From Aciduricibacillus chroicocephali (GTDB lineage: Bacteria > Bacillota > Bacilli > Bacillales > Amphibacillaceae), in NCBI RefSeq assembly GCF_030762805.1, contig NZ_CP129113.1, forward strand, positions 1,254,001 to 1,318,000: a stretch of 64,000 nucleotides of DNA. Direction: 5' to 3'. This document shows positions 1 through 64,000 of this stretch, one piece after another. Each line of letters begins with the position of its first letter. Positions within the stretch are counted from its first letter, which is position 1. The notes under the pieces were generated by a model. The model saw only the letters and a list, made by a program, of their open reading frames with translations. It did no database searches and was not told the DNA's origin. The position numbers and the translations under genes were made by a program.

Positions 1-240
1 CGTTACTTTTTCTAACTTTAACTGTTCTCCTCTAAGCATATCAATTTTTCCTCTTATACTACTGTTTTTATAGAGAAAGGATTTGGAGACATTGCTTTTT
101 ATAGAGACACTATTATAATTTATTTTCTCTTTATTTTTTATCATGGCTTTAATAGCATTAAAAACCTTTTTCTCTGTTTCATGTGATTTTAGTCTCGCTA
201 ACTCGATAATTTTATTAGTATTAGGACTCTTATTTGCCAT
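1..240 (-). CDS. tnpC: Transposition protein TnpC (partial, 3' end off window)
   Basis: The reading frame runs from ATG at 240 to the left edge without a stop and encodes about 80 residues beginning MANKSPNTNKIIELARLKS. It is lysine-rich, with a predicted helical helix-turn-helix-like stretch (NYNSVSIKSNVSKSFLYKN) typical of the DUF6262/TnpC family found third in Tn554-type operons. In Tn554, TnpC is not a recombinase but influences transposition efficiency and orientation. The start overlaps the end of tnpB by 11 bp, which fits translational coupling. The C-terminal part is outside the window, so its full length and integrity are unknown. Confidence 0.7.
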   Translation of the reverse strand, partial: MANKSPNTNKIIELARLKSHETEKKVFNAIKAMIKNKEKINYNSVSIKSNVSKSFLYKNSSIRGKIDMLRGEQLKLEKVT

Positions 241-2257
241 TTTTTAACCTTTCCTCCCCTGTATATTCTCGCCTTTCTTTTGAAATTCCACTTATTCCTT
301 CACTTTCTGTAATCTCGTTTAAAATTTTTCTGTAATTAGCTATCTTTTTATGTGCAAACTCTAATGATCTAGCATGGCCATTATTTTCGTAAATTTTTAT
401 GTCCTTTTCGAGGAGTGCTATTTGAGACTTATAGTAGTCACTAAAAGTACTATCAACGTGAAAACTTCTACAATTGTTTGCAATACAAGGAGGCTCTATA
501 ACTTTTTCAGCAAACTCGCATTTCATCTTTGTGCTTTTGATACACATTCCGTGATCCATTCTAATCGAATCATAATTATGCCTAATCCATTCGAGTTCAA
601 GATCATTTGCCATTGCCTGTTGTTTTAAATCTGACTTAACTAAAGTTCCTTCAATGTCAAAAGCAATGCCTCTATTGTCTTTTGCCTTAAAATAGGCATC
701 CTTTAGAGTTTGATCGTGTATCTTAGCGTAAGCTAATGTCATCTCTGGTGATGCATGTGCCATTAATCTTTGAACATGGACAATATTCATTCCGTTATTA
801 ATGAGATTTACACCATAGCGATGTCTGAAGCCATGATTTCTGAATCTATAGATCTCCCCGTTAGCATCTCTTATTTCCGCCTTCTTAGCAAAGTCATTAA
901 GAACTCTAGATAATGTTGCTGTTGTTTGAGGCTTACCTTTTCTTGGACCTCGAAAAGAAACGAATAGAAAATCTTCAGGATTATTATCAGGAGTGGATTT
1001 ATTCTTGCATATTTCCTGTTGTGACATAATAACTTTTGCTAATTCTTCGGATATAGGTACTTTATGATCTTTATAATTAACTTTTCTTTGATCACCAACT
1101 AACCAATAGTCTCCCTGGTTGTCCTTTTCTAGACAGTTTAATTTTAAGCCTAATACATCAGTGCCTCGAAACCCTGAACCTTCCATTATTAGAATAATTG
1201 GTACATATCTATCTCCGATCAAATGTATATTTTCTACTACCTGATCCCATATATAATCGGGTATATACTTTGGGTTATTGAAGCTCTCTTTTTTAGTGCG
1301 ACGTGGATTATCATTTGGTAGGAATAACGATTCAATATGCAGCTTAGGAGCTTCTTCCCATTCAAATATCTTTAAGTCTGTCAGTAGCTTTTTTATTATG
1401 GTGAGGTTGCTACTGACATAAACATTGGTTGCTTTTATTTTTTTACGAGTATATTTATGATGAATCTCCTTGTTTGATATATATATAATATACTTTTCAA
1501 TGTGCTCACGCTTTATATTTTTTAGTTCTAGTTCCTGATAACTATCATTAAGGAAATTTAAAAATAATGAAATTTCATGTACATATCGTATACCAATTGA
1601 AAATGTTAGGTTTTTTAACATGACTACTCTAGTATAGATATACTGTTTTAGAAAATTTCTGTCTCTAGGGTTAACTTTTAAAAACTTCATCCTTTTTGTA
1701 TTTGTATTAGTGTAGTTAAGTTCTATAGGTAATTTTCTGCCATCCCAGATATCTTTATCGTATTCTGGTGTTGAGTCGAATGTGGCAAATATGTAATCAT
1801 AAAAGGTACTCATTAATGAAACTGGTGGTGTAACAATAAAGCCACCAGTTTTGAGATTTTCCCTTTTCACTTTAATACCAGCATCAATTAAGTGATTTGT
1901 ATACTTAAACATAATTTCTTCCTTAGGAATCTCTAAAACTGAACGTATATTTGGATAAGATTTATCAAGAAATTGAAGCATTCGCCTTAAGTGATGGGCT
2001 TTACCTTCAAATACAGTTATGACCGAATATAAGCTATCTTCCATATTCTTAGAAAAGTAGTATTTGATTTCGTTTTTTAGATGGCTGTTACTACATGATG
2101 AGAAGTCTATCCTCTCTCTATAACGAATGACAGGGCGTGAAGCTTCTTTTGCAATACTCAAACTATTAGCTAACCATATATCTGCTTGGTAATAAGGATG
2201 TTTTTCTAAAAAATCATTAATAGCTTCACGCTTATCTATAATTTCAGGATTTATCAT
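230..2257 (-). CDS. tnpB: Tn554-type transposase B, tyrosine recombinase
   Basis: The product has 675 residues, close to the roughly 630-residue TnpB of Tn554. The C-terminal half carries the tyrosine-recombinase signature: an arginine in EGSGFRGTDVLGLK, then HGFRHRYGVNL (HxxR), then LMAHASPEMTLAYAKIH with the late His and the presumed nucleophile Tyr. A cysteine/histidine-containing tail (KMKCEFAEKVIEPPCIANNC) follows, as in other TnpB proteins. With TnpA it would cut and rejoin DNA at the transposon ends. The start ATG overlaps the tnpA stop in an ATGA junction. The frame is intact, unlike that of tnpA. Confidence 0.88.
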   Translation of the reverse strand: MINPEIIDKREAINDFLEKHPYYQADIWLANSLSIAKEASRPVIRYRERIDFSSCSNSHLKNEIKYYFSKNMEDSLYSVITVFEGKAHHLRRMLQFLDKSYPNIRSVLEIPKEEIMFKYTNHLIDAGIKVKRENLKTGGFIVTPPVSLMSTFYDYIFATFDSTPEYDKDIWDGRKLPIELNYTNTNTKRMKFLKVNPRDRNFLKQYIYTRVVMLKNLTFSIGIRYVHEISLFLNFLNDSYQELELKNIKREHIEKYIIYISNKEIHHKYTRKKIKATNVYVSSNLTIIKKLLTDLKIFEWEEAPKLHIESLFLPNDNPRRTKKESFNNPKYIPDYIWDQVVENIHLIGDRYVPIILIMEGSGFRGTDVLGLKLNCLEKDNQGDYWLVGDQRKVNYKDHKVPISEELAKVIMSQQEICKNKSTPDNNPEDFLFVSFRGPRKGKPQTTATLSRVLNDFAKKAEIRDANGEIYRFRNHGFRHRYGVNLINNGMNIVHVQRLMAHASPEMTLAYAKIHDQTLKDAYFKAKDNRGIAFDIEGTLVKSDLKQQAMANDLELEWIRHNYDSIRMDHGMCIKSTKMKCEFAEKVIEPPCIANNCRSFHVDSTFSDYYKSQIALLEKDIKIYENNGHARSLEFAHKKIANYRKILNEITESEGISGISKERREYTGEERLKNGK

Positions 2258-3320
2258 TTATTCTCCTTCTTCCTTTTGCTTACTACCTTGTTATATTCCT
2301 CCCTAATTGATTTATCAGAAGGGTGAATATACATATTCATTGTTGTTTGAATATCTTTATGGCCTAGTAAAGCTCTTATTATAGATATCTCAATACCATT
2401 TTCGTGGAGTTCTGTTGCTAATGTGTGTCGAAACATATGAGGAGTAATGTTAAAACCTAACTTGTGGGATAAACTCCTAAAAGGGAGTTTATGGTGATGT
2501 AATCACATGGCTCTCCTTTGAAGGATCCACTTAATTTTAAGAACAAAAAGTCACTATCAAAGTTATTTTTCTCATGCACCTCATATATATAATCTTGTAA
2601 TAGATTAGTTGTTTCAGAAGATACGTAAACCCACCTGTTTTCTCCAGACGGTGTCTTAGATTGGGTAACCTTAATTTTTTTATCTGATAAATCTATGTCC
2701 TCTAATTTAATATTCAATGCTTCTGATATCCTTACGCCTGTTTCATAAAGTAACACCAGTAATAATTTATTTCTAATATTCATCTCAGTTTGAAATATTC
2801 CCTTTAGCTGTGTAGTCGATAAAGTTTTATATGGTCTCTTAGATTCTTTTACTTTAATTGCGTTTAGTTTGTATTTAATACCCGACTTTGTATGCTCTAA
2901 GAATGATTTATAAGCATAAGATTTGCGTGAGCTTTCATAATAAAAATCTAAATCGCTGTCAAGTATGTCGGGGTGGAATCTCTCTAAGTAATTATAAAAG
3001 TTAAAGGCAGCCATAATATTATAGTTGATAGTGCTGGGCTGTCTCTGGTGGGAGCTTATATTAAATTGTCCTTGTAACCAGCCTATGAATTTAATGAAAT
3101 GTTCCATTGTTATCTTCTTGAAATCAATTTGATTTACCTCTATAAAATCCCAGAACAGTTTTAATCTATAGGCATAAGACTTTATTGTGTTTGTTGATTT
3201 ATTTACGGTTTTTAAAAACTTCAAATATTTATTTGGATATAAATAAGGAAAGCCGTTATTAGATGATATAAGATAAATCGTATTTAAGTTCTCGTCCTTA
3301 AAACTAACCACCTTTGCCAC
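2254..3320 (-). pseudogene. tnpA: Tn554-type transposase A, broken by a frameshift
   Basis: Two pieces in different frames make up one TnpA of about 355 residues (Tn554 TnpA has 361). The first piece, 3320-2457, starts MAKVVSFKDENLNTIYL, contains the first catalytic Arg (YETGVRISEALNI) and ends abnormally with LLGVYPTS. In the -1 frame the sequence continues NSLFRSLSHKLGFNITPHMFRH into 2254-2436, with HxxR, LLGHKDIQTT and the Tyr in MNMY. The break falls in a run of four A (plus strand 2479-2482) where one more A would restore the frame. Sequencing error, real decay or a -1 slip on CTTTTA are all possible; a one-base deletion is the simplest. Confidence 0.85.
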
Positions 3321-3836
3321 AAAAACTCCTCCTAACTTTAAAAACTATAACGTCTATAAATTTCTTATCTAGATATTTTTTATTTTAAGATATTAAAATA
3401 AGCATCTACTTTCTTGAGATACTTTAAATACATACTGTTATTATAAACTAGATAACGTTGGAATGGTTTTATCCTGAGTGTAAGAAGCGATGACAGATGA
3501 GAAATTGAAAGCAAGTAAGATTGACAGGACTATCCTTGATGAGCAAGCAAAGGAGTCATAAATGCTAAATTGAAGATGTCGCAAATCAGCAATTTAAGAA
3601 TGTGAAGGTCTGTCTTTAAAAGAGATAGGTTGAATTAAGAAATTAAATACATTTTGGCATTTGTTGTTATTAAGAAACGAAGAAAACACAGAGGTTAGAA
3701 TAGAAGACATATTCGATGTTTGCATTTTATAGATAGTTAAAAGAGAAATAGTAAAGGAAATCTTACATTTTTCGGGAAATATCTTTAAGGGGAAAATAAA
3801 CAGTATGGACTAATAATAATAATAGGGGTGAAGATT
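3321..3836. other. Non-coding junction with coding decay
   Basis: No intact gene is visible in these 500 bp between the transposon operon and the reductase gene. On the plus strand a short frame from 3490 reads MTDEKLKASKIDRTILDEQ and stops. Further on, a frame near 3602 reads ECEGLSLKEIG and is then interrupted. These look like scraps of one or more broken genes, not leader sequence. The Tn554-type right end must lie somewhere in the first part, but I see no diagnostic terminal repeat. Confidence 0.4.
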
Positions 3837-4406
3837 ATGACCAATGAAGTTGAAAATAGAAAAGTTATTTTAGATTTAGCAGTAACTTTAGATGGCTTTA
3901 TTGAAGGAGAAAATGGGGAAGTTGATTGGTGCATAATGGACTCTGAGATGGGATTCATTAATTTCCTAAATCAGATTGATACTATTTTATACGGGAGAAA
4001 AAGTTACGATTTATGGGGTCAATTTGCTCCAGCAAATGATGCTTCAGATGCTGAAAAAGAAATGTGGGAGTTAGTCCACAGTAAAGAAAAATATGTGTTT
4101 TCTAGAACACCAAAAGAATATGACAATGAGGCGATATTTATAAATGAAAATATTCCTGAAGAAGTAAATAAATTAAAGAATGCTCCTGGTAAAGACATTT
4201 GGTTATATGGAGGAGCAAGCCTTATTACAACGTTTATCGATTTAGGTCTTGTTGATGAATTTAGATTATCTGTTCATCCTGTTATTTTAGGAGAAGGAAG
4301 GCCATTGTTTATTGATATAAAACAAAGGTTGAACTTAAGATTAGTTAATACAAAAACGTATTCCTCTGGTGTTGTTCAACTAATCTACCATTTGAATCAA
4401 GATTAA
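3837..4406 (+). CDS. Dihydrofolate reductase family protein (RibD C-terminal type)
   Basis: The product has 189 residues and the fold signature of the RibD C-terminal/dihydrofolate-reductase superfamily: an N-terminal VILDLAVTLDGFIEGENGE strand-loop, a central YGRKSYDLWGQFAP, a nucleotide-binding IWLYGGASLITTFIDLGLVDE, and HPVILGEGRPLFIDI. Related stand-alone proteins (B. subtilis YyaP/YwjB type) are NAD(P)H-dependent reductases of unproven substrate. They are not the housekeeping dihydrofolate reductase. ATG 3837 is preferred over the upstream GTG at 3828 because AGGGGTG at 3823-3829 is then well spaced. The gene is monocistronic, with a terminator just downstream. Confidence 0.8.
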   Translation: MTNEVENRKVILDLAVTLDGFIEGENGEVDWCIMDSEMGFINFLNQIDTILYGRKSYDLWGQFAPANDASDAEKEMWELVHSKEKYVFSRTPKEYDNEAIFINENIPEEVNKLKNAPGKDIWLYGGASLITTFIDLGLVDEFRLSVHPVILGEGRPLFIDIKQRLNLRLVNTKTYSSGVVQLIYHLNQD

Positions 4407-4434
4407 ATATTTAACTATCTAACAGAAACACGAT

Positions 4435-4462
4435 AAAAACCCCTTGATAATAAGGGGTTTTT
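4435..4462 (+). terminator. Rho-independent terminator
   Basis: The hairpin AACCCCTT-gataat-AAGGGGTT is followed by a T run and ends the reductase gene. It could also serve the convergent small gene to the right. Confidence 0.85.
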
Positions 4463-4480
4463 TATTTGATAAGGCTTTAA

Positions 4481-4753
4481 TTATTCTCCATTGAATTCCT
4501 TTAGTGTTCGCTTCACTAAATAAGCAAGGTGACTCTTTGTATAAATTTCTTTTTTCTCATGGTCCTCAGATTTTATCAGGAAACCATACGCAATACCAAC
4601 AGTCGATTCATGTTCAATCAGAAGCTTTAATTTCCTCATTCGTTCCGTAACTGACTGATATTCCAACAGCATGTCCGGGGTGCTATCTACCTGAAGGGCG
4701 ATATCCAGGCATAAGTATCTTTGTGCAAGCTCTCGCTCTTTTATCGTAATCAT
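4481..4753 (-). CDS. Small hypothetical protein
   Basis: A 90-residue, charged, predicted all-helical protein beginning MITIKERELAQRYLCLDIA. It has no signal peptide or membrane segment. ATG 4753 is chosen over GTG 4762 because AAAGGAG lies 8 bp upstream of it. It is convergent with the RibD-type reductase, sharing the terminator region. I do not recognise the family, and nothing nearby points to a function. The good ribosome binding site and clean frame support a real gene. Confidence 0.6.
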   Translation of the reverse strand: MITIKERELAQRYLCLDIALQVDSTPDMLLEYQSVTERMRKLKLLIEHESTVGIAYGFLIKSEDHEKKEIYTKSHLAYLVKRTLKEFNGE

Positions 4754-5441
4754 CCGATTCACTCCTTTACTACTATTATATAGAATAAACTAATTTTATG
4801 CCGGATGATTAAGTGAATATTGTTGGTATGTAGCGTTTAACGACTACACCCCCAAAACACCCCCAAATTAGAACCACGATAGAAAGGTATGAAAATATAA
4901 AAAACGAAAAGCCTCGTAATGACGGGGCTTTGACTAACTATATAAAAAGGCTAAATACATAGCATAGATTACAACTATACATCCATGGGAGCGCGGGCAG
5001 TACATAAGCATATACTAAGACTTTAAGGGGCTTAAATTATTGATTGGGGTACAGGCCTGTGCCCCAATTTTTATTTAGCATGTAGATATCGAATTACTTC
5101 TAGTCCATCTATATAAGAATAGACTTTCAGAACGATTTAATATGCACTAAATAATTTTGAAGTTGCTGAATTGAGAAACCAGTGGACCGATACAACGACT
5201 TCTTGGGATATAAAGACAATAACTGTAATTGAGTTAAAGTCATGACACTAGCATGGATCACTTCGCCTGGATGATATTAAAATTTGCGCAGATCGTTGTG
5301 TCCAAGCTCGCTGATCTAAAGGCAAGGATACATTAAGAAAAATACGGATGTTTGGAGCGGTGTGCGTGGGTAGGGATTTGGACTATTGTAGATGGATGGC
5401 AACCCTAAATTCTAATAAAAAATAGAGGGAGAATTGGTCAC
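4754..5441. other. Intergenic region with terminators and a short C-rich direct repeat
   Basis: No intact gene is visible. It holds a tandem repeat of ACACCCCCAAA at about 4848-4867, a hairpin with T run at 4907-4932 (AAAGCCTCG/CGGGGCTTT), and a strong terminator at 5043-5075. The layout resembles the tail of a lost integrase or mobile gene, but no integrase residues remain. Confidence 0.4.
5043..5075 (+). terminator. Rho-independent terminator
   Basis: Stem ATTGGGG/CCCCAAT with a 12-nt loop (TACAGGCCTGTG) that itself pairs, followed by TTTTTATTT. The gene it served is no longer recognisable. Confidence 0.7.
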
Positions 5442-5570
5442 ATGGGTTTAGATTTAATGAAATTGTTCGATGGTTATGTAAGGAATTATCAATCTCTAAA
5501 TTTAACTATCATCACGGTAGGCATTCGTTCACAATGACTGAGATAGAATAAATTTTCTAGGCTGGGATCC

Positions 5571-6014
5571 ATGTTGGGGTACTATCCTTTTACAGAGGAT
5601 ACTTGTAACGGTAAAAACAGACCTATGGATCTTACATGGTGGGATGACATGGATGGGGATGGTTGGAACACACTTGTTTTACATCTAGAAAGGGAAAATT
5701 TATTCCGCAAAGATTATGAAACTCTTGAGAAACTCTTTGTCGAACGTGAAGCTATCATTCCGGAACATGTTATAGGGATTATGAATGTTAAAAGTATTGA
5801 AAGAATGCAAGAACTTATATATTTAGCGCAGCAAATGTGTAAAATCGAAAATGTCTTATTGGTGTTTAGAACACCTTCTAGCGGTAAATATAATGGTCTC
5901 TGTGACGAAGTGTATGCTTATTTATTAAATAATAAAAATGTAATTGATACAAAAGTTGCTTATATTTCAGAAATTTCCGGACTCCTCTATATGTTTTACG
6001 AAGACGAACGATAA
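5571..6014 (+). CDS. Hypothetical protein, possibly the 3' part of a damaged gene
   Basis: A 147-residue acidic protein starting MLGYYPFTEDTC. It has a Trp/Asp-rich stretch (DLTWWDDMDGDGWNTL) and no membrane segment. The ribosome binding site is weak. Upstream, in the same frame, a 31-codon ORF with a good site (AGAGGGAGA before ATG 5442, MGLDLMKLFDGYVRNYQS) ends at TGA 5535, only 36 bp before this start, so the two may be pieces of one gene. I do not recognise the family. The acidic character and isolated position would suit an immunity protein, but that is speculation. Confidence 0.45.
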   Translation: MLGYYPFTEDTCNGKNRPMDLTWWDDMDGDGWNTLVLHLERENLFRKDYETLEKLFVEREAIIPEHVIGIMNVKSIERMQELIYLAQQMCKIENVLLVFRTPSSGKYNGLCDEVYAYLLNNKNVIDTKVAYISEISGLLYMFYEDER

Positions 6015-6204
6015 AATGATTTATAAACAAGTATATTTTTAAAGAGATATAATAAAATTAAATTATACTCTATATATTTACTTGTAGACCATCCAAAGAA
6101 ACTGTTACATATGAATGAGTCTTTTTGTTTTAAGATTGGAATTAGGAAATAACGTTTATTACTGTATTGAATAATAGAGAGTCTCTAAAAATGTGGAGGT
6201 ACAT

Positions 6205-6753
6205 ATGTACAAATGGTTTGGATGCCTGATGTTAAGTTGTTTATTCTTCCTTAGCGGATGCATGAGTTCTACGGCTTATAAAGATAAAGATGTTGCTGCA
6301 GTTGTTAGGGGAGAAAAAATTACGGTTGGCTATTTGCGTTTTTTGTATCCTGATGATGCATTAACGGATATGGTTGAAGGAGCTGTTAAAGCCAAGTTGG
6401 CTGAACAGGAAGTGAAAAAGATGAATATAGATATTTCCAAACAAGTTATAGATATAAAGGAATCCCATGGTACGTATCCTCCAGATGAGTTGAAAAGTGC
6501 AGAAGCACAATCCATTCGGACATTTGCAGATCCACAGGCAGCTAAGCTTGGGATTGAACCACAAGAATATTATAAAAAATATACAGAGACATCTGCGAAA
6601 ATGGTTGCTTATATTAATACCTATACTTCAGAAATATTGGGTGAACTTAAGGATGATGAGTTCGGTATAGAAGAATATGATCATCATGCAAATGAGTTGT
6701 TGGACGATTTAGTGGAACAAAATAAAGAAGCAATTGAGATTCGAATTAAATAA
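6205..6753 (+). CDS. Lipoprotein with SurA/PrsA-like N-terminal domain
   Basis: A 182-residue protein with a short lipoprotein signal peptide (MYKWFGCLMLSCLFFLSGC; lipobox LSGC, so Cys19 would be lipidated). The mature part has the pattern AAVVRGEKITVGYLRFLYPDD followed by a helical EGAVKAKLAEQEVKKMNIDI, as in the N-terminal chaperone region of SurA/PrsA-like proteins. No peptidyl-prolyl isomerase domain follows, so a foldase role is doubtful. It should sit on the outer face of the membrane. ATG 6205 is chosen because GGAGGT lies 5 bp upstream. The GTG at 6193 would place the ribosome binding site inside the gene. Confidence 0.7.
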   Translation: MYKWFGCLMLSCLFFLSGCMSSTAYKDKDVAAVVRGEKITVGYLRFLYPDDALTDMVEGAVKAKLAEQEVKKMNIDISKQVIDIKESHGTYPPDELKSAEAQSIRTFADPQAAKLGIEPQEYYKKYTETSAKMVAYINTYTSEILGELKDDEFGIEEYDHHANELLDDLVEQNKEAIEIRIK

Positions 6754-6828
6754 ATAGGTTTCATATAAGAGAAGTATTACAAAAAATGGAGAGAGAATGA
6801 CATTATACCTCACCTTTTCCCTATAAAT

Positions 6829-6870
6829 AAAAACAGATCAATGACTTACCGTCATGATCTGTTTTTTATT
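6829..6870 (+). terminator. Rho-independent terminator
   Basis: AAACAGATCAATGAC pairs with GTCATGATCTGTTTT and is followed by TTTATTTT. It sits between the lipoprotein and the convergent DUF1259 gene. Confidence 0.85.
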
Positions 6871-6945
6871 TTGATCAGAAATCGCTTTAAAGTGAGTTAA
6901 AAGCACACTGTGCAAAACAGCTCATGAACAGGGAGCTATTTAAAT

Positions 6946-7341
6946 CTAAAATAATCCTGCATCTTCAGCAGCTTCAATACTATTCCTTGCAAAATCAAAT
7001 GGATTCCCTACGTTTTCCCAATGCACATACATCAATCTCGGGTTATCAAATAACCAATGGTTGTGGAGTGCTGTAACAATAATCCCTCTCTCTCGGAGTT
7101 CAGAAAGAAAAGGATTAATCTCCCTTTGGAGAATAACGGTTTCTCCTAAGTTCAAGGTCTCACCGCATTGACTACTTTCAAATGATAGAGCAAATGGTAG
7201 AGCTAAAGGGGATTTTGTTGTTCTGTTTAAAATCTTCGCATCAATCTCTCGTAGTCTTGAAACCGCACATACACCATCAGTGGAAGATAAAATCAATCCT
7301 CCAATTATTTCAGCTAATCTTGCGCAATAACATGAATTCAT
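6946..7341 (-). CDS. DUF1259 domain protein
   Basis: A 131-residue protein matching the DUF1259 (LppY/LpqO-like) family. It has a conserved start CARLAEIIGG, a central ILQREINPFLSELRERGIIVTALHNH, and the family hallmark LHNHWLFDNPRLMYVHWENVGNP. The function of this family is not established; in other bacteria copies occur singly or in tandem, often exported. No signal peptide is visible here, so a cytoplasmic location is likely. A GGAGGTG ribosome binding site precedes ATG 7341. It stands alone, facing the tatA gene. Confidence 0.8.
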   Translation of the reverse strand: MNSCYCARLAEIIGGLILSSTDGVCAVSRLREIDAKILNRTTKSPLALPFALSFESSQCGETLNLGETVILQREINPFLSELRERGIIVTALHNHWLFDNPRLMYVHWENVGNPFDFARNSIEAAEDAGLF

Positions 7342-7612
7342 TGTTTCACCTCCTTACACACTTATAAGATATGTAAGGCGTAAATGCTTGTTTAGGTGAT
7401 AAAGCCAAATTTAAAAGAAATGATTTAATAGTTTATATAAATAGTGAAAAATCCATTGAGAAAATGCGGATTTACAATAGAGAAAGCTTTAAACTAATTT
7501 CTTCTATTTTAAATGCCTTTGTAAAATTTATGTAAAAGCCATATTAAACTCGAGTAATTTAATCGGCTTTGATGTATAATCTGAAAAAAATATATTGAGG
7601 GTGGGAAGAAGA

Positions 7613-7795
7613 ATGTTTAGCAACATCGGGATGCCTGGAATGATCCTTATTCTCATTACAGGATTGATTGTTTTCGGACCGAGCAAACTACCCGAGATTG
7701 GGAAGGCACTTGGAGCTTCATTACACGAATTCAAGAAATCCGCCAACGAAATTATAAATGAAAATGATAATACTAATAAAAATGAACAGGCCTAG
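7613..7795 (+). CDS. tatA: Twin-arginine translocase subunit TatA
   Basis: A 60-residue protein with one N-terminal membrane segment ([19 protein letters not shown]), then the [14 protein letters not shown] hinge and amphipathic helix typical of TatA, and a short Asn/Glu-rich tail. TatA oligomers form the protein-conducting part of the Tat system, which exports folded proteins at the plasma membrane. ATG 7613 gives the usual TatA N-terminus, preceded by GAGGGTGGGAAGAAG. No tatC is present in the window, so this is an orphan copy that must work with a TatC encoded elsewhere. A small membrane protein gene follows 13 bp later. Confidence 0.9.
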
Positions 7796-7808
7796 AAAAG
7801 GTGATTAG

Positions 7809-7949
7809 ATGCAAATTGATAAAAGTAATTCAAGTGATCATAATAATGGCTTTGATAAATGGGATGGTATAATTGCCAGTGCTTTGGTAATTTCATTGGT
7901 TATCGGATTGATAGCTGTAGTAATTGCAATTTATGGAATGGCAGGGTGA
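7809..7949 (+). CDS. Small single-span membrane protein downstream of tatA
   Basis: A 46-codon ORF encodes a hydrophilic N-terminus (MQIDKSNSSDHNNGFDKWDG) followed by one strong membrane segment (IIASALVISLVIGLIAVVIAIYG). AGGTGAT at 7799-7805 lies upstream, although the spacing to ATG 7809 is short. It begins 13 bp after the tatA stop and is followed by a terminator, so the two form a short operon. No family is recognised. Topology and linkage suggest a membrane-associated accessory peptide, but this is inference only. Confidence 0.65.
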   Translation: MQIDKSNSSDHNNGFDKWDGIIASALVISLVIGLIAVVIAIYGMAG

Positions 7950-8012
7950 AAGAGGAAAATCAGCAGAATGTTTTGTTGAATATACTCATAGATACAATAA
8001 CAGTACATAAGT

Positions 8013-8050
8013 AAGAAGCAGACCAGCGAAATTTACGGTCTGCTTCTTTG
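8013..8050 (+). terminator. Rho-independent terminator of the tatA unit
   Basis: AGAAGCAGACC pairs with GGTCTGCTTCT around a 13-nt loop and is followed by a short T stretch. Confidence 0.75.
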
Positions 8051-8122
8051 TGAAAAAAAATTGTTGAATTTTGCCAGTTTTTGTATTAATATAAAATCAA
8101 ATTTTGAGGGGGAAAATTACCT

Positions 8123-8389
8123 ATGTTTAAAAAGATTTGTATGGCTGTCGTATCGTTAGGATTGCTTCTAAGTCTATCGTTTATATCAACAGATGTAGCA
8201 ACAGCAAAAGCGAAATACTATCAGAATTGTACAGAGTTGAACAAAGATTATGCTGGCGGTGTCGCTAAGTCTTCTACAACTAAAAATAAAGGTGGAAAAA
8301 CAAGATACAAACCATATGCTTCAAAATCTCTATATGAAACTAATAAAAACAAAGATCGTGATAAAGATGGAATTGCTTGTGAAAGATAA
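8123..8389 (+). CDS. Secreted excalibur calcium-binding domain protein
   Basis: An 88-residue protein with a Sec signal peptide (MFKKICMAVVSLGLLLSLSF, likely cleaved after ATAKA). A compact excalibur domain follows: YYQNCTELNKDY at its start and DRDKDGIACE at its end, the latter being the calcium-binding DxDxDGxxCE loop. Two cysteines (in NCTEL and ACE) can form the conserved disulfide. Such proteins are extracellular or wall-associated; the role is not established. The ribosome binding site is GAGGGGG at 8106-8112. The gene is monocistronic with its own terminator. Confidence 0.88.
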   Translation: MFKKICMAVVSLGLLLSLSFISTDVATAKAKYYQNCTELNKDYAGGVAKSSTTKNKGGKTRYKPYASKSLYETNKNKDRDKDGIACER

Positions 8390-8399
8390 TTCCTGTATT

Positions 8400-8436
8400 G
8401 AAAAGCGCATTTTTCTTATGAAAATGCGCTTTTTTA
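8400..8436 (+). terminator. Rho-independent terminator
   Basis: AAAAGCGCATTTT pairs with AAAATGCGCTTTT and is followed by more T. It ends the excalibur gene. Confidence 0.9.
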
Positions 8437-8565
8437 TTTTATATAAATGATATTAATGCTCTATGCCATCCTGGGTGATCGTAACAATTTTTAAACGTCT
8501 ACATAATTTGTGATGAGCGACTTTTAAAGATAATTGTGAGCGATTTAGAGGAGGCATATTAAATT

Positions 8566-9288
8566 GTGAAGATGGTGGATAGGAAATTCCTGTTAAACCA
8601 TGAAGAGAAGTTGCCAGGCTGGGTTGTGGAGCAATATGAAGCTTGGAGAGAGATTGTGGAAAACAAGCAGTTTCCGTGTTATTTTGGCACACAGGCTGAA
8701 AAGCATGGGCATCTGCGCTATTGTTACGCAGAAAAAGAAGATTTGTCCTCTCTGCCGAAAGTCTTATCAGAATTTCTTATATTATCTAAGTCAAGTGAGA
8801 AGCGACATGCCTTGGTACTGTTTATCAAGCCATTGGAAAAGGAAATGTCTTTTGAATTTTATAAAAGGGTATTCTGGAGTATTTTAAATAACTTGCATGC
8901 AAGTGACCAAATGGAGTGGCCACATCAGTTCCCAAGAGATCCAGAAGATCCGGATTGGGAATTTGTATACAATGGAGAGCAAATCTTCGTGTCTGGTAAT
9001 ATGCCTGCCTATAAAAACAGAATAACAAGAAACATCGGTAAATGTCAGATAATGATATTTCAGCCGAGAAGAATTTTTAAAGGGATTGAATCACATACAA
9101 AAGCTGGTAAAAAAGCGAGCGAGTTTATTCGTAAACGTGCTGCCGCAATAGAAGATATGCCTCCACATCCTGATTTAGGTCAAATTGGAACAGATAAATT
9201 GGAATGGAGGCAATATATCATATCAGATGATAATGAAAAAGAAATAGGAAAGTGTCCTTTTCATCCAATTAAAACAGAGAGCAAATAA
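8566..9288 (+). CDS. YqcI/YcgG family protein
   Basis: A 240-residue soluble protein with the signatures of the YqcI/YcgG family: FPCYFGTQAEKHGHLRYCY near the N-terminus, a central DPEDPDWEFVYNGEQIFVSGNMPAY, and RITRNIGKCQIMIFQPRRIF. Members are cytoplasmic and of unknown biochemical function. The probable start is GTG 8566, downstream of GAGGAGG at about 8548-8554; ATG 8572 two codons later is an alternative. It shares a bidirectional terminator with the convergent small gene at 9324. Confidence 0.85.
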   Translation: MKMVDRKFLLNHEEKLPGWVVEQYEAWREIVENKQFPCYFGTQAEKHGHLRYCYAEKEDLSSLPKVLSEFLILSKSSEKRHALVLFIKPLEKEMSFEFYKRVFWSILNNLHASDQMEWPHQFPRDPEDPDWEFVYNGEQIFVSGNMPAYKNRITRNIGKCQIMIFQPRRIFKGIESHTKAGKKASEFIRKRAAAIEDMPPHPDLGQIGTDKLEWRQYIISDDNEKEIGKCPFHPIKTESK

Positions 9289-9292
9289 TGTA

Positions 9293-9332
9293 AAACCCCT
9301 TCAAGCCAAAGAGCTCGAGGGGGCTAGTTTTT
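9293..9332. terminator. Bidirectional terminator
   Basis: ACCCCTTCAAGC/GCTCGAGGGGG hairpin flanked by A and T runs, lying between the convergent YqcI/YcgG and hypothetical genes. Confidence 0.7.
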
Positions 9333-9584
9333 ACATATTCGATTATAGAATGTTACTAAATCATCAAAAGGGTATTCTCCGAGGGCACAGTCGATAGCTA
9401 GTTTGATAAAACTTTCAAAGTCCTCGTCCTTATCAATCTCCTTCAGCAACTGTTTCTCAAAAGCCATGACCGTTTTACGTTGGGCAAGCATGGCTTCTTT
9501 TCTCTCATCACTTGGCGGGTCCATCGAGCGTATAACATTGTTGCGAATTGCCATGACATAATCCCAAATTTGGTCTCTTTCCAC
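9324..9584 (-). CDS. Small hypothetical protein next to lexA
   Basis: An 86-residue acidic, predicted helical protein starting at GTG 9584 with AAGGAGG upstream. It reads MERDQIWDYVMAIRNN and ends ALGEYPFDDLVTFYNRICKN. No membrane segment or known motif is visible. It lies 23 bp downstream of lexA in the same direction, so it may be co-transcribed with lexA and share its SOS control. I do not recognise the family. Confidence 0.65.
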   Translation of the reverse strand: MERDQIWDYVMAIRNNVIRSMDPPSDERKEAMLAQRKTVMAFEKQLLKEIDKDEDFESFIKLAIDCALGEYPFDDLVTFYNRICKN

Positions 9585-9607
9585 ACGCAGCCTCCTTCAA
9601 AAACGAA

Positions 9608-10231
9608 TCAGGAAATTGTTCGATATAGGCCGATTACTTTGCCTAGAATTGTAACATTGTTATAGATGAGCGGTTCCATTGTAGCATTCTCCGGCTGCAA
9701 ACGAATATGCTCTTTTTCTTTGAAGAAGCGCTTTACTGTTGCTTCGTTCTCTTCAGTCATTGCTACAACGATGTCCCCATTATCGGCTGTATGTTGTTGT
9801 TTAACAATAACCATATCTCCGTCTAATATTCCGGCTTCAATCATGCTTTCTCCTTGAATGACAAGCACAAAAAGATGATCATCAGGCCCTGCCGTATTCT
9901 TTGGAAGAGGAATGAATTCATCTATATTTTCCACAGCCGTAATAGGTATACCAGCTGTTACCTTTCCAATAACAGGAGCATAACGCACTTCTTCTTTCGG
10001 TATGCCTGCTGTATCCGATATATCGAGAATCTCTATAGCACGTGGCTTTGTAGGATCACGGCGTATAAACCCCTTGCTCTCGATTCGAGACAGATGACCA
10101 TGGACAGTTGAACTTGAAGCGAGGCCAACCGCCTGGGCAATTTCCCTTACAGAAGGCGGATAACCTTTCGTCCGTACTTCATCTTTTATGTAATCAAAAA
10201 TCATTTGCTGTCGTTTAGAAAGCTTTGTCAT
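9608..10231 (-). CDS. lexA: SOS repressor LexA
   Basis: A 207-residue LexA, the usual length in Bacillaceae. An N-terminal winged helix ([19 protein letters not shown], then [20 protein letters not shown]) binds SOS boxes. The C-terminal S24 autoprotease domain has the Ala-Gly cleavage site in GKVTAGIPI, the nucleophile Ser in QGESMIEAG and the general-base Lys in ATVKRFF. RecA filaments trigger self-cleavage and derepression. ATG 10231 has an AGAGGTGAT ribosome binding site. The divergent region to the right carries three LexA-type boxes, so autoregulation and control of the yneB side are expected. Confidence 0.97.
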
Positions 10232-10293
10232 GTCGCTATCACCTCTTGAATAAGTCTTGTTAGTAACAGTCTATCATTTACACATAACAAAAG

Positions 10294-10307
10294 CAAACAT
10301 TCGTTCT
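10294..10307. promoter_or_regulatory. LexA (SOS) box 1
   Basis: CAAACATTCGTTCT matches the Gram-positive SOS box CGAACNNNNGTTCG with the two half-sites AAAC and GTTC. It lies 63 bp upstream of lexA. Confidence 0.75.
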
Positions 10308-10322
10308 AAAAAGACCTTGACA

Positions 10323-10336
10323 AGACCGTACGTTCT
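10323..10336. promoter_or_regulatory. LexA (SOS) box 2
   Basis: AGACCGTACGTTCT has half-sites GACC and GTTC around a 4-bp spacer, one mismatch from consensus in the inner bases. It is centred in the divergent lexA/yneA-position promoter region. Confidence 0.65.
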
Positions 10337-10360
10337 GTTTATTATCGGGTTAGACACAAA

Positions 10361-10374
10361 GGAACATTCGTTCT
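10361..10374. promoter_or_regulatory. LexA (SOS) box 3
   Basis: GGAACATTCGTTCT has perfect GAAC and GTTC half-sites. It lies 23 bp before the start of the 30-codon peptide gene, so it should block its transcription when LexA is bound. Confidence 0.85.
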
Positions 10375-10396
10375 AAAAATGGAGGAGATGTTACTC

Positions 10397-10489
10397 ATGT
10401 TCAGCAAAATTGACAAGACAGATGCATTCTATCTCGCAACTTTTGGATTTTCTCTTATTCTGCTATACTTGTTCTTAATTATTAGCTGA
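10397..10489 (+). CDS. SOS-controlled 30-residue membrane peptide (YneA position)
   Basis: ATG 10397, preceded by GGAGGAGATG, opens a 30-codon ORF. Its product has a charged N-terminus (MFSKIDKTDAFYLATFG) followed by one hydrophobic span (FSLILLYLFLIIS). It lies between lexA and yneB directly behind a perfect SOS box, exactly where B. subtilis has yneA. YneA is a roughly 105-residue division suppressor with an N-terminal membrane anchor and a LysM domain. Only the membrane-anchor part would exist here; no LysM domain follows in any frame. It may be a minimal division inhibitor or an unrelated replacement. Function is inferred from position only. Confidence 0.7.
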   Translation: MFSKIDKTDAFYLATFGFSLILLYLFLIIS

Positions 10490-11170
<681 letters not shown>

Positions 11171-11179
11171 AATATAACT

Positions 11180-11215
11180 ATAGGCAATAGTAGGCCTATG
11201 CTTTCTTATTTTTCT
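11180..11215 (+). terminator. Weak terminator after yneB
   Basis: ATAGGC/GCCTAT hairpin with an 8-nt loop, followed by CTTTCTTATTTTT. The short stem suggests incomplete termination before ynzC. Confidence 0.45.
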
Positions 11216-11233
11216 GCAAGGAGGCGGTAAAAT

Positions 11234-11467
11234 TTGATTACAAAACAAAAACTCGCTCGTATAAATGAGCTTTCAAAGAAGGCAAAATCAACTGGTCTAA
11301 CAGAAGAGGAAAAAGCCGAACAGAAACAACTTCGTCAAGAATATTTAAAAAACGTACGTGAGTCGTTTACGAATCAGCTGAGTACGATGACAGTTATCGA
11401 TCCAGCGGGCAATGACGTCACTCCTGCAAAGGTTAAAGAATTACAGGAACGCCGAAAAAAACATTAA
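11234..11467 (+). CDS. ynzC: YnzC family (DUF896) protein
   Basis: A 77-residue protein of the DUF896/YnzC family. A two-helix N-terminal hairpin ([25 protein letters not shown]) leads into [20 protein letters not shown] and the short conserved tail [12 protein letters not shown]. subtilis YnzC is a small soluble SOS-operon protein of unknown function. The start is TTG 11234 with AAGGAGGCGG upstream. Its position between yneB and tkt is the ancestral one. Confidence 0.93.
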
Positions 11468-11476
11468 TCGATTAAG

Positions 11477-11508
11477 AATGCCTGTCGCTCTTGTGAACAG
11501 GCATTTTT
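11477..11508 (+). terminator. Rho-independent terminator after ynzC
   Basis: AATGCCTGT/ACAGGCATT hairpin followed by TTT. It separates the SOS operon from tkt. Confidence 0.85.
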
Positions 11509-11548
11509 CATTATAGAATAGGATTATAAGAAAACAGGAGGCAAACAC

Positions 11549-13552
11549 ATGTCAGCAACTATTGAGCAATTATCGATTAATACGATTCGCACACTTTCTA
11601 TTGATGCGATTGAGAAGGCAAATTCAGGCCATCCAGGTCTGCCAATGGGTGCAGCACCGATGGCCTATACACTTTGGACTGACTTCATGAACCACAACCC
11701 AAAAAACTCTAAGTGGTTCGATCGTGACCGTTTTATCCTATCAGCGGGTCATGGTTCAATGCTGCTATATTCACTCCTGCATTTGTCCGGATACGGTGTA
11801 TCTCTTGATGATTTGAAAAACTTCCGTCAGTGGGATTCCAAAACACCTGGGCATCCGGAAGTTCATCATACTGATGGTGTTGAAGCAACTACCGGGCCAC
11901 TTGGCCAGGGAATTGCTATGGCAGTTGGTATGGCGATGGCTGAAGCGCATCTTGGTGCAAAATATAATAAAGAGAATTTCAATATTGTGGACCACTATAC
12001 ATATGCATTAGTAAGTGACGGAGATCTCATGGAAGGAATCTCTCATGAGACTGCTTCCCTTGCAGGACATCTTGGCCTCGGCAAACTTATCGCATTGTAT
12101 GACTCAAACGACATTTCACTGGATGGAGACCTTAATCGTTCATTCTCTGATGAAACTGAAGATCGTTTTAAGGCTTATGGATGGCAAGTTATCCGGGTTG
12201 AAGACGGGAATGATATCGATGCGATCCGTTCTGCGATTAAAGAAGCAAAAGCAAATACGACACAACCAACTTTGATTGAAATCAAAACGATTATCGGCTA
12301 TGGTTCGCCTAATAAATCTGCTTCTGCTACAAGTCATGGTGCTCCATTAGGAACTGATGAAGTACTTCTAACAAAAGAATACTACAAATGGTCGCATGGA
12401 GAATTTGAAGTGCCGCAAGAGGTTTATGACGATTTTGCAAACAAAATCGCAACACCTGGTGCTAAAGCTGATAATGAGTGGAATGAACTATTTGCTACTT
12501 ATAAGGAGGCCTTCCCAGAGCTAGCCGAGGAGTTTGAACAGGCTATTAAAGGTGAATTGCCTGAAGGCTACGAAAAGAATATCCCTGTGTATGAAGCAGG
12601 AAAAGACAAGCTAGCAACACGGGCTTCTTCAGGTGAAGTTCTAAATGTAATCGCTGAAGCCGTACCTTCATTCTTTGGAGGAAGCGCGGACCTTGCAGGT
12701 TCAAATAAAACAACAATTAATAGTGCTTCTGACTTCTCAAGAATTAACTATGCTGGCCGTAATATTTGGTTTGGTGTTCGTGAATTTGCCATGGCTGCTG
12801 CACTTAACGGAATGGCTCTTCATGGCGGCTTAAAAGTATTTGCTGGAACATTCTTCGTATTCAGTGATTATCTTCGTCCGGCAGTTCGATTGTCCGCACT
12901 TATGAAAATGCCTGTAACATATGTATTTACACATGATTCCATTGCAGTTGGAGAAGATGGACCGACACATGAGCCAATTGAACATCTTGCAGCTTTCCGT
13001 GCAATGCCTGGACTTTCGGTTATACGACCAGCAGATGGCAATGAAACAGCTGCAGCTTGGCGTCTTGCTGTTGAGTCGAAGGACAAACCGACTGCTCTTG
13101 TTCTTACACGTCAAGGATTACCTACGTTGGAAAACACGAAGGAACATGCTTATGAAGGCGTGAAGAAAGGTGCTTATATTATTAGTGAAAGCACGAAGGA
13201 GCAGCCGGATGCAATTCTTATTGCTACTGGTTCAGAAGTTCAGCTGGCAATCAGTGCCCAGAATGCGCTTCGTGAAAAAGACGTTGATGTCCGCGTTGTA
13301 AGTATGCCTTCTTGGGATCGCTTTAACGAACAAAGTGAAGAGTACAAAAACACTGTTTTGCCGAAACAGGTGACAAAGCGTGTTGCTATCGAAATGGCAT
13401 CTACATTTGGATGGGCTCGTTATACAGGAAGTGAAGGTGCAATTATCGGCATTGATACTTTCGGCGCTTCAGCTAACGGCAATAAATTGATAGAGGAATT
13501 TGGCTTCACAGTGGAAAATGTAGTAAAGCATGTAGAAGACTTGCTTAAATAA
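11549..13552 (+). CDS. tkt: Transketolase
   Basis: A 667-residue transketolase of the pentose phosphate pathway. It moves two-carbon units between ketose and aldose phosphates with thiamine diphosphate. The N-terminal part has [17 protein letters not shown] and the ThDP/Mg motif GDGDLMEG-type ([12 protein letters not shown] ... [10 protein letters not shown]). The pyrimidine-binding domain has [17 protein letters not shown] and [17 protein letters not shown]. The C-terminal domain ends with [15 protein letters not shown]. The length is normal and a good AGGAGG ribosome binding site is present. In B. subtilis sirA (yneE) lies between tkt and yneF; here that 248-bp gap contains no such gene. 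Confidence 0.98.
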
Positions 13553-13562
13553 TGGCAGTCAA

Positions 13563-13597
13563 AAAGGATGGCGCCTGAAGGCCCATCCTCTTCTTTT
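13563..13597 (+). terminator. Rho-independent terminator after tkt
   Basis: AAGGATGGCGCC/GGCCCATCCT hairpin with a short loop, followed by CTTCTTTT. Confidence 0.85.
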
Positions 13598-13800
13598 CCT
13601 AACTAAATCTTTTGACTGGTGAAAAGAACTAATACTTTACATTCAACTGTAAAACAGATAGAATTTCGTTGTGCAAAAAAAACGCCATTGCAATCATAAT
13701 GGATTTCAACTGAGCGCATTTTTCAATTTGGATTTTGCGCAGACGAATCGAATGACGGCTCCGCTTAAACGCTTCGTGAGCTATTGAAGGAGGAAATGTT

Positions 13801-14025
13801 TTGGCAACATTCTGGATAGTAATCATTGCGATTGTTGCATTGCTATTGGGTACTGTACTTGGTTTTTTCCTGGCGAGAAAATACATGCTTACCTATTTGA
13901 AAAAGAACCCGCCAATCAATGAACAAATGCTTCGTACGATGATGATGCAAATGGGTCAGAAACCGTCTCAGAAGAAAATCAATCAGATGATGCGGTCGAT
14001 GAACAATCAGTTCGACAAGAAGTAA
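13801..14025 (+). CDS. yneF: YneF (UPF0154) small membrane protein, att-site gene
   Basis: A 74-residue protein starting at TTG 13801 behind AAGGAGG. One N-terminal membrane segment ([22 protein letters not shown]) is followed by a basic, Met- and Gln-rich tail ([19 protein letters not shown]) ending FDKK. This is the full length of UPF0154 proteins; function is unknown. Its last 100 bp are duplicated at 25759-25858 and, decayed, at 28205-28252, and an integrase gene follows at once. The gene therefore serves as an integration site, and the element restores an intact 3' end. Confidence 0.93.
13926..14025 (+). repeat. Direct repeat copy 1 (attL-like, 3' end of yneF)
   Basis: The final 100 bp of yneF including the stop codon. 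It is collinear without gaps with 25759-25858; by eye, 4 of 100 positions differ. It forms the left boundary of the inserted element. Confidence 0.92.
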
Positions 14026-14127
14026 GGATTTGAACTGCGTTTTGGACAAGCAAAAACCGTATAGCTTAAGCCTTCTAGAGTTTTTAGCTCTTGTGGGGTT
14101 ATTCTAATGGTTGATTTTACTCAAAAG

Positions 14128-14169
14128 CCACTTTTCTGTTGAAAGATTAAGCAGAAGGGTGGTTTTTTT
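14128..14169 (+). promoter_or_regulatory. Hairpin with T run enclosing the integrase ribosome binding site
   Basis: CCACTTTTCTG (14128-14138) pairs with CAGAAGGGTGG (14152-14162) and is followed by seven T, directly abutting GTG 14170. It has the form of a terminator for yneF. Its 3' arm also contains the only ribosome binding site (AGAAGGGTGG) for the integrase. Integrase expression should therefore be limited both by termination and by sequestration. The same arrangement recurs at 25927-25970. Confidence 0.7.
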
Positions 14170-15078
14170 GTGCTTTTAGAAGATGGATTAGGCGAATACG
14201 ATTATCATTGCATGGCTAGGAATTATACCCCTAAGACAATGAAAAATAAGCGCCAAGAGTACAAGCAATTTTTAAAATTTATAATCGAAAAGCGTGGGGT
14301 TAAAGAACTGGAGAACATTACACGCTATGATTTAGAAGCCTATGTACGATTAAAGAGGCAAAAGGGATTAAAGCCACAATCAATTGTTTCAACGGCAAAG
14401 CAAATTATTGCATTTTTCAATTGGTGTGTTTCAGAAGAGTATATAGCAGAGAATCCTATGAACAAAGTCGCTTTGCCTAAAGTTCCTCGGAAGAAGCTTG
14501 AAGGTTTCACATCTCAAGACGTAAATAGGTTAATTATGTGTTTTAATTACTCTAGTTATCTAGAAGCAAGAAATAAAGCTATTATTGCAATGATGGCGGA
14601 CTGTGGTCTTAGAGCAATGGAAATTAGAGGGATTAAAGAGAAGAATGTAAAACAACTTGAAATCTTAGTTAATGGCAAAGGCAATAAAGAAAGAGTTGTC
14701 TTTATCAGCCCTGCTCTTAAAAAGATTCTAATCAAATATGAACGTATTAAAACACTTCACTTCAAAGATGAAGCTCAAATAAAATATGCCGATAACTACT
14801 TTCTTAATTATCGTGGAGAACCGCTATCACACCCGGGGGTTTATAACCTTGTAATTGAAGCTGGGAAGCGAACAAATATTAAAAATGCTCATCCCCATAA
14901 ATTCAGACATTTCTATGCAGTTAAGGCACTAGAAGAAGGGATTGATTTATATAGCCTTAGCAGGCTTTTGGGACATTCTGATATCTCAACTACCCAAAGA
15001 TATTTGGAAAGCCTTACAGATACTCAATTGGGATTAAAAGCTAATTCTAGTAGTCCCTTGATGAATTTGAAGAGCTAG
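14170..15078 (+). CDS. int: Tyrosine-type site-specific integrase
   Basis: A 302-residue tyrosine recombinase. The N-terminal core-binding (SAM-like) domain spans roughly residues 5-95 ([20 protein letters not shown] ... [19 protein letters not shown]). The catalytic domain has the first Arg in [29 protein letters not shown] (HxxR), [17 protein letters not shown] with the late His and nucleophile Tyr. It would integrate and excise the element at the yneF 3' end. The start GTG 14170 is supported by conservation of the same start (GTGCTTTTA...GATG) in the second, decayed integrase at 25971. No excisionase gene is evident nearby. Confidence 0.93.
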
Positions 15079-15289
15079 AAAAAGAAAGTGGAACGTAGAA
15101 ACGGATACGACGGTTTTACCCATAATGGATGATGGATTAGAGATATGGATAATGAGAAAAGGGTGCTGTAGATCTTAAGGGAAGTGATGATACGTTTTCT
15201 TAATAATGAAGATGTTAAGTAGGAGGGATATATAACCATCTAGGTGTTATATGTGTATTTTTAATTATTAAAATGGTAATATTATAATG

Positions 15290-15322
15290 AAAACTCCTAG
15301 TGCTGTAACACTAAGAGTTTTT
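15290..15322 (+). terminator. Rho-independent terminator
   Basis: AAACTCCTAGTG pairs with CACTAAGAGTTT around CTGTAA, followed by TT. It is probably the integrase terminator, about 210 bp after its stop. Confidence 0.8.
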
Positions 15323-15370
15323 CCGTCACAACCACAGGTTATGTGGTGACCAGTTAATTCAATAGAAGTG

Positions 15371-15423
15371 AAAGTAACCATGCCTCTATCTCATTCCACT
15401 GAACAGGGCATGGTTACTTTTTT
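15371..15423 (+). terminator. Long rho-independent terminator
   Basis: AAAGTAACCATGCC pairs perfectly with GGCATGGTTACTTT around a 22-nt loop, followed by T. Confidence 0.8.
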
Positions 15424-15621
15424 GTCTTCATAAACCTGTCTATAAGCAATCTGAGTTAGTGTAGATTTTCATGTGTAATTGTTCTTCTGGAACACTTAGA
15501 AAAACGGTACCCATCATGGATGAGGATACCTCCATAGGGCTAAGCTCAAAATTAGATGATCCCCAATATAGGGTATCTAAATAGAATGCTTCTTCTTTTC
15601 AAACAAGTGAGCAATGAATTG

Positions 15622-15667
15622 TATAACCTCATTACACGTGTAATAGAGGTATAGGTTAGCACCTCTA
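15622..15667. repeat. Palindrome with mutually exclusive second hairpin
   Basis: TATAACCTCATTACAC (15622-15637) is almost perfectly complementary to GTGTAATAGAGGTATA (15638-15653). TAGAGGT (15644-15650) can pair instead with ACCTCTA (15661-15667). The two structures compete for the same GAGGT bases. This could be an operator, an attenuator, or part of an origin or nick region. Confidence 0.6.
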
Positions 15668-15814
15668 TCCACGCAAATATATTACTAAATATTTCGATAC
15701 GAGAAGGATATTTTCTGTTTTTTAACCATTGAAAACACCTAAATAATGAGTGTTTTTAAAGTAATTCTCGAAACGTGTCTGGTATATCATTTTTTATATC
15801 AACTGATTATTGAT

Positions 15815-15835
15815 TATATTTCTGATAGAAATATA
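15815..15835. promoter_or_regulatory. Perfect dyad, probable operator
   Basis: TATATTTCT-GAT-AGAAATATA is a 9-bp perfect inverted repeat ending one base before the -35 region of the leader RNA promoter. This is a position typical of a regulator binding site. Confidence 0.6.
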
Positions 15836-15864
15836 TTATATTTCCAATATTAAAGTGCTATAAT
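15836..15864 (+). promoter_or_regulatory. Extended -10 promoter for the structured RNA
   Basis: TATAAT at 15859-15864 is preceded by TG one base upstream (TGCTATAAT), giving an extended -10. A weak -35 (TTATAT, 15836-15841) lies 17 bp upstream. Transcription would begin near 15871. Confidence 0.65.
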
Positions 15865-15870
15865 TTTCTC

Positions 15871-16072
15871 AACAAATATCAGAAATTTAATTAATCTTAT
15901 AAAAGCAAACTATGAAGGAGTTGAATTTACATGCAACCGCCTCTTTAGAGGCACACTATATATTTCTGTAATCCTATGTATTGGCCATAGGATAGGTTAA
16001 TTATGCCTATATTAGACAGAATTAAGTGTGTTTTCTAATGGGGTGGATCGCATGTAAATTCACTCCTTTTTT
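15871..16072 (+). ncRNA. Structured leader or small RNA with terminal stem and terminator
   Basis: A 19-bp stem with one bulge joins 15915-15934 to 16050-16068 and ends in a T run (16067-16072). Inside are perfect hairpins GCCTC-TTTA-GAGGC (about 15939-15952) and ATCCTATG-tattggc-CATAGGAT (15971-15993), and a possible ATTAGA/TCTAAT stem near 16011-16039. The 5' arm of the closing stem contains AAGGAG and then ATG 15931 of a five-codon ORF (MQPPL), so translation of this peptide would disrupt the stem. It may be a ribosome-controlled attenuator for the next gene or an independent RNA. The family is not recognised. Confidence 0.65.
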
Positions 16073-16155
16073 GTGTTGTTTTAAGGAATGAATTTAGTCC
16101 CAGTCTAGCAGTTGAAAATTAATAGCCATGCGGGCTTATAACGCAGTAGAAAACA

Positions 16156-16443
16156 ATGGAAAAAGTTAACAATTCGTATAAAATCCAATTCAAAACTACT
16201 GATATTGAGGGCGCTACTCTTCATCACTTGGTATATGAATTTGAAATGCATTCTGCTGAGGAATTACTCGCACTGAGTCTTACAGAAGGACGTTATACCA
16301 AATTTAAGCGTACAACGGATAAACAATGGTATACATTCCGAACATTTGCTAAACGTTTGTCTGAGCGGCAGTTGTCTGAAAAGGCGTTTAATGAATTTAA
16401 TAAATTTGATCGAATTGAAGAATATGAAACGAGTGTCAAATAA
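16156..16443 (+). CDS. Small hypothetical protein
   Basis: A 95-residue protein, MEKVNNSYKIQFKTTDIEG at the start and rich in charged residues, with no membrane segment. The middle (LSLTEGRYTKFKRTTDKQWYTF) is basic and could contact nucleic acid. The ribosome binding site is poor, which lowers confidence. It is the first gene after the structured RNA terminator and would be the target if that RNA is an attenuator. I do not recognise the family. Confidence 0.5.
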   Translation: MEKVNNSYKIQFKTTDIEGATLHHLVYEFEMHSAEELLALSLTEGRYTKFKRTTDKQWYTFRTFAKRLSERQLSEKAFNEFNKFDRIEEYETSVK

Positions 16444-16636
16444 TCTAAGGATGATGATGATTGAGCCCTGGTTTCATTAAGCATATCTAGAACAAAACAA
16501 GTATTCTAAAACAACACAATTCCAAAATCCAATTTTAGAAAGTGGGGTGATGAAGTTGCTGAAAAACGTAGTGTCGGGCAATGATACATTGTCGAGAGTA
16601 CAAGCTTCAAACATCAGTGTTTAAACAATGTAGTAA

Positions 16637-17091
16637 ATGAAAGAGTTTGAATATATAGAAAACTTTAGTGAAGGTAGTAATAAAACAGACAAACTTACCA
16701 GTGCTTGTAGGGAATGTAATATTAACCGAGAAAAAACGTAGAGCAAATGATGGTGATTTCACTAAGGAGCAAAAGCAAGCAACCTTCGATAAGTACGGTT
16801 CATTCTGTCAAATCTGCTACAGTAGTTGTGAATTACAGATAGACCATAAACTACCGTAAAATATCTCTAAGCCTAATGCAGCTAGTATTGAAGATAATGC
16901 TTGGGTATTGTGTAAAGGCTTGCAATATTGCTAAAGGGACAAGAATCCTAATAGAAGTTATTGAATCCATATCAAGTAAGATATTAGGACCAATGCTATT
17001 ACAAGAATATGCTAAACCAATTGCTCAATGTAATTTTATAACAAAAACAGGTATGATTGGTAAAGAGCCGTATACCTTAGTGAAAATCTAG
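16637..17091 (+). pseudogene. HNH endonuclease, broken by frameshifts and a stop
   Basis: Pieces in alternate frames form one HNH protein. ATG 16637 reads MKEFEYIENFSEGSNKTDKL to CRECNINREKT. After a shift near 16738 comes RRANDGDFTKEQKQATFDKYG, SFCQICYSSCELQIDHKLP, then TAA at 16858. The same frame continues NISKPNAASIEDNAWVLCK, and a second shift at about 16916 restores KACNIAKGTR and the C-terminus. The CxxC, DH and C-x-x-C-N residues match the HNH/ββα-metal fold. At least three lesions mean that it is inactive. It belongs to the element cargo and is unrelated to the HNH gene at 18459. Confidence 0.75.
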
Positions 17092-17123
17092 TGCCGATTT
17101 CAGACACTAATATAGTGATAGTG

Positions 17124-17195
17124 CATATTTAGCATTACCCTAATGAAAATATTGCACTAGGGTAGTGCAAAAAATGTAAAATAGTAGTGCGAAAT
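17124..17195. repeat. Iteron-like TAGTGC repeats upstream of rep
   Basis: The motif TAGTGC(A/G) recurs at about 17128, 17163 and 17184, with an inverted copy forming TTGCACTA-GGG-TAGTGCAA (17152-17170). Short repeats and a palindrome just upstream of an initiator gene are typical of plasmid replication origins or of operators autoregulating Rep. Confidence 0.5.
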
Positions 17196-17375
17196 TTGCC
17201 CAATATAAGAGAAAGCATTAGAGGATAATATAAGAGCATAAATAAACAGGGTCGCTTGCGCTCTTAGTCGCTCCGCTCCCTTCTATTCTATCTCTCTATT
17301 GCAAACAGGGGAATAAGACTAAATAAAGACATTCGTTATGACTCAAATAAAATATAAAGATTTGAGGAAGTTACG

Positions 17376-18182
17376 ATGAAAAATAGTAAAATAGGATTTA
17401 TTAAATTTAATGTGAATTTAATGGATGATTATGAATTGAAGGTCGGCGAAACGCTTGTATACGGTGCATTGGTTTCGTTTACAAATATGAGTATTCTATC
17501 AAATACGAAAGATGAACAAGGCCATGTATACGCTTATCCGCCGATCTCAAAAATTGCAAACATTACAGGGCAATCAGAAAGAAGCGTTAAGAGTCATATT
17601 CAAGTATTGGAACGAAAAGGATTAATGACAGTTAAAAGATCGTATAAAGAAGGCGGTAAAGAGAAGAACGTAAACCATTACTATCTTAGAGCTGAGGTGT
17701 TAAAGGTTTATTTTCCTGCTGACACTCCTGCTGTATCAGATAAGATAGCTAAACCAAAAAAGAAACATTCAGAGGTAAAGCATAAAGAGTTTAGTCAAAG
17801 TGCGTTCATTGCAAATGCTAAAATTGAAAAATGGTTTACTCATTACGAAGGTGAACACAATAATAATTCTGCCAGAAAGCTCAACCAATTAGAGGACAGG
17901 TATGGGGCAAAAACGGTTGTCAAAGCAATTCATAATGCCATGAACGGTGTGAATATTGAAAGTTTATCTCAAGGTACAACTGGGTTTATGTTAAGCCGCT
18001 TGAAAGATGGTAACCTAGAGGATGCACAGCGTCAATTGAAGAATGAGAAAGAATCACAAGAGAGGTTTATGAATGAATCTATTTCACCTCAATTTGACTA
18101 TAAAGCAGCATTGAAAAAAGAAAAACGGGATAATAAAACAGTTGCAGATAATATCGAGAAACTATTGGGGGGTGTTTTATAA
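17376..18182 (+). CDS. Plasmid/phage-type replication initiator (winged-helix)
   Basis: A 268-residue protein. The N-terminal part (KIGFIKFNVNLMDDYELKVG, VYGALVSFTNMS, then YPPISKIANITGQSERSVKSHIQVLERKG) is a winged-helix DNA-binding domain as in plasmid Rep and phage replisome-organizer proteins. The middle is basic, and the C-terminal region (FTHYEGEHNNNSARKLNQLE onward) resembles the accessory domain of these proteins. It probably binds the repeats upstream and loads the host replisome after excision. ATG 17376 follows GAGGAAG. This gene suggests that the element can replicate as a circle, or derives from something that did. Confidence 0.72.
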   Translation: MKNSKIGFIKFNVNLMDDYELKVGETLVYGALVSFTNMSILSNTKDEQGHVYAYPPISKIANITGQSERSVKSHIQVLERKGLMTVKRSYKEGGKEKNVNHYYLRAEVLKVYFPADTPAVSDKIAKPKKKHSEVKHKEFSQSAFIANAKIEKWFTHYEGEHNNNSARKLNQLEDRYGAKTVVKAIHNAMNGVNIESLSQGTTGFMLSRLKDGNLEDAQRQLKNEKESQERFMNESISPQFDYKAALKKEKRDNKTVADNIEKLLGGVL

Positions 18183-18458
18183 TAACTATGTGTACTATGA
18201 GGTAGCTCAGATTTGGGTTATCTCTTTTTTTATAATTTTCGGATGAATGAACATATGTGCAAGATAAAAGTAAGTGTACCTAAATTATTAAAACTCGTCT
18301 TTTATTATTTGCTACAACAAGCTATATTGAATGTAGAAGAAAGAGGATTATCTGTAATTTTGTTTCTTCAAGGACAAACATTAGGTGAGTAATTACATTT
18401 TTAATCATTAAATACAAAGGAAAATGATGATTTATCAAAATATAGAGGTGCTAATCAA

Positions 18459-20057
18459 GTGACGATACCGAAAAATATAAAAAGAGAACATATAATACAA
18501 GCGATGCAAAAGATTGAGGGAGAAGAAGTACCAGAGCGAAGGAAGTCAACGAGGTTCAATCTTTGTTATGAGGGTAAATATTATCCACCTAAATACGTTA
18601 TTTCAATAGCTAACATATTCGCTAATGGTGAAGAATATCCTCCTACTAATTTCAGTGGTGGTGATGAAACTAATAGATTCCTCAATAATATAGGCTTTAT
18701 CATAGTTGAAAATAATTCTAATGAAATAGAAGATGAAAAAGGGGAAATTGATTTTAAATTAGAAGTACCTGCTATTAGACTATTGCCCATGTCAGAAGAT
18801 GATCCAGAATTTACAGCAAAAACTATAGCAGATTTGCAAGAATGGTTTGTAAATGAATTGCCTTTTAGGAAATATAACTTTAAGAAAGGAATGAAGGCAG
18901 ATTCTGGTACGCTAGTTTTATTTCAATATAAAAAGCATGTGATTGCTTCTGCAATTCTTGAAGAAAAAATACTGTATGAAAATGAAGGGAAATTTGAGGG
19001 AGGATATAGAGGAGCATACTATTTTAATCCTTCATCAATAGCTATTTTTACTCCTATTAATTCTGAGGAAATAAAGAATATTTGGGCTCATTTTAAAGGG
19101 TTTAATCAGTCACTTCAAAAGTTGAATGTAAAACAATGTGAATTATTTTATCGACTTCTTTTAAGTAAAAATATTAGATATGTACTTGATGAAGGTACAG
19201 AAGATAAAAGAATATTAATTAGAGTGCCACCACTTGAACCCGTCAGCCGTTCAAGGGAATATGATCTTTATTATGACGCTATAAAAGATATAGTTGTTTA
19301 TGAATCTCTTTTTAATTCTAAAACACACCGTTGGCTTGATGAGCATGTTATAGGTTTGAATTCTGATGAAAGTCGTGGCTATCAAGCAATGGGAATATTA
19401 CATTACATTGGATTAAAGGATAAACATAAAGGAATCTTTGATAACCTGAGCATAAATGAAGCAATAAAACTGTTAGAACATCAGGTTACTGACTTTAGTT
19501 TGGTTATTCAATCTCTTCAAAGGTATGAACAAAAAGAGAATAGAGAACTAGATATAGAGGATAGGTCCTCGACTGACGTATATATTGAAGTAGAATCAAT
19601 TGTCAAAGCTGCACCAGAGCAAATTGAAATAACCGAGACTGAAAAAGAACGAGTCATTAAGTCTAGAATAGGTCAATCAACGTTTAAGAAATCCCTTATA
19701 AATATTGAAAAGAAATGCAGCTTATGTAGCGTTACAGATGAACGATTTTTAATAGCTAGTCATATCAAGCCCTGGAGTCAATCTAATAATCGAGAGCGGT
19801 TAGATGCCAATAATGGGTTACTACTTTGTCCTAATCATGATACGTTGTTTGATAAGGGTTATATTAGTTTTGATGAAGATGGGGTAATTTTGGTTTCTAG
19901 TAGTTTAGATAAGAGAACCAAAATTTTTCTGAATATTAATGAAAATATAAAAATCAAAATGAATAATAATCAGCAAGACTATATGAAGTGGCATAGAGAT
20001 AATTTATATTCGGAATTCAAACAATTAAGTACTAAGGGAGAACGTTATGGAAGCTAG
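18459..20057 (+). CDS. McrA-like HNH endonuclease, putative modification-dependent nuclease
   Basis: A 532-residue protein. Residues 1-82 (IPKNIKREHIIQAMQKIEGE ... YYPPKYVISIANIFANGEEY ... FSGGDETNRFL) match the N-terminal head domain of ScoMcrA-like nucleases. Residues about 105-285 include TLVLFQYKKHVIASAILEE, which has the look of a PUA/EVE-like base-reader fold (inference). Residues 395-475 form an HNH_2 nuclease: C420/C423, H435 in ASHIKPW, N451, C457 and H460. McrA-type enzymes cut DNA carrying modified bases, so an anti-phage role is plausible. GTG start behind AGAGGTG. The stop overlaps the next gene by 11 bp. Confidence 0.82.
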   Translation: MTIPKNIKREHIIQAMQKIEGEEVPERRKSTRFNLCYEGKYYPPKYVISIANIFANGEEYPPTNFSGGDETNRFLNNIGFIIVENNSNEIEDEKGEIDFKLEVPAIRLLPMSEDDPEFTAKTIADLQEWFVNELPFRKYNFKKGMKADSGTLVLFQYKKHVIASAILEEKILYENEGKFEGGYRGAYYFNPSSIAIFTPINSEEIKNIWAHFKGFNQSLQKLNVKQCELFYRLLLSKNIRYVLDEGTEDKRILIRVPPLEPVSRSREYDLYYDAIKDIVVYESLFNSKTHRWLDEHVIGLNSDESRGYQAMGILHYIGLKDKHKGIFDNLSINEAIKLLEHQVTDFSLVIQSLQRYEQKENRELDIEDRSSTDVYIEVESIVKAAPEQIEITETEKERVIKSRIGQSTFKKSLINIEKKCSLCSVTDERFLIASHIKPWSQSNNRERLDANNGLLLCPNHDTLFDKGYISFDEDGVILVSSSLDKRTKIFLNINENIKIKMNNNQQDYMKWHRDNLYSEFKQLSTKGERYGS

Positions 20058-21180
20058 TCTACAGGAGAGTATAAAATTATCAGAGGTAATAGGTGAATCA
20101 GAATTTGGATCATTAATATCGATATTAGGTTTGATAATTACTATAACAGTATTCATTTATCAAGAGAGAGGTAAACTTCAAGAAAAAACAAAAGAGACTA
20201 TGAGGCTAACTGAAGAACTAGTGAATTTAATTGTTAGAAACTCACTTAGTAATGGAAACGGTATACCTCTTAGGAGTATCAATCTAACATATTTTTTAGA
20301 GGGATATAAACAATTAAAAAACAGTGTTATGAGAGAAGATAACATTCTTTTATCTAAGATGGTATATGCTAAAATCTATGAGAATGAACACATAGCTAAT
20401 AATGTTAGAGAGCAGATGTTGATTGAAGTTAAAGACATTATAGAAGAATTTGAAGAGAGTGCGAATATTAAGAAGAAAACTTTTGGGATTAGAGGATTAG
20501 TAAAGTTGTTCTTTTCTTCAATTTTTGTTACAGCACTAGTTATACTTATATTTGTACTTCCAAGTTGGTTGAAGGTGCTTGTTCAGACTGATACTTTAAG
20601 TGGAACATTAAAAGTTATAATCTTTATCACTCTGGTTCTTCTCGCATTAGTGATAATTCCCATAACCATTAATGTTGTAATAAAGCCGTTAGTTACGGAG
20701 ATTGATAATTTACTAGATTTAGCTGATGATAATTTTTTAAATTGGAAAAGAAAATATGGTAAGAATGTTGGGCGTGAAAAATCTAGTGGAAATGAACCTT
20801 TAATTAAACCTACTCAAGAAAAAAGTGATGAAGATAATCTAAATAGATTAAATTTATTAAGGTTTGTTAATGATGAAAAGATTTTAGTCGAGATTTTTAA
20901 GCACCGCTTTATGCTAGAAAGGTACATTAGAGAAATATTCACAAGAAAATTTAAAGGTGATACTGATAGATATTATACATTCAGTAAACTACTAAATCAG
21001 CTAATTTCTGATCGTATAATTGATAAGGATTTAGGAGGTATGGCTAAGAAGTTATATTCATGGAGTAGCAAAGTGATACATGAAGGAGATCAAGAAATAG
21101 ATCAGGTTATGTATCAAAACAATATAGCTTCTATGAATAGATTGGTTCAATATTTTGAGGACATACTCTCTAATTGGTAA
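20047..21180 (+). CDS. Three-span membrane protein with HEPN/DUF4145-like C-terminus
   Basis: A 377-residue protein. TM1 is at residues 21-38, a cytosolic helical region with coiled-coil character spans 40-145, TM2 is at 152-172, TM3 at 186-210, and a cytosolic tail at 215-377. The tail (LERYIREIFTRKF ... LLNQLISDRIIDKDL ... SSKVIHEGDQEID) resembles the helical DUF4145/HEPN-like domains common in defence islands; the residues KVIHEGD sit where HEPN proteins have RN-x-x-xH-G. ATG 20047 lies inside the end of the HNH gene (11-bp overlap, site AGGGAG). Coupled translation with a McrA-like nuclease points to one two-gene system, with this protein as membrane sensor or effector. The family is not securely identified. 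Confidence 0.68.
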   Translation: MEASLQESIKLSEVIGESEFGSLISILGLIITITVFIYQERGKLQEKTKETMRLTEELVNLIVRNSLSNGNGIPLRSINLTYFLEGYKQLKNSVMREDNILLSKMVYAKIYENEHIANNVREQMLIEVKDIIEEFEESANIKKKTFGIRGLVKLFFSSIFVTALVILIFVLPSWLKVLVQTDTLSGTLKVIIFITLVLLALVIIPITINVVIKPLVTEIDNLLDLADDNFLNWKRKYGKNVGREKSSGNEPLIKPTQEKSDEDNLNRLNLLRFVNDEKILVEIFKHRFMLERYIREIFTRKFKGDTDRYYTFSKLLNQLISDRIIDKDLGGMAKKLYSWSSKVIHEGDQEIDQVMYQNNIASMNRLVQYFEDILSNW

Positions 21181-21403
21181 CTAAGTTTGTAGTTGGTATG
21201 AAGCTTTGTGTCAAATGATATCTAAACTAACCTTGAAGTAAAGAATGTTAATTAAATGAGCAGAAATTGTATCATTTTACTGCTGGTCACCAAGCACTTG
21301 ACAAGTTCGATTCCAAGACTCATTTATTATATCAGTTAAATGTTTAATGGTATAATCTGGTTTTAATTGATTATTTACCTATTTTATGTACTGGGTTAAC
21401 ATA

Positions 21404-21676
21404 TTAATCTAGTATTTGAAGTTTAGCATGTCGATTATCAATAATTTCTTGTATGTCGTAAACAGTTCTTAAAAAATCAATCCCTGAATTAATATCTCTA
21501 TAGCAATCCACGATTTCCATAGTTTTTAAATTAATTAAGATGATGGGGAATTCTTCTTCTTTTTTTAATTTCGAACTCGTATAGGTTGTAAACATAAAGT
21601 AACCTTGTTTACATTTTATAATGTCTTTCAAGCCAGCATTATAATGTACTTTTGTGCGAACATCTTCTATAAACAA
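21404..21676 (-). CDS. Small hypothetical protein
   Basis: A 90-residue protein from TTG 21676, with GTGGTGG as a weak ribosome binding site. Sequence features are mixed: MFIEDVRTKVHYNAG, a β-rich middle (YFMFTTYTSSKLKKEEEFPI) and an acidic C-terminus. There is no membrane segment. It is transcribed against its neighbours in the element. The family is not recognised and its reality is uncertain. Confidence 0.45.
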   Translation of the reverse strand: MFIEDVRTKVHYNAGLKDIIKCKQGYFMFTTYTSSKLKKEEEFPIILINLKTMEIVDCYRDINSGIDFLRTVYDIQEIIDNRHAKLQILD

Positions 21677-21732
21677 TACGGTACACCACCACTTTATTTA
21701 ATAATCTTATTATTATATATATTATCTTTAAA

Positions 21733-21923
21733 GTAAAAGGTATAGCATCAGCAAAGGCACAGGGTAAACATTTAGGAAGACCTAAAACACCTATTACATT
21801 GGAATTTGATGAAGCTTATAAGTCATGGAGAGCAGGAGAAATGACCGCAGTTGAAGCAATGAAGAAGTTAAAGATGACTAAGGCTACATCTATCTTAGAG
21901 TGAAGGAATATGAAGCTAGCTAA
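21733..21923 (+). pseudogene. Serine resolvase C-terminal remnant
   Basis: The frame reads GIASAKAQGKHLGRPKTP, the linker and start of the helix-turn-helix domain of resolvase/invertase proteins. It continues AYKSWRAGEMTAVEAMKKLK and, after a shift near 21895, RVKEYEAS with a stop at 21921. The catalytic N-terminal domain is absent, so only the DNA-binding tail of a TnpR-like gene remains. It suggests that an earlier transposon or plasmid resolution module was lost from the element. Confidence 0.7.
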
Positions 21924-21926
21924 GTA

Positions 21927-21950
21927 GACTCCACAAAGGGGTCTTTTTTA
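21927..21950 (+). terminator. Short terminator-like hairpin
   Basis: GACTCC-acaaa-GGGGTC followed by TTTTTT, just after the resolvase remnant. Confidence 0.65.
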
Positions 21951-22265
21951 AGTTGATGAGATGGGGGGAGATTTCCACATTTTCACAAGGTCCTTGGTAG
22001 GGAGAAGGGCAAGGTTGCTACATCGACACGTCCCATAAGTTATAGAGTTATCTATAGAGAAAGTTACCAAGAACACTGAATAAAAACATTTTTAAAGGTA
22101 TGTGATAGTGTTTCACACACTTTGAGCAACTGTACGCTCACTAAACGAATTTTTTCCAAATCTATTAATTGTTATAGTAAGATAAATTTGAACGATTTAT
22201 AGTTGCAAACTATATTTTTTAAATTTTATGAATGATCAAAACTTAAAGAGGTTAGGGATAAATAA
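21951..22265. other. Intergenic, promoter region of the MazF-fusion gene
   Basis: No gene is visible. The sequence becomes very A+T-rich after 22140. I see no clear operator or antitoxin ORF between the resolvase remnant and the fusion gene. AAAGAGGTTAGGG before ATG 22266 is a plausible ribosome binding site. Confidence 0.5.
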
Positions 22266-23246
22266 ATGACGAGAAAAAATAGTAGTAGGGATACTAGATA
22301 TACATTAGTGGAATGGATTGGATCTCAAGAAGAAGAAGAAAGGCTTTCTGGTAGTATATTAAGCTCTGAAGGATATGAATCGGTTGACCCTATGCATCCT
22401 TTAGGTGGAAGAGATGGTACAAAGGACCTCAAATGCACCAAAGGAGGAATTACATTTATTGGCGCATGCTATTTTTCGAGAGGACAACAAACGTTTGCTA
22501 AAATAAGAAAGAAATTTTCTGAAGATCTAGAAGGGGTTGATAAAAATAATGCTGAGGGCTTTATTTTTATTACGAATCAAGAAATATCGGTTACAGAAAG
22601 AAAAAAACTTGAACAACTAACTGATCATCGTGTCGATATATTCCATTTAGAGAGAATAATTCACGTATTAAATAGTCCTGCGAACTTTGGAATTAGATTG
22701 CAGTTTCTTGATATTGAAATGACAAAAGAAGAAATGATATCGTTTATGGCTTGGACGCAAAACAAACATACTGAATCCCTAACTACCTTTATGAAATCTA
22801 TAGAGCAGCTTTCAAAGGGCTATGGGAAAAGTAAGGAACACAAAGTTGATACCGTAATAGAAATGGAAAAAGAACCAAAACAAATGTCTTCAGATATTAA
22901 TGTAAATAAGGGAGATGTATATTTAGCAAATTTAGGTAATGGCATTGAATCTGAGCAAGGTGGGATTAGACCTGTAGTGATAGTGTCTAATCATATAAAT
23001 AATAGATTTTCTCCTATGGTGACGATTGTACCTGTTACAAGTCAAATTACAAAAGCTAAACTGCCAACACATGTTGAACTTGGTTTTTTACTTAACAAAG
23101 AAAGAGCGAGTGTGGTTTTGGTCGAGCAAATTAAAACCATTAGTAAAAAAAGATTAATGCAATTAATTACAACCTTAGATGCAGAATTAATAAATGCTAT
23201 TAATGATGCTATAATTATTCAAATGCAACTAGTTGATTTTAGGTAG
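22266..23246 (+). CDS. Fusion of a restriction-endonuclease-like module with a MazF/PemK toxin domain
   Basis: A 326-residue protein. Residues about 10-155 (DPMHPLGGRDGTKDL, FIGACYFSRGQQTFAKI, AEGFIFITNQEISVTER, FGIRLQFLDIEMTKEE) form a module I recognise as a frequent N-terminal part of bacterial defence-type proteins with a suspected nuclease-like fold. Its catalytic residues are not obvious. Residues 160-212 are a linker. Residues 213-322 are a MazF domain: KGDVYLANL, GGIRPVVIVSN (catalytic Arg235), TIVPVTSQITK (Thr259) and VLVEQIKTISKKRL. MazF enzymes cleave single-stranded mRNA. No MazE-like antitoxin lies within 300 bp on either side, so the N-terminal module may restrain or trigger the toxin. 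Confidence 0.8.
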   Translation: MTRKNSSRDTRYTLVEWIGSQEEEERLSGSILSSEGYESVDPMHPLGGRDGTKDLKCTKGGITFIGACYFSRGQQTFAKIRKKFSEDLEGVDKNNAEGFIFITNQEISVTERKKLEQLTDHRVDIFHLERIIHVLNSPANFGIRLQFLDIEMTKEEMISFMAWTQNKHTESLTTFMKSIEQLSKGYGKSKEHKVDTVIEMEKEPKQMSSDINVNKGDVYLANLGNGIESEQGGIRPVVIVSNHINNRFSPMVTIVPVTSQITKAKLPTHVELGFLLNKERASVVLVEQIKTISKKRLMQLITTLDAELINAINDAIIIQMQLVDFR

Positions 23247-23290
23247 GTTAAAACACAATCAAAATTTGCCGAGTTACTGTCTTTATTAAG

Positions 23291-23320
23291 AGCATCACCA
23301 AAAGGTAAGATGCTTTTTTT
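23291..23320 (+). terminator. Rho-independent terminator
   Basis: GCATC/GATGC hairpin with a 12-nt loop, followed by seven T. It ends the MazF-fusion gene. Confidence 0.75.
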
Positions 23321-23546
23321 GGGGATTACAACAATTAATGAAATATTGGTTTTAGTACTATTTACCGCACTTTTTTTAATGATTACATATCGGTCAGATA
23401 ATTTAATGTGCCAGTTAAATGATGGATACTCTCCTTACTCTTGCAATGTAGTATATAACATTAGAAACACTGAATGGTTTATGGGTAAATTTTACAATTT
23501 ATGCTGTATGCATGTTATAATTTAATACTGCGAGGGGGGAAATAAA

Positions 23547-24647
23547 TTGGGATTAGGATTTAGAAAGAGTTTTAAGGTTGCACCTGGTGTAAGAATTAAT
23601 GTCTCGAATAAGAGTGTTGGAATAAGTGGAGGCGTTAAGGGATTAAGGTATTCTGTAAATTCAAGAGGACAACGTAGAACCACTGCGGCTATCTCTGGAA
23701 CAGGTATTTCTTATACCAGTACATCAAGTTCTGGAAGAAGATATAAAAGTGCTGCGCAGCATAATAGACAGCAATTAATTCGTCAGCAAAAAGAAATTGC
23801 AAAACAAGAGGAGATACAGAGAGCAAAATATGAGGTTGAAGCGTATGAAAATAAAATTGAACTAATACATTCAATTCATAAAGAATGTGACGATGCTTTC
23901 GACTGGTTAGATATAAGTCGTTCTAGACATCCGCATCATAATAATCAAATGGGTAAATATGAAATAGAAGCGCAGCATAAGCTAGATTCTTTTAAGCCTA
24001 GTTTAATGCAGAAAATTATGAAATCTAGTAATAAAGCTGAACAGAAGCTACGTGAAGAGTTAACAACTGCTAAAGAAGAAGATCACAAAGAATTTCAAGA
24101 GTTGCAAAGAACTATAGACATTGCTAACAGAATATTAGATAAAGATGTTGAAACCTACCTTAGAGTTATTGAAGAGCTTTCACCGTTGGAAGATCTTTTA
24201 GAATTTGGTAGTGGTTTTGAATTCTTCATTGATGACCCTGCGATGCTAGAGGTTGAATTTAATGTCCATTCGAAAAATGTAGTACCAACACAAGTTAAAT
24301 CTTTAACTAAAACTGGTAAACTTTCAGTGAAAGATATGACTAAATCAAAGTATTATGATATTTATCAAGATTATGTTTGTAGTTGTGCAATTCGTATTGC
24401 TAGAGATATGTTCTCTGTTCTACCTTTTGAAACTGTTGTTGTCCATGCCGTGGATGAACGACTTGATACATCTACAGGTAAAGAATCAATAATTACAATT
24501 CTTTCTGTGAAATTTATTAGAGAAACACTTAATACTCTTAATTTTGAAGCGATCGATTGCTCAGATTCAATGGTAAACTTTGTTCATAATATGGATTTTA
24601 AGAAAACAAAGGGCTTTTTACCTGTAGATAAGTTAAGTGTCATTTAA
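23547..24647 (+). CDS. DUF4236 domain protein with coiled coil and unknown C-terminal domain
   Basis: A 366-residue protein from TTG 23547, with GAGGGGGG as ribosome binding site. Residues 1-55 are a DUF4236 domain (FRKSFKVAPGVRINVSNKSV, GVKGLRYSVNSRG, SGTGISYTSTSS), a glycine-rich β structure found in many bacterial and phage proteins. A coiled coil (residues 70-115, QQLIRQQKEIAKQEEIQRAK) and a folded C-terminal region of about 200 residues follow. No catalytic motif is recognisable. It follows the MazF-fusion gene but is separated from it by a terminator. Many DUF4236 proteins occur on mobile DNA; function is unknown. Confidence 0.75.
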   Translation: MGLGFRKSFKVAPGVRINVSNKSVGISGGVKGLRYSVNSRGQRRTTAAISGTGISYTSTSSSGRRYKSAAQHNRQQLIRQQKEIAKQEEIQRAKYEVEAYENKIELIHSIHKECDDAFDWLDISRSRHPHHNNQMGKYEIEAQHKLDSFKPSLMQKIMKSSNKAEQKLREELTTAKEEDHKEFQELQRTIDIANRILDKDVETYLRVIEELSPLEDLLEFGSGFEFFIDDPAMLEVEFNVHSKNVVPTQVKSLTKTGKLSVKDMTKSKYYDIYQDYVCSCAIRIARDMFSVLPFETVVVHAVDERLDTSTGKESIITILSVKFIRETLNTLNFEAIDCSDSMVNFVHNMDFKKTKGFLPVDKLSVI

Positions 24648-25352
24648 GTCTTCCTTTAATTGAGGAGGCTTTTTCTTACTTCATTAAATAACTATCTGGT
24701 TTAACAAAAATGATTTACTGCTTCTAGTATTCTCCCTACTTATCTTACTTATGTTTTATTATCCAATACTTAGGTTGAATAATGTTGAAAAACTACCCTT
24801 CACCTGCTACAATTGAATGAACAAATAATGTGGAAAATTGATTCGGCTATAATTTTAAATAAACTGTTAAATGTTGATATATCAATGACGTTGCACATGT
24901 TAACCGCATTGTGTATGACATTACGTCTAAGCCACCTGCTACTATTGAGTGGGAATATGACTGTTCAGTAATATAAACTAAACAGGTTATAAACGCAGTA
25001 AATGTCTAACGTAGTTTCTTGAGAACTAAATTAATGGTTAACGTACAACTATTTATATTTCAAAAATTAAACTCTCTTTTAGTTATTTATAGCAAATAAC
25101 TAAAAGAGGTTTTTTGTTATAGTTAAAATAAGTGACTTGAATGATGACTTTAGAATGAATCAGCAAATTTATGGTCGTAAAGATGATTATAATGAATACT
25201 ATTTGGCTATGAATTATTTCACTAATTTTTTACTGACACATGCAAGGGTAGACAGTACACTAATAAAGTAAAAAGATTTAATTCAATAAAATAAGGTACA
25301 TTATATTTGTTGAATAAATTCTATTTTAAGATAAGAAAAGTAGGTGATCAAC
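24648..25352. other. Non-coding stretch with a gene remnant and a strong terminator
   Basis: No intact gene is visible in 700 bp. A weak hairpin with T run follows the DUF4236 gene (about 24649-24677). Two related fragments occur at 24800-24826 (SPATIE, then stop) and 24890-24979 ([20 protein letters not shown]), without start codons, so they look like a duplicated and decayed small gene. A strong terminator lies at 25068-25116. Confidence 0.5.
25068..25116 (+). terminator. Strong rho-independent terminator
   Basis: AAACTCTCTTTTAGTTATTT pairs with AAATAACTAAAAGAGGTTT around a 5-nt loop, followed by TTT. Confidence 0.85.
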
Positions 25353-25502
25353 GTGGGGAAATATCAATTGGATACCAAAAGTCAGATGGCAGCGGCAAAA
25401 TATCAAGAAAAACAAACACATGCTAAATTTGATAAAAAACAGCAACTTGAAAAGATACGTGCTGGATATTTGAAGAAAAAGCAAAACCAAACAGAAAAAT
25501 AA
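25353..25502 (+). CDS. Small basic protein
   Basis: A 49-codon ORF from GTG 25353, with TAGGTGAT as ribosome binding site. The product is highly basic and helical (KYQLDTKSQMAAAKYQEKQT, then QQLEKIRAGYLKKKQNQTEK), Lys/Gln-rich and without hydrophobic segments. A terminator follows immediately, which supports a real single-gene unit. It could bind nucleic acid. No family is recognised. It is the last gene of element 1 before the right repeat. Confidence 0.55.
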   Translation: MGKYQLDTKSQMAAAKYQEKQTHAKFDKKQQLEKIRAGYLKKKQNQTEK

Positions 25503-25512
25503 TTTGAATGAG

Positions 25513-25546
25513 AACATAGGATGACTAAAATCTACCTATGTTTTTC
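25513..25546 (+). terminator. Rho-independent terminator
   Basis: ACATAGG/CCTATGT with a 14-nt loop, followed by TTTTCTT, after the small basic protein gene. Confidence 0.75.
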
Positions 25547-25758
25547 TTATTTAAAGTTCTTTTTTTAATTGATAAATGGTTTGTTATTGTGATTTACAGA
25601 AGAGCAATGGGGGCTTAGTAGCTTTGTTTTTTAATTGATGAAGGATTTACCATATATCTTCTGTAATTATGAAAAAGGTAGACTTCATATGGAGATTATG
25701 CTAAATTTATCTCAACAGAAAAGTAGCAGATGTTGCTTTTCCAAAACGTTGATTTATC

Positions 25759-25858
25759 AATGCTTCGTACGATGATGATGCAAATGGGTCAGAAACCGTC
25801 CCAGAAGAAAATCAATCAGATGATGCGGGCGATGAACAATCAGTACGACAAGAAATAA
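25759..25858 (+). repeat. Direct repeat copy 2 (yneF 3' end, junction of the two elements)
   Basis: A collinear copy of the last 100 bp of yneF, with four substitutions by eye. In the yneF frame it still reads [19 protein letters not shown] and ends YDKK with a stop. The amino-acid changes (Ser to Ala, Phe to Tyr) are conservative, so this copy came from a functional yneF allele and has not simply decayed. No ribosome binding site or N-terminal half is present. Confidence 0.93.
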
Positions 25859-25926
25859 GAATTCAACCTTTCGTATCAAGGGTTTGAGACTTTTCTTAGC
25901 GTAACAGCTAAAGCTTACCAAAGAGA

Positions 25927-25970
25927 CCACTTTTCCTGTGAAAACTAAAGCAGGAAGGGTGGTTTTCTTT
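25927..25970 (+). promoter_or_regulatory. Second copy of the integrase leader hairpin
   Basis: CCACTTTTCCTG pairs with CAGGAAGGGTGG and is followed by TTTTCTTT and GTG 25971, matching 14128-14169 in form and position. Conservation between two diverged copies supports a functional role. Confidence 0.7.
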
Positions 25971-26104
25971 GTGCTTTTAACAGATGCAATTGAAGAATAT
26001 GATGTATATAGCTACTCAATGCTTCTAGGCCAATGAATCAAATATATCTTAAGAGCCTTACAGAGGAAGAATTAAGCTTAAGGGCTAAAATAGTAGTCTT
26101 TTAG
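25971..26104 (+). pseudogene. Internally deleted tyrosine integrase
   Basis: GTG 25971 opens LLTDAIEEYDVYSYSM, matching the N-terminus of the intact integrase ([14 protein letters not shown]). It then jumps to LLGQ, corresponding to LLGH near residue 265 of the intact protein. After a frame change it reads NQIYLKSLTEEELSLRAK, matching [18 protein letters not shown] at the C-terminus. About 250 codons including the catalytic Arg residues are missing. The remnant dates an earlier integration at the same site. Confidence 0.82.
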
Positions 26105-26223
26105 AGAGTAACACCTTTACTAGTAGAGCTTAAACAGACAGTTAAAATTATTAATTTTTATTCTTTACTTAAATGGTATAATATAATTAATGATGAAAAT
26201 AATTACAAAATAAGAGGTATTAT

Positions 26224-27774
26224 ATGGATATAAAAGAGCAATCTGTATTTTTCTTAACTAATTCTTTAGACGTAAACCGTGGAGGACTATCAAAAGCTGT
26301 TCTCGCCCAAACTAAGACATTTGTTGAGAATGGGTACAACACGCATCTCTTAACCTTTAATTTTAATACGCGCTATAACATAATAAGAGAAGAACTAATT
26401 GCACTTGGCCAACTGGATTCTAATGTTAAGCTTTATAATATGTACGATTTACTCTGCGGCATAGAAGAGGATTCAATCACACCGTTGAATTTAAAGGAAA
26501 CAGGATACCTAGACAAACGTGATGGTTATAACGCTTATCGTGTATATGAAAATGGTATGTATGTCAGATATAGAAGCTACCATCAAGATGACTCTTTAGA
26601 TTTTATCGATCATTTTGATGAACATAGATATAGAACAAAGAGAGAAATATATGATAACTATGGGCATATAAGAAAAGTATCTTTTATGGATTTTGCTCTC
26701 AATAAGCCAAGACAAATGATCTTTTACAACAATAAGGGAACAGCCTATTTATCTAAATGGGTTAATCCAGAAACAGGAAAGGCAATTCGCGTAAACTGGT
26801 TCGACGACGATGGGAAGATAAAAGCTACTTATAAAAATGATGATGAACTTAAGGTTAAATGGATTGAAAGAATGATATCATCATCTGATAATCCTGTTAT
26901 CATTTCAGACTCAAGAATGACTGATGCTTTGATGCTCAAGATCAGTAATAAGGATGCAGTTAAAATATGGAGATTACATAGCAATCACTTGACAGTGCCA
27001 TTTGAAAACGACTCAGATATAGCTCCAACCGTACAATTAGGAATGGACAACTTAGCCAAGATTGACGCGGCAGTAGTTCTCACTAATCACCAGAAGCGAG
27101 AAATTGAGGAGAGATTTGGAAAGTTAGATAATTTATACGCAATTCCTCATGCTTTTGAGTCTAATTTGAAGAAGAATTTCTTTGGCAAACTTAATGTAAA
27201 GAAAGATGAGAACAAGGCAGTTGTAGTCTCTAGGTTGTCAAAAATAAAGAATATACATCATATGATAAAAGCTTTTGAGATAGTAGTTAAATCGTTGCCA
27301 GAGGCTAAGCTTGATATTTGGGGCAACGGCAATGAAAAAGAAAGTATCCAAACGTTGATTAATGAACTTGAACTTGAAAACAATGTATTTCTTAAAGGAT
27401 ATACCAATGATCCATCGGGGAAATATCAGAGCGCATTGTTTGGGCTCTTAACATCTAAAACAGAAGGCTTTGCACTCTCTATTTTAGAAAGTATGGCTAA
27501 TGCTACTCCTGTAATAAGCTATGATATCAGATATGGTGCTAGAGAAATGATTGAAAATGGCAAGAACGGTGTGCTTATAGAGAAGAATGATATTGATCAG
27601 CTTGCAAAGGAAATGATCAAGATGTTTTGCAATCCAGACAAGGCAATAAATATGGGAGAAGCCGCATACGATACGATTAAGAATCAGTTCAACAACAAAG
27701 TATATGCTGATAATTGGAACAAGGTAGTTTTCGGTGCAATAGCCAATCGTAAAAAGAAGAACAGTAAAAATTAA
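26224..27774 (+). CDS. GT4 family glycosyltransferase, TagE/GtfA-like
   Basis: A 516-residue protein. The N-terminal Rossmann half starts FFLTNSLDVNRGGLSKAVLAQ. A β-rich insertion at about residues 95-185 (YRVYENGMYVRYRSY ... NPETGKAIRVNWFDDDGK) is typical of the DUF1975-type domain of poly(glycerol-phosphate) α-glucosyltransferases and of Gtf1/GtfA proteins. The C-terminal GT-B half has VVSRLSKIKNIHHMIKAF, LDIWGNGNEKESI, and SKTEGFALSILESMANATPV with the donor-binding ExxxxxxxE motif. It probably glycosylates wall teichoic acid or a surface protein in the cytosol before export. AGAGGT precedes ATG 26224. As cargo of a mobile element it could alter phage receptors. Confidence 0.82.
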   Translation: MDIKEQSVFFLTNSLDVNRGGLSKAVLAQTKTFVENGYNTHLLTFNFNTRYNIIREELIALGQLDSNVKLYNMYDLLCGIEEDSITPLNLKETGYLDKRDGYNAYRVYENGMYVRYRSYHQDDSLDFIDHFDEHRYRTKREIYDNYGHIRKVSFMDFALNKPRQMIFYNNKGTAYLSKWVNPETGKAIRVNWFDDDGKIKATYKNDDELKVKWIERMISSSDNPVIISDSRMTDALMLKISNKDAVKIWRLHSNHLTVPFENDSDIAPTVQLGMDNLAKIDAAVVLTNHQKREIEERFGKLDNLYAIPHAFESNLKKNFFGKLNVKKDENKAVVVSRLSKIKNIHHMIKAFEIVVKSLPEAKLDIWGNGNEKESIQTLINELELENNVFLKGYTNDPSGKYQSALFGLLTSKTEGFALSILESMANATPVISYDIRYGAREMIENGKNGVLIEKNDIDQLAKEMIKMFCNPDKAINMGEAAYDTIKNQFNNKVYADNWNKVVFGAIANRKKKNSKN

Positions 27775-27779
27775 CAAAG

Positions 27780-27811
27780 AGACTGGATAAATGTAATCCA
27801 GCTTCTTTGAA
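27780..27811 (+). terminator. Terminator-like hairpin
   Basis: CTGGAT/ATCCAG with a 7-nt loop followed by CTTCTTTG, just after the glycosyltransferase stop. The T tract is imperfect. Confidence 0.5.
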
Positions 27812-28204
27812 TTATCACAGCCGCATTGTTGCTCTTTTTGTTTGCCTTATAGAGTAAGAAGAGAGTCGATCAAGATTGAAAATGTTAAGCTTTTGTCCCT
27901 TTTAATAGTGACACCGATCAGTTATATTTTGGTGATTGGACTGTATATACGCGTTATTATTCCCAAAAGATATTACAACCGCGAGCTTGGATTGCGTAAA
28001 CTATCTACGGGGTTGAACGAAAGCGTATGATTATCGTGATAATTTAGTGGTCAATATGTTTGATGTTGCATTGCTCCAAGGTGTGCCAGTGGTAAAAAAC
28101 TGCAAGCGTTATCATGTTGGAACTATGTTCATGTTTACTTAACAGTTAAATGTCTTGTATGGTATGTATAAAAGCTATTTAAATTCTCATCACATTAAGG
28201 TTTT
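27811..28204. other. Decayed region at the right end of element 2
   Basis: No convincing gene is visible. Fragments include a hydrophobic frame near 27885-28028 (SLLIVTPISYILVIGLYIRV), and a frame at about 28025-28145 reading YDYRDNLVVNMFDVALLQGV then PVVKNCKRYHVG, which lacks a proper start. These look like debris of one or two genes. Confidence 0.4.
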
Positions 28205-28252
28205 GATGCAATTGGCTTAGAAACCGTTTCAGATGAAAAATAAGGATTCAAC
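28205..28252 (+). repeat. Decayed third copy of the yneF 3' end
   Basis: Starting at GATGCAATTGG, the bases follow copy 1 (GATGCAAATGG) through AAACCGT and CAGA with scattered changes. They then skip an internal piece and match the region around the stop of copy 2 (GAAAAATAAGGATTCAAC against GAAATAAGAATTCAAC). In the yneF frame it reads MQLA-stop-KPFQMK against [11 protein letters not shown]. It probably marks the outer right boundary of the array. Confidence 0.6.
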
Positions 28253-28256
28253 ATAG

Positions 28257-28302
28257 CATCTCATTGTCCCATAAATTTGGGCATTGGGATGTTTGCTTTT
28301 TA
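28257..28302 (+). terminator. Terminator downstream of the third yneF-end copy
   Basis: An imperfect long stem, ATCTCATTGTCCCA against TTGGGCATTGGGAT, is followed by GTTTGCTTTTT. It may be the original terminator of yneF. Confidence 0.55.
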
Positions 28303-28402
28303 AGAAGGTTGTCACGGCTTCGCCAAAAGTACATGTTCATACCCTCGCTGTTTCTGATAAGATGGTAAGGAATGACTTGTTTGCTTAGGAGGGAAATATG
28401 AT

Positions 28403-29107
28403 ATGTCCGAGATAAATATTTTTCTTGCTTTTGGTGCTGGTTTTCTCTCTTTTATCTCACCATGTGTGCTGCCACTTTTCCCAGCTTTTGTATCCTATAT
28501 TACTGGGATGAGCGTAAGTGAGCTAAGCGCTGATAACAAGCGTCTGAATCGGCGCAGTCTGTTACATACGATATTGTTCCTGCTTGGTTTCTCTACAATA
28601 TTCCTAGTGCTTGGCTTTAGTTCCTCCTTCATGGCAGAATTTCTAACAAAGTACGAAGATTTAATCAGGCAACTTGGTGCACTGCTCATCGTATTCTTTG
28701 GTCTTATTCTTATAGGAGCACTTAATTTTGAATTTTTGATGAAAAATCGCAAGGTTCATTTTAAGAATAGACCTGCCGGATATTTCGGATCATTTATTAT
28801 TGGAATGGCCTTTTCAGCCGGATGGACACCATGCACAGGGCCAATTCTCTTTATTGTAATCTCGATGGCGGCAACGAACCCTGAACTTGGCATGATATTG
28901 ATGATCAGTTACACGCTAGGCTTTGCGATACCATTTCTCATCCTTTCTTTCTTCATTGGAAAACTGGGATGGATTCGCCGAAACAGTATGCGCATTGTAA
29001 AAATTGGTGGTTACGTCATGATTGCCTTTGGCGTTGCTCTGTTCTTTGATTGGATGACAAAGCTTACATCATTCCTGTCCTCGTGGCTTGGTTTTACTGG
29101 TTTTTGA
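28403..29107 (+). CDS. ccdA: Cytochrome c biogenesis protein CcdA
   Basis: A 234-residue integral membrane protein with six predicted spans. The conserved cysteines lie in FLSFISPCVLPLFPAF and GWTPCTGPILFIV. CcdA carries reducing equivalents from cytosolic thioredoxin across the membrane to extracytoplasmic thiol-disulfide proteins used in c-type cytochrome maturation and in spore cortex formation. Length is normal and AGGAGGG lies upstream of ATG 28403. It opens the ccdA - MrpB-like - ccdC cluster. Confidence 0.97.
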   Translation: MSEINIFLAFGAGFLSFISPCVLPLFPAFVSYITGMSVSELSADNKRLNRRSLLHTILFLLGFSTIFLVLGFSSSFMAEFLTKYEDLIRQLGALLIVFFGLILIGALNFEFLMKNRKVHFKNRPAGYFGSFIIGMAFSAGWTPCTGPILFIVISMAATNPELGMILMISYTLGFAIPFLILSFFIGKLGWIRRNSMRIVKIGGYVMIAFGVALFFDWMTKLTSFLSSWLGFTGF

Positions 29108-29167
29108 TGGCTTTTGTTAATTCACTGTATTAAAATGAATTGAAGAAGCATGAAAAGGGGTTAACTC

Positions 29168-29593
29168 ATGTTTAAAACGAACGATTTGATTTTAAGGACG
29201 ACGGCTTCACTTATTGCATTCGTCCTGCTTGGATTTGCTGTTTATCTTCTTTTTGCTGGGCATAATATGCCTGGTGGGGGATTTGTCGGTGGACTTGTAA
29301 CGTCAGGTGCATTTATCTTACTTTATATGGCTTATGGAGAAGCAATGGCAAGGCGGATTTTCCCTATAAATTTCCGTACGCTCATTCCAATTGGCCTTGC
29401 ACTCGCAGCCTTGACAAGTGCAGGCGGCATTTTCTTCGGCCAACCATTTTTGTCACATACTTTTGGGCATTTTCATGTTCCGCTGCTTGGTGACATAGAG
29501 CTTGCGACGGCAATGCTTTTTGACATGGGGGTTTATTTGACAGTGCTTGGAGTTACAATCACGATCATCTTAAATGTAAATGAGAGAGAGTAA
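29168..29593 (+). CDS. Orphan MrpB/MnhB-like membrane protein
   Basis: A 141-residue, four-span membrane protein with the MnhB domain signature: TNDLILRTTASLIAFVLLGF, then FAGHNMPGGGFVGGLVTSGA and later GDIELATAMLFDMGVYLTV. MrpB is normally one of seven subunits of the Mrp Na+/H+ antiporter and is encoded within mrpABCDEFG. Here it stands alone between ccdA and ccdC, where B. subtilis has yneI (ccdB, a CheY-like protein). No other mrp gene is in the window. It may have been recruited to another membrane role or assemble with a distant Mrp complex. Confidence 0.88.
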   Translation: MFKTNDLILRTTASLIAFVLLGFAVYLLFAGHNMPGGGFVGGLVTSGAFILLYMAYGEAMARRIFPINFRTLIPIGLALAALTSAGGIFFGQPFLSHTFGHFHVPLLGDIELATAMLFDMGVYLTVLGVTITIILNVNERE

Positions 29594-29622
29594 GGTAACC
29601 GGAAGAAAAGAGTGGTTTAAAT

Positions 29623-30096
29623 ATGTTGATAGTTGCAAGTACAATTGTTGCCGTATTTATGGCCATCACGATGATTTTTGTTCGTCTGAAGGCTTCCAAA
29701 CGGCCAGCTTCTGTTAAAAAAATTATTTTGCCGCCTGTATTTATGAGTACAGGAGCGTTTATGTTTCTGGTGCCGGAATTTCGAGTTCCTTGGCTTCAAG
29801 TAGCAGAAGCAGTGATCGTCGGTGCATTTTTCTCTTTATTTCTAATCCGTACATCAAAATTCGAAATAAAAGGTGAGCACATCTATCTCATTCCTTCTAA
29901 AGCCTTTGTTTTTATACTATTTGGCTTGCTTATCGTCAGAACAGTCATCAAACTTATTGTTGGAAGTCATATTTCTGTAGGAGAGACTAGCGGTATATTC
30001 TTCCTCCTTGCTTTCGGAATGATTGTTTGCTGGAGACTTGCCATGCTTTATAAATATAAAAAGCTTGAAAAGCGTTTACATGGAATTTCATCATAA
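29623..30096 (+). CDS. ccdC: CcdC family membrane protein
   Basis: A 157-residue membrane protein with about five predicted spans. It starts MLIVASTIVAVFMAITMIF and contains the family-typical KIILPPVFMSTGAFMFLVPEF and YLIPSKAFVFILFGLLIVR. It corresponds to B. subtilis YneJ/CcdC, which is linked to ccdA although not essential for cytochrome c synthesis. It lies 29 bp after the MrpB-like gene and ends in a bidirectional terminator shared with yneK. Confidence 0.9.
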   Translation: MLIVASTIVAVFMAITMIFVRLKASKRPASVKKIILPPVFMSTGAFMFLVPEFRVPWLQVAEAVIVGAFFSLFLIRTSKFEIKGEHIYLIPSKAFVFILFGLLIVRTVIKLIVGSHISVGETSGIFFLLAFGMIVCWRLAMLYKYKKLEKRLHGISS

Positions 30097-30129
30097 AAGA
30101 CCGGATCCTTATACGGGTCCGGTCTTTTA
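30095..30129. terminator. Bidirectional terminator
   Basis: AAAAGACCGGATCC pairs with GGGTCCGGTCTTTT. It separates convergent ccdC and yneK. Confidence 0.92.
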
Positions 30130-30555
30130 TATATGAAATAAATATTCATATGGAGTTAGGTCAATCTGTTTTTGAGCCATTTTTTTACGAAGGAATTTGT
30201 GATCTCTTTTTGGTGTAGCGACGATATAGCCTTCAATCAAAATATCCTGAGTAATTTCTGTAGCTTTCTTTTTTATTGCCACTTCTCCAATTTTTCCGGC
30301 GATTTTGCGACGAGCAACGTCTCTGAACAATTCCGGTACAGGGGATACAAGTTCGTCAAGTAATGAAAGCAATTCGGCACTCCAAAGATGCCTCGTTTTG
30401 TCTATGTAGTATGTTTCCCAGTCCATCTGGGAAAAACCATCGGCCTTGGGCAGTTGTTTCAGGAATTTACGGAACATGAAGAAGCCCCCGATTCCCATTA
30501 GGGCAATTAGGAGAAAACCCCATAAAACTAAAAAGTAGTCTGTTGCGGCACCCAT
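30127..30555 (-). CDS. yneK: YneK (DUF2621) membrane-anchored protein
   Basis: A 142-residue protein with one N-terminal membrane segment (YFLVLWGFLLIALMGIGGFF) and a basic, helical cytosolic region (MDWETYYIDKTRHLWSAELL ... VPELFRDVARRKIAGKIGEV). It matches the DUF2621/YneK family, which keeps this position between ccdC and the citB side in bacilli. The function is not known. ATG 30555 is chosen because AGGTGG lies 8 bp upstream. The in-frame GTG codons at 30564 and 30567 fall in that site. Confidence 0.87.
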   Translation of the reverse strand: MGAATDYFLVLWGFLLIALMGIGGFFMFRKFLKQLPKADGFSQMDWETYYIDKTRHLWSAELLSLLDELVSPVPELFRDVARRKIAGKIGEVAIKKKATEITQDILIEGYIVATPKRDHKFLRKKMAQKQIDLTPYEYLFHI

Positions 30556-30730
30556 CCCGTTCACCACCTAAACACGAATGTTATTTATTTTTATGTCATA
30601 TTATAGTAACATATGGTTGTCATTATTTGTAATACTCTCATAATCTCTGTTATTAATTATAAACGATAAGCATATGTATTACAATGCTAGTCCAATGAAT
30701 GAAATATGCCTGGACGGAAGGGGGAAAACC

Positions 30731-31879
30731 GTGAAGGTGGATGGTATTACAGAAATGAACAACAAAGAAAGCAAGAGTAATTCCAAAACGCATAGCAAGC
30801 CTGCTTTTAAGGCTACCATGACACTTCCAAAAGAGCTGTATCAATGGATTGAAGGGAACAGTCCTCAAGCGATATTAATATGGAATTCATCTAATGAATT
30901 AATATTTACCACTTCCTCAGTAGAACGGCATTTAGGGTACAAATATGAGGAAATGAAAGGTTTAAAGTGGACCGAACTGATGAAGAGGAATGACATTAAG
31001 TACTTTGAGAGAAAGGTATTGTCTCTTTCATCAGGTGAGACTACTTCCAGCACAATCAAGCTTCCACATAGAGATGGGAGGAACAAATGGTTCCTCTGGA
31101 CAATATCCAAGCAAATCAGCGAAGGAGAAATCTATTACATTTCTCTGTTGCAAATATTGCATGATAAAGAAGATATTGATGATTTATACATAAAGAATGA
31201 AAAGCTGGCGGTAGTTAGCCAGCTGGCGGCGAGTGTAGTACATGAAATACGCAATCCGCTCACTTCATTAAAAGGTTTCATCCAATTACTGGAGTCTGGA
31301 ATAGGTAATAAAGAAGAATACTTTCGCATCATGAATGAAGAAATCGAAAAAATGGAAGCTATGACCTCGGAATTGCTGTTTATTTCGAAACCCCCAGTTA
31401 ATGAAAAAGCATGGGAATCTGTGCAAAGTATGCTTAATGATGTTACTATGCTTCTCAATCCTGAAGCGAGGAAGAAAAAAGCCTCCATTGTATGGAAACA
31501 AAGTCAAGATGAAATAAAAGTGTATTGTAACCGCTCTCAAATAAAACAAGTGTTTTTAAATTTAATTAAAAACGCTATAGAAGCGATCGATCATGATCAT
31601 GGTATTATTGAAATCAAGCTGGAAGTTTTAAGTAAGCATGTTGTGATCTCTTTTATTGACAACGGTCCTGGTGTGCCAGAAAATATTATAGATCGTCTCG
31701 GAGAGCCTTTCCTCACTACAAAAGAAAATGGTACGGGTCTTGGCCTTATGGTGACCAAACAGTTAATGAGCCAGCATGGCGGGGAAATGAAAGTTGTGCC
31801 AAATGAGAAAGAAGGAACTACTTTTAAATTACGAATTCCCATTGTTCCTCATGAAAAGAATACGAAACAGTTTGAATGA
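30731..31879 (+). CDS. Cytosolic PAS-domain sensor histidine kinase, sporulation-kinase type
   Basis: A 382-residue kinase with no membrane segment. A PAS domain covers roughly residues 40-150 (SPQAILIWNSSNELIFTTSS, LGYKYEEMKGLKW). The dimerisation/phosphoacceptor domain has AASVVHEIRNPLTSLKGFIQ with the phospho-His. The ATPase domain has the N box NLIKNAIEAID, DNGPGVPE and GTGLGLMVTKQL. The HEIRNPLTSLKGF motif and soluble form resemble the KinA/KinE family that feeds the Spo0F phosphorelay. No response regulator is adjacent. GTG 30731 is chosen because AGGGGG lies 7 bp upstream. Which signal it senses cannot be told. Confidence 0.85.
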   Translation: MKVDGITEMNNKESKSNSKTHSKPAFKATMTLPKELYQWIEGNSPQAILIWNSSNELIFTTSSVERHLGYKYEEMKGLKWTELMKRNDIKYFERKVLSLSSGETTSSTIKLPHRDGRNKWFLWTISKQISEGEIYYISLLQILHDKEDIDDLYIKNEKLAVVSQLAASVVHEIRNPLTSLKGFIQLLESGIGNKEEYFRIMNEEIEKMEAMTSELLFISKPPVNEKAWESVQSMLNDVTMLLNPEARKKKASIVWKQSQDEIKVYCNRSQIKQVFLNLIKNAIEAIDHDHGIIEIKLEVLSKHVVISFIDNGPGVPENIIDRLGEPFLTTKENGTGLGLMVTKQLMSQHGGEMKVVPNEKEGTTFKLRIPIVPHEKNTKQFE

Positions 31880-31944
31880 TTCCGACCGTCTTTATGGAAC
31901 TTTTTAGACACATATACAGCAAAAAAAGCTTTGTAAGCGTGTAG

Positions 31945-31993
31945 CCGGTTATGAAACAATTGTTTTATGACCGGGTTTCATTTATTATATAAT
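31945..31993 (+). promoter_or_regulatory. citB promoter with overlapping dyad
   Basis: A dyad, CCGGTTATGAAAC (31945-31957) against GTTTTATGACCGG (31962-31974), overlaps a weak -35. TATAAT follows at 31988-31993. ATRAA/TTTAT half-sites resemble the ATAA-N-TTAT form bound by the citrate-responsive regulator CcpC at B. subtilis citB. It could equally act as the kinase terminator. Both readings are inference. Confidence 0.5.
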
Positions 31994-32124
31994 GATGTAG
32001 GAATCATTTTTCTATTTAAATAGCAAATTCCGACATCTTGCCGATTTTGACTATTCGGCTGATTGCATGACAATGAGCAACATTTAAAGAGAGAAGCAAC
32101 ACTTAGGGGAAGGAGAAATGATGA

Positions 32125-34830
32125 ATGACCGAAACGATTATCAACTCAAGGGACAAGTTTGAATTGAATGGAAAGACATATGATTATTACCGTCTGCAAA
32201 GCGTAGAAGAAGCGGGCAAGGGCAATGTCGCACGTCTCCCATTTTCAATTCGTGTCCTGCTTGAATCTGTATTAAGACAATATGACGGACACGTAATTAA
32301 AAAAGAGCATGTAGAAGGGCTTGCGAACTGGGGTAAAGGTGAAAAAGGCGATGTTCCTTTCAAGCCGTCACGTGTAATTCTTCAGGATTTCACTGGGGTG
32401 CCAGTTGTTGTTGACCTTGCGTCTCTTAGAAAGGCAATGCTTGATCTTGGTGGGGATCCGAATAAGATTAATCCGGAAGTTCCGGTGGATCTTGTAATTG
32501 ACCACTCTGTTCAAGTTGACCAGTATGGTTCTGATTTGGCACTTAAAGTGAATATGGAACTGGAGTTTGAAAGAAATGCAGAGCGCTATGAATTCATGCA
32601 TTGGGCTCAGAAAGCATTCGAAAACTACCGCGCTGTTCCCCCGGCTACAGGGATCGTCCACCAGGTAAACCTCGAATACCTTGCAAATGTTGTCCATGCT
32701 AATGAAGATAAAGATGGCAATATTGTCGCTTTCCCGGATACACTTGTTGGTACTGACTCCCATACAACAATGATAAATGGTATTGGTGTGCTTGGTTGGG
32801 GTGTTGGTGGTATTGAAGCAGAAGCAGGTATGCTTGGACAGCCATCATATTTCCCATCTCCTGATGTTATTGGGGTTAAATTCACAGGAAGTTTCCCAAA
32901 TGGAACAACTGCGACAGACCTTGCACTGAAGGTAACGAAGGTACTTCGTGATAAAAATGTCGTAGGTAAATTTGTTGAGTATTTTGGTCCGGGACTTGCT
33001 GACATGCCACTAGCCGATAGAGCTACAATTTCCAACATGGCTCCTGAGTACGGAGCGACTTGCGGATTCTTCCCAGTTGATGAAGAGGCGTTACGCTACA
33101 TGCGTTTGACAGGTCGAAACGAAGAACAGGTCCAGCTTGTTGAGAAATATTGTAAAGAAAACAATCTATGGTATTCACCGGATCAGCCAGATCCTGAATA
33201 TACAGAAGTTGTTGAAATCAACCTATCTGAACTTGAGCCGAATCTTTCTGGTCCTAAGCGTCCACAGGATTTGATTGCACTTTCAAATATGAAAGAAGAG
33301 TTCAATAAAGCTGTGACAGCTCCGTCTGGAAACCAAGGTTTCGGACTTGATAAAGCTGAATTCGAAAAAGAAGTGACTGTTGAACATCCGAATGGCGAAG
33401 CATCAATCCTGAAAACTGGATCACTTGCTATTGCGGCGATCACTTCATGCACAAATACATCGAATCCATATGTCATGCTTGGTGCTGGTTTGCTTGCGAA
33501 GAAAGCTGTAGAAAAAGGCCTTGATGTTCCGGCTTATGTAAAGACATCGCTCGCGCCAGGTTCTAAAGTTGTTACACGTTATCTGGAAGATTCAGGACTG
33601 ATGTCTTATCTTGACCAGCTTGGCTTCAACCTAGTCGGTTACGGCTGTACAACTTGTATCGGGAACTCCGGGCCGCTTCGTGAAGAGATTGAAGAAGCAA
33701 TAATTGAGAATGATTTGCTTGTATCTTCGGTTCTTTCCGGTAACCGTAACTTTGAAGGTCGTATACATCCGCTTGTCAAAGCGAATTATCTTGCTTCTCC
33801 GCCGCTTGTTGTCGCTTATGCGCTTGCAGGAACAGTTGACATTGATTTGACAACGGAACCGCTTGGAAAAGACAAGGATGGTCAGCCAGTCTACATGAAA
33901 GACATTTGGCCTAGCTTGCAGGAGATCACTGAACAGGTTGAAAAAGTTGTTCAGCCGGAGATTTTCCGTAAAGAGTACGAAAGTGTCTTCAGCTCCAATG
34001 AGAAGTGGAATGAAATTGACACAACTGATGAGCCGCTTTTCGAATGGGATAGAAATTCAACTTATATCCAGAACCCTCCATTCTTTGAAGGGCTGTCTAA
34101 AGAAGCAGGAACGATCAATACATTGGAAGGCTTGCGTGCAGTTGGTTTGTTCGGAGACTCTGTAACAACTGACCATATTTCACCAGCAGGAGCCATTGGT
34201 AAGGACGTTCCAGCAGGAAAGTACTTGCAGGAAAAAGGAGTATCCCCGCGTAATTTCAACTCCTATGGTTCACGCCGAGGAAACCACGAAGTAATGATGC
34301 GTGGTACATTTGCGAATATCCGTATCCGCAATTTGCTTGCACCGGGAACAGAAGGCGGCTATACGACTTACTGGCCAACAGAAGAAGTTATGCCAATTTA
34401 TGATGCTTGCATGAAGTATCAGCAGGATGAGACTGGACTTGTCGTAATGGCAGGAAAAGATTACGGCATGGGTTCTTCACGTGACTGGGCAGCCAAAGGT
34501 ACAAACCTTCTTGGTATTAAGACAGTCATCGCAGAGAGCTATGAGCGTATCCACCGTTCTAATCTTGTCATGATGGGTGTACTTCCTTTGCAGTTTGTCA
34601 AGGGAGAAAATGCTGAAAAGCTCGGTCTAACTGGAAGAGAAACATTCAAGGTAAATGTGGATGAGAGCGTAAAACCGCATGATCTTGTAACTGTTGAAGC
34701 TGTATCTGAAGACGGCAAGAAAACTGAATTCCAGGTAATTGCCCGATTTGACAGTGATGTTGAGCTCGATTATTACCGTCATGGCGGTATTCTTCAAATG
34801 GTATTGCGTGACAAACTCGCTAAGGCTTAA
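32125..34830 (+). CDS. citB: Aconitate hydratase
   Basis: A 901-residue aconitase of the AcnA/IRP1 type, normal length. It interconverts citrate and isocitrate in the TCA cycle; in bacilli the apo-form also binds mRNA. The [4Fe-4S] cluster cysteines lie in [14 protein letters not shown] and [12 protein letters not shown]. Substrate-binding residues lie in the swivelling C-terminal domain ([39 protein letters not shown]). AGGAGA lies upstream of ATG 32125. A dyad next to the promoter suggests repression by a CcpC-like regulator. The gene is monocistronic with a strong terminator. Confidence 0.98.
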
Positions 34831-34848
34831 TATTGAGTTCTTTAAAAA

Positions 34849-34882
34849 TAATGGAAAGCACTCCAAAGTGCTTTCCATTTTT
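34849..34882 (+). terminator. Rho-independent terminator after citB
   Basis: AATGGAAAGCACT/AGTGCTTTCCATT with a 4-nt loop, followed by TTTTATTT. Confidence 0.95.
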
Positions 34883-35008
34883 TATTTCGTGAAATTTTAG
34901 TGCTAATACAATATAATCTCTGCTGCCAACAATTTAAATAATAAAGGATACATAAATCGGGCTCTATAGGAGAATCTAATCCAGACCAGACAGGAAAGGA
35001 TGTTATAA

Positions 35009-35242
35009 ATGAAAGATTACAATAAGCCAAAGCCCGATGACCGTTCGGATAATGCAGAAAAGCTTGCTTCCATGATCGAGGACACAGAAGCAAATATCCG
35101 CAAAGCTGAACAGACGATGGAGAATGGAAATGGCACACAAGAGAGTCAAATTGCCGATAAAAATGAACGTCGACGTGAAGCACTTAAAGGTATGCGCGCT
35201 GAGTTGCTTGATGAGGCTGAAAACGCCAATAAATATCAATAA
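35009..35242 (+). CDS. tlp: Small acid-soluble spore protein Tlp
   Basis: A 77-residue hydrophilic protein, MKDYNKPKPDDRSDNAEKL at the start, with RKAEQTMENGNGTQESQIAD and NERRREALKGMRAELLDEA. This is the Tlp (thioredoxin-like protein, minor SASP) family, made in the forespore under SigG and packed in the spore core. Its presence in the citB-yneP interval matches B. subtilis and shows that the organism sporulates. AAAGGATG lies upstream of ATG. A strong terminator follows. Confidence 0.95.
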   Translation: MKDYNKPKPDDRSDNAEKLASMIEDTEANIRKAEQTMENGNGTQESQIADKNERRREALKGMRAELLDEAENANKYQ

Positions 35243-35248
35243 TATGGA

Positions 35249-35290
35249 AAAGGACTGCACCGATTACTAATCGGTGCAGTCCTTTTTCTT
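35249..35290 (+). terminator. Rho-independent terminator after tlp
   Basis: AAGGACTGCACCGATTA pairs with TAATCGGTGCAGTCCTT and is followed by TTTCTTT. Confidence 0.95.
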
Positions 35291-35374
35291 TCAGGCAGGG
35301 CATCAACATACTCTCTTTTATTTATGCTAAACTATTTAAAGTATACTTTGCGCAAGTTGAAAGGGAGATCGGCA

Positions 35375-35791
35375 ATGCATGTAGTAAAAACACCAATAGA
35401 AGTCAGGTATCAGGAAACAGATCAGATGGGCGTCGTTTACCATGCAAATTATCTTGTATGGTTTGAAATAGCTAGAACGAAATTCATTGAGTCACTTGGT
35501 TTTAGCTATGCGGATATGGAAAAAGAAGGTATTGTTTCTCCGGTAACAGATATTCAGGTTAGCTATCTGAAACCGGTAAAATATGGAGACATTGCTACCG
35601 TTGAAACATGGCTTGCAAGTTATGATGGAATCCGTTCTGTCTATGCTTATAATGTAAAAGTAAACGATGAAAAGTTTGTAACGGGTTCATCAGAGCATGT
35701 CATCGTAAAAAAGGACGGTTTCCGCCCTGTTTCTCTACGTAAAAAGTTTCCTGATTGGCACGAAGCATATCAAGCAAATGTTATGGAATAG
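35375..35791 (+). CDS. yneP: Acyl-CoA thioesterase, YbgC/YneP type (hotdog fold)
   Basis: A 138-residue hotdog-fold thioesterase. It begins MHVVKTPIEVRYQETDQMGV, carrying the YQETDQMGVVYHANYLVWFE motif with the catalytic Asp of 4HBT/YbgC enzymes, followed by FTTSL-like FIESLGFSYADMEKEG. It should hydrolyse short acyl-CoA thioesters in the cytosol. ATG 35375 has AAAGGGAGA upstream; a longer frame from 35324 lacks a binding site. The position after tlp matches B. subtilis yneP. Confidence 0.93.
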   Translation: MHVVKTPIEVRYQETDQMGVVYHANYLVWFEIARTKFIESLGFSYADMEKEGIVSPVTDIQVSYLKPVKYGDIATVETWLASYDGIRSVYAYNVKVNDEKFVTGSSEHVIVKKDGFRPVSLRKKFPDWHEAYQANVME

Positions 35792-35799
35792 CATAAAAA

Positions 35800-35852
35800 A
35801 AGCGGCAAAGAAATACTATGAGAAAAAAATCATAGGTTTCTTTGCCGTTTAT
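35800..35852. terminator. Bidirectional terminator between yneP and yneR
   Basis: CGGCAAAGAAA pairs with TTTCTTTGCCG, with an inner ACTATGA/TCATAGG pairing, flanked by A and T runs. Confidence 0.9.
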
Positions 35853-35860
35853 TAGTTCTA

Positions 35861-36145
35861 CTAATTATAGTGGAACACAGGTTCATTCATCTTACTCTCC
35901 ATGCTAATATGCAAATCTTTTCCCTCAAAATACCATGCATCATCTGTTTCGATGAAAAATAGTATATTGTCGGCTAGCGAATGAACGAGAGGATTTTTAG
36001 GAGGGGCTGCTTTAACCCCGAGAGAAAAGCCAGAGATCAGACCGCATCCGCCGTATCTTACATAGAAACGAAGATGATCGCCATCGTTAAGCTCAAGCTC
36101 TTCTTTATACCAAGTAGCTGCATGATCAGAAACAGTCAATTTCAT
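35861..36145 (-). CDS. yneR: HesB/IscA-like protein YneR
   Basis: A 94-residue protein of the HesB-like YneR/YfhF group: MKLTVSDHAATWYKEELEL, then RFYVRYGGCGLISGFSLGV with the single conserved Cys, and DDAWYFEGKDLHISM. True IscA proteins have a C-terminal CxC pair; it is missing here, as usual for YneR proteins, so iron-sulfur carrier activity is doubtful. It is cytosolic. GGTGG precedes the start. It is the last gene of the minus-strand group plsY, folE2, yidD, yneR. Confidence 0.9.
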   Translation of the reverse strand: MKLTVSDHAATWYKEELELNDGDHLRFYVRYGGCGLISGFSLGVKAAPPKNPLVHSLADNILFFIETDDAWYFEGKDLHISMESKMNEPVFHYN

Positions 36146-36168
36146 CCGAAAACCACCTGCTTTCCTGT

Positions 36169-36393
36169 TTATTTATCTACTTTTTCGGGTACCAGATCTA
36201 TGCCGCCCGGATGGAAAGGGTGGCACTTTAATATGCGCTTGATAGTCAAATACATACCTTTGAAAACACCGAATCTTTGAAAAGCGGTAATACTGTATGA
36301 GGAACAGGTAGGATAAAACCGGCAACTTGGAGGTTTAAGCGGACTGATCGCTTTTTGATAGAATCTGACCAGTCCAATGAAAATTAATTTCAC
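36169..36393 (-). CDS. yidD: Membrane protein insertion efficiency factor YidD
   Basis: A 74-residue protein with the full YidD signature [38 protein letters not shown] and [17 protein letters not shown], including the three conserved cysteines and an amphipathic N-terminal helix. YidD assists YidC/Sec insertion of inner membrane proteins. GTG 36393 is preferred: it gives the normal N-terminus and starts 5 bp after the folE2 stop. An ATG at 36429 would overlap folE2 by 32 bp and add an atypical extension. Confidence 0.93.
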
Positions 36394-36397
36394 GTGA

Positions 36398-37336
36398 TTA
36401 TTCGCCTGCTTCCTCAAGCGCTTTGTCATAAGTCAAGCTGGCAATCGCATCATGCATATGAATAGATTCTTCATTTCGGCAAATGACTTCAAACTTGCGT
36501 ACAAAGTCCATTTCATACAAGTCTGCTGCAACGAGTCGAACCATATCTTCAACGAAGCGAGGATTCTCATATGCTGTTTCTGTAACGACTTTTTCATCTG
36601 GACGTTTCAAAACTGGATGGAGCCTTGCACTTGCATTGCTTTCAGCTGCTTCTAGAAGGGCTTCTTTCCAATCGAAGAATTCATCGTCAAAATTCTCGTC
36701 GAAATCGATATTTATTGTTACATTTCCTCGTTGGTTATGAGCACTATATTCACTAATTTCCTTTGAGCATGGGCATAATGTCGTAATAAGGACAGAAAGA
36801 CTGCCACTGAACTTGTAACCTTTTCTTTCGTCATACACAGCTCTTAAAGTGACGTTTGCGTGATTCATTCCGGCTAGGTCGGACTGGGGGCCGCGTCTCT
36901 CATAAAACCATGGGAACGAAACTTCAATTTCAGCATCTGGTTTCTCAAGCCGCTCTGCAAGCTCTTTAGTAAAAAGTCGCATTGTTGCAAAGTCAGCCGT
37001 AAAGCCCACTTCATGATATTTATTGAGCTGTTCCATGAAACGACTCATATTGGTTCCCTTACTCGTCTTCTCAATTGTTGAAGAGAAGCGGAATGTACCG
37101 ATTGTTGTCTGTACCTCCGGCTTTAGGATGCTTTTGACTGAGATAGGGTATTTAATATTGGAAACTCCGCAGACATCAAGATCAAAAAGGAAATCTTTCT
37201 TTATATTTTGTAAATCGGGCATTTTGCTCTTTTCTGTCGGTTTTGACTTCGGTCCTGGAGCGACTGACCCGAATAATTGGTGACGTTCTTTTTTATTTGG
37301 CAATTGCAATCGAGCAATCGTTTGTGTTTTGTCCAT
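36398..37336 (-). CDS. folE2: GTP cyclohydrolase FolE2 (type IB)
   Basis: A 312-residue GTP cyclohydrolase IB, which makes 7,8-dihydroneopterin triphosphate for folate or queuosine synthesis. Signatures include [35 protein letters not shown], and [20 protein letters not shown] with the metal-binding Cys and catalytic residues. FolE2 can use metals other than zinc and is often induced by zinc starvation, but no clear Zur box is visible upstream. It replaces neither plsY nor yneR, and its place here differs from the B. subtilis gene order. The start is at ATG 37336 with AAGGGGTCC upstream. Confidence 0.96.
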
Positions 37337-37426
37337 GACAGGGACCCCTTTCTCGTAAAAAAAGCTTAATCAAAGTATACTTAAGAGACTGGTAATATTC
37401 AATCTTTTCGGGTTTGTTAAGAAGTG

Positions 37427-38008
37427 TTACATCCAGGTAATCTTCGGTTCTGTTTTGTTAATAATTCTTTTTATATTTGCTATGTGACGATAGATAACAA
37501 ACAACGTTAAGATGACAAGTACGACCGTAAGACTTGTTTCCTGCATAATAATGGCTGTAATAGTTGCAACGACGCCAGTCAGAATTGAGGAAAGTGATAC
37601 ATATTTCGACAGATACAGAACTAAAAGGAAAGTAACTATCGTAATCAAGAAAAGTAGCGGGCTAACTCCAAGTATAATCCCAGCAGATGTCGCAACTGCC
37701 TTTCCACCGCGGAATTTGGCGAATAGTGGATACGTATGACCGATTACTGCAAAAATCCCAATAACGAGTCGGTTTACGTCTGTATCGAAAAGAAGAGGAA
37801 TGCATGTGGCGAGTGTCCCCTTTAAAATATCTCCGATTGTTACAATCGTGCCAGCTTTGAAGCCAAGGACTCTGAATGAATTCGTAGCGCCCATATTGCC
37901 ACTGCCATGTTCGCGTATGTCAATGTTATAGCCGACTTTGCCGACAATAAGGGCGGTAGGAACAGAGCCGATCAAGTAGGCGATCAGTCCAAATAACGCA
38001 TAATCCAT
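37427..38008 (-). CDS. plsY: Glycerol-3-phosphate acyltransferase PlsY
   Basis: A 193-residue membrane acyltransferase with about five spans. It uses acyl-phosphate to acylate sn-glycerol-3-phosphate in the first step of phospholipid synthesis. Conserved motifs are [33 protein letters not shown] and [18 protein letters not shown] 38008 ([14 protein letters not shown]) has GCAGGA at suitable spacing; upstream alternatives (ATG 38014, TTG 38026) would overlap that site. It is divergent from the ABC importer genes. Confidence 0.96.
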
Positions 38009-38159
38009 ATTCATTCCTGCTTTCAAATTAAGTTATATAGTACAATTGCTGCTTGTCCATTTTATCATGTTTGGGCCCTGGAAAGAACCGAATTTATAGT
38101 TATCATGCTGTTGAATGTGAAATTCTCACATACTTAATCAAAGAAGAAGGAGAGATGGC

Positions 38160-39218
38160 ATGATTGAATTTAAGAATGTTAGCAAAAGTTATAATAGAAA
38201 CGACTATGCTGTCAAAAAAATGAATTTGACTATTGAAAGAGGTGAACTTGTTACGCTGATCGGACCGAGTGGCTGTGGCAAGACGACTTCTCTTAAAATG
38301 ATTAACCGGCTTATACAACCGACAGACGGAGATATCCTGATCGATAATAAAAATATAAAAGAATATGATATCCATGAATTGCGCTGGAATATCGGATATG
38401 TGCTGCAGCAAATAGCACTTTTCCCTCATATGACGATTGAGCAAAACATTAACATAGTTCCTGATTTGAAGAAATGGGATTTTAGTCGTAAAAGCGATAG
38501 AACTCGAGAATTAATGGATATGATTGGTTTGAATCCTGATGAATATCTAAAGCGTTATCCTGATGAACTGTCAGGTGGACAACAGCAAAGGGTCGGAGTA
38601 ATAAGGGCTCTTGCGGCAGATCCAGATATTATACTTATGGATGAGCCTTTTAGCGCATTGGATCCAATAAGTCGCAAGCAGTTACAGGAAGATGTGCGAC
38701 GTCTGCAGCAGGAGATTAAGAAAACGATCGTTTTTGTCACTCATGATATTAAAGAAGCGGTCACATTAGGTGATCGGATTTGTCTCATGAGAAATGGCAT
38801 AGTTGAACAATGTGATACACCGGAAAAAATGATGGCACTTCCCACAAATGATTTTGTTGCGAACTTCATTAACGACGCCAATTCAATTTGGAATAGAAAA
38901 ATCGGTGATCTGGCCGACAATTCTGTGGCAAGACCATACATTGTTTATATGGAAGATATGGTCGACAGTCATGATCAGGATTTTCGAATTGTCATAAATA
39001 CAGAGGAAAAATACGAATATCTCATTTATAAAGGTAAGAAAGTGGATTTTAGACCGATTTGTGTGAATACTTCCATTGAAGAATCAGTCGGACGTATTCA
39101 AGAAATAGAGTTACCGCTTTATCCAGTTGTGCGCCAGGGAGTACTGGTAGGGGCTATTAATGAGCGTAACATACTTGACTATCTTAAGAATCAAGGGGAA
39201 GCAGGTGCCTTGCAATGA
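38160..39218 (+). CDS. ABC importer ATPase, OpuC/EgtU type
   Basis: A 352-residue ATP-binding subunit. Walker A is GPSGCGKTTSLKM, the signature DELSGGQQQRVGVIRALAAD, and Walker B ILMDEPFSALDP, followed by HDIKEAVTLGDR. The tail after residue 250 has one or two CBS-like repeats (YPVVRQGVLVGAINERNILDYL). It energises import with the fused permease/binding protein encoded next (4-bp ATGA overlap). Relatives import glycine betaine, carnitine or choline, or ergothioneine (EgtUA). GAAGGAGAG lies upstream of ATG 38160. Confidence 0.9.
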   Translation: MIEFKNVSKSYNRNDYAVKKMNLTIERGELVTLIGPSGCGKTTSLKMINRLIQPTDGDILIDNKNIKEYDIHELRWNIGYVLQQIALFPHMTIEQNINIVPDLKKWDFSRKSDRTRELMDMIGLNPDEYLKRYPDELSGGQQQRVGVIRALAADPDIILMDEPFSALDPISRKQLQEDVRRLQQEIKKTIVFVTHDIKEAVTLGDRICLMRNGIVEQCDTPEKMMALPTNDFVANFINDANSIWNRKIGDLADNSVARPYIVYMEDMVDSHDQDFRIVINTEEKYEYLIYKGKKVDFRPICVNTSIEESVGRIQEIELPLYPVVRQGVLVGAINERNILDYLKNQGEAGALQ

Positions 39219-40741
39219 ACAGTTTCCTTCATGTACTCCAAACTCGTAAAGATGTATTGTTGGAAAAAATTCTGGAACATATCCAGATGTCGCTCATCGC
39301 ACTTGTAATTGCCATGATAATCGCTGTGCCGCTAGGTCTTCTGCTAACACGTTATAAGAGAGTAGCAGAACCGGTAATCGGGGTGACAGCTATATTACAA
39401 ACGATACCAAGTCTTGCAATACTCGCTTTCCTGATTCCGCTTTTTGGTATCGGACGGATACCGGCAATTATTGCACTCATTATCTATGGGCTACTGCCAA
39501 TTTTACGTAATACATATACAGGAATTACAGGTGTTGATCCGGCTCTTGTCGAAGCGGCTACAGGTATGGGGATGAATTCTTTCAGAAGATTAATGAAGAT
39601 TGAACTGCCTCTCGCTGTTCCGGTTATTATGGCTGGTATCAGGACTTCTATGGTGCTCATCGTTGGAACAGCAACAATTGCAGCTTTGATTGGCGCTGGT
39701 GGTCTGGGAGAACTTATTTTGCTGGGATTGGATCGAGGCGCGGACATCAATCTAATTCTGCTCGGTGCGATTCCTGCGGCCATTCTTGCAATTCTACTTG
39801 ATCTACTATTGCGTGGAATCGAGCGTACAACAAAAAAAGCGGGAATGAAAGCATTTATTTCAATGGTTGTAATCGTTCTTTTGCTCGCCGTCGTTCCGTC
39901 CGTGGTGAGTATTAACAAGAAGCCGGACCTAGTAATTGGTGGAAAACTCGGTGCTGAACCAGAAATCTTAATCAACATGTACAAGCTTCTCATTGAAGAT
40001 AAAACAGATTTGAAAGTGGAGTTGAAGCCAGGTCTCGGAAAGACTTCGCTCGTATTTAAAGCTCTTCAAAATGGTGATATAGATATTTATCCTGAGTTCA
40101 CCGGTACGGCAATCGTGACGCAGTTAGAACAGAAAGCGAGAAGCAATGATGCTGCTCAAGTATACGAACAGGCCAAAGAAGGCATGAAGAAAAAATATAA
40201 TATGGCCTATTTGAAGCCAATGCAATTTAATAATACGTATACGGTGGCGTTAAAATCTAAATTGGCAGAGAAATACAACCTCGAATCAATTGGTGACCTT
40301 CGCTCGGTAGAAGATAGGTTAAAAGCCGGCTTTACATTAGAATTCAAAGACAGAAAAGATGGCTATAGAGGTATGAAGTCGCTTTATGGCATAGACTTTG
40401 CTACAGTTAAGACAATGGACCCGGGTCTTAGGAAAAAGGCCGTCAAAAAAGATGAAGTCGAGGTAATTGACGCCTATGCAACAGATAGCTACGTGAAAGA
40501 ACTCGGTCTTGTATCTCTAAAAGATCCAAAGCATTTGTTCCCTCCATATCAGGGAGCTCCACTAATGCGTGAGGAAACTCTTGACAAACATCCCGATATA
40601 AAAAAAGCGCTTAATAAGATTGCAGGAAAGATTACGGATGAGGAAATGCGTGCAATGAATTATGAGGTTGATTACAAAGATCGACCTGCAGAAGAAGTTG
40701 CCCGTGAGTATCTTGTGAAAAATGAAATTATTAACAAATAG
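39215..40741 (+). CDS. ABC importer permease fused to substrate-binding domain (EgtU/OpuF type)
   Basis: A 508-residue fusion. Residues about 20-215 are an OpuCB-like permease with six spans and the EAA loop (ALVEAATGMGMNSFRRLMKIEL). Another span lies at 210-230 (AFISMVVIVLLLAVVPSVVS). Residues 235-508 are an extracellular substrate-binding domain (DLVIGGKLGAEPEILINMYK, DIYPEFTGTAIVTQL, LFPPYQGAPLMREETLDKHP). This one-chain arrangement is found in OpuF betaine importers and in EgtUBC ergothioneine importers. The binding domain reads closer to the EgtU group as I remember it, but specificity cannot be settled by eye. Confidence 0.88.
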   Translation: MNSFLHVLQTRKDVLLEKILEHIQMSLIALVIAMIIAVPLGLLLTRYKRVAEPVIGVTAILQTIPSLAILAFLIPLFGIGRIPAIIALIIYGLLPILRNTYTGITGVDPALVEAATGMGMNSFRRLMKIELPLAVPVIMAGIRTSMVLIVGTATIAALIGAGGLGELILLGLDRGADINLILLGAIPAAILAILLDLLLRGIERTTKKAGMKAFISMVVIVLLLAVVPSVVSINKKPDLVIGGKLGAEPEILINMYKLLIEDKTDLKVELKPGLGKTSLVFKALQNGDIDIYPEFTGTAIVTQLEQKARSNDAAQVYEQAKEGMKKKYNMAYLKPMQFNNTYTVALKSKLAEKYNLESIGDLRSVEDRLKAGFTLEFKDRKDGYRGMKSLYGIDFATVKTMDPGLRKKAVKKDEVEVIDAYATDSYVKELGLVSLKDPKHLFPPYQGAPLMREETLDKHPDIKKALNKIAGKITDEEMRAMNYEVDYKDRPAEEVAREYLVKNEIINK

Positions 40742-40750
40742 CGTTTTTCA

Positions 40751-40791
40751 GCAATCCTTTGGAATATATCGTTTCAAAGGGTTGTTTTTTT
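40751..40791 (+). terminator. Rho-independent terminator
   Basis: GCAATCCTTTG/CAAAGGGTTG hairpin followed by seven T, ending the importer operon. Confidence 0.9.
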
Positions 40792-40925
40792 GGCAAAGGC
40801 AAATATGACATCAAAAAATATTTTGTAGTATAATGGGGTTCGTGTTTTAAGCAGGACGGACAGCTATCACATTTACTTTTGCAAACGTTTGTTCTATTAT
40901 TGTTAGTTAAGGAGTTGAGTTTCGT

Positions 40926-42878
40926 TTGGCAAAAGAACAGATCAATTACTCGGATGATTCGATACAGGTATTGGAAGGTCTTGACGCTGTCAGGAAGCGG
41001 CCGGGAATGTATATTGGCAGTACGGACAGCAGAGGACTTCATCATCTTGTCTTTGAAATAGTCGATAATGCAGTTGATGAGGCATTGGCTGGCTATGGTA
41101 CAGAAATAAAAGTAATAATTCATAAAGATAAGAGTCTGTCAGTTGAGGACAACGGCCGGGGAATTCCGACCGGTATGCATCAGACTGGCAGGCCGACGAC
41201 TGAAGTCATATTCACTGTGCTTCATGCAGGAGGAAAGTTTGGCCAAGGAGGCTACAAGACGAGCGGCGGTCTGCATGGTGTAGGGGCCTCTGTCGTAAAT
41301 GCACTCTCTGAATGGATGGAAGTGGAGATTTTCCGTAATGGAAAGAAATATCGCCAGCGATTTGAAAAGGGAGGCAAGGAAATAGGTCCCCTTGAGGAGC
41401 TTGGTCCGACGAAGAAACAAGGAACAAAGATCCGTTTCAAACCGGACTCTTCGGTTTTTTCTACAACAATATTTGATAATGAAATCATTTCTGAGCGTTT
41501 AAGGGAGTCTGCATTCCTTTTGAAAGGCTTAAAAATCGACTTGAAGGATGAGCGGAAGGATACTGAAGAGGTATTTGAATATCCGAACGGTCTGGAGTCT
41601 TTCATTGAATATTTGAATGAGGATAAAGATGTTCTCCATCCGGTTGTTTTCTTCGAAGGTGAACAGAACGGAATTGAAGTCGATTTTGCTTTCCAATTTA
41701 ACGATGGTTATGCCGAAAGCATGCTGTCTTTCGTTAATAACGTTCGAACGAAGGATGGCGGAACTCATGAATCAGGAGCAAGGAGCGGAATCACCCGTGT
41801 GTTCAATGATTATGCACGCAGAAACAATTTGCTTAAGGAAAAAGAAAAAAACCTTGAGGGTACAGACATAAGAGAAGGATTGACTGCAGTCATCTCTGTT
41901 CGGATTCCTGAAGAGAAGCTCCAATTTGAAGGGCAGACAAAAGGAAAACTCGGAACCTCTGAAGCTAGGTCAGCTGCAGATTCTATCGTTTCTGAAAACT
42001 TATCTTATTTTTTGGAAGAGAACGCAGATACAGCGAGCCTGCTTATTAGAAAAGCGATTAAAGCAAAAGAAGCGAGAGAAGCAGCGAGGAAAGCGCGCGA
42101 AGATGCTCGTTCGGGTAAAAAACGCAAAAAACGAGATACATTGTTGAGCGGTAAATTGACTCCTGCTCAATCAAAGAACCCTGATCGTAATGAACTGTAC
42201 CTGGTTGAGGGTGATTCAGCTGGAGGTTCAGCTAAACAGGGAAGGGACCGAAAGTTCCAAGCTGTTCTGCCTCTGCGGGGAAAAGTCATTAACACAGAAA
42301 AAGCAAAACTTGAAGATATTATGAAAAATGAAGAAATATCAACGATTATCCATACAATTGGTGCAGGTGTCGGCGGTGACTTTGATCTGAAAGATGTGCA
42401 ATATGAAAAAGTCGTCATCATGACAGATGCCGATACGGATGGTGCACATATTCAAGTCCTGCTTCTTACGTTCTTCTATCGATATATGCGTCCACTAATT
42501 GAAGCCGGTAAAGTATTTATTGCTCTGCCGCCTCTTTATAAAGTGTCCAAGGGTAAAGGCAAACAAGAGAAAGTTGCGTATGCATGGGAAGAAGATGAAC
42601 TTCAGAAAGTTCTTAGCGAATTCAAAAATGGATATATGATTCAGCGCTATAAAGGCCTTGGGGAAATGAATGCCGACCAGCTATGGGAAACGACTATGAA
42701 CCCGGCTACACGCACTTTGATCCGCGTAACGATAGAAGACTTGGCTCGGGCAGAAAAAAGAGTTTCGACGTTGATGGGTGACAAGGTGGAGCCAAGACGA
42801 AAATGGATAGAGAACAACGTGGAGTTCGGAATGAATGAAGAAGCAAGTATACTGGAGAACGACCGGATTCATATGTAA
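40926..42878 (+). CDS. parE: DNA topoisomerase IV subunit B
   Basis: A 650-residue GyrB/ParE-type ATPase subunit. The GHKL ATPase has LEGLDAVRKRPGMYIGSTD, EIVDNAVDEAL and GGLHGVGASVVNALSEW. The TOPRIM domain has ELYLVEGDSAGGSAKQGRDR and MTDADTDGAHIQ. The C-terminus is RYKGLGEMNADQLWETTMNP. With ParC it decatenates replicated chromosomes. The start is TTG 40926 behind AAGGAG. It is followed 18 bp later by parC, forming the usual operon. Assignment as ParE, not GyrB, rests on the parC partner and chromosomal location. Confidence 0.97.
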   Translation: MAKEQINYSDDSIQVLEGLDAVRKRPGMYIGSTDSRGLHHLVFEIVDNAVDEALAGYGTEIKVIIHKDKSLSVEDNGRGIPTGMHQTGRPTTEVIFTVLHAGGKFGQGGYKTSGGLHGVGASVVNALSEWMEVEIFRNGKKYRQRFEKGGKEIGPLEELGPTKKQGTKIRFKPDSSVFSTTIFDNEIISERLRESAFLLKGLKIDLKDERKDTEEVFEYPNGLESFIEYLNEDKDVLHPVVFFEGEQNGIEVDFAFQFNDGYAESMLSFVNNVRTKDGGTHESGARSGITRVFNDYARRNNLLKEKEKNLEGTDIREGLTAVISVRIPEEKLQFEGQTKGKLGTSEARSAADSIVSENLSYFLEENADTASLLIRKAIKAKEAREAARKAREDARSGKKRKKRDTLLSGKLTPAQSKNPDRNELYLVEGDSAGGSAKQGRDRKFQAVLPLRGKVINTEKAKLEDIMKNEEISTIIHTIGAGVGGDFDLKDVQYEKVVIMTDADTDGAHIQVLLLTFFYRYMRPLIEAGKVFIALPPLYKVSKGKGKQEKVAYAWEEDELQKVLSEFKNGYMIQRYKGLGEMNADQLWETTMNPATRTLIRVTIEDLARAEKRVSTLMGDKVEPRRKWIENNVEFGMNEEASILENDRIHM

Positions 42879-42896
42879 TTGAGGGAGGAATACGCT

Positions 42897-45353
42897 TTGG
42901 CAAAAACGGAGAAGTATCTGGATCTTCCTCTTGAAGAAGTGATTGGTGACCGATTTGGCAGATACAGTAAGTATATAATTCAGGATCGAGCGTTGCCGGA
43001 TGTGCGAGATGGCTTGAAACCTGTTCAGAGACGTATTTTATATGCTATGCATGCTGAAAAGAATACGCATGAGAAGAATTTCAGAAAAGCCGCTAAAACT
43101 GTCGGTACAGTTATCGGTAACTATCATCCACACGGTGATACATCTGTTTATGAAGCAATGGTGAGAATGAGCCAGGAGTGGAAAATGCGTCATATTCTCG
43201 TGGAAATGCACGGTAATAACGGAAGTATTGATGGAGACCCACCAGCTGCCATGCGTTATACGGAAGGAAGACTCTCAAGTATCGCTTCAGAACTATTGAA
43301 GGATATTGAGAAGGAAACAGTTGAATTTGTACCGAACTTTGATGATACAACTGCAGAACCGACAGTTTTGCCAGCTAAATTCCCGAATTTACTGGCAAAC
43401 GGTTCAACAGGCATTTCAGCCGGTTATGCTACAGATATTCCGCCGCATAATCTTGGAGAAGTTATTGATGCAGTCATTCGGAAAATTGACAAACCGAACT
43501 TGCCAACGGATGAGTTGCTTAACATTATTAAGGGTCCCGATTTTCCTACAGGGGGCATTGTCCAAGGAAGAGCCGGATTAAAAAAAGCATATGAAACAGG
43601 AAAAGGGAAAGTTGTAGTCAGATCTAAAGCTTTAGTTGAGAAATTGCGAAACGGTCGTGAGCAAATTGTAGTTGAAGAACTACCATACGATGTTAACAAG
43701 GCTAACCTTGTTAAGAAGATGGATGAATTGCGCGCGGATAAAAAGGTTGAAGGCATCCTAGAAGTTCGAGATGAAACAGATAGAACTGGGCTGCGTATCG
43801 TTATTGAGTTGAAAAAAGATGCAAATAGTGACGGTATCCTGAAGTATCTCTATAAGAACACAGATTTGCAGATTGCCTATCATTACAATATGGTCGCAAT
43901 TCAGGATAAAACGCCATCATTGCTCTCACTTTCAAGTATTATTGAAGCGTATATTGCACATCAAAAAGAAGTTGTAACTAGGCAAACACGCTTTGATTTA
44001 AACCGTGCTGAAACGAGAGCTCATATTGTTGAAGGCTTGATTAAAGCCATATCTATCCTGGATGAACTTATTGCACTAATCCGCGCTTCCAAGGATAAAC
44101 AAGATGCAAAGAACTCGATTATGAAGACTTTCGGCTTTACGGAGCGTCAGGCAGAAGCAATCGTTACACTCCAGTTGTATCGTCTGACGAATACTGATAT
44201 TACAGCGCTCGAGGGTGAAGCTGAGGAGCTGAGAGAGCAGATTGCCAAGTTGAAAGCAATTTTAGATAGTGAGAAAAAATTGCTTTCAACAATTAAATCG
44301 GAGCTTCGTCAACTTAAAAAGCAATATGCTACGCCTAGGAAAACAGTTATTGAAGATGAAATTGAAGAGCTTGACTTTAATATAGATGTAACAGTCGCTA
44401 GTGAAGATGTTATCGTTTCAGTAACAAGGGACGGATATATGAAGCGCACAAGCCTGCGTTCATATGGAGCTTCGAATGGTGAAGAACCCGCAATGAAGGA
44501 ACAAGATCATCTGATTGGTCTCTCTGAAATAAATACGACTGATAATGTGCTGGTCTTCACAAACAAAGGAAAGTATATTTCACTCCCAGTTCATGCAATG
44601 CCGGAAATCCGCTGGAAGGATATTGGACAGCATATTTCCAATATCGCTACTGTTGACAGTGATGAACACATCGTAAGGATTATACCAATCCGTAATTTTA
44701 AAGAGTCAAAATATCTCGTTTTCCTAACGAAAAATGGTATGATTAAACGAAGCGAACTGAATCTTTATGAGGCACAACGCTATACAAGAATGCTGATCGC
44801 TCTTAATTTGAAAAAAGAAGATGAATTGCTTGATGTATTTCTTACAAAAGGAGAGCAAGATATATTTATTGCCTCCAACAAAGGGTATGGCCTGCGTTTC
44901 AAGGAATCGGATATTCCAGTCATTGGCCAGCGTGCAGCTGGGGTAAAATCGATGGCATTGCAGGCTGGTGAACATATTGTCGGAGGAGGTACAGTCGCTC
45001 ATAAAGCGAAAGGGTCTCTTTTGACAGTAACAAAACGCGGTGCACAGAAAAAAATGAAACCTGAAGAATTGAAAATGGCGGAACGGGCACAACGTGGCCA
45101 AATCATGTTCCGCGAATTGAAAACTAAGCAAGATAAACTGATTGGCTTTTTCATCACGGAAGTAGAAAAGACTGACATTTTCGTAGAAGCGGAGAATGGA
45201 CAGACGGCTATTATTCATCCGGAAGAATTGCCATTCAGTGAGCGGACGAGCAACGGAAGCTTCATCTTCCATACAAAAGATAAAGCAGCCGCTGTAAGGA
45301 CGCACAAAATTATTGCCTGTAGCAAACCATTTGCGCAGAAAAGCAACAATTAG
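42897..45353 (+). CDS. parC: DNA topoisomerase IV subunit A
   Basis: An 818-residue ParC. The N-terminal catalytic domain has the quinolone-resistance region NYHPHGDTSVYEAMVRMSQE and the nucleophile Tyr in AAMRYTEGRLS. The coiled-coil and C-gate have GFTERQAEAIVTLQLYRLTN. The C-terminal β-propeller includes several blades such as DRDGYMKRTS-like VTRDGYMKRTSLRSYGASN and FVFLTKNGMIKRSELN-like repeats. TTG 42897 is chosen because GGGAGGA lies just upstream. The residues at the usual resistance positions (GDTSVYE) look wild-type. Confidence 0.97.
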   Translation: MAKTEKYLDLPLEEVIGDRFGRYSKYIIQDRALPDVRDGLKPVQRRILYAMHAEKNTHEKNFRKAAKTVGTVIGNYHPHGDTSVYEAMVRMSQEWKMRHILVEMHGNNGSIDGDPPAAMRYTEGRLSSIASELLKDIEKETVEFVPNFDDTTAEPTVLPAKFPNLLANGSTGISAGYATDIPPHNLGEVIDAVIRKIDKPNLPTDELLNIIKGPDFPTGGIVQGRAGLKKAYETGKGKVVVRSKALVEKLRNGREQIVVEELPYDVNKANLVKKMDELRADKKVEGILEVRDETDRTGLRIVIELKKDANSDGILKYLYKNTDLQIAYHYNMVAIQDKTPSLLSLSSIIEAYIAHQKEVVTRQTRFDLNRAETRAHIVEGLIKAISILDELIALIRASKDKQDAKNSIMKTFGFTERQAEAIVTLQLYRLTNTDITALEGEAEELREQIAKLKAILDSEKKLLSTIKSELRQLKKQYATPRKTVIEDEIEELDFNIDVTVASEDVIVSVTRDGYMKRTSLRSYGASNGEEPAMKEQDHLIGLSEINTTDNVLVFTNKGKYISLPVHAMPEIRWKDIGQHISNIATVDSDEHIVRIIPIRNFKESKYLVFLTKNGMIKRSELNLYEAQRYTRMLIALNLKKEDELLDVFLTKGEQDIFIASNKGYGLRFKESDIPVIGQRAAGVKSMALQAGEHIVGGGTVAHKAKGSLLTVTKRGAQKKMKPEELKMAERAQRGQIMFRELKTKQDKLIGFFITEVEKTDIFVEAENGQTAIIHPEELPFSERTSNGSFIFHTKDKAAAVRTHKIIACSKPFAQKSNN

Positions 45354-45370
45354 TCGACGGAGGTGCGAGC

Positions 45371-46513
45371 ATGGATTTTGAATTGTCAGAGGAACAGCGC
45401 GCAGTGAAAGAAAAAGCAGCACAATTTGCTGAAAAGTATATAAAACCGAGAGCTCTAGAAATTGACAAAACGGGAGAATTCCCAGTCGATATCTTCAAAA
45501 AACTTGGCGAGGAAGGATTCATGAAGATTCCTTTCAGTGAAGAATGGGGCGGAGCAGGCGGAGATACACTCTCATATATGCTAGCTGTTGAAGAAATTGC
45601 CAAAGCCTGTGCCAGTACGGGATTGAGCTACGCTGCATCCATTTCTCTCGGCATTAGTCCTATCTACAATTTTGGGACAAAAGAACAGAAAGAAAAATGG
45701 CTTCCTGATTTGATCAGCGGCAAAAAACTCGCTTCATTCGGTTTGACTGAAGTAATGGCGGGATCAGATGCATCAGGTACAGAAACTACTGCAGTGCTGG
45801 AGAACGGTGAGTATGTCATCAACGGCCAAAAACGCTATATTACGAATGCAAGTTATGCAAGTGTCATCCTTGTAACTGCTATTACAGGCGAAACGGCTAA
45901 TGGAAGAAAGCGGATTTCTGGAATTCTTGTACCGACGGATACACCTGGTGTCACAATTAAGAGCGACTACGACAAAATGGGCGTTCGTGGCTCGGACACT
46001 GCTGAAATTAATCTTGAAGATGTACGTGTCCCTGCTGAAAACTTGCTGGGCGGCAAAGAGGACGGATATAAGTTCTTTATGCAGACACTGGATGCTGGGC
46101 GTATTTCAATCGGCGCCAATTCCCTAGGAGTTGCATCTGCAGCTTTTGAATCTTCTCTCGATTACTCTAAAAAACGCAACCAGTTCGGTAATTCACTTTC
46201 AAAATTCCAGGCAATTCAGTTCAAGCTTGCTGATATGGCGATGGAAATTGAACTTGCGCGCAACATGGTGCATAAGGCAGCATGGCTTAAAGATCAAGGC
46301 AAACCTTTTGCGAAAGAAGCAAGTTTTGCTAAGCTATTCGCATCAGAAACAGCAGTAAGAGCGGGGAATGAGGCCATTCAGATTCACGGCGGATATGGTT
46401 ATATGCGTGAAAATGGTGTAGAACGTCATTTGCGTGATGCGAAATTGCTTGTGATTGGTGAAGGAACTTCAGAAATCCAGCGTATTGTCATTGCGAAACA
46501 TCTTGGCTGCTGA
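45371..46513 (+). CDS. Acyl-CoA dehydrogenase
   Basis: A 380-residue FAD-dependent acyl-CoA dehydrogenase of normal length. It contains FGLTEVMAGSDASGTETTAV (flavin and substrate contacts), KMGVRGSDTAEINLEDVRVP and, near the end, AIQIHGGYGYMRENGVERHL with the catalytic Glu region IGEGTSEIQRIVIAKHL. Being first in an operon with a biotin-dependent carboxylase and an enoyl-CoA hydratase, it corresponds to B. subtilis YngJ and probably oxidises isovaleryl-CoA or another branched acyl-CoA. GGAGG precedes ATG 45371, 18 bp after parC. Confidence 0.92.
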   Translation: MDFELSEEQRAVKEKAAQFAEKYIKPRALEIDKTGEFPVDIFKKLGEEGFMKIPFSEEWGGAGGDTLSYMLAVEEIAKACASTGLSYAASISLGISPIYNFGTKEQKEKWLPDLISGKKLASFGLTEVMAGSDASGTETTAVLENGEYVINGQKRYITNASYASVILVTAITGETANGRKRISGILVPTDTPGVTIKSDYDKMGVRGSDTAEINLEDVRVPAENLLGGKEDGYKFFMQTLDAGRISIGANSLGVASAAFESSLDYSKKRNQFGNSLSKFQAIQFKLADMAMEIELARNMVHKAAWLKDQGKPFAKEASFAKLFASETAVRAGNEAIQIHGGYGYMRENGVERHLRDAKLLVIGEGTSEIQRIVIAKHLGC

Positions 46514-46535
46514 CAGCTCGCAGGAGGAATTGTCA

Positions 46536-47885
46536 ATGAGAAAAATTCTAATTGCAAATCGTGGTGAAATTGCATCAAGAATCATTCGTACATGTAAAGA
46601 ACTCGGTATTTTGACTGTAGCAATCTATTCTGAGGCCGATAAAGAGGCTCCTTTTGTGTCGCAGGCTGATGAAGCATACTTGCTTGGTGCGCCTCGTGTC
46701 GAAGAGAGCTATATGGACATGGATAAGGTTTTTGAAATTGCTAATCAGTCAGGTGCAGAGGCAATCCACCCAGGTTATGGCTTCTTTAGTGAAAATGCAG
46801 CTTTTGCCAAACGCTGTAAAGAGGAAGGCATTACATTCATAGGGCCTTCGCCTGAAGTCATTGCAAAAATGGGTAATAAAATTGAAGCAAGATTACTTAT
46901 GAAACAAGCAGGTATGCCTGTTGTTCCTGGCACTGATCAAGCTGTGGAATCTGCTGAAGAAGCGGTAGAAGCAGCAGAAAAGATTGGATACCCGGTTATG
47001 CTGAAAGCTGCCGCTGGCGGTGGAGGAATTGGCATGGTATCTGCTGCTAATCGGGAAGAGTGCGTGAAAGCATTTGCCAGCAACTCCGAGAGGGCCAAAA
47101 GATTCTTTGGCGACGGCTCTATGTTCGTAGAGAAAAAAATAGAAAACGCTCGGCATATAGAAGTACAGATTATTGCGGATGATAATGGAAATGTTATACA
47201 CTTGTTCGATCGTGAGTGTTCCATACAGCGTCGCAACCAGAAGGTAATTGAAGAAGCAGTTTCTCCTTTTCTGTCTGAACAGACAAGAAACGAGATTTGC
47301 ATGAGTGCAGTAAATGCTGCTAAATCAATTGGCTATGTGAATGCTGGAACTTTTGAATTTATTGCTGACGAACAGGAAAATTTCTATTTCCTTGAAATGA
47401 ATACAAGAATTCAGGTGGAGCATCCTGTAACAGAAGAAGTTACAGGTATTGATATTGTTCAAGAGCAACTGAATGTGGCAAGAGGAAAAGCGATATTGAT
47501 TGATCAGTCTGAAGTGAAACGCATAGGTCATGCTATAGAGGCTCGGATTTATGCGGAAGATCCGCACACGTTTTTCCCTTCCCCTGGCAAAATTACAACA
47601 TTGATTGTGCCGGAAATGGAGAACCTGCGCAATGAAGTTGCCGTTGTTGAAGACTATACGGTGACACCATTTTATGACCCGATGATTGCCAAGGTAATTG
47701 CAAGAGGTGAAAATCGTGAAGAAGCTTGTGATGCTTTGATTGCAGGTCTTGAAAAATGGCAGATTGAAGGGATTAAGACGAATAAGCAGATGGTCCTTGA
47801 TATTCTAAAATCTGCTGAATTCAAAGATGGAAATACGACAACAGATTTTGTAGCAAAGTATTATTTGCCGAATAGCAAAAAATAG
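46536..47885 (+). CDS. Biotin carboxylase subunit of an acyl-CoA carboxylase (YngH-like)
   Basis: A 449-residue ATP-grasp biotin carboxylase. It begins MRKILIANRGEIASRIIRTC and includes IHPGYGFFSENAAFAKRC, VMLKAAAGGGGIGMVSAANR (ATP-binding glycine loop), EVQIIADDNGNVIHLFDREC and EMNTRIQVEHPVTEEVTGID. It carboxylates the biotin on the small carrier encoded next. Gene context (acyl-CoA dehydrogenase, hydratase, carboxyltransferase) favours methylcrotonyl-CoA-type carboxylase over the fatty-acid AccC. ATG 46536 has CAGGAGGA upstream. Confidence 0.93.
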   Translation: MRKILIANRGEIASRIIRTCKELGILTVAIYSEADKEAPFVSQADEAYLLGAPRVEESYMDMDKVFEIANQSGAEAIHPGYGFFSENAAFAKRCKEEGITFIGPSPEVIAKMGNKIEARLLMKQAGMPVVPGTDQAVESAEEAVEAAEKIGYPVMLKAAAGGGGIGMVSAANREECVKAFASNSERAKRFFGDGSMFVEKKIENARHIEVQIIADDNGNVIHLFDRECSIQRRNQKVIEEAVSPFLSEQTRNEICMSAVNAAKSIGYVNAGTFEFIADEQENFYFLEMNTRIQVEHPVTEEVTGIDIVQEQLNVARGKAILIDQSEVKRIGHAIEARIYAEDPHTFFPSPGKITTLIVPEMENLRNEVAVVEDYTVTPFYDPMIAKVIARGENREEACDALIAGLEKWQIEGIKTNKQMVLDILKSAEFKDGNTTTDFVAKYYLPNSKK

Positions 47886-47946
47886 AACTAAACGGATTTT
47901 ACAAAAATTTACATCAAGATTTGCATGTTTATAGGAGGAAGCAATA

Positions 47947-48162
47947 ATGCATGAAATTAAAGCTAGTATGGCAGGGAACGTTTGGAAAATAGTTGTCGAA
48001 GCGGGAGAGACTGTCGAAGCTGGTCAAGACGTAGTTATTCTCGAATCAATGAAAATGGAAATTCCGATTAGTACTGAATCTAAAGGTATTGTTAAAGAGA
48101 TTAAAGTAGAGGAAGGCAGCTTTGTAAATGAGGGCGATGTTCTCATCACGCTTGAAGCTTAA
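47947..48162 (+). CDS. Biotin/lipoyl carrier protein (BCCP-like)
   Basis: A 71-residue biotinyl domain: EIKASMAGNVWKIVVEAGET, then ILESMKMEIPISTESKG with the biotinylated Lys in ESMKME. The N-terminal extension of fatty-acid BCCP is absent, so it matches B. subtilis YngHB, which partners an acyl-CoA carboxylase. AGGAGG precedes ATG 47947. It lies between the biotin carboxylase and the hydratase genes. Confidence 0.94.
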   Translation: MHEIKASMAGNVWKIVVEAGETVEAGQDVVILESMKMEIPISTESKGIVKEIKVEEGSFVNEGDVLITLEA

Positions 48163-48186
48163 TGCTGCTCTTAGAGAGGTGCTTGG

Positions 48187-48969
48187 ATGAGTGAATGGAT
48201 TGCTGTCGAGCAGATTTCTGAACATACCTTAGTATTTAAATTAAATCGTCCAGAAGCGGCGAATGCTTTATCTCTGGAATTACTTCATCAACTGAATGGA
48301 TGTCTAGACCGGATACAAGCAGACGATTTACTTAATTGTTTGATTATAACTGGCAGCGGGTCTAAGGCTTTTTGTGCCGGTGCTGACTTGAAAGAACGAC
48401 GTGAAATGAATGGAGAACAGGTAAAGAGTACGGTTAAGCTTATCGGTGACACCTTCCGTAAAATCGAATCTTTGCCAATGCCTACGATTGCAGCAATTAA
48501 TGGGGCGGCATTTGGCGGAGGCCTGGAGCTTGCCCTTGCATGTGATCTACGAGTCATTTCTAAAAACGCAAAAGTCGGGCTTACAGAAACTAGCCTAGCG
48601 ATTATTCCTGGAGGAGGAGGCACTCAAAGACTCCCCCGCTTAATTGGAAAAGGCATGGCTAAGAAAATGATCTTCGAAGCAAAGCCAGTGACTGCAGAGA
48701 AAGCTTTTTCTCTAGGGATTGCTGAAGAACTTGTTGAGGCGGAAGAGCTTATGCCGGCGGCTCTTTCAATAGCTGACAATATATCTGGAAACGGACCTAT
48801 TGCATTGCGTCTCGCTAAGAAGGCAATTGAGGCTGGTCTGGAAACTTCACTTGAATCAGGCTTGCAATTGGAACACGAGCTTTATCTACAAACCTTACAT
48901 ACTGAAGACCGAATTGAAGGTTTGCAAGCTTTCAAAGAAAAGCGCAAACCATGCTACAAAGGAAAATAG
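48187..48969 (+). CDS. Enoyl-CoA hydratase, probable methylglutaconyl-CoA hydratase (YngF-like)
   Basis: A 260-residue crotonase-fold protein. The oxyanion-hole motifs are GSGSKAFCAGADLKERREM and INGAAFGGGLELALACDLRV. The catalytic glutamates lie in GLTETSLAIIPGGGGTQRLPR. Place and partners match the leucine-type degradation operon, where it would hydrate 3-methylglutaconyl-CoA. AGAGAGGTG precedes ATG 48187. The carboxyltransferase gene follows after 17 bp. Confidence 0.9.
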   Translation: MSEWIAVEQISEHTLVFKLNRPEAANALSLELLHQLNGCLDRIQADDLLNCLIITGSGSKAFCAGADLKERREMNGEQVKSTVKLIGDTFRKIESLPMPTIAAINGAAFGGGLELALACDLRVISKNAKVGLTETSLAIIPGGGGTQRLPRLIGKGMAKKMIFEAKPVTAEKAFSLGIAEELVEAEELMPAALSIADNISGNGPIALRLAKKAIEAGLETSLESGLQLEHELYLQTLHTEDRIEGLQAFKEKRKPCYKGK

Positions 48970-48986
48970 CTCCAAGGAGTGGAATT

Positions 48987-50516
48987 ATGTCCTATTTGGA
49001 TAAACATGAAGAAGTTACTTCGCGAATTAAAAGAGGCGGAAAAGAGAAATACCATGAAAAGAATGAAGAAAAAGGCAAACTTTTCGTACGAAAACGTCTA
49101 GAACTTCTTTTTGATGAAGGAACTGAAATAGAGGATGCTATTTTTGCAAATTGTGAAGATCCAACATTGCCGGCCGATGGTGTAGTGACGGCAATTGGGA
49201 CGATCAATGGGCAAAAGGTATGCGCTATTGCCAATGACTCCACTGTAAAAGCAGGATCATGGGGAAAACGGACAGTTGAAAAAATTATACGCATGCAGGA
49301 AACAGCTGAAAAACTGGAAATTCCGCTTATTTACCTTGTTGATTCAGCAGGTGCTCGGATTACAGATCAGATTGAAATGTTCCCTGGCAGGAGAGGTGCC
49401 GGGCGGATCTTCCATAATCAGATCAAATTGTCAGGGCGCATCCCTCAAATCTGTTTGCTCTTTGGTCCATCAGCGGCGGGTGGAGCATACATTCCAGCAT
49501 TTTGTGATATTGTCGTTATGGTTGAAGGGAACGCTTCTATGTATTTGGGCTCTCCACGCATGGCCGAAAAGGTAATTGGCGAAAAGGTCAGCTTGGAAGA
49601 GATGGGTGGTGCCCGCATGCATTGTAGTATATCTGGGTGTGGCGATGTGCTTGCGGAAACTGAAGAAGAAGCAATCGAATTTGCTCGTAAATATTTAGGT
49701 TACTTCCCAGCAAATTATAGACAGAAGCCTGCTCATTCAGATATCGTAAAGCCAAAAGAATTTGAAAAAGGTATCGCTGATATTTTGCCGGAAAACCAGA
49801 ATGCTGCTTTCAATATGCATGACTTGATAGCTCGAATCATTGATGAAGACTCTTTCGTGGAAATTAAAAAGCTTTTCGCAGGCGAAATTATTACGGGGCT
49901 GGCAAGAATGAATGGTATGCCTCTCGGTATTATCGCGAACCAGCCTCGTGTAAAAGGCGGGGTACTTTTCCCTGACTCAGCTGATAAGGCTGCTAAATTT
50001 ATTCAACTATGTGATGCATTCCACATTCCGCTCCTATTCCTTGCAGATGTTCCTGGCTTCATGATTGGTACTAGTGTAGAAAAAGCGGGTATTATCCGCC
50101 ATGGTGCCAAGATGCTTGCATCTATGAGTGAAGCGACTGTACCAAAGATATCTGTCATTGTTAGAAAAGCATATGGTGCTGGGCTTTATGCTATGGCCGG
50201 TCCGGCGTTTGAACCAGATGCCTGTCTGGCACTTCCTACAGCTCAAATTGCGGTAATGGGACCAGAGGCTGCAGTAAATGCTGTCTATGCTAATAAAATT
50301 GCGGAACTTCCTGAAGAGGAAAGGCCTGCTTTTATTAAAGAGAAGCAAGATGAATTTAAAGCAGAAATTGATATTTATCGACTTGCTTCGGAGCTTGTCA
50401 TCGATGATATTGTACAGCCCGATCAATTACGCAAGGAACTTTCTCGCCGCTATGAAACATATAGTACAAAAGATATTCAGTTCACAAAGCGTAAGCATGG
50501 CGTTTATCCTGTTTGA
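48987..50516 (+). CDS. Acyl-CoA carboxylase carboxyltransferase subunit (YngE-like)
   Basis: A 509-residue carboxyltransferase with both crotonase-like halves: PLIYLVDSAGARITDQIEMF and LFGPSAAGGAYIPAFCDIVV in the first, then IPLLFLADVPGFMIGTSVEK and RKAYGAGLYAMAGPAFEPDA in the second. It transfers CO2 from biotin to an acyl-CoA such as methylcrotonyl-CoA, propionyl-CoA or geranyl-type substrates. The neighbours favour methylcrotonyl-CoA. ATG 48987 has CCAAGGAGTGG upstream. It ends the operon before a terminator. No HMG-CoA lyase gene is present. Confidence 0.93.
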   Translation: MSYLDKHEEVTSRIKRGGKEKYHEKNEEKGKLFVRKRLELLFDEGTEIEDAIFANCEDPTLPADGVVTAIGTINGQKVCAIANDSTVKAGSWGKRTVEKIIRMQETAEKLEIPLIYLVDSAGARITDQIEMFPGRRGAGRIFHNQIKLSGRIPQICLLFGPSAAGGAYIPAFCDIVVMVEGNASMYLGSPRMAEKVIGEKVSLEEMGGARMHCSISGCGDVLAETEEEAIEFARKYLGYFPANYRQKPAHSDIVKPKEFEKGIADILPENQNAAFNMHDLIARIIDEDSFVEIKKLFAGEIITGLARMNGMPLGIIANQPRVKGGVLFPDSADKAAKFIQLCDAFHIPLLFLADVPGFMIGTSVEKAGIIRHGAKMLASMSEATVPKISVIVRKAYGAGLYAMAGPAFEPDACLALPTAQIAVMGPEAAVNAVYANKIAELPEEERPAFIKEKQDEFKAEIDIYRLASELVIDDIVQPDQLRKELSRRYETYSTKDIQFTKRKHGVYPV

Positions 50517-50519
50517 GTA

Positions 50520-50552
50520 AAGAAGAGTGCTGGTCATTCGGCACTCTTCTTT
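50520..50552 (+). terminator. Rho-independent terminator of the carboxylase operon
   Basis: GAAGAGTGC/GCACTCTTC hairpin with a 10-nt loop, followed by TTT. Confidence 0.9.
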
Positions 50553-50595
50553 ACTATGTTATAATATAATTATGTAAACTAAAGGAGTGTTCTTT

Positions 50596-51453
50596 TTGAA
50601 AAATATAATGCTCGTTGATGGTATGGCATTGCTGTTCCGTGGCTTTTTTGCAACTTCATTCAGAGGTAATTTCATGCTTAACAATAGTGGAACTCCAACC
50701 AATGGAGTTTACCAATTTACTAGATACTTGCTTGATGCGGCTGAATATTTCCAGCCTTCACATCTAATCTGCTGCTGGGACATGGGAAGTAAAACATTCC
50801 GTACAGAACTTTTTACAGATTACAAAGCGAATCGCGGTGCTCCTCCTGAAGAACTAATTCCGCAATTTGAAATGGCAAAAGAGGTCGCTGAGATTCTTGA
50901 AATTCCCAATGTTGGTATTGACAATTTTGAAGCGGATGATTGTATCGGAACATTGGCACAGTTGTATGCGGTTGATAATACAGTAACAATCCTAACAGGA
51001 GATCAGGATATTCTTCAACTTGTACAGCCGGGCATTGAAGTGGCAATTATGCGAAAAGGAATGGGAAATTATGAAGTGTTTACAGCTGATAATTTCCAAG
51101 AAAAGAGAGGACTCCAACCTAGTCAGATTATTGATTTGAAAGGATTGATGGGGGATACTTCTGATAACTATCCAGGAGTTAAAGGGATCGGTGAAAAGAC
51201 TGCACTTAAACTCCTCCAGGAACATAAGACGATTGACTTGATTCTTGAACAGTTGGATCAGCTTCCTAAAGGAGTAAGAACAAAAATTGAAAATGATTTG
51301 GACATGTTGCATGTTTCTAGGGAACTTGCTGCAATCAAATGTGATGTAGAAATAGAGTGTCCACTTGAACGTGCTGAGTGGAAATACGACAGGGAAATCG
51401 TCAGGACAACACTTTTAGAAAAAGATTTAGAAAGAATTGCAAAGTTAGTTTGA
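50596..51453 (+). CDS. 5'-3' exonuclease (YpcP-like)
   Basis: A 285-residue FEN/PIN-like 5' nuclease, homologous to the N-terminal exonuclease domain of DNA polymerase I. Metal-binding acidic residues lie in MLVDGMALLFRGFF, CCWDMGSKTFRTEL, DNFEADDCIGTLAQL, LTGDQDILQLV and GLMGDTSDNYPGVKGIGEKT, the last also carrying the helix-hairpin-helix. It should remove RNA primers or flaps. TTG 50596 is chosen because AGGAG lies 8 bp upstream. The gene is monocistronic. Confidence 0.93.
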   Translation: MKNIMLVDGMALLFRGFFATSFRGNFMLNNSGTPTNGVYQFTRYLLDAAEYFQPSHLICCWDMGSKTFRTELFTDYKANRGAPPEELIPQFEMAKEVAEILEIPNVGIDNFEADDCIGTLAQLYAVDNTVTILTGDQDILQLVQPGIEVAIMRKGMGNYEVFTADNFQEKRGLQPSQIIDLKGLMGDTSDNYPGVKGIGEKTALKLLQEHKTIDLILEQLDQLPKGVRTKIENDLDMLHVSRELAAIKCDVEIECPLERAEWKYDREIVRTTLLEKDLERIAKLV

Positions 51454-51465
51454 TTCATACGTATA

Positions 51466-51508
51466 GAAAACCCGGCTGCCAGCGAAATACGGCAGCCGGG
51501 TTTTTGTA
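51466..51508 (+). terminator. Strong rho-independent terminator
   Basis: AAAACCCGGCTGCC pairs with GGCAGCCGGGTTTT, followed by TTG. Confidence 0.95.
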
Positions 51509-51577
51509 TACCCAATAAAATCTGTCTATACCTCCTGGATAATCTAAATACCCTTGCAATAATCAAAATACTTTATA

Positions 51578-51627
51578 GGGTATATGTTTAAAGTTCAAGG
51601 GTATATATTTTATGCTTATAGGTATAT
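51578..51627. promoter_or_regulatory. Three GGGTATAT repeats at 21-bp spacing
   Basis: GGGTATAT occurs at 51578 and 51599, and AGGTATAT at 51620, exactly 21 bp apart (two helical turns). Inverted ATACC(C/T) motifs lie at about 51527 and 51548, again near 21 bp. The regular phasing suggests cooperative binding of a regulator upstream of the FAD/Rieske oxidoreductase gene. Confidence 0.6.
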
Positions 51628-51749
51628 AAGCTGGAACATGAGGTATAACGGGCTTTTTTATGATTTCTGAGAAATGCTCGTGTTTATTAGGAATTCAAAA
51701 GGGAACAGCATTTTTAGCAATTACATTCATAAAGGAGTTGACGCATAAC

Positions 51750-53237
51750 ATGAGTACAAGACATGAATCGATTTGGAACGGAACGGTGGAGCAGCCCTCT
51801 TTTAAACCACTTAAAGAAGATATTGAAGCAGATATCGTAGTCGCTGGTGGAGGAATTGCAGGGATAACAACCGCTTTCCTTCTTTCTCAAGAAGGTAAAA
51901 ATGTTGTATTACTGGAAGCTCGCACGTTGCTCAGTGGTACGTCAGGTTATACGACAGCGAAATTATCGGCGCAACATTATTTAATTTATGCAAAGCTAAT
52001 TGAACTATATGGAGAAAACATAGCCAAACTTTATTATGAAGCGAACTGTAATGCGATTAGTTCAATCGAATCTTGGGCGGAAGCAAGAGGAATAGATTGT
52101 GACTTTTTAAGGGAAGACAGTTATGTTTTTACGAAACAGCAAGAAATGAAATCCTCGCTTGAAAAAGAAGCTGAAGCTTATAAGAAATTATGTATTGATG
52201 GAGATGTGATTGAAGGAAGTCCTGCTTTCAGTGATGCTGTAGCATCGCCTGTCATGCGCAATCAAGCGATGTTCCATCCTGGGAAATGGTTGAAGGGCTT
52301 AATTCATGAAATGGAAAATGCGGGTGTACGAATTTTTGAGAACACATCGCTTGAAGATGTAGAGAAGACAGATGACAAGATCGTCTGCAAAACAGGGACA
52401 GAGCACAATATAACTTGCAGTGACCTTGTCATTGCTACACATTTCCCTGTATATGCTGAAAATAAATTTTATGTGAATAATATGTCTGCTGAAAGCTCAG
52501 TCGCAATGGCGTTCAAGACAGACAAGCAGCTTCCGACAGGAATGTATATTACTGCGGAAATGCCCAAATGGACAATGCGAAACGTGAAAGTCGGAGAAGA
52601 ATCTTATATACTTGTTGGCGGTGAAAGCCATCCTACAGGTGACGGGATGTCCGAGGAGGAAAGGTACAATCGGACAGCTCTTTACGCAGAGGAGCATTTG
52701 GGCTTAACAAAACCGGCATTCCGCTGGTCCACTCGCGATTACTTCTCACCAGATCATATTCCCTTAGTTGGGCATTTGCATGAGGACACCGACCATATAT
52801 ACGTATTGACCGGCTTTAGCAAATGGGGGCTTTCCAATTCAACAGCTGGTGCCCAGATTATAAAGGACTTGATCATGGGAAATGATAACCCATATATCGC
52901 TCTCTACTCCCCACAGCGTGAGCGAGAGGAATGGACAGCTTCAAGCGGAGAAAATGAAGCGGTGAAGACATACGGCGCGAATAAAACAATTGAGAATCTA
53001 AAAAACAACCAGGCGGCCGTGATCAAGAAAGATGATAAGGATATTGGAGTATTCAAAGATGAAAATGGTGAGCTTCATTACATTGATCTTTCTTGTACTC
53101 ATATGGGCTGCGGAGTGAAATGGAATGACGGTGACCTCACATGGGATTGCCCATGCCATGCGTCAAGGTTTAGTGCAACAGGTGAAGTCATCGGCGGTCC
53201 TGCAACTGAGCCCCTTGAGAAAATAGATCATCTATAA
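51750..53237 (+). CDS. FAD-dependent oxidoreductase with C-terminal Rieske domain (YhfW-like)
   Basis: A 495-residue two-domain protein. Residues about 25-370 are a DAO-type FAD domain: ADIVVAGGGIAGITTAFLLS (dinucleotide-binding GxGxxG), SGTSGYTTAKLSAQH, and VLTGFSKWGLSNSTAGAQII near its end. Residues about 410-495 are a Rieske [2Fe-2S] domain with CTHMGCGVKWN and CPCHASRFSATGEV (CxH...CxxH). Homologues such as B. subtilis YhfW have unknown substrates. ATG 51750 has AAAGGAGTTG upstream. A longer frame from 51660 lacks a ribosome binding site. Regulation may involve the phased repeats upstream. Confidence 0.9.
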   Translation: MSTRHESIWNGTVEQPSFKPLKEDIEADIVVAGGGIAGITTAFLLSQEGKNVVLLEARTLLSGTSGYTTAKLSAQHYLIYAKLIELYGENIAKLYYEANCNAISSIESWAEARGIDCDFLREDSYVFTKQQEMKSSLEKEAEAYKKLCIDGDVIEGSPAFSDAVASPVMRNQAMFHPGKWLKGLIHEMENAGVRIFENTSLEDVEKTDDKIVCKTGTEHNITCSDLVIATHFPVYAENKFYVNNMSAESSVAMAFKTDKQLPTGMYITAEMPKWTMRNVKVGEESYILVGGESHPTGDGMSEEERYNRTALYAEEHLGLTKPAFRWSTRDYFSPDHIPLVGHLHEDTDHIYVLTGFSKWGLSNSTAGAQIIKDLIMGNDNPYIALYSPQREREEWTASSGENEAVKTYGANKTIENLKNNQAAVIKKDDKDIGVFKDENGELHYIDLSCTHMGCGVKWNDGDLTWDCPCHASRFSATGEVIGGPATEPLEKIDHL

Positions 53238-53273
53238 TCATTAGCTGCCTGGTCAAAAAAGGATGATGACATT

Positions 53274-54581
53274 ATGACAATGGAGCAGCAAAGATTAAAT
53301 GAATACAAAAGAAATTTCCCACTTATTCAACAGTTAATGGACCGGGAGCCAGTTAGCTGGATTAATCCGAACAGAAAACCATTTGATGAAATTAAAAACC
53401 TCCCTGTAAATATGGAAGATATTTTGGAGGCAGAAGCTCTCTGGCATCGTTTTCAGCCTTTCTTTATGGAAGCTTTTCCAGAAACAGCAGCGAGTAAAGG
53501 GATTATTGAATCTCCTTTACAGCATATCGCGGAGATTCAGAAAGAGCTTAAAGTGTCTGGTAATCTTTATTTGAAATGTGATCATGCTTTGTCAATTGCC
53601 GGTTCGGTCAAAGCGCGTGGTGGCTTCTATGAAGTGCTCTACTTTGCGGAGCAGATTGCATTAAAAGAAGGCAAAATTAAAAAGACAGATGATTATGCCA
53701 AGTTTCTTAATGAAGAGATGAAAGATTTGTTCAGCCAGTATACAATTGGTGTCGGCTCAACTGGCAATCTGGGTCTGAGCATTGGAATTATGAGTGCCAA
53801 GCTTGGTTTCCAAGTCGACGTTTACATGTCACGTGACGCAAAACAGTGGAAAAAAGATTTGTTGCGTGAAAAAGGTGCCACTGTTCTTGAATTTGAAGGA
53901 GACTTCGGTGAAGCGGTTAAAGCTGGTCGTCATGAAACGAATCAAAATCCAAATGGATATTTTGTTGATGATGAAGATTCAAAAGAGTTATATCTCGGTT
54001 ACAGTACCGCTGCTCTCCGTCTGAAAGAGCAGTTGGATGAGCAAGGTGTACGAGTAGATGCTGAAAATCCGCTTTTTGTCTACTTGCCTTGCGGTGTCGG
54101 CGGAGCACCTGGTGGTATAACATTTGGTCTTAAAGAAGTATTCGGAGACAATGTCCATTGTTTCTTTGCGGAACCGATTGAATCACCTTCTGTCCTTGTA
54201 GGAATTTTGACTGGTGAAATGGACAAAGTAAGTGTCCAGGATTTCGGTATAACGAATCGTACAGAAGCGGATGGACTAGCTGTTGGTACACCGTCGATCT
54301 TTGCAACGCCAATAAGCAATGTGCTCATCAGCGGAAATTATACAATAAGAGATGAAGAGCTCTTTGAGATGCTTGCCAGACTTGCCGATGCTGAAAACAT
54401 ATACGTTGAGCCTTCAGCTACAGCAGGATTATTCGGACCTCAAAAAGTTGCTGATTATGTAGAGAAGATTGGGGCCGACCCGTCAAAAATTAATCATATC
54501 GCATGGTCTACGGGGGGCTTACTCGTTCCTGAGAATGAGATGAAGCAGTGGTATGAGCGTGGAAAGTCGTATCTCAGATAG
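53274..54581 (+). CDS. dsdA: D-serine ammonia-lyase (D-serine dehydratase)
   Basis: A 435-residue PLP enzyme converting D-serine to pyruvate and ammonia. The PLP lysine lies in LSIAGSVKARGGFYEVL. The phosphate-binding glycine loop is VGSTGNLGLSIGIM, and LPCGVGGAPGGITFGL is also typical. Length and sequence match the DsdA family. No DsdC-type regulator or D-serine transporter is adjacent. It follows the FAD/Rieske gene after 36 bp with only a modest ribosome binding site (AAGGATGATG), so co-transcription is possible. Confidence 0.95.
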   Translation: MTMEQQRLNEYKRNFPLIQQLMDREPVSWINPNRKPFDEIKNLPVNMEDILEAEALWHRFQPFFMEAFPETAASKGIIESPLQHIAEIQKELKVSGNLYLKCDHALSIAGSVKARGGFYEVLYFAEQIALKEGKIKKTDDYAKFLNEEMKDLFSQYTIGVGSTGNLGLSIGIMSAKLGFQVDVYMSRDAKQWKKDLLREKGATVLEFEGDFGEAVKAGRHETNQNPNGYFVDDEDSKELYLGYSTAALRLKEQLDEQGVRVDAENPLFVYLPCGVGGAPGGITFGLKEVFGDNVHCFFAEPIESPSVLVGILTGEMDKVSVQDFGITNRTEADGLAVGTPSIFATPISNVLISGNYTIRDEELFEMLARLADAENIYVEPSATAGLFGPQKVADYVEKIGADPSKINHIAWSTGGLLVPENEMKQWYERGKSYLR

Positions 54582-54589
54582 AATTAATA

Positions 54590-54630
54590 GGCAGATGCAG
54601 GTTATAAAACCTGTATCTGTTTGTTATTTT
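54590..54630 (+). terminator. Rho-independent terminator after dsdA
   Basis: CAGATGCAGGTT/AACCTGTATCTG hairpin with a 4-nt loop, followed by TTTGTTATTTTT. Confidence 0.9.
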
Positions 54631-54710
54631 TAAGATGGAATGATTGTCATGCTAGTCTAAAAATTGATATGATGATTTCATAGAAAGCCACTTGTATTTA
54701 AGAAAGCGGG

Positions 54711-55643
54711 ATGGAATCAATGAAGAAGATCGCTAACTCTGTTACAGAACTGATTGGAAATACACCAGTTGTTAAATTGAATCGCCTCGTACCCGAGGGG
54801 GCAGCTGATGTGTATGTAAAACTGGAGATGTTTAATCCTTCAAAAAGTGTTAAAGATCGTGCTGCATATAATATGATTCGAAATGCTGAAGATAAAGGCT
54901 TGCTTAAGCCGGGAGCTACAATAATTGAACCGACGAGTGGAAATACAGGGATTGGACTTGCTATGGCTGCTGCAGCTAAAGGATACCGAGCAATTCTTGT
55001 CATGCCGGACAATTCGACGCAAGAAAGGATAAATGTTCTGAAAGCTTACGGTGCGGAAGTTTATCTGACTCCGAACGATGAAAAGATGCCAGGATCTATC
55101 AAAAAAGCACTTGAACTGCAAGAGAAGATTCCAGGAAGCTTCATCCCTCAACAATTTGAGAATGAGGCGAATCCTGATGTCCATAGACATTCAACAGCTT
55201 TGGAAATCATCGAGCAAATGGAAGGGGAGCTGGATGTCTTTGTGGCAACAGCAGGGACAGGCGGAACTATTACAGGTACTGGTGAAGTATTGAAAGAAAA
55301 AATTCTGGGAATACATATTGCAGTTGTAGAGCCTGAGGGATCACCCGTTCTATCTGGTGGTAAGCCAGGCAAGCACAAACTAGTCGGTACTAGTCCTGGA
55401 TTCGTCCCTGAAATTTTGAATACAGACGTCTATGATGAGATTATCCAACTTGCCGATGAAGATGCTGTAGCAATGTTCAACGCTTTGCCGAAGAATGAGG
55501 GTATTTTTGTAGGACTCTCAGGAGCGGCAGCAATTCATGGAGCGATCGAAGTAGCAAAAAGAATCGGTAAAGGAAAAAAGGTACTTGTAATTGCTCCCGA
55601 TTCAGGAGAGCGTTATCTGAGTATGGATCTTATTGAAGACTAA
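54711..55643 (+). CDS. cysK: O-acetylserine sulfhydrylase (cysteine synthase)
   Basis: A 310-residue PLP enzyme of the cysteine synthase family. The PLP Lys lies in FNPSKSVKDRAAYNMI. The substrate loop is EPTSGNTGIGLAMAAAAKGY and the phosphate cup TAGTGGTITGTGEVL; GLSGAAAIHGAIEVAKR also fits. It makes cysteine from O-acetylserine and sulfide. It could instead be a CBS-like or O-phosphoserine-using paralogue. ATG 54711 follows AAGCGGG; ATG 54720 is an alternative. The next gene starts 17 bp after its stop. Confidence 0.9.
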   Translation: MESMKKIANSVTELIGNTPVVKLNRLVPEGAADVYVKLEMFNPSKSVKDRAAYNMIRNAEDKGLLKPGATIIEPTSGNTGIGLAMAAAAKGYRAILVMPDNSTQERINVLKAYGAEVYLTPNDEKMPGSIKKALELQEKIPGSFIPQQFENEANPDVHRHSTALEIIEQMEGELDVFVATAGTGGTITGTGEVLKEKILGIHIAVVEPEGSPVLSGGKPGKHKLVGTSPGFVPEILNTDVYDEIIQLADEDAVAMFNALPKNEGIFVGLSGAAAIHGAIEVAKRIGKGKKVLVIAPDSGERYLSMDLIED

Positions 55644-55659
55644 TAAGGGGAGACAACAA

Positions 55660-56124
55660 TTGAAATATTTTGCGATTATAGATGGAGAGCTAGAGAGTGG
55701 ACTTCATATAACTGGAGTTGAAGGAGAGGTTCTCACACTACAAGAGCTGAATGAGAAAGCTGATATTCAAGGAAAAGAATATGAAACTATTGATGCAAGT
55801 GGTGACTTAAAAGCAGAAGGAACAATTGTCCTAAATAATATTCCGATCTCTTTGGAAGGAAGAAATGCTTTTGAGGAAAGATTCCTGGGAAGAGCTCGCG
55901 CCATCGAGGAGACACCCGGATTTATCGCAATACGTGTACTCCGTCCTTTAAATGATGAGGTGTATGTAGTTCTTACTCAATGGGAATCTGAACAGGCTTT
56001 TCGCGATTGGCAATCTTCGTCTGCCTACAGTAAGGCACATAAAAGAAGGCATACAGCTGAAGGTCTTGATCAACGGCCTGGTGTCCTATCTAAAAAGCCT
56101 TTCCATAAATTATATACAGTATAA
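55660..56124 (+). CDS. HmoB-like heme-degrading/antibiotic biosynthesis monooxygenase
   Basis: A 154-residue protein. Its C-terminal ABM ferredoxin-like domain is LEGRNAFEERFLGRARAIEE, FIAIRVLRPLNDEVYVVLTQ, then WESEQAFRDWQSSSAYSKAH, as in HmoB/YhgC. These cytosolic enzymes degrade heme in some species. The N-terminal 60 residues form an additional domain also seen in HmoB. TTG 55660 is chosen because AAGGGGAGA lies upstream; the ATG at 55633 would overlap cysK and lacks a binding site. Probably co-transcribed with cysK. Confidence 0.83.
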   Translation: MKYFAIIDGELESGLHITGVEGEVLTLQELNEKADIQGKEYETIDASGDLKAEGTIVLNNIPISLEGRNAFEERFLGRARAIEETPGFIAIRVLRPLNDEVYVVLTQWESEQAFRDWQSSSAYSKAHKRRHTAEGLDQRPGVLSKKPFHKLYTV

Positions 56125-56450
56125 TTCCATCATGGCAAAAACGATTGATACAGCGGGATTTGTGAGGAAGAGTTAAGAATATCCTCCAAAAGTTACCCCA
56201 ATAACCTTATTTCGCTAAAAGAATTGACTGTTGCTTGCTCTATACGGCATAAATTTTAATTAGACAGCAACATGCCTAATCTGACACATGAGGATAACTG
56301 GCAGGTAAAGGTGACCGGATTGCTGAACGGTGAGAAACCATATCATCACGTTACTTGCGAACAGGTTTCATGAGATCAATAGTTGAAACAGACGAAGAAA
56401 ACGGACACATGAGCTTAATTGCTTGGTGTCCGTTTTTTGCGTTTAATGGA
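56125..56450. other. Intergenic region with a short gene fragment and terminator
   Basis: No intact gene is visible. A 33-codon frame at 56272-56373 reads MPNLTHEDNWQVKVTGLLNG and ends HHVTCEQVS. It has no ribosome binding site and looks like the tail of a lost gene. A strong terminator at 56398-56438 follows. Confidence 0.45.
56398..56438. terminator. Terminator with long loop
   Basis: AAACGGACAC pairs with GTGTCCGTTT around an 18-nt loop, followed by TTT. It lies between the hmoB-like unit and the convergent hypothetical gene. Confidence 0.8.
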
Positions 56451-56693
56451 TTAAAGATTAACAGTAATCTCAACATCACTTGAACCATACAGTCTTTCGC
56501 AATTTGCTTTAGCATTTGATATTAGCCAATCAACAGCTTCTTGTTCACGATTCTTTCTCTCTTCTAAAGGAAATGTATCTGTATCATCATTGGCAGCGAT
56601 CATTATATCTTTAGGGGCGCCCACCAAATGTAGTGCAATCAATTTTTCTCCATCTTCTATAACACGTGAAATCTCAAATTTATATTTGCTCAA
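56451..56693 (-). CDS. Small hypothetical protein
   Basis: An 80-residue acidic protein from TTG 56693 with a strong AAGGAGG upstream. It reads MSKYKFEISRVIEDGEKLIA at the start and ends AKANCERLYGSSDVEITVNL. It has a mixed α/β pattern and no membrane segment. The family is not recognised. It stands alone between the hmoB-like and ferritin-like genes. Confidence 0.65.
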   Translation of the reverse strand: MSKYKFEISRVIEDGEKLIALHLVGAPKDIMIAANDDTDTFPLEERKNREQEAVDWLISNAKANCERLYGSSDVEITVNL

Positions 56694-56874
56694 ATCAAAT
56701 TCCTCCTTGGTTGGTTCTTATATTCGATCATTTCTTTCACCGCTATGAAAGTCATTAAACAACTTTTTTATCAATGTAAATATATCGAATGTAGTTTTGT
56801 TGTACACCTTATTATCCGTTTCTTAATTAGATTTATCAAGCAGATCAGGGACAGGAGGTTATTTGAGTTGAAAT

Positions 56875-57300
56875 TCAGCTATGGTTCATAAAATATAGGA
56901 ACCAAACAGCATGGTTTTGTTCGTCCGCAGAAGCTTCCATAAATGCTTTCCTAACGACATCGACTTCATATTTTCTTGCTATTTCATGATAGAAGTCTAC
57001 AGTCTTCTGTTCATCCTTGAATGCTGCTAACACTCCACTTTTGTAATTGTCGGGACATGACTCAGTGATTTGCGGCTTAAGTTGATTGCCAGTCAATGAT
57101 AAATAAATCTGTGAAAAAGTGTGATAGTGTCTTATTTCGTCATTTCTAATTTCAAGAATCTTCTCTTTAATTTCAGAAGATGGAGCTTGATTAGCAAGTA
57201 TCCCGTAGCAGTAAATTGCTGAGTATTCACCGTGAAGGGCCTTGGTAATATCAGTAATCAAATTGCTGCGTAAAGCATCTGCCGATGTATAAGTGGTCAC
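56875..57300 (-). CDS. Ferritin-like/rubrerythrin-type diiron protein
   Basis: A 141-residue four-helix protein. Helix motifs carry the usual diiron ligands: ALHGEYSAIYCYG (Glu), EIRNDEIRHYHTF (ExxH), AAFKDEQKTVDFYHEIA (Glu) and EASADEQNHAVWFLYF (ExxxH). It belongs to the ferritin-like superfamily, with possible roles in iron handling or peroxide reduction. No rubredoxin domain is attached. GTG 57300 has AAGGAGAGG 7 bp upstream. It is divergent from the CsoR-like gene. Confidence 0.82.
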   Translation of the reverse strand: MTTYTSADALRSNLITDITKALHGEYSAIYCYGILANQAPSSEIKEKILEIRNDEIRHYHTFSQIYLSLTGNQLKPQITESCPDNYKSGVLAAFKDEQKTVDFYHEIARKYEVDVVRKAFMEASADEQNHAVWFLYFMNHS

Positions 57301-57456
57301 AGTTCATCCTCTCCTTATATTCAACATATGGAGTGCGCAAAATAAATGAAACATGTCCCAAGAATAGGAGAGATTCAACACAGTCCTTACGTAGGTTTCC
57401 AACGAATTAAATGTTGGATTCTGTCTAGGCCTCGAATTATATACAATTGAATAAAT

Positions 57457-57500
57457 AGAAACACCTCTGCAGCTGTTTCGTCAGATGCGGAGGTGTTTCT
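57457..57500. repeat. Inverted repeat in the ferritin/csoR divergent region
   Basis: AGAAACACCTCTGC pairs with GCGGAGGTGTTTCT around a 16-nt loop. It has terminator form but lies between two divergent genes without a good T run. It could be the end of a small transcript or an operator. Confidence 0.55.
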
Positions 57501-57528
57501 GCTTATGTATGATTTACTGCTTTTATGA

Positions 57529-57558
57529 TATAATTTAATAAACCCCCGTACCGTATGG
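57529..57558 (+). promoter_or_regulatory. Promoter and candidate CsoR operator
   Basis: TATAAT at 57529-57534 is followed within 6 bp by AACCCCCGTACCGTATGG. This GC-rich imperfect dyad is similar to the ACCCCC/TACC-type operators of CsoR copper repressors and suggests autoregulation. Confidence 0.5.
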
Positions 57559-57584
57559 ATAAGCTGAGAAGGAGAGTGTTACAG

Positions 57585-57887
57585 ATGTCCAAATCCGAAG
57601 AGACAAAAACAACGAAGCGGCAGCCACATGATAAAGAAAAGATGATTAACAGATTGAAACGGATCGAAGGACAAGTGCGAGGTATTCAAAATATGATTGA
57701 AAACGACAGATACTGTGTCGATATTCTTACTCAGATCTCTGCTATTAATGCAGCAATGAATAATGTCGGTCTTCAATTGCTTGAAAAGCACACCCAACAT
57801 TGCGTTGCTGATGCGATTAAAGAAGGACAAGGCGATGAGGCAATTGAAGAATTGATGCTTGTCTTCAAAAGGTTTTCCAAAGTGTAA
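57585..57887 (+). CDS. csoR: CsoR/RcnR family metal-sensing repressor
   Basis: A 100-residue DUF156 protein: KMINRLKRIEGQVRGIQNMI, with the metal ligands in DRYCVDILTQ (Cys) and EKHTQHCVADAI (His and Cys), the Cys-His-Cys set of Cu(I)-sensing CsoR. Metal binding releases it from DNA. In B. subtilis it controls copZA, but no copper chaperone or ATPase gene is adjacent here. The specificity is therefore inferred from the residues only; a sulfur-sensing CstR would lack the His. ATG 57585 has AAGGAGAG upstream. Confidence 0.85.
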   Translation: MSKSEETKTTKRQPHDKEKMINRLKRIEGQVRGIQNMIENDRYCVDILTQISAINAAMNNVGLQLLEKHTQHCVADAIKEGQGDEAIEELMLVFKRFSKV

Positions 57888-58089
57888 GATGCCGGCAAGC
57901 AGCTGGTGTCTTAATACATACATAGTTAAATTACGGTGGAATGGTACCTTCTCGGCAACAATAACTTATTTTAGAAAGTGATATTTTTCTCCTTGGCACA
58001 TAGGCTGAGGCAATTCATAAGAATAGTTGACAGAGCAATTTTTTAATCATATGATTTTATCAATTGTTAGGCTTGGAGAGGGAATTGTT

Positions 58090-58698
58090 ATGGGTCAAGA
58101 TTATCAGCATCTAGAGAATTCACATGAAAAAATTTTGCGGGTTGCCCGTGATTTGTTTATGAAACTGGGGTATAAAGCAGTATCTACAAGACAAATAGCC
58201 GAAATTTGCGGAATTACCCAACCAACATTGTATCACCATTTCAAGAACAAACAACAACTCTATGTAGAAGTGCTGAAATCCGAACTTGCGGTTGCGAAGT
58301 CAGATTTCAAAAGCATTATCTCAGCACACTGTCATTCATTTGAAGAATGCATTTATGAGCTGAGTGCCTATATGCTTATCAATAAGCCTACTTCGCTTGG
58401 ACAAATGTTCCATGATATTGCGCATCATCTTAGTGATGAACAACAAAATGAAATGCGCGAGAAATGGCTTGATGCATATCTTCAGCCGATTGTATCTGTT
58501 TTTGAAAAAGGGATTGAACAAGGTGCATTTAGAAACCCGGCTGATTTTGGTTCTTTTGCTGAACCATCAGCGTATATGCTTATGAATTTGATAGCTTCTC
58601 ATCAATCGAGGGAGCCGCTTAAAGAAGAAGATGCACGTAAACAAGCAAAATTTTATACAAATGTCATGATGTATGGCCTTTCATCCCGCTCAGATTGA
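58090..58698 (+). CDS. TetR family regulator, probable carotenoid-cluster repressor
   Basis: A 202-residue TetR-type repressor. The N-terminal helix-turn-helix is EKILRVARDLFMKLGYKAVS, TRQIAEICGITQPTLYHHFK. The C-terminal helical ligand domain includes MFHDIAHHLSDEQQNEMREK. ATG 58090 has GGAGAGGG upstream. It lies directly before crtN in the same direction, separated by a terminator and a CTATCAAT-type inverted repeat that is a likely binding site. Control of crtN is inferred from position. Confidence 0.85.
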   Translation: MGQDYQHLENSHEKILRVARDLFMKLGYKAVSTRQIAEICGITQPTLYHHFKNKQQLYVEVLKSELAVAKSDFKSIISAHCHSFEECIYELSAYMLINKPTSLGQMFHDIAHHLSDEQQNEMREKWLDAYLQPIVSVFEKGIEQGAFRNPADFGSFAEPSAYMLMNLIASHQSREPLKEEDARKQAKFYTNVMMYGLSSRSD

Positions 58699-58717
58699 AT
58701 CGAAGCGGGTTGCTTTT
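58684..58717 (+). terminator. Terminator after tetR
   Basis: CCCGCT/AGCGGG hairpin with a 13-nt loop, followed by TTGCTTTT. Confidence 0.7.
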
Positions 58718-58727
58718 CCGAATCAAC

Positions 58728-58745
58728 CTATCAATTGATTGATAG
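58728..58745. promoter_or_regulatory. Candidate TetR operator upstream of crtN
   Basis: CTATCAATTGATTGATAG is an 18-bp near-perfect palindrome between tetR and crtN, of the size used by TetR dimers. A related half-site pattern recurs before crtM. Confidence 0.6.
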
Positions 58746-58830
58746 AGAAAATTGTTTGGAAGCAATACCTTAAGGGAAAGAGCACAGATGAAAAGGTTTG
58801 AACGTACTTATACGGGTAGGGAGAAGAGAC

Positions 58831-60354
58831 ATGGATAAGAAAAAAGTGATTGTAATTGGAGCAGGTGTGGCGGGTCTTGCAAGTGCGATAAGGCTGCAGC
58901 ACGCAGGTTATGAAGTGGAAATTTTTGAAAAAGAGAAACTGCCAGGCGGCAAAATGCATCGGATTGAAAAGGATGGTTACAAATTTGACCTCGGCCCTAC
59001 AATTGTCATGATGCCTGAATTGTACAAAGAATTATTTGAATTATGTGACCGTAATCCCGATGATTATATTCCAATGGAGCGGCTTGATCCGATGTACAGT
59101 GTGTTTTTTGGAGATCAGCCTGATGATCAATATGATATATCTTCTGACTTGGTCAAATTAACAGCCACTCTTGAAAAATTCAGTGATGAAGATGCAAAAG
59201 GGTTCATGTTCTACCTGCAAGAGATATATAAGCGCTTCCTTGTTGCGAAGAATCATTTTATCCAGCGCCCTTTCCGCAATAAATCTGATTTCTATAACCC
59301 ATCAACATTGAAGAAGGCATTTGAATTAAAGACACTCGATGCTGCTGATCATTTTATTGGCAAGTACATTGTGAATGAACGCCTACGCCAAATGATCAGT
59401 TTTCAGACATTGTATATCGGTGTATCACCATTCACTGGACCTTCCTTGTATACAATGATTCCGATGATTGAATTCCTTTACGGAGTGTGGTTTATCAAAG
59501 GCGGCATGTATACAATGGCAGAAGCGATGGAGCGGCTGTTCCTTGAGCTTGGCGGCAGCATTCGTTATGAGGAAAATGTAGAAGAAATTCTAATTGATGG
59601 AAAACACGCAAAGGGCATTCGTTCAAATGACAATAATCATTATTCTGATTATGTTGTATGCAATGCAGATTTCCCATTTGCTATGAAACATCTCGTAAAG
59701 GATAAAAAAGCAAAGGGAAAATATACAGATAAGAAAATTGACAGTATGAAGTATTCCTGTTCCTGTTTCCTTATGTATCTTGGAATGAATCGAAAATATG
59801 ATGAAGTCAAACAAGTCCATAACTTTGTGTTCAATGAGGGACTTGAAGACAATCTTAATGGAATTTTTAATGGCAAAAAGCTTGAGAATCCTTCTTTTTA
59901 TGTGTATATCGGTTCGAAAGTGGATCCGAGTCTTGCTCCTGAAGGAAAGGATGGTCTATATATACTTGTTCCTGTCTCAGAGCTATCTACATCTCAATAT
60001 GAGTGGGATGAGGAAACAATCCAATATTACCGTAGTTATGTTCTGAACGCTTTAAAAATAATCAAAGGTTTTGAGAATCTAGAAGATGAGATCATATCCG
60101 AAACATATATGACCCCTCGTGATTTTGAATCTAAATTCAATGCCTATAATGGAGCTTGCTTCGGATTGCAACCGACCCTTAGTCAGAGCAACCATTTGAG
60201 ACCTCAGGCAAAGGCGGAAAACTGCGAGAACCTTTATTTCACAGGGAGCAGCACGCATCCGGGAGCTGGTGTTCCAATCGTCCTCCTTTCAGCAAAAATA
60301 GCGGTTGCGGAACTGATTTTAGATGATCAGGGTATTTTAATTGACTATACTTAA
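58831..60354 (+). CDS. crtN: 4,4'-diapophytoene desaturase
   Basis: A 507-residue FAD desaturase. The N-terminal nucleotide-binding motif is VIVIGAGVAGLASAIRLQHA, followed by FEKEKLPGGKMHRIEKDGYK and FDLGPTIVMMPELYKELF. The C-terminal GSSTHPGAGVPIVLLSAKIA is typical of CrtN. It resembles Staphylococcus aureus CrtN throughout (502 residues). It desaturates 4,4'-diapophytoene stepwise to yellow diaponeurosporene or further to diapolycopene, at the membrane. ATG 58831 has GGGAGAAGAG upstream. First gene of the carotenoid operon. Confidence 0.93.
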   Translation: MDKKKVIVIGAGVAGLASAIRLQHAGYEVEIFEKEKLPGGKMHRIEKDGYKFDLGPTIVMMPELYKELFELCDRNPDDYIPMERLDPMYSVFFGDQPDDQYDISSDLVKLTATLEKFSDEDAKGFMFYLQEIYKRFLVAKNHFIQRPFRNKSDFYNPSTLKKAFELKTLDAADHFIGKYIVNERLRQMISFQTLYIGVSPFTGPSLYTMIPMIEFLYGVWFIKGGMYTMAEAMERLFLELGGSIRYEENVEEILIDGKHAKGIRSNDNNHYSDYVVCNADFPFAMKHLVKDKKAKGKYTDKKIDSMKYSCSCFLMYLGMNRKYDEVKQVHNFVFNEGLEDNLNGIFNGKKLENPSFYVYIGSKVDPSLAPEGKDGLYILVPVSELSTSQYEWDEETIQYYRSYVLNALKIIKGFENLEDEIISETYMTPRDFESKFNAYNGACFGLQPTLSQSNHLRPQAKAENCENLYFTGSSTHPGAGVPIVLLSAKIAVAELILDDQGILIDYT

Positions 60355-60368
60355 CAATCGATTGATAG
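60351..60368. promoter_or_regulatory. Second CTATCAAT-like site, overlapping the crtN end and crtM leader
   Basis: TTAACAATCGATTGATAG has a perfect 10-bp core palindrome (CAATCGATTG) and the same ATTGATAG half-site as the operator upstream of crtN. It abuts the crtM ribosome binding site, so binding could affect crtM transcription. Confidence 0.45.
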
Positions 60369-60381
60369 GGAGGTAAAAATA

Positions 60382-61269
60382 TTGACTTCTAGCCTAAGTC
60401 TGGCGAGCGATTATAAGTACTGTGAGCAAATTATCAAGCGACATTCCCGCAGTTTTTATTATGCATTTTCTAAGCTGCCTGCTGAAAAGGCAAAAGCTGT
60501 ATATGCGATCTATGCATTTTGCCGAACTGCTGATGACAGCGTAGATGAAAATGGAACGAGAGAAGCGCAACTTGACGCTTTGAGAAAACTGGAAGAAGAT
60601 CTTATTTTGTTTGAGGTGAGAAAAGAACGTGATGAACCGATGTGGCGGGCGCTTCGTGATGTTTTTAATCGTTTCGATATGGATATAAAACCTTTTTATG
60701 ATCAAATAAAAGGCCAATATATGGATATTGACTTCTCAATGCCAGAGACAATAGAAGACATTGAACGGTATAGTTATTATGTAGCAGGAACTGTAGGATT
60801 GATGCTTCTGCCAATCATTGCGAGTAAAAACTGCAGCGCACTTCAAAAAGATGCGGTTTATCTAGGAATAGCTATGCAGCTTACAAATATACTTCGCGAT
60901 ATTGGTGAAGATTTAACGTTCAAGAATCGTGTATATATACCACGTGAAATAATGGTTCAAGAAAAATACAGTGTTACTGAACTTAAGCAGAGTGTGATTA
61001 ATGAGGCATTTATGAGTGTTTGGGAGCGAATGGCCAGACATGCTGAGAAACTTTACGCAAAATTCCACAGGACAGTACATCTTTATGATGCAGACAGTTG
61101 CTTGCAAGTCTTGATTTCAGCACGTTTCTATGAAGGCATTCTTAATGAAGTCAGAAACAATAATTATGACTGTTTTACAAAAAAGCAGGCAGTTTCCAAG
61201 AAGCGTATGCTTGCTATACTTAATAGAGCCTATCTGGATTTAAATATGAAAGTTGAAGAAAGCATTTAA
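60382..61269 (+). CDS. crtM: 4,4'-diapophytoene (dehydrosqualene) synthase
   Basis: A 295-residue squalene/phytoene synthase family enzyme. The two Asp-rich motifs are present: YAFCRTADDSVDENG, and LTNILRDIGEDLTFKNR. It condenses two farnesyl diphosphates into 4,4'-diapophytoene, the first committed step of C30 carotenoids. HSRSFYYAFSKLP near the N-terminus is also characteristic. The start is TTG 60382 with GGGAGG upstream. The C30 assignment rests on the crtN and crtP partners, since C40 CrtB looks similar. Confidence 0.93.
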   Translation: MTSSLSLASDYKYCEQIIKRHSRSFYYAFSKLPAEKAKAVYAIYAFCRTADDSVDENGTREAQLDALRKLEEDLILFEVRKERDEPMWRALRDVFNRFDMDIKPFYDQIKGQYMDIDFSMPETIEDIERYSYYVAGTVGLMLLPIIASKNCSALQKDAVYLGIAMQLTNILRDIGEDLTFKNRVYIPREIMVQEKYSVTELKQSVINEAFMSVWERMARHAEKLYAKFHRTVHLYDADSCLQVLISARFYEGILNEVRNNNYDCFTKKQAVSKKRMLAILNRAYLDLNMKVEESI

Positions 61270-61289
61270 ATGATCGGAAGAGGTGTAAA

Positions 61290-62792
61290 ATGCTTGAAGG
61301 AAATAGAAATATTATTGTAATCGGTGGAGGAATGGGTGGTTTGTCAGCTGCCATCTCCCTTGCTCAAAAAGGATACAATGTTAAATTATTCGAGAAGAAT
61401 GAACATCTGGGCGGTAAGCTGAACCGCTTGGAACAAGATGGTTTCGGCTTTGATCTGGGACCTTCGATTTTAACGATGCCTCATGTTTTTGAAAAGCTGT
61501 TCAGAAACAGTGGCAAAAATATGAAAGACTATGTTGAGATTTTAAGACTAGACAGAGAGTGGAGCAGTTTCTTTCCAAACGGAACACGAATCGATTTATA
61601 CGGTGATTTAAAAAAGATGAATGAAATGAATTCTTCCCTTTCTAAGGAAGATATAAATGAATACAGTGATTTTTTGTCATACGCAATGCAGCTGAATGAC
61701 CTGACTGAAGAGGGTTACTTTGCCCAAGGGCTCGATAATACTATGGAAGTTTTGAGATACCACGGTCCTTTTACAGCATTGCGAGGTTTCGATTTATTCT
61801 CAACAATGCATGAAGCGATCGCTAAAAGGATTAGTAATCCTTATTTGCGAGATATGCTTTCCTATTTTATCAAGTATGTTGGTTCGTCGCCTTATAAGGC
61901 ACCAGCTGTTCTCATTATGATGATTTATATGCAACACGAACAAGGATGCTGGTATGTTCCAGGAGGGATGCATAAGCTTGCTCAAGGAATCGTGATACTT
62001 GCTGAGGAAGTCGGTGTTGAATTGCATACAGGGTCAGCAGTTAAAAAGCTGTTTAAGGATAATGGCAGAATTACTGGATTACAACTAGATAATGGGGTCA
62101 CCTATGAAGCGGATTATTACATTTCCAATATGGAAGTCATTCCGGCGTATGAACAATTATTAGATGAGAAAAGTCACTACATTGATAAAATCAAGAAAAA
62201 GTTTGAGCCGGCTTGCTCGGGTCTTGTTATGCATCTAGGTGTTAAGAAGACTTATCCGCATCTGTCGCATCATAATTTCTTTTTCTCTGAAAACCTGCAT
62301 GAACAAATGGACAAGGTTTTCAACAAGCATGAATTGCCAGAGGACCCCACAATCTATCTTGTTAATGTAAATAAAACGGATCCTTCTCAAGCGCCAGAAG
62401 GTCATGAGAATTTGAAAGTGCTGCCCCATATTCCGTATATACAAGACAATCCATTTACTGAGAAAGACTATAAATTATTTGAAGAGCGGGTGCTGGGGAA
62501 ACTGGAGCGTATGGGGCTTGAAGGTTTGCAGGCCAATATTGTAACTAAAGATGTATGGACTCCTCATGATATCCAAAATACATATTGGTCAGATCGAGGA
62601 GCCATTTATGGAACGGTTTCCGACAAGAAGAAAAATCGCGGATTCAAGCACCCGAAACAGAGTGAACTCTATGATAATTTATATTTTGTCGGTGGTACGG
62701 TTAACCCAGGAGGCGGATTGCCGATGGTAACTTTAAGTGGCCAACAAGTAAGTGAAAAAATTGCAAAAAGGGATTCTGTCAATGCTAAATGA
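61290..62792 (+). CDS. crtP: 4,4'-diaponeurosporene/diapolycopene oxygenase (CrtP/CrtNb)
   Basis: A 500-residue FAD amine-oxidase-type protein related to CrtN: IIVIGGGMGGLSAAISLAQK, FEKNEHLGGKLNRLEQDGFG, FDLGPSILTMPHVFEKLF, and near the end FVGGTVNPGGGLPMVTLSGQ. Enzymes of this subgroup oxidise the terminal methyl of diaponeurosporene or diapolycopene to an aldehyde. The adjacent aldehyde dehydrogenase supports this. GGAAGAGGTG precedes ATG 61290. It overlaps the next gene by 11 bp. Confidence 0.9.
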   Translation: MLEGNRNIIVIGGGMGGLSAAISLAQKGYNVKLFEKNEHLGGKLNRLEQDGFGFDLGPSILTMPHVFEKLFRNSGKNMKDYVEILRLDREWSSFFPNGTRIDLYGDLKKMNEMNSSLSKEDINEYSDFLSYAMQLNDLTEEGYFAQGLDNTMEVLRYHGPFTALRGFDLFSTMHEAIAKRISNPYLRDMLSYFIKYVGSSPYKAPAVLIMMIYMQHEQGCWYVPGGMHKLAQGIVILAEEVGVELHTGSAVKKLFKDNGRITGLQLDNGVTYEADYYISNMEVIPAYEQLLDEKSHYIDKIKKKFEPACSGLVMHLGVKKTYPHLSHHNFFFSENLHEQMDKVFNKHELPEDPTIYLVNVNKTDPSQAPEGHENLKVLPHIPYIQDNPFTEKDYKLFEERVLGKLERMGLEGLQANIVTKDVWTPHDIQNTYWSDRGAIYGTVSDKKKNRGFKHPKQSELYDNLYFVGGTVNPGGGLPMVTLSGQQVSEKIAKRDSVNAK

Positions 62793-64000
62793 TTGGACCA
62801 AAATTCAACTCATGCAAAAAGAAGCAGTTAAGGAAGATCCGAAGAAATCGATAACTCAAGGTAAAGAGCAATTATCAATCATGAGACGCATGCTTACAGT
62901 GCATCAGGATGAGTGGTTAGCAGCTTTAAGGCAGGATCTTGGAAAGTGCCAATTTGAAGGTTATGCTACAGAGCTTGCTGTACTGCTAAATGAAATCGAT
63001 TATCTTGAAAAGAAGATGGATTCATTTTTGAGAACACGCAAATCTTCAAGATGGAAATTTAATTCAATAACAAACAAGACGATTGTACGCCGTCCTTATG
63101 GAAGTGTATTGGTCATCAGTCCTTGGAATTATCCGTTGCAATTATCACTAATGCCTGTAATTGGTGCTATTACATGCGGAAATCGCTGCTTTCTCAAGCC
63201 TTCTGAGCATGCACCTGCGACTGCCGCTTTACTGGGACGCCTTGTTCCTGAATATTTTTCGGAAGACTGGATTGTTGTAGTGAACGGAGATGCTTCGGTT
63301 TCAAAAGCATTACTTGAACTGGATTGGGATTTCATATTTTTTACAGGCAGTGAGACGGTTGGTCGATCTGTTTATATGGAGGCTGCAAAATACCAAACCC
63401 CAGTCGTTCTCGAGCTAGGAGGTAAAAATCCATGCATTATAGATCAAAGTGGATTTACTGATGATGCGATTTGGAAAATAGTTTGGGGGAAGTTTTTAAA
63501 CGCCGGTCAGACTTGTGTGGCTCCAGATACGTTATTTGTAAATGAAGCCATTTATCCAGATGTCCTTAAAAAAATAAAAGATACAATTGAACTCTTTTAT
63601 GGAGGCAATCCTATAGAAAGTTCAGATTATGGTCGTATCATCCATGAAAATCATTTAAACAGGCTAAATGAATACTTAAAAGATGGAGAAGTGTATTTTG
63701 GAGGGGGAATTGATATAGGTGAACGCTACTTCTCCCCAACGGTTCTTACAAAAATCAGAAAAGATACACCTGTGCTGAGAGATGAGATATTCGGACCCAT
63801 ATTGCCAGTTGTTCCGTATGGAAATCTCAATAAGTTACTGGATGAATTGAGGGATTTTGATCCGCTTGCAGCATATATCTTTTCACGAGACAAAGATACA
63901 ATTGAAGAAGTATCCAAGAGGACTAAAACTCGTGCAATCGGTGTTAATGAAGTCATTCTACATGTCGCTGATCCGCGTATTGCATTTGGTGGTATTGGAA
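62782..64000 (+). CDS. Aldehyde dehydrogenase, carotenoid aldehyde type (partial, 3' end off window)
   Basis: The frame opens at ATG 62782, inside the end of crtP, and runs to the right edge (about 406 codons seen). It reads MLNDWTKIQLMQKEAVKEDP and contains RRPYGSVLVISPWNYPLQLS, FFTGSETVGRSVYMEAA, the catalytic Glu in VVLELGGKNPCI and catalytic Cys in FLNAGQTCVAPDTLFV, then EIFGPILPVV. It is a group-3 ALDH like AldH of the staphyloxanthin route and should oxidise diaponeurosporenal or diapolycopenal to the carboxylic acid. Further tailoring genes may lie off the window. Confidence 0.9.
   Translation, partial: MLNDWTKIQLMQKEAVKEDPKKSITQGKEQLSIMRRMLTVHQDEWLAALRQDLGKCQFEGYATELAVLLNEIDYLEKKMDSFLRTRKSSRWKFNSITNKTIVRRPYGSVLVISPWNYPLQLSLMPVIGAITCGNRCFLKPSEHAPATAALLGRLVPEYFSEDWIVVVNGDASVSKALLELDWDFIFFTGSETVGRSVYMEAAKYQTPVVLELGGKNPCIIDQSGFTDDAIWKIVWGKFLNAGQTCVAPDTLFVNEAIYPDVLKKIKDTIELFYGGNPIESSDYGRIIHENHLNRLNEYLKDGEVYFGGGIDIGERYFSPTVLTKIRKDTPVLRDEIFGPILPVVPYGNLNKLLDELRDFDPLAAYIFSRDKDTIEEVSKRTKTRAIGVNEVILHVADPRIAFGGIG

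Follow-up and report, generated by a model that had tools for sequence, protein, structure and literature searches.

A probable TagE/TarM-type wall teichoic acid glycosyltransferase kept in a decayed yneF-site element, with a resident TagE that looks inactive elsewhere in the genome

We analyzed a 64,000-nt window of the Aciduricibacillus chroicocephali chromosome (contig NZ_CP129113.1, positions 1,254,001 to 1,318,000) and found an open reading frame (ORF) that probably encodes a wall teichoic acid (WTA) glycosyltransferase of the TagE/TarM type, brought in horizontally by an element specific for the yneF gene that has since decayed, and kept to restore or replace WTA glycosylation. We give this reading as a whole a probability of about 0.68. 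The family, fold, and active site of the enzyme, the attachment sites, the relic in the element, the residue loss in a resident paralogue, and the lack of a detectable GtaB were all computed. The source genome is a single contig of 2.73 Mb (97.3% complete), and the genus is represented by this genome only in our comparison set. The enzyme itself belongs to a known kind, and the genomic context is the noteworthy part.

The 516-aa protein matched Glycos_transf_1 in Pfam (134.6 bits), and Glyco_trans_A_1 (PF09318) scored 24.5 bits in one search and 27.7 in the genome search, with a cut-off of 27.4. The best phmmer match was TarM (4wac, E = 2.5e-48), followed by SdgB (4.9e-45) and Gtf1 (9.5e-22). 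Among NCBIfam profiles, SdgA (201.7 bits) and SdgB (192.5 bits), the NF047880/NF047881 pair, both scored below their cut-off of 800, and GtfA (TIGR02918, 104.2 bits) scored below 574.6. The AlphaFold2 model of the monomer (mean pLDDT 92.0, pTM 0.88) has a GT-B catalytic core whose N-terminal half contains an inserted beta-sheet domain (strands at about 95-203), and Foldseek placed SdgB (7vfl, E = 3.1e-45) and TarM(Se) (7qd7, 5.0e-45) at the top, with the GtfA/B complex 5e9t also among the matches. Structure-based comparison with VIA-align found TarM (4x7r, Z = 40.7 over 482 residues, rmsd 3.0) and SdgB (7vfl, Z = 37.3) to be closest, ahead of GtfA (4pqg, Z = 33.0) and BshA (Z of about 30).

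Residues G21, H252, R337, K342, E414, and E422 align with TarM G17, H249, R326, K331, E403, and E411, which are described as UDP-glucose contacts in the cited part of the TarM work, where E403A severely reduced activity (PMC10672168). Two TarM sugar-contact positions are changed, with H309 in place of N304 and I341 at position 330, which is Gln in glucose-using and Thr in GlcNAc-using TarM (PMC10672168). Assigning the donor from this position was dropped, as it is Ile here and highly variable across the 56 rows of the family alignment (E 19, L 12, I 7, Q 7, and others). Reading the gene as part of a defense system was also rejected, with no match in PADLOC and with PF20706 (GT4-conflict) at 23.3 bits, below the cut-off of 26. 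Fold and active-site residues place the predicted protein among the GT4 glycosyltransferases of the TagE/TarM/SdgB/GtfA type, in agreement with the TagE/GtfA-like class named in the initial annotation.

The gene lies in a 14.4-kb interval between yneF and ccdA (Table 1), where yneF was identified by Pfam (UPF0154, 109 bits) and by the NCBIfam YneF family profile (125 bits against a curated cut-off of 135). In 20 of 29 sampled relatives from the same bacterial family, ccdA starts 110-887 nt past yneF, and we therefore regard the entire yneF-ccdA interval as an insertion; in the other nine, ccdA was absent from the 1.5 kb viewed after yneF, and two of these have the yneF-site recombinase there.

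Table 1. Features of the yneF-ccdA interval and its borders; positions are those of the window.
Feature	Position	Strand	Remarks
yneF (UPF0154)	13801-14025	+	Target gene, with copy 1 at its 3' end
Attachment-site copy 1	13926-14030	+	105 nt, direct repeat, yneF 3' end
Element 1	14026-25758	+	Between copies 1 and 2; younger-looking neighbor
Intact tyrosine recombinase, element 1	14170-15078	+	Phage_integrase 97 bits
Attachment-site copy 2, start of element 2	25759-25863	+	100/105 identical to copy 1
Recombinase relic, element 2	25964-26088 (about)	+	Start and end pieces; most of the gene missing
Possible extended -10 promoter TGGTATAAT	26174-26182	+	Read from sequence
Predicted TagE/TarM-type GT4 glycosyltransferase, 516 aa	26224-27774	+	ATG start, no internal stop
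Terminator-like hairpin	27783-27801	+	Consensus scan
Degraded attachment-site copy 3, outer end of element 2	28204-28248	+	Precedes ccdA
ccdA	28403-29107	+	Ancestral right-hand neighbor of yneF

Relatives of the element 1 tyrosine recombinase (E of 1e-60 or less) were present in 9 of the 159 family genomes searched, including the source genome, with identities of 57-67% in the other eight, and in all nine the gene lies within 250 nt of yneF. Each of the eight other element-bearing genomes has a second yneF 3' end on the far side of the element, before ccdA, and these second copies are at least 60-165 nt long, 91-100% identical, and 13-39 kb onward. From the second copy to the ccdA match, the distance is 37-362 nt in seven genomes and about 1.5 kb in G090. 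When one candidate ORF per element was compared with the terminase large subunit family, a match was found in all five sister elements tested of the eight (the remaining three being those of G022, G037, and G090), and portal and major head protein were also matched in two of these five. Phage-like elements of one family therefore use the yneF 3' end as their attachment site, as indicated by the recombinases beside yneF, the duplicated yneF 3' ends, and the terminases. Our literature search found no report of the yneF 3' end in this role, the single co-mention concerning E. coli. A second case of tandem insertion, independent of the window, was observed at the yneF locus of G090, where the middle attachment-site copy is likewise degraded (34 nt, 88%).

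Element 1 contains, together with its recombinase, a phage-type replication protein, an HNH nuclease, and a PemK-type protein. Its cargo region at 18459-24647 encodes an HNH restriction-type protein of 532 aa, a 377-aa protein for which Pfam gave nothing, a PemK-bearing protein of 326 aa, and a DUF4236 protein. In the 326-aa protein (22266-23246), for which PADLOC gave nothing, the PemK match is confined to the C-terminal residues 215-318 and the first 200 residues resemble, by eye, a restriction-nuclease-type domain, making it a putative unusual fusion. On the left side of the window, two recombinase-like ORFs (230-3320, minus strand) have equal-scoring genome matches at 1256332 and 2601788 (G000:C1:2601788-2601907), which suggests that this recombinase element has a second copy elsewhere in the genome.

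The outer end of element 2 is marked by a degraded repeat, in which 30 of 36 nt match at 28204-28239 and the match continues to 28248 if one 43-nt gap is allowed. This copy 3 scores 47 against copy 1, the next-best site in the window scoring 31 when copies 1 and 2 are excluded, and none of 2,000 dinucleotide shuffles of the interval reached 47. It also aligns with the yneF genes of relatives (best E = 0.001), and it was not among the eight matches of a whole-genome search using copy 1. Its similarity exceeds chance, though it is weaker than the initial annotation implied. At the inner end, two pieces of the element 1 recombinase are preserved in their original order (start, 40 nt, 78%; end, 50 nt, 70%), and the interval 25864-26223 scored 113.5 against the recombinase region, with a maximum of 92.1 in 200 shuffles; tblastn with the relic pieces alone gave weak matches (E = 0.7-1.1). 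With its recombinase relic and attachment-site copies, element 2 is a decayed member of the yneF-site family in which one gene has been kept. The gene could either have arrived with element 2 or have been inserted into it later.

The ORF is the sole credible intact gene between copies 2 and 3, where the further ORFs of at least 60 aa are 27842-28030 (62 aa), for which Pfam gave nothing, and 27484-27777, which is antisense to the glycosyltransferase gene. Six-frame fragments of 27775-28204 gave a single weak match (E = 0.021) when compared with the eight sister elements and L114-L118. Earlier described as the lone cargo of element 2, the gene is indeed its lone intact gene, but the recombinase relic has been kept as well. 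The proposal that the gene was retained after the element decayed agrees with an intact ORF between a degraded recombinase and a degraded outer attachment site.

Homologues of the enzyme (E of 1e-60 or less) were found in 36 of the 159 family genomes, including the source genome, and nine of the others have a match at 46-50% identity. From the 35 other family genomes with a match we fetched 13 loci of 16-18 kb each, and all 13 contained tagG and tagH homologues. In the named genome collection, tagG and tagH were present in 19 of 35 scanned loci (48 were returned) and in none of the five nearest (L114-L118). The nearest relatives are from Bacillus sp. SD075 (62%), Peribacillus frigoritolerans (61%), Neobacillus mesonae (59%), and Heyndrickxia sporothermodurans (58%). 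For three of them, none of the searched WTA genes occurs within 10 kb, and the Neobacillus relative has TagF-type genes nearby, one of which encodes 1123 aa with a TarS C-terminal domain. In the tree, the window protein is sister to the Heyndrickxia, Neobacillus, Peribacillus, and Bacillus sp. genes with support of 94/97, of which 94 is under the starred limit of the tree, and a starred group of 18 rows includes the window protein, its four nearest relatives, and the WTA-locus clade. The nearest relatives are mostly lone genes in Bacillaceae, and the gene was probably acquired horizontally, transfer of a WTA-type enzyme being the simplest account. A compositional sign of transfer was looked for and discarded, as the third-position G+C of 0.331 falls between those of tkt (0.316) and acnA (0.364) and is not distinctive.

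Because homologues lie near tagGH in all 13 fetched family loci, WTA would be the likeliest acceptor, and the same loci support a cell-surface product as the likeliest outcome, as first suggested. Enzymes of this kind are described, in the cited part of the literature, as acting in the cytoplasm on a product that is a surface polymer (PMC5836110), so assignment to chromosomal paralogues whose role is intracellular, which would have counted against the initial annotation, did not result.

A divergent pair formed by a TagE-type enzyme and a long CDP-glycerol glycerophosphotransferase was observed in Neobacillus (L114), in Mammaliicoccus (L125), and on the Staphylococcus saprophyticus plasmid pUTI-050-2 (L038), where a 41% homologue lies beside the CDP-glycerol glycerophosphotransferase gene. 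The long glycerophosphotransferase carries a TarS C-terminal domain in L114 and L125, the two that were tested, and it is possible that such pairs represent a portable teichoic-acid module.

The alternative that survives best is a phage moron that would change the WTA receptor, keep competing phages from adsorbing, and be retained for the protection it still gives; we consider it possible but clearly less probable than restored or replaced WTA glycosylation. Lysogenization by TarP prophages changes the receptor and shuts out podophages (PMC9650247), TarM stops podovirus adsorption (PMC4667565), and S. epidermidis TagE decides between siphovirus and podovirus binding, its deletion leading to siphovirus resistance and podovirus binding (PMC11005348), and all three are precedents for a moron. 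Relatives at 32-35% identity occur on nine IMG/VR contigs, on one of which the gene comes directly after an amidase gene (L163) and on another it adjoins a Cro/C1-type regulator (L164), and the PHROG match falls in the moron category. With terminase genes in all five of the eight yneF-site elements that were tested, the lysogenic conversion proposed in the initial annotation is possible and stands on firmer ground than was known at that time. Against it, a glycosyltransferase homologue was found in none of the eight sister yneF elements, the nearest homologues are chromosomal genes with no phage neighbors recognized by eye, and no phage structural or packaging gene is recognizable between copies 2 and 3. 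The proposal is supported in part, and not in the form first given.

It is also unlikely that the gene is a silent passenger whose ORF is intact only because decay has yet to arrive. Such a passenger would fit the degradation of the rest of element 2 and the lack of a good -35 hexamer upstream, as a consensus promoter scan that requires this hexamer did not list TGGTATAAT. However, the 516-codon ORF has its active-site residues, a likely ribosome site (AAGAGG at 26212-26217), a possible extended -10, and a terminator-like hairpin, of which three were observed in the region against 1.2 expected.

The genome encodes one other full-length homologue (G000:C1:2094055-2095581, also L002 and L054:8053-9582), 28-29% identical to the window protein. 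It lies among TagF, TagD, TagA, GT2, GtrA, and YfhO genes, with TagG and TagH some 17-20 kb away, and the tree pairs it, on a long branch, with the enzyme encoded in the WTA locus of G058 (100/98), to which it is 34% identical. Residues H252, H255, R337, K342, E414, and E422 are kept in 55 of the 56 rows of the alignment, some of which are near-duplicates, and the resident paralogue has N, S, Y, T, and G at the first five, E422 alone being kept; it also has G21S and a Glu one position after 414. From these substitutions, the resident WTA-locus TagE looks inactive, and because it has lost most catalytic residues, the window enzyme is the only TagE/TarM-type enzyme found in the genome that is predicted to be catalytically competent.

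The resident paralogue is an ORF of 509 codons with no stops, and the fold is preserved in its AlphaFold model, where pLDDT averages 82.8 and drops below 50 at 260-266, 314-320, and 434-436. When the gene of a relative was randomly substituted to 36% identity, at least 8 stops appeared in 500 of 500 runs (mean 19.8), which is a rough null with no indels and no codon bias. An ordinary pseudogene is therefore unlikely, given the fold kept in the model and the lack of stops against at least 8 in every simulated run, and the resident ORF has probably been under selection.

The GT2, GtrA, and YfhO genes of the resident locus resemble an extracytoplasmic route of teichoic-acid glycosylation (PMC5836110), and by analogy this route may serve the present host too. 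GtaB/GalU was not found in the whole source genome, where the GtaB profile TIGR01099 reached at best 28 bits against a cut-off of 326.8 and detected the B. subtilis control. The GtaB of a relative used as query (E of 1e-30) likewise returned nothing in the source genome, with a match in 136 of the 159 family genomes. A TagE-type match persists in at least five more family genomes in which GtaB was not matched (G016, G056, G057, G091, and G144), and the enzyme of one of these, G057, has the complete motif, which makes it less plausible that the resident TagE died from the loss of GtaB alone. The donor in this host is likely other than GtaB-made UDP-glucose.

GtfB is known as a non-catalytic partner of GtfA, and a corresponding arrangement is conceivable here, in which the window gene would be a xenologue that took over WTA glycosylation, the resident pseudoenzyme would be its non-catalytic partner, and the pair would use a non-GtaB donor, such as UDP-GlcNAc; we regard this particular combination as quite improbable. 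Least likely is O-glycosylation of a surface protein, either serine-rich or with SD repeats, by an enzyme resembling SdgA/SdgB or GtfA, since even though these are the best NCBIfam profiles, in that order, and SdgB heads the Foldseek matches and is nearly as near as TarM by sequence and fold, the profile scores are far under their cut-offs, tree and synteny group the gene with WTA-locus enzymes, and no adhesin or accessory Sec gene was seen by eye in the element.

Returning to restored or replaced WTA glycosylation, the enzyme would be a TagE/TarM-type retaining alpha-glycosyltransferase located in the cytoplasm, with mechanism steps carried over from TarM and TagE. The C-terminal half (R337, K342, and E422) would bind the UDP-sugar and the N-terminal half the polymer chain, the sugar would be transferred with retention onto the poly(polyol-phosphate) chain of WTA, and TagGH would then export the glycosylated chain, resulting in a changed surface polymer. 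A phage-like integrative element specific for yneF would have carried the gene in by horizontal transfer, and the element has since decayed, its recombinase reduced to a relic and its outer attachment site eroded, with the enzyme gene kept. Here we infer the acceptor, the donor, expression, and the benefit to the host. The likeliest reason for retention is that the enzyme restored or replaced WTA glycosylation, whether or not phage adsorption is affected, and lysogenic conversion accounts for the retention no better than does replacement of a dead resident enzyme.

Compared with known systems, the window enzyme shares its full-length fold and six active-site residues with TarM (the WTA alpha-GlcNAc or alpha-Glc transferase of S. 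aureus and S. epidermidis), and its gene lies outside the WTA cluster, as tarM does (PMC4667565). It differs in its identity of only 26%, in the changed positions 304 and 330, and in its location inside an element, whereas tarM is reported, in the cited parts of two studies, not to be on a mobile element (PMC4667565, PMC9650247). With TagE, the poly(glycerol-phosphate) alpha-glucosyltransferase of B. subtilis and S. epidermidis, it shares the GT4 family and homologues in WTA loci near tagGH; TagE uses UDP-glucose (PMC5836110, PMC11005348), whereas no GtaB was found in the genome of the window. B. subtilis TagE was compared via its near relatives L133 and L136 only, both of which are in another part of the tree. 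The pUTI-050-2 glycosyltransferase is similar in its 41% identity and its mobility, but it is on a plasmid and divergent to the CDP-glycerol glycerophosphotransferase gene, and the window element has no such polymerase gene. TarP, a GT2-type enzyme, is encoded by intact S. aureus phages, in contrast to the GT4 enzyme of the window in its decayed element. Both would be WTA-modifying enzymes delivered by a temperate element, as reported for TarP prophages (PMC9650247).

Knowing that a group of phage-like elements integrates at the yneF 3' end helps to annotate this bacterial family. The strain described here would represent a natural case of a TarM/TagE-type enzyme in a chromosomal integrative element whose host has a resident WTA-locus copy without an active site. 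With this single strain it becomes possible to test whether cells retain accessory WTA glycosyltransferases to change the phage receptor or to replace a lost host function, and also whether catalytically dead TagE homologues still have a role.
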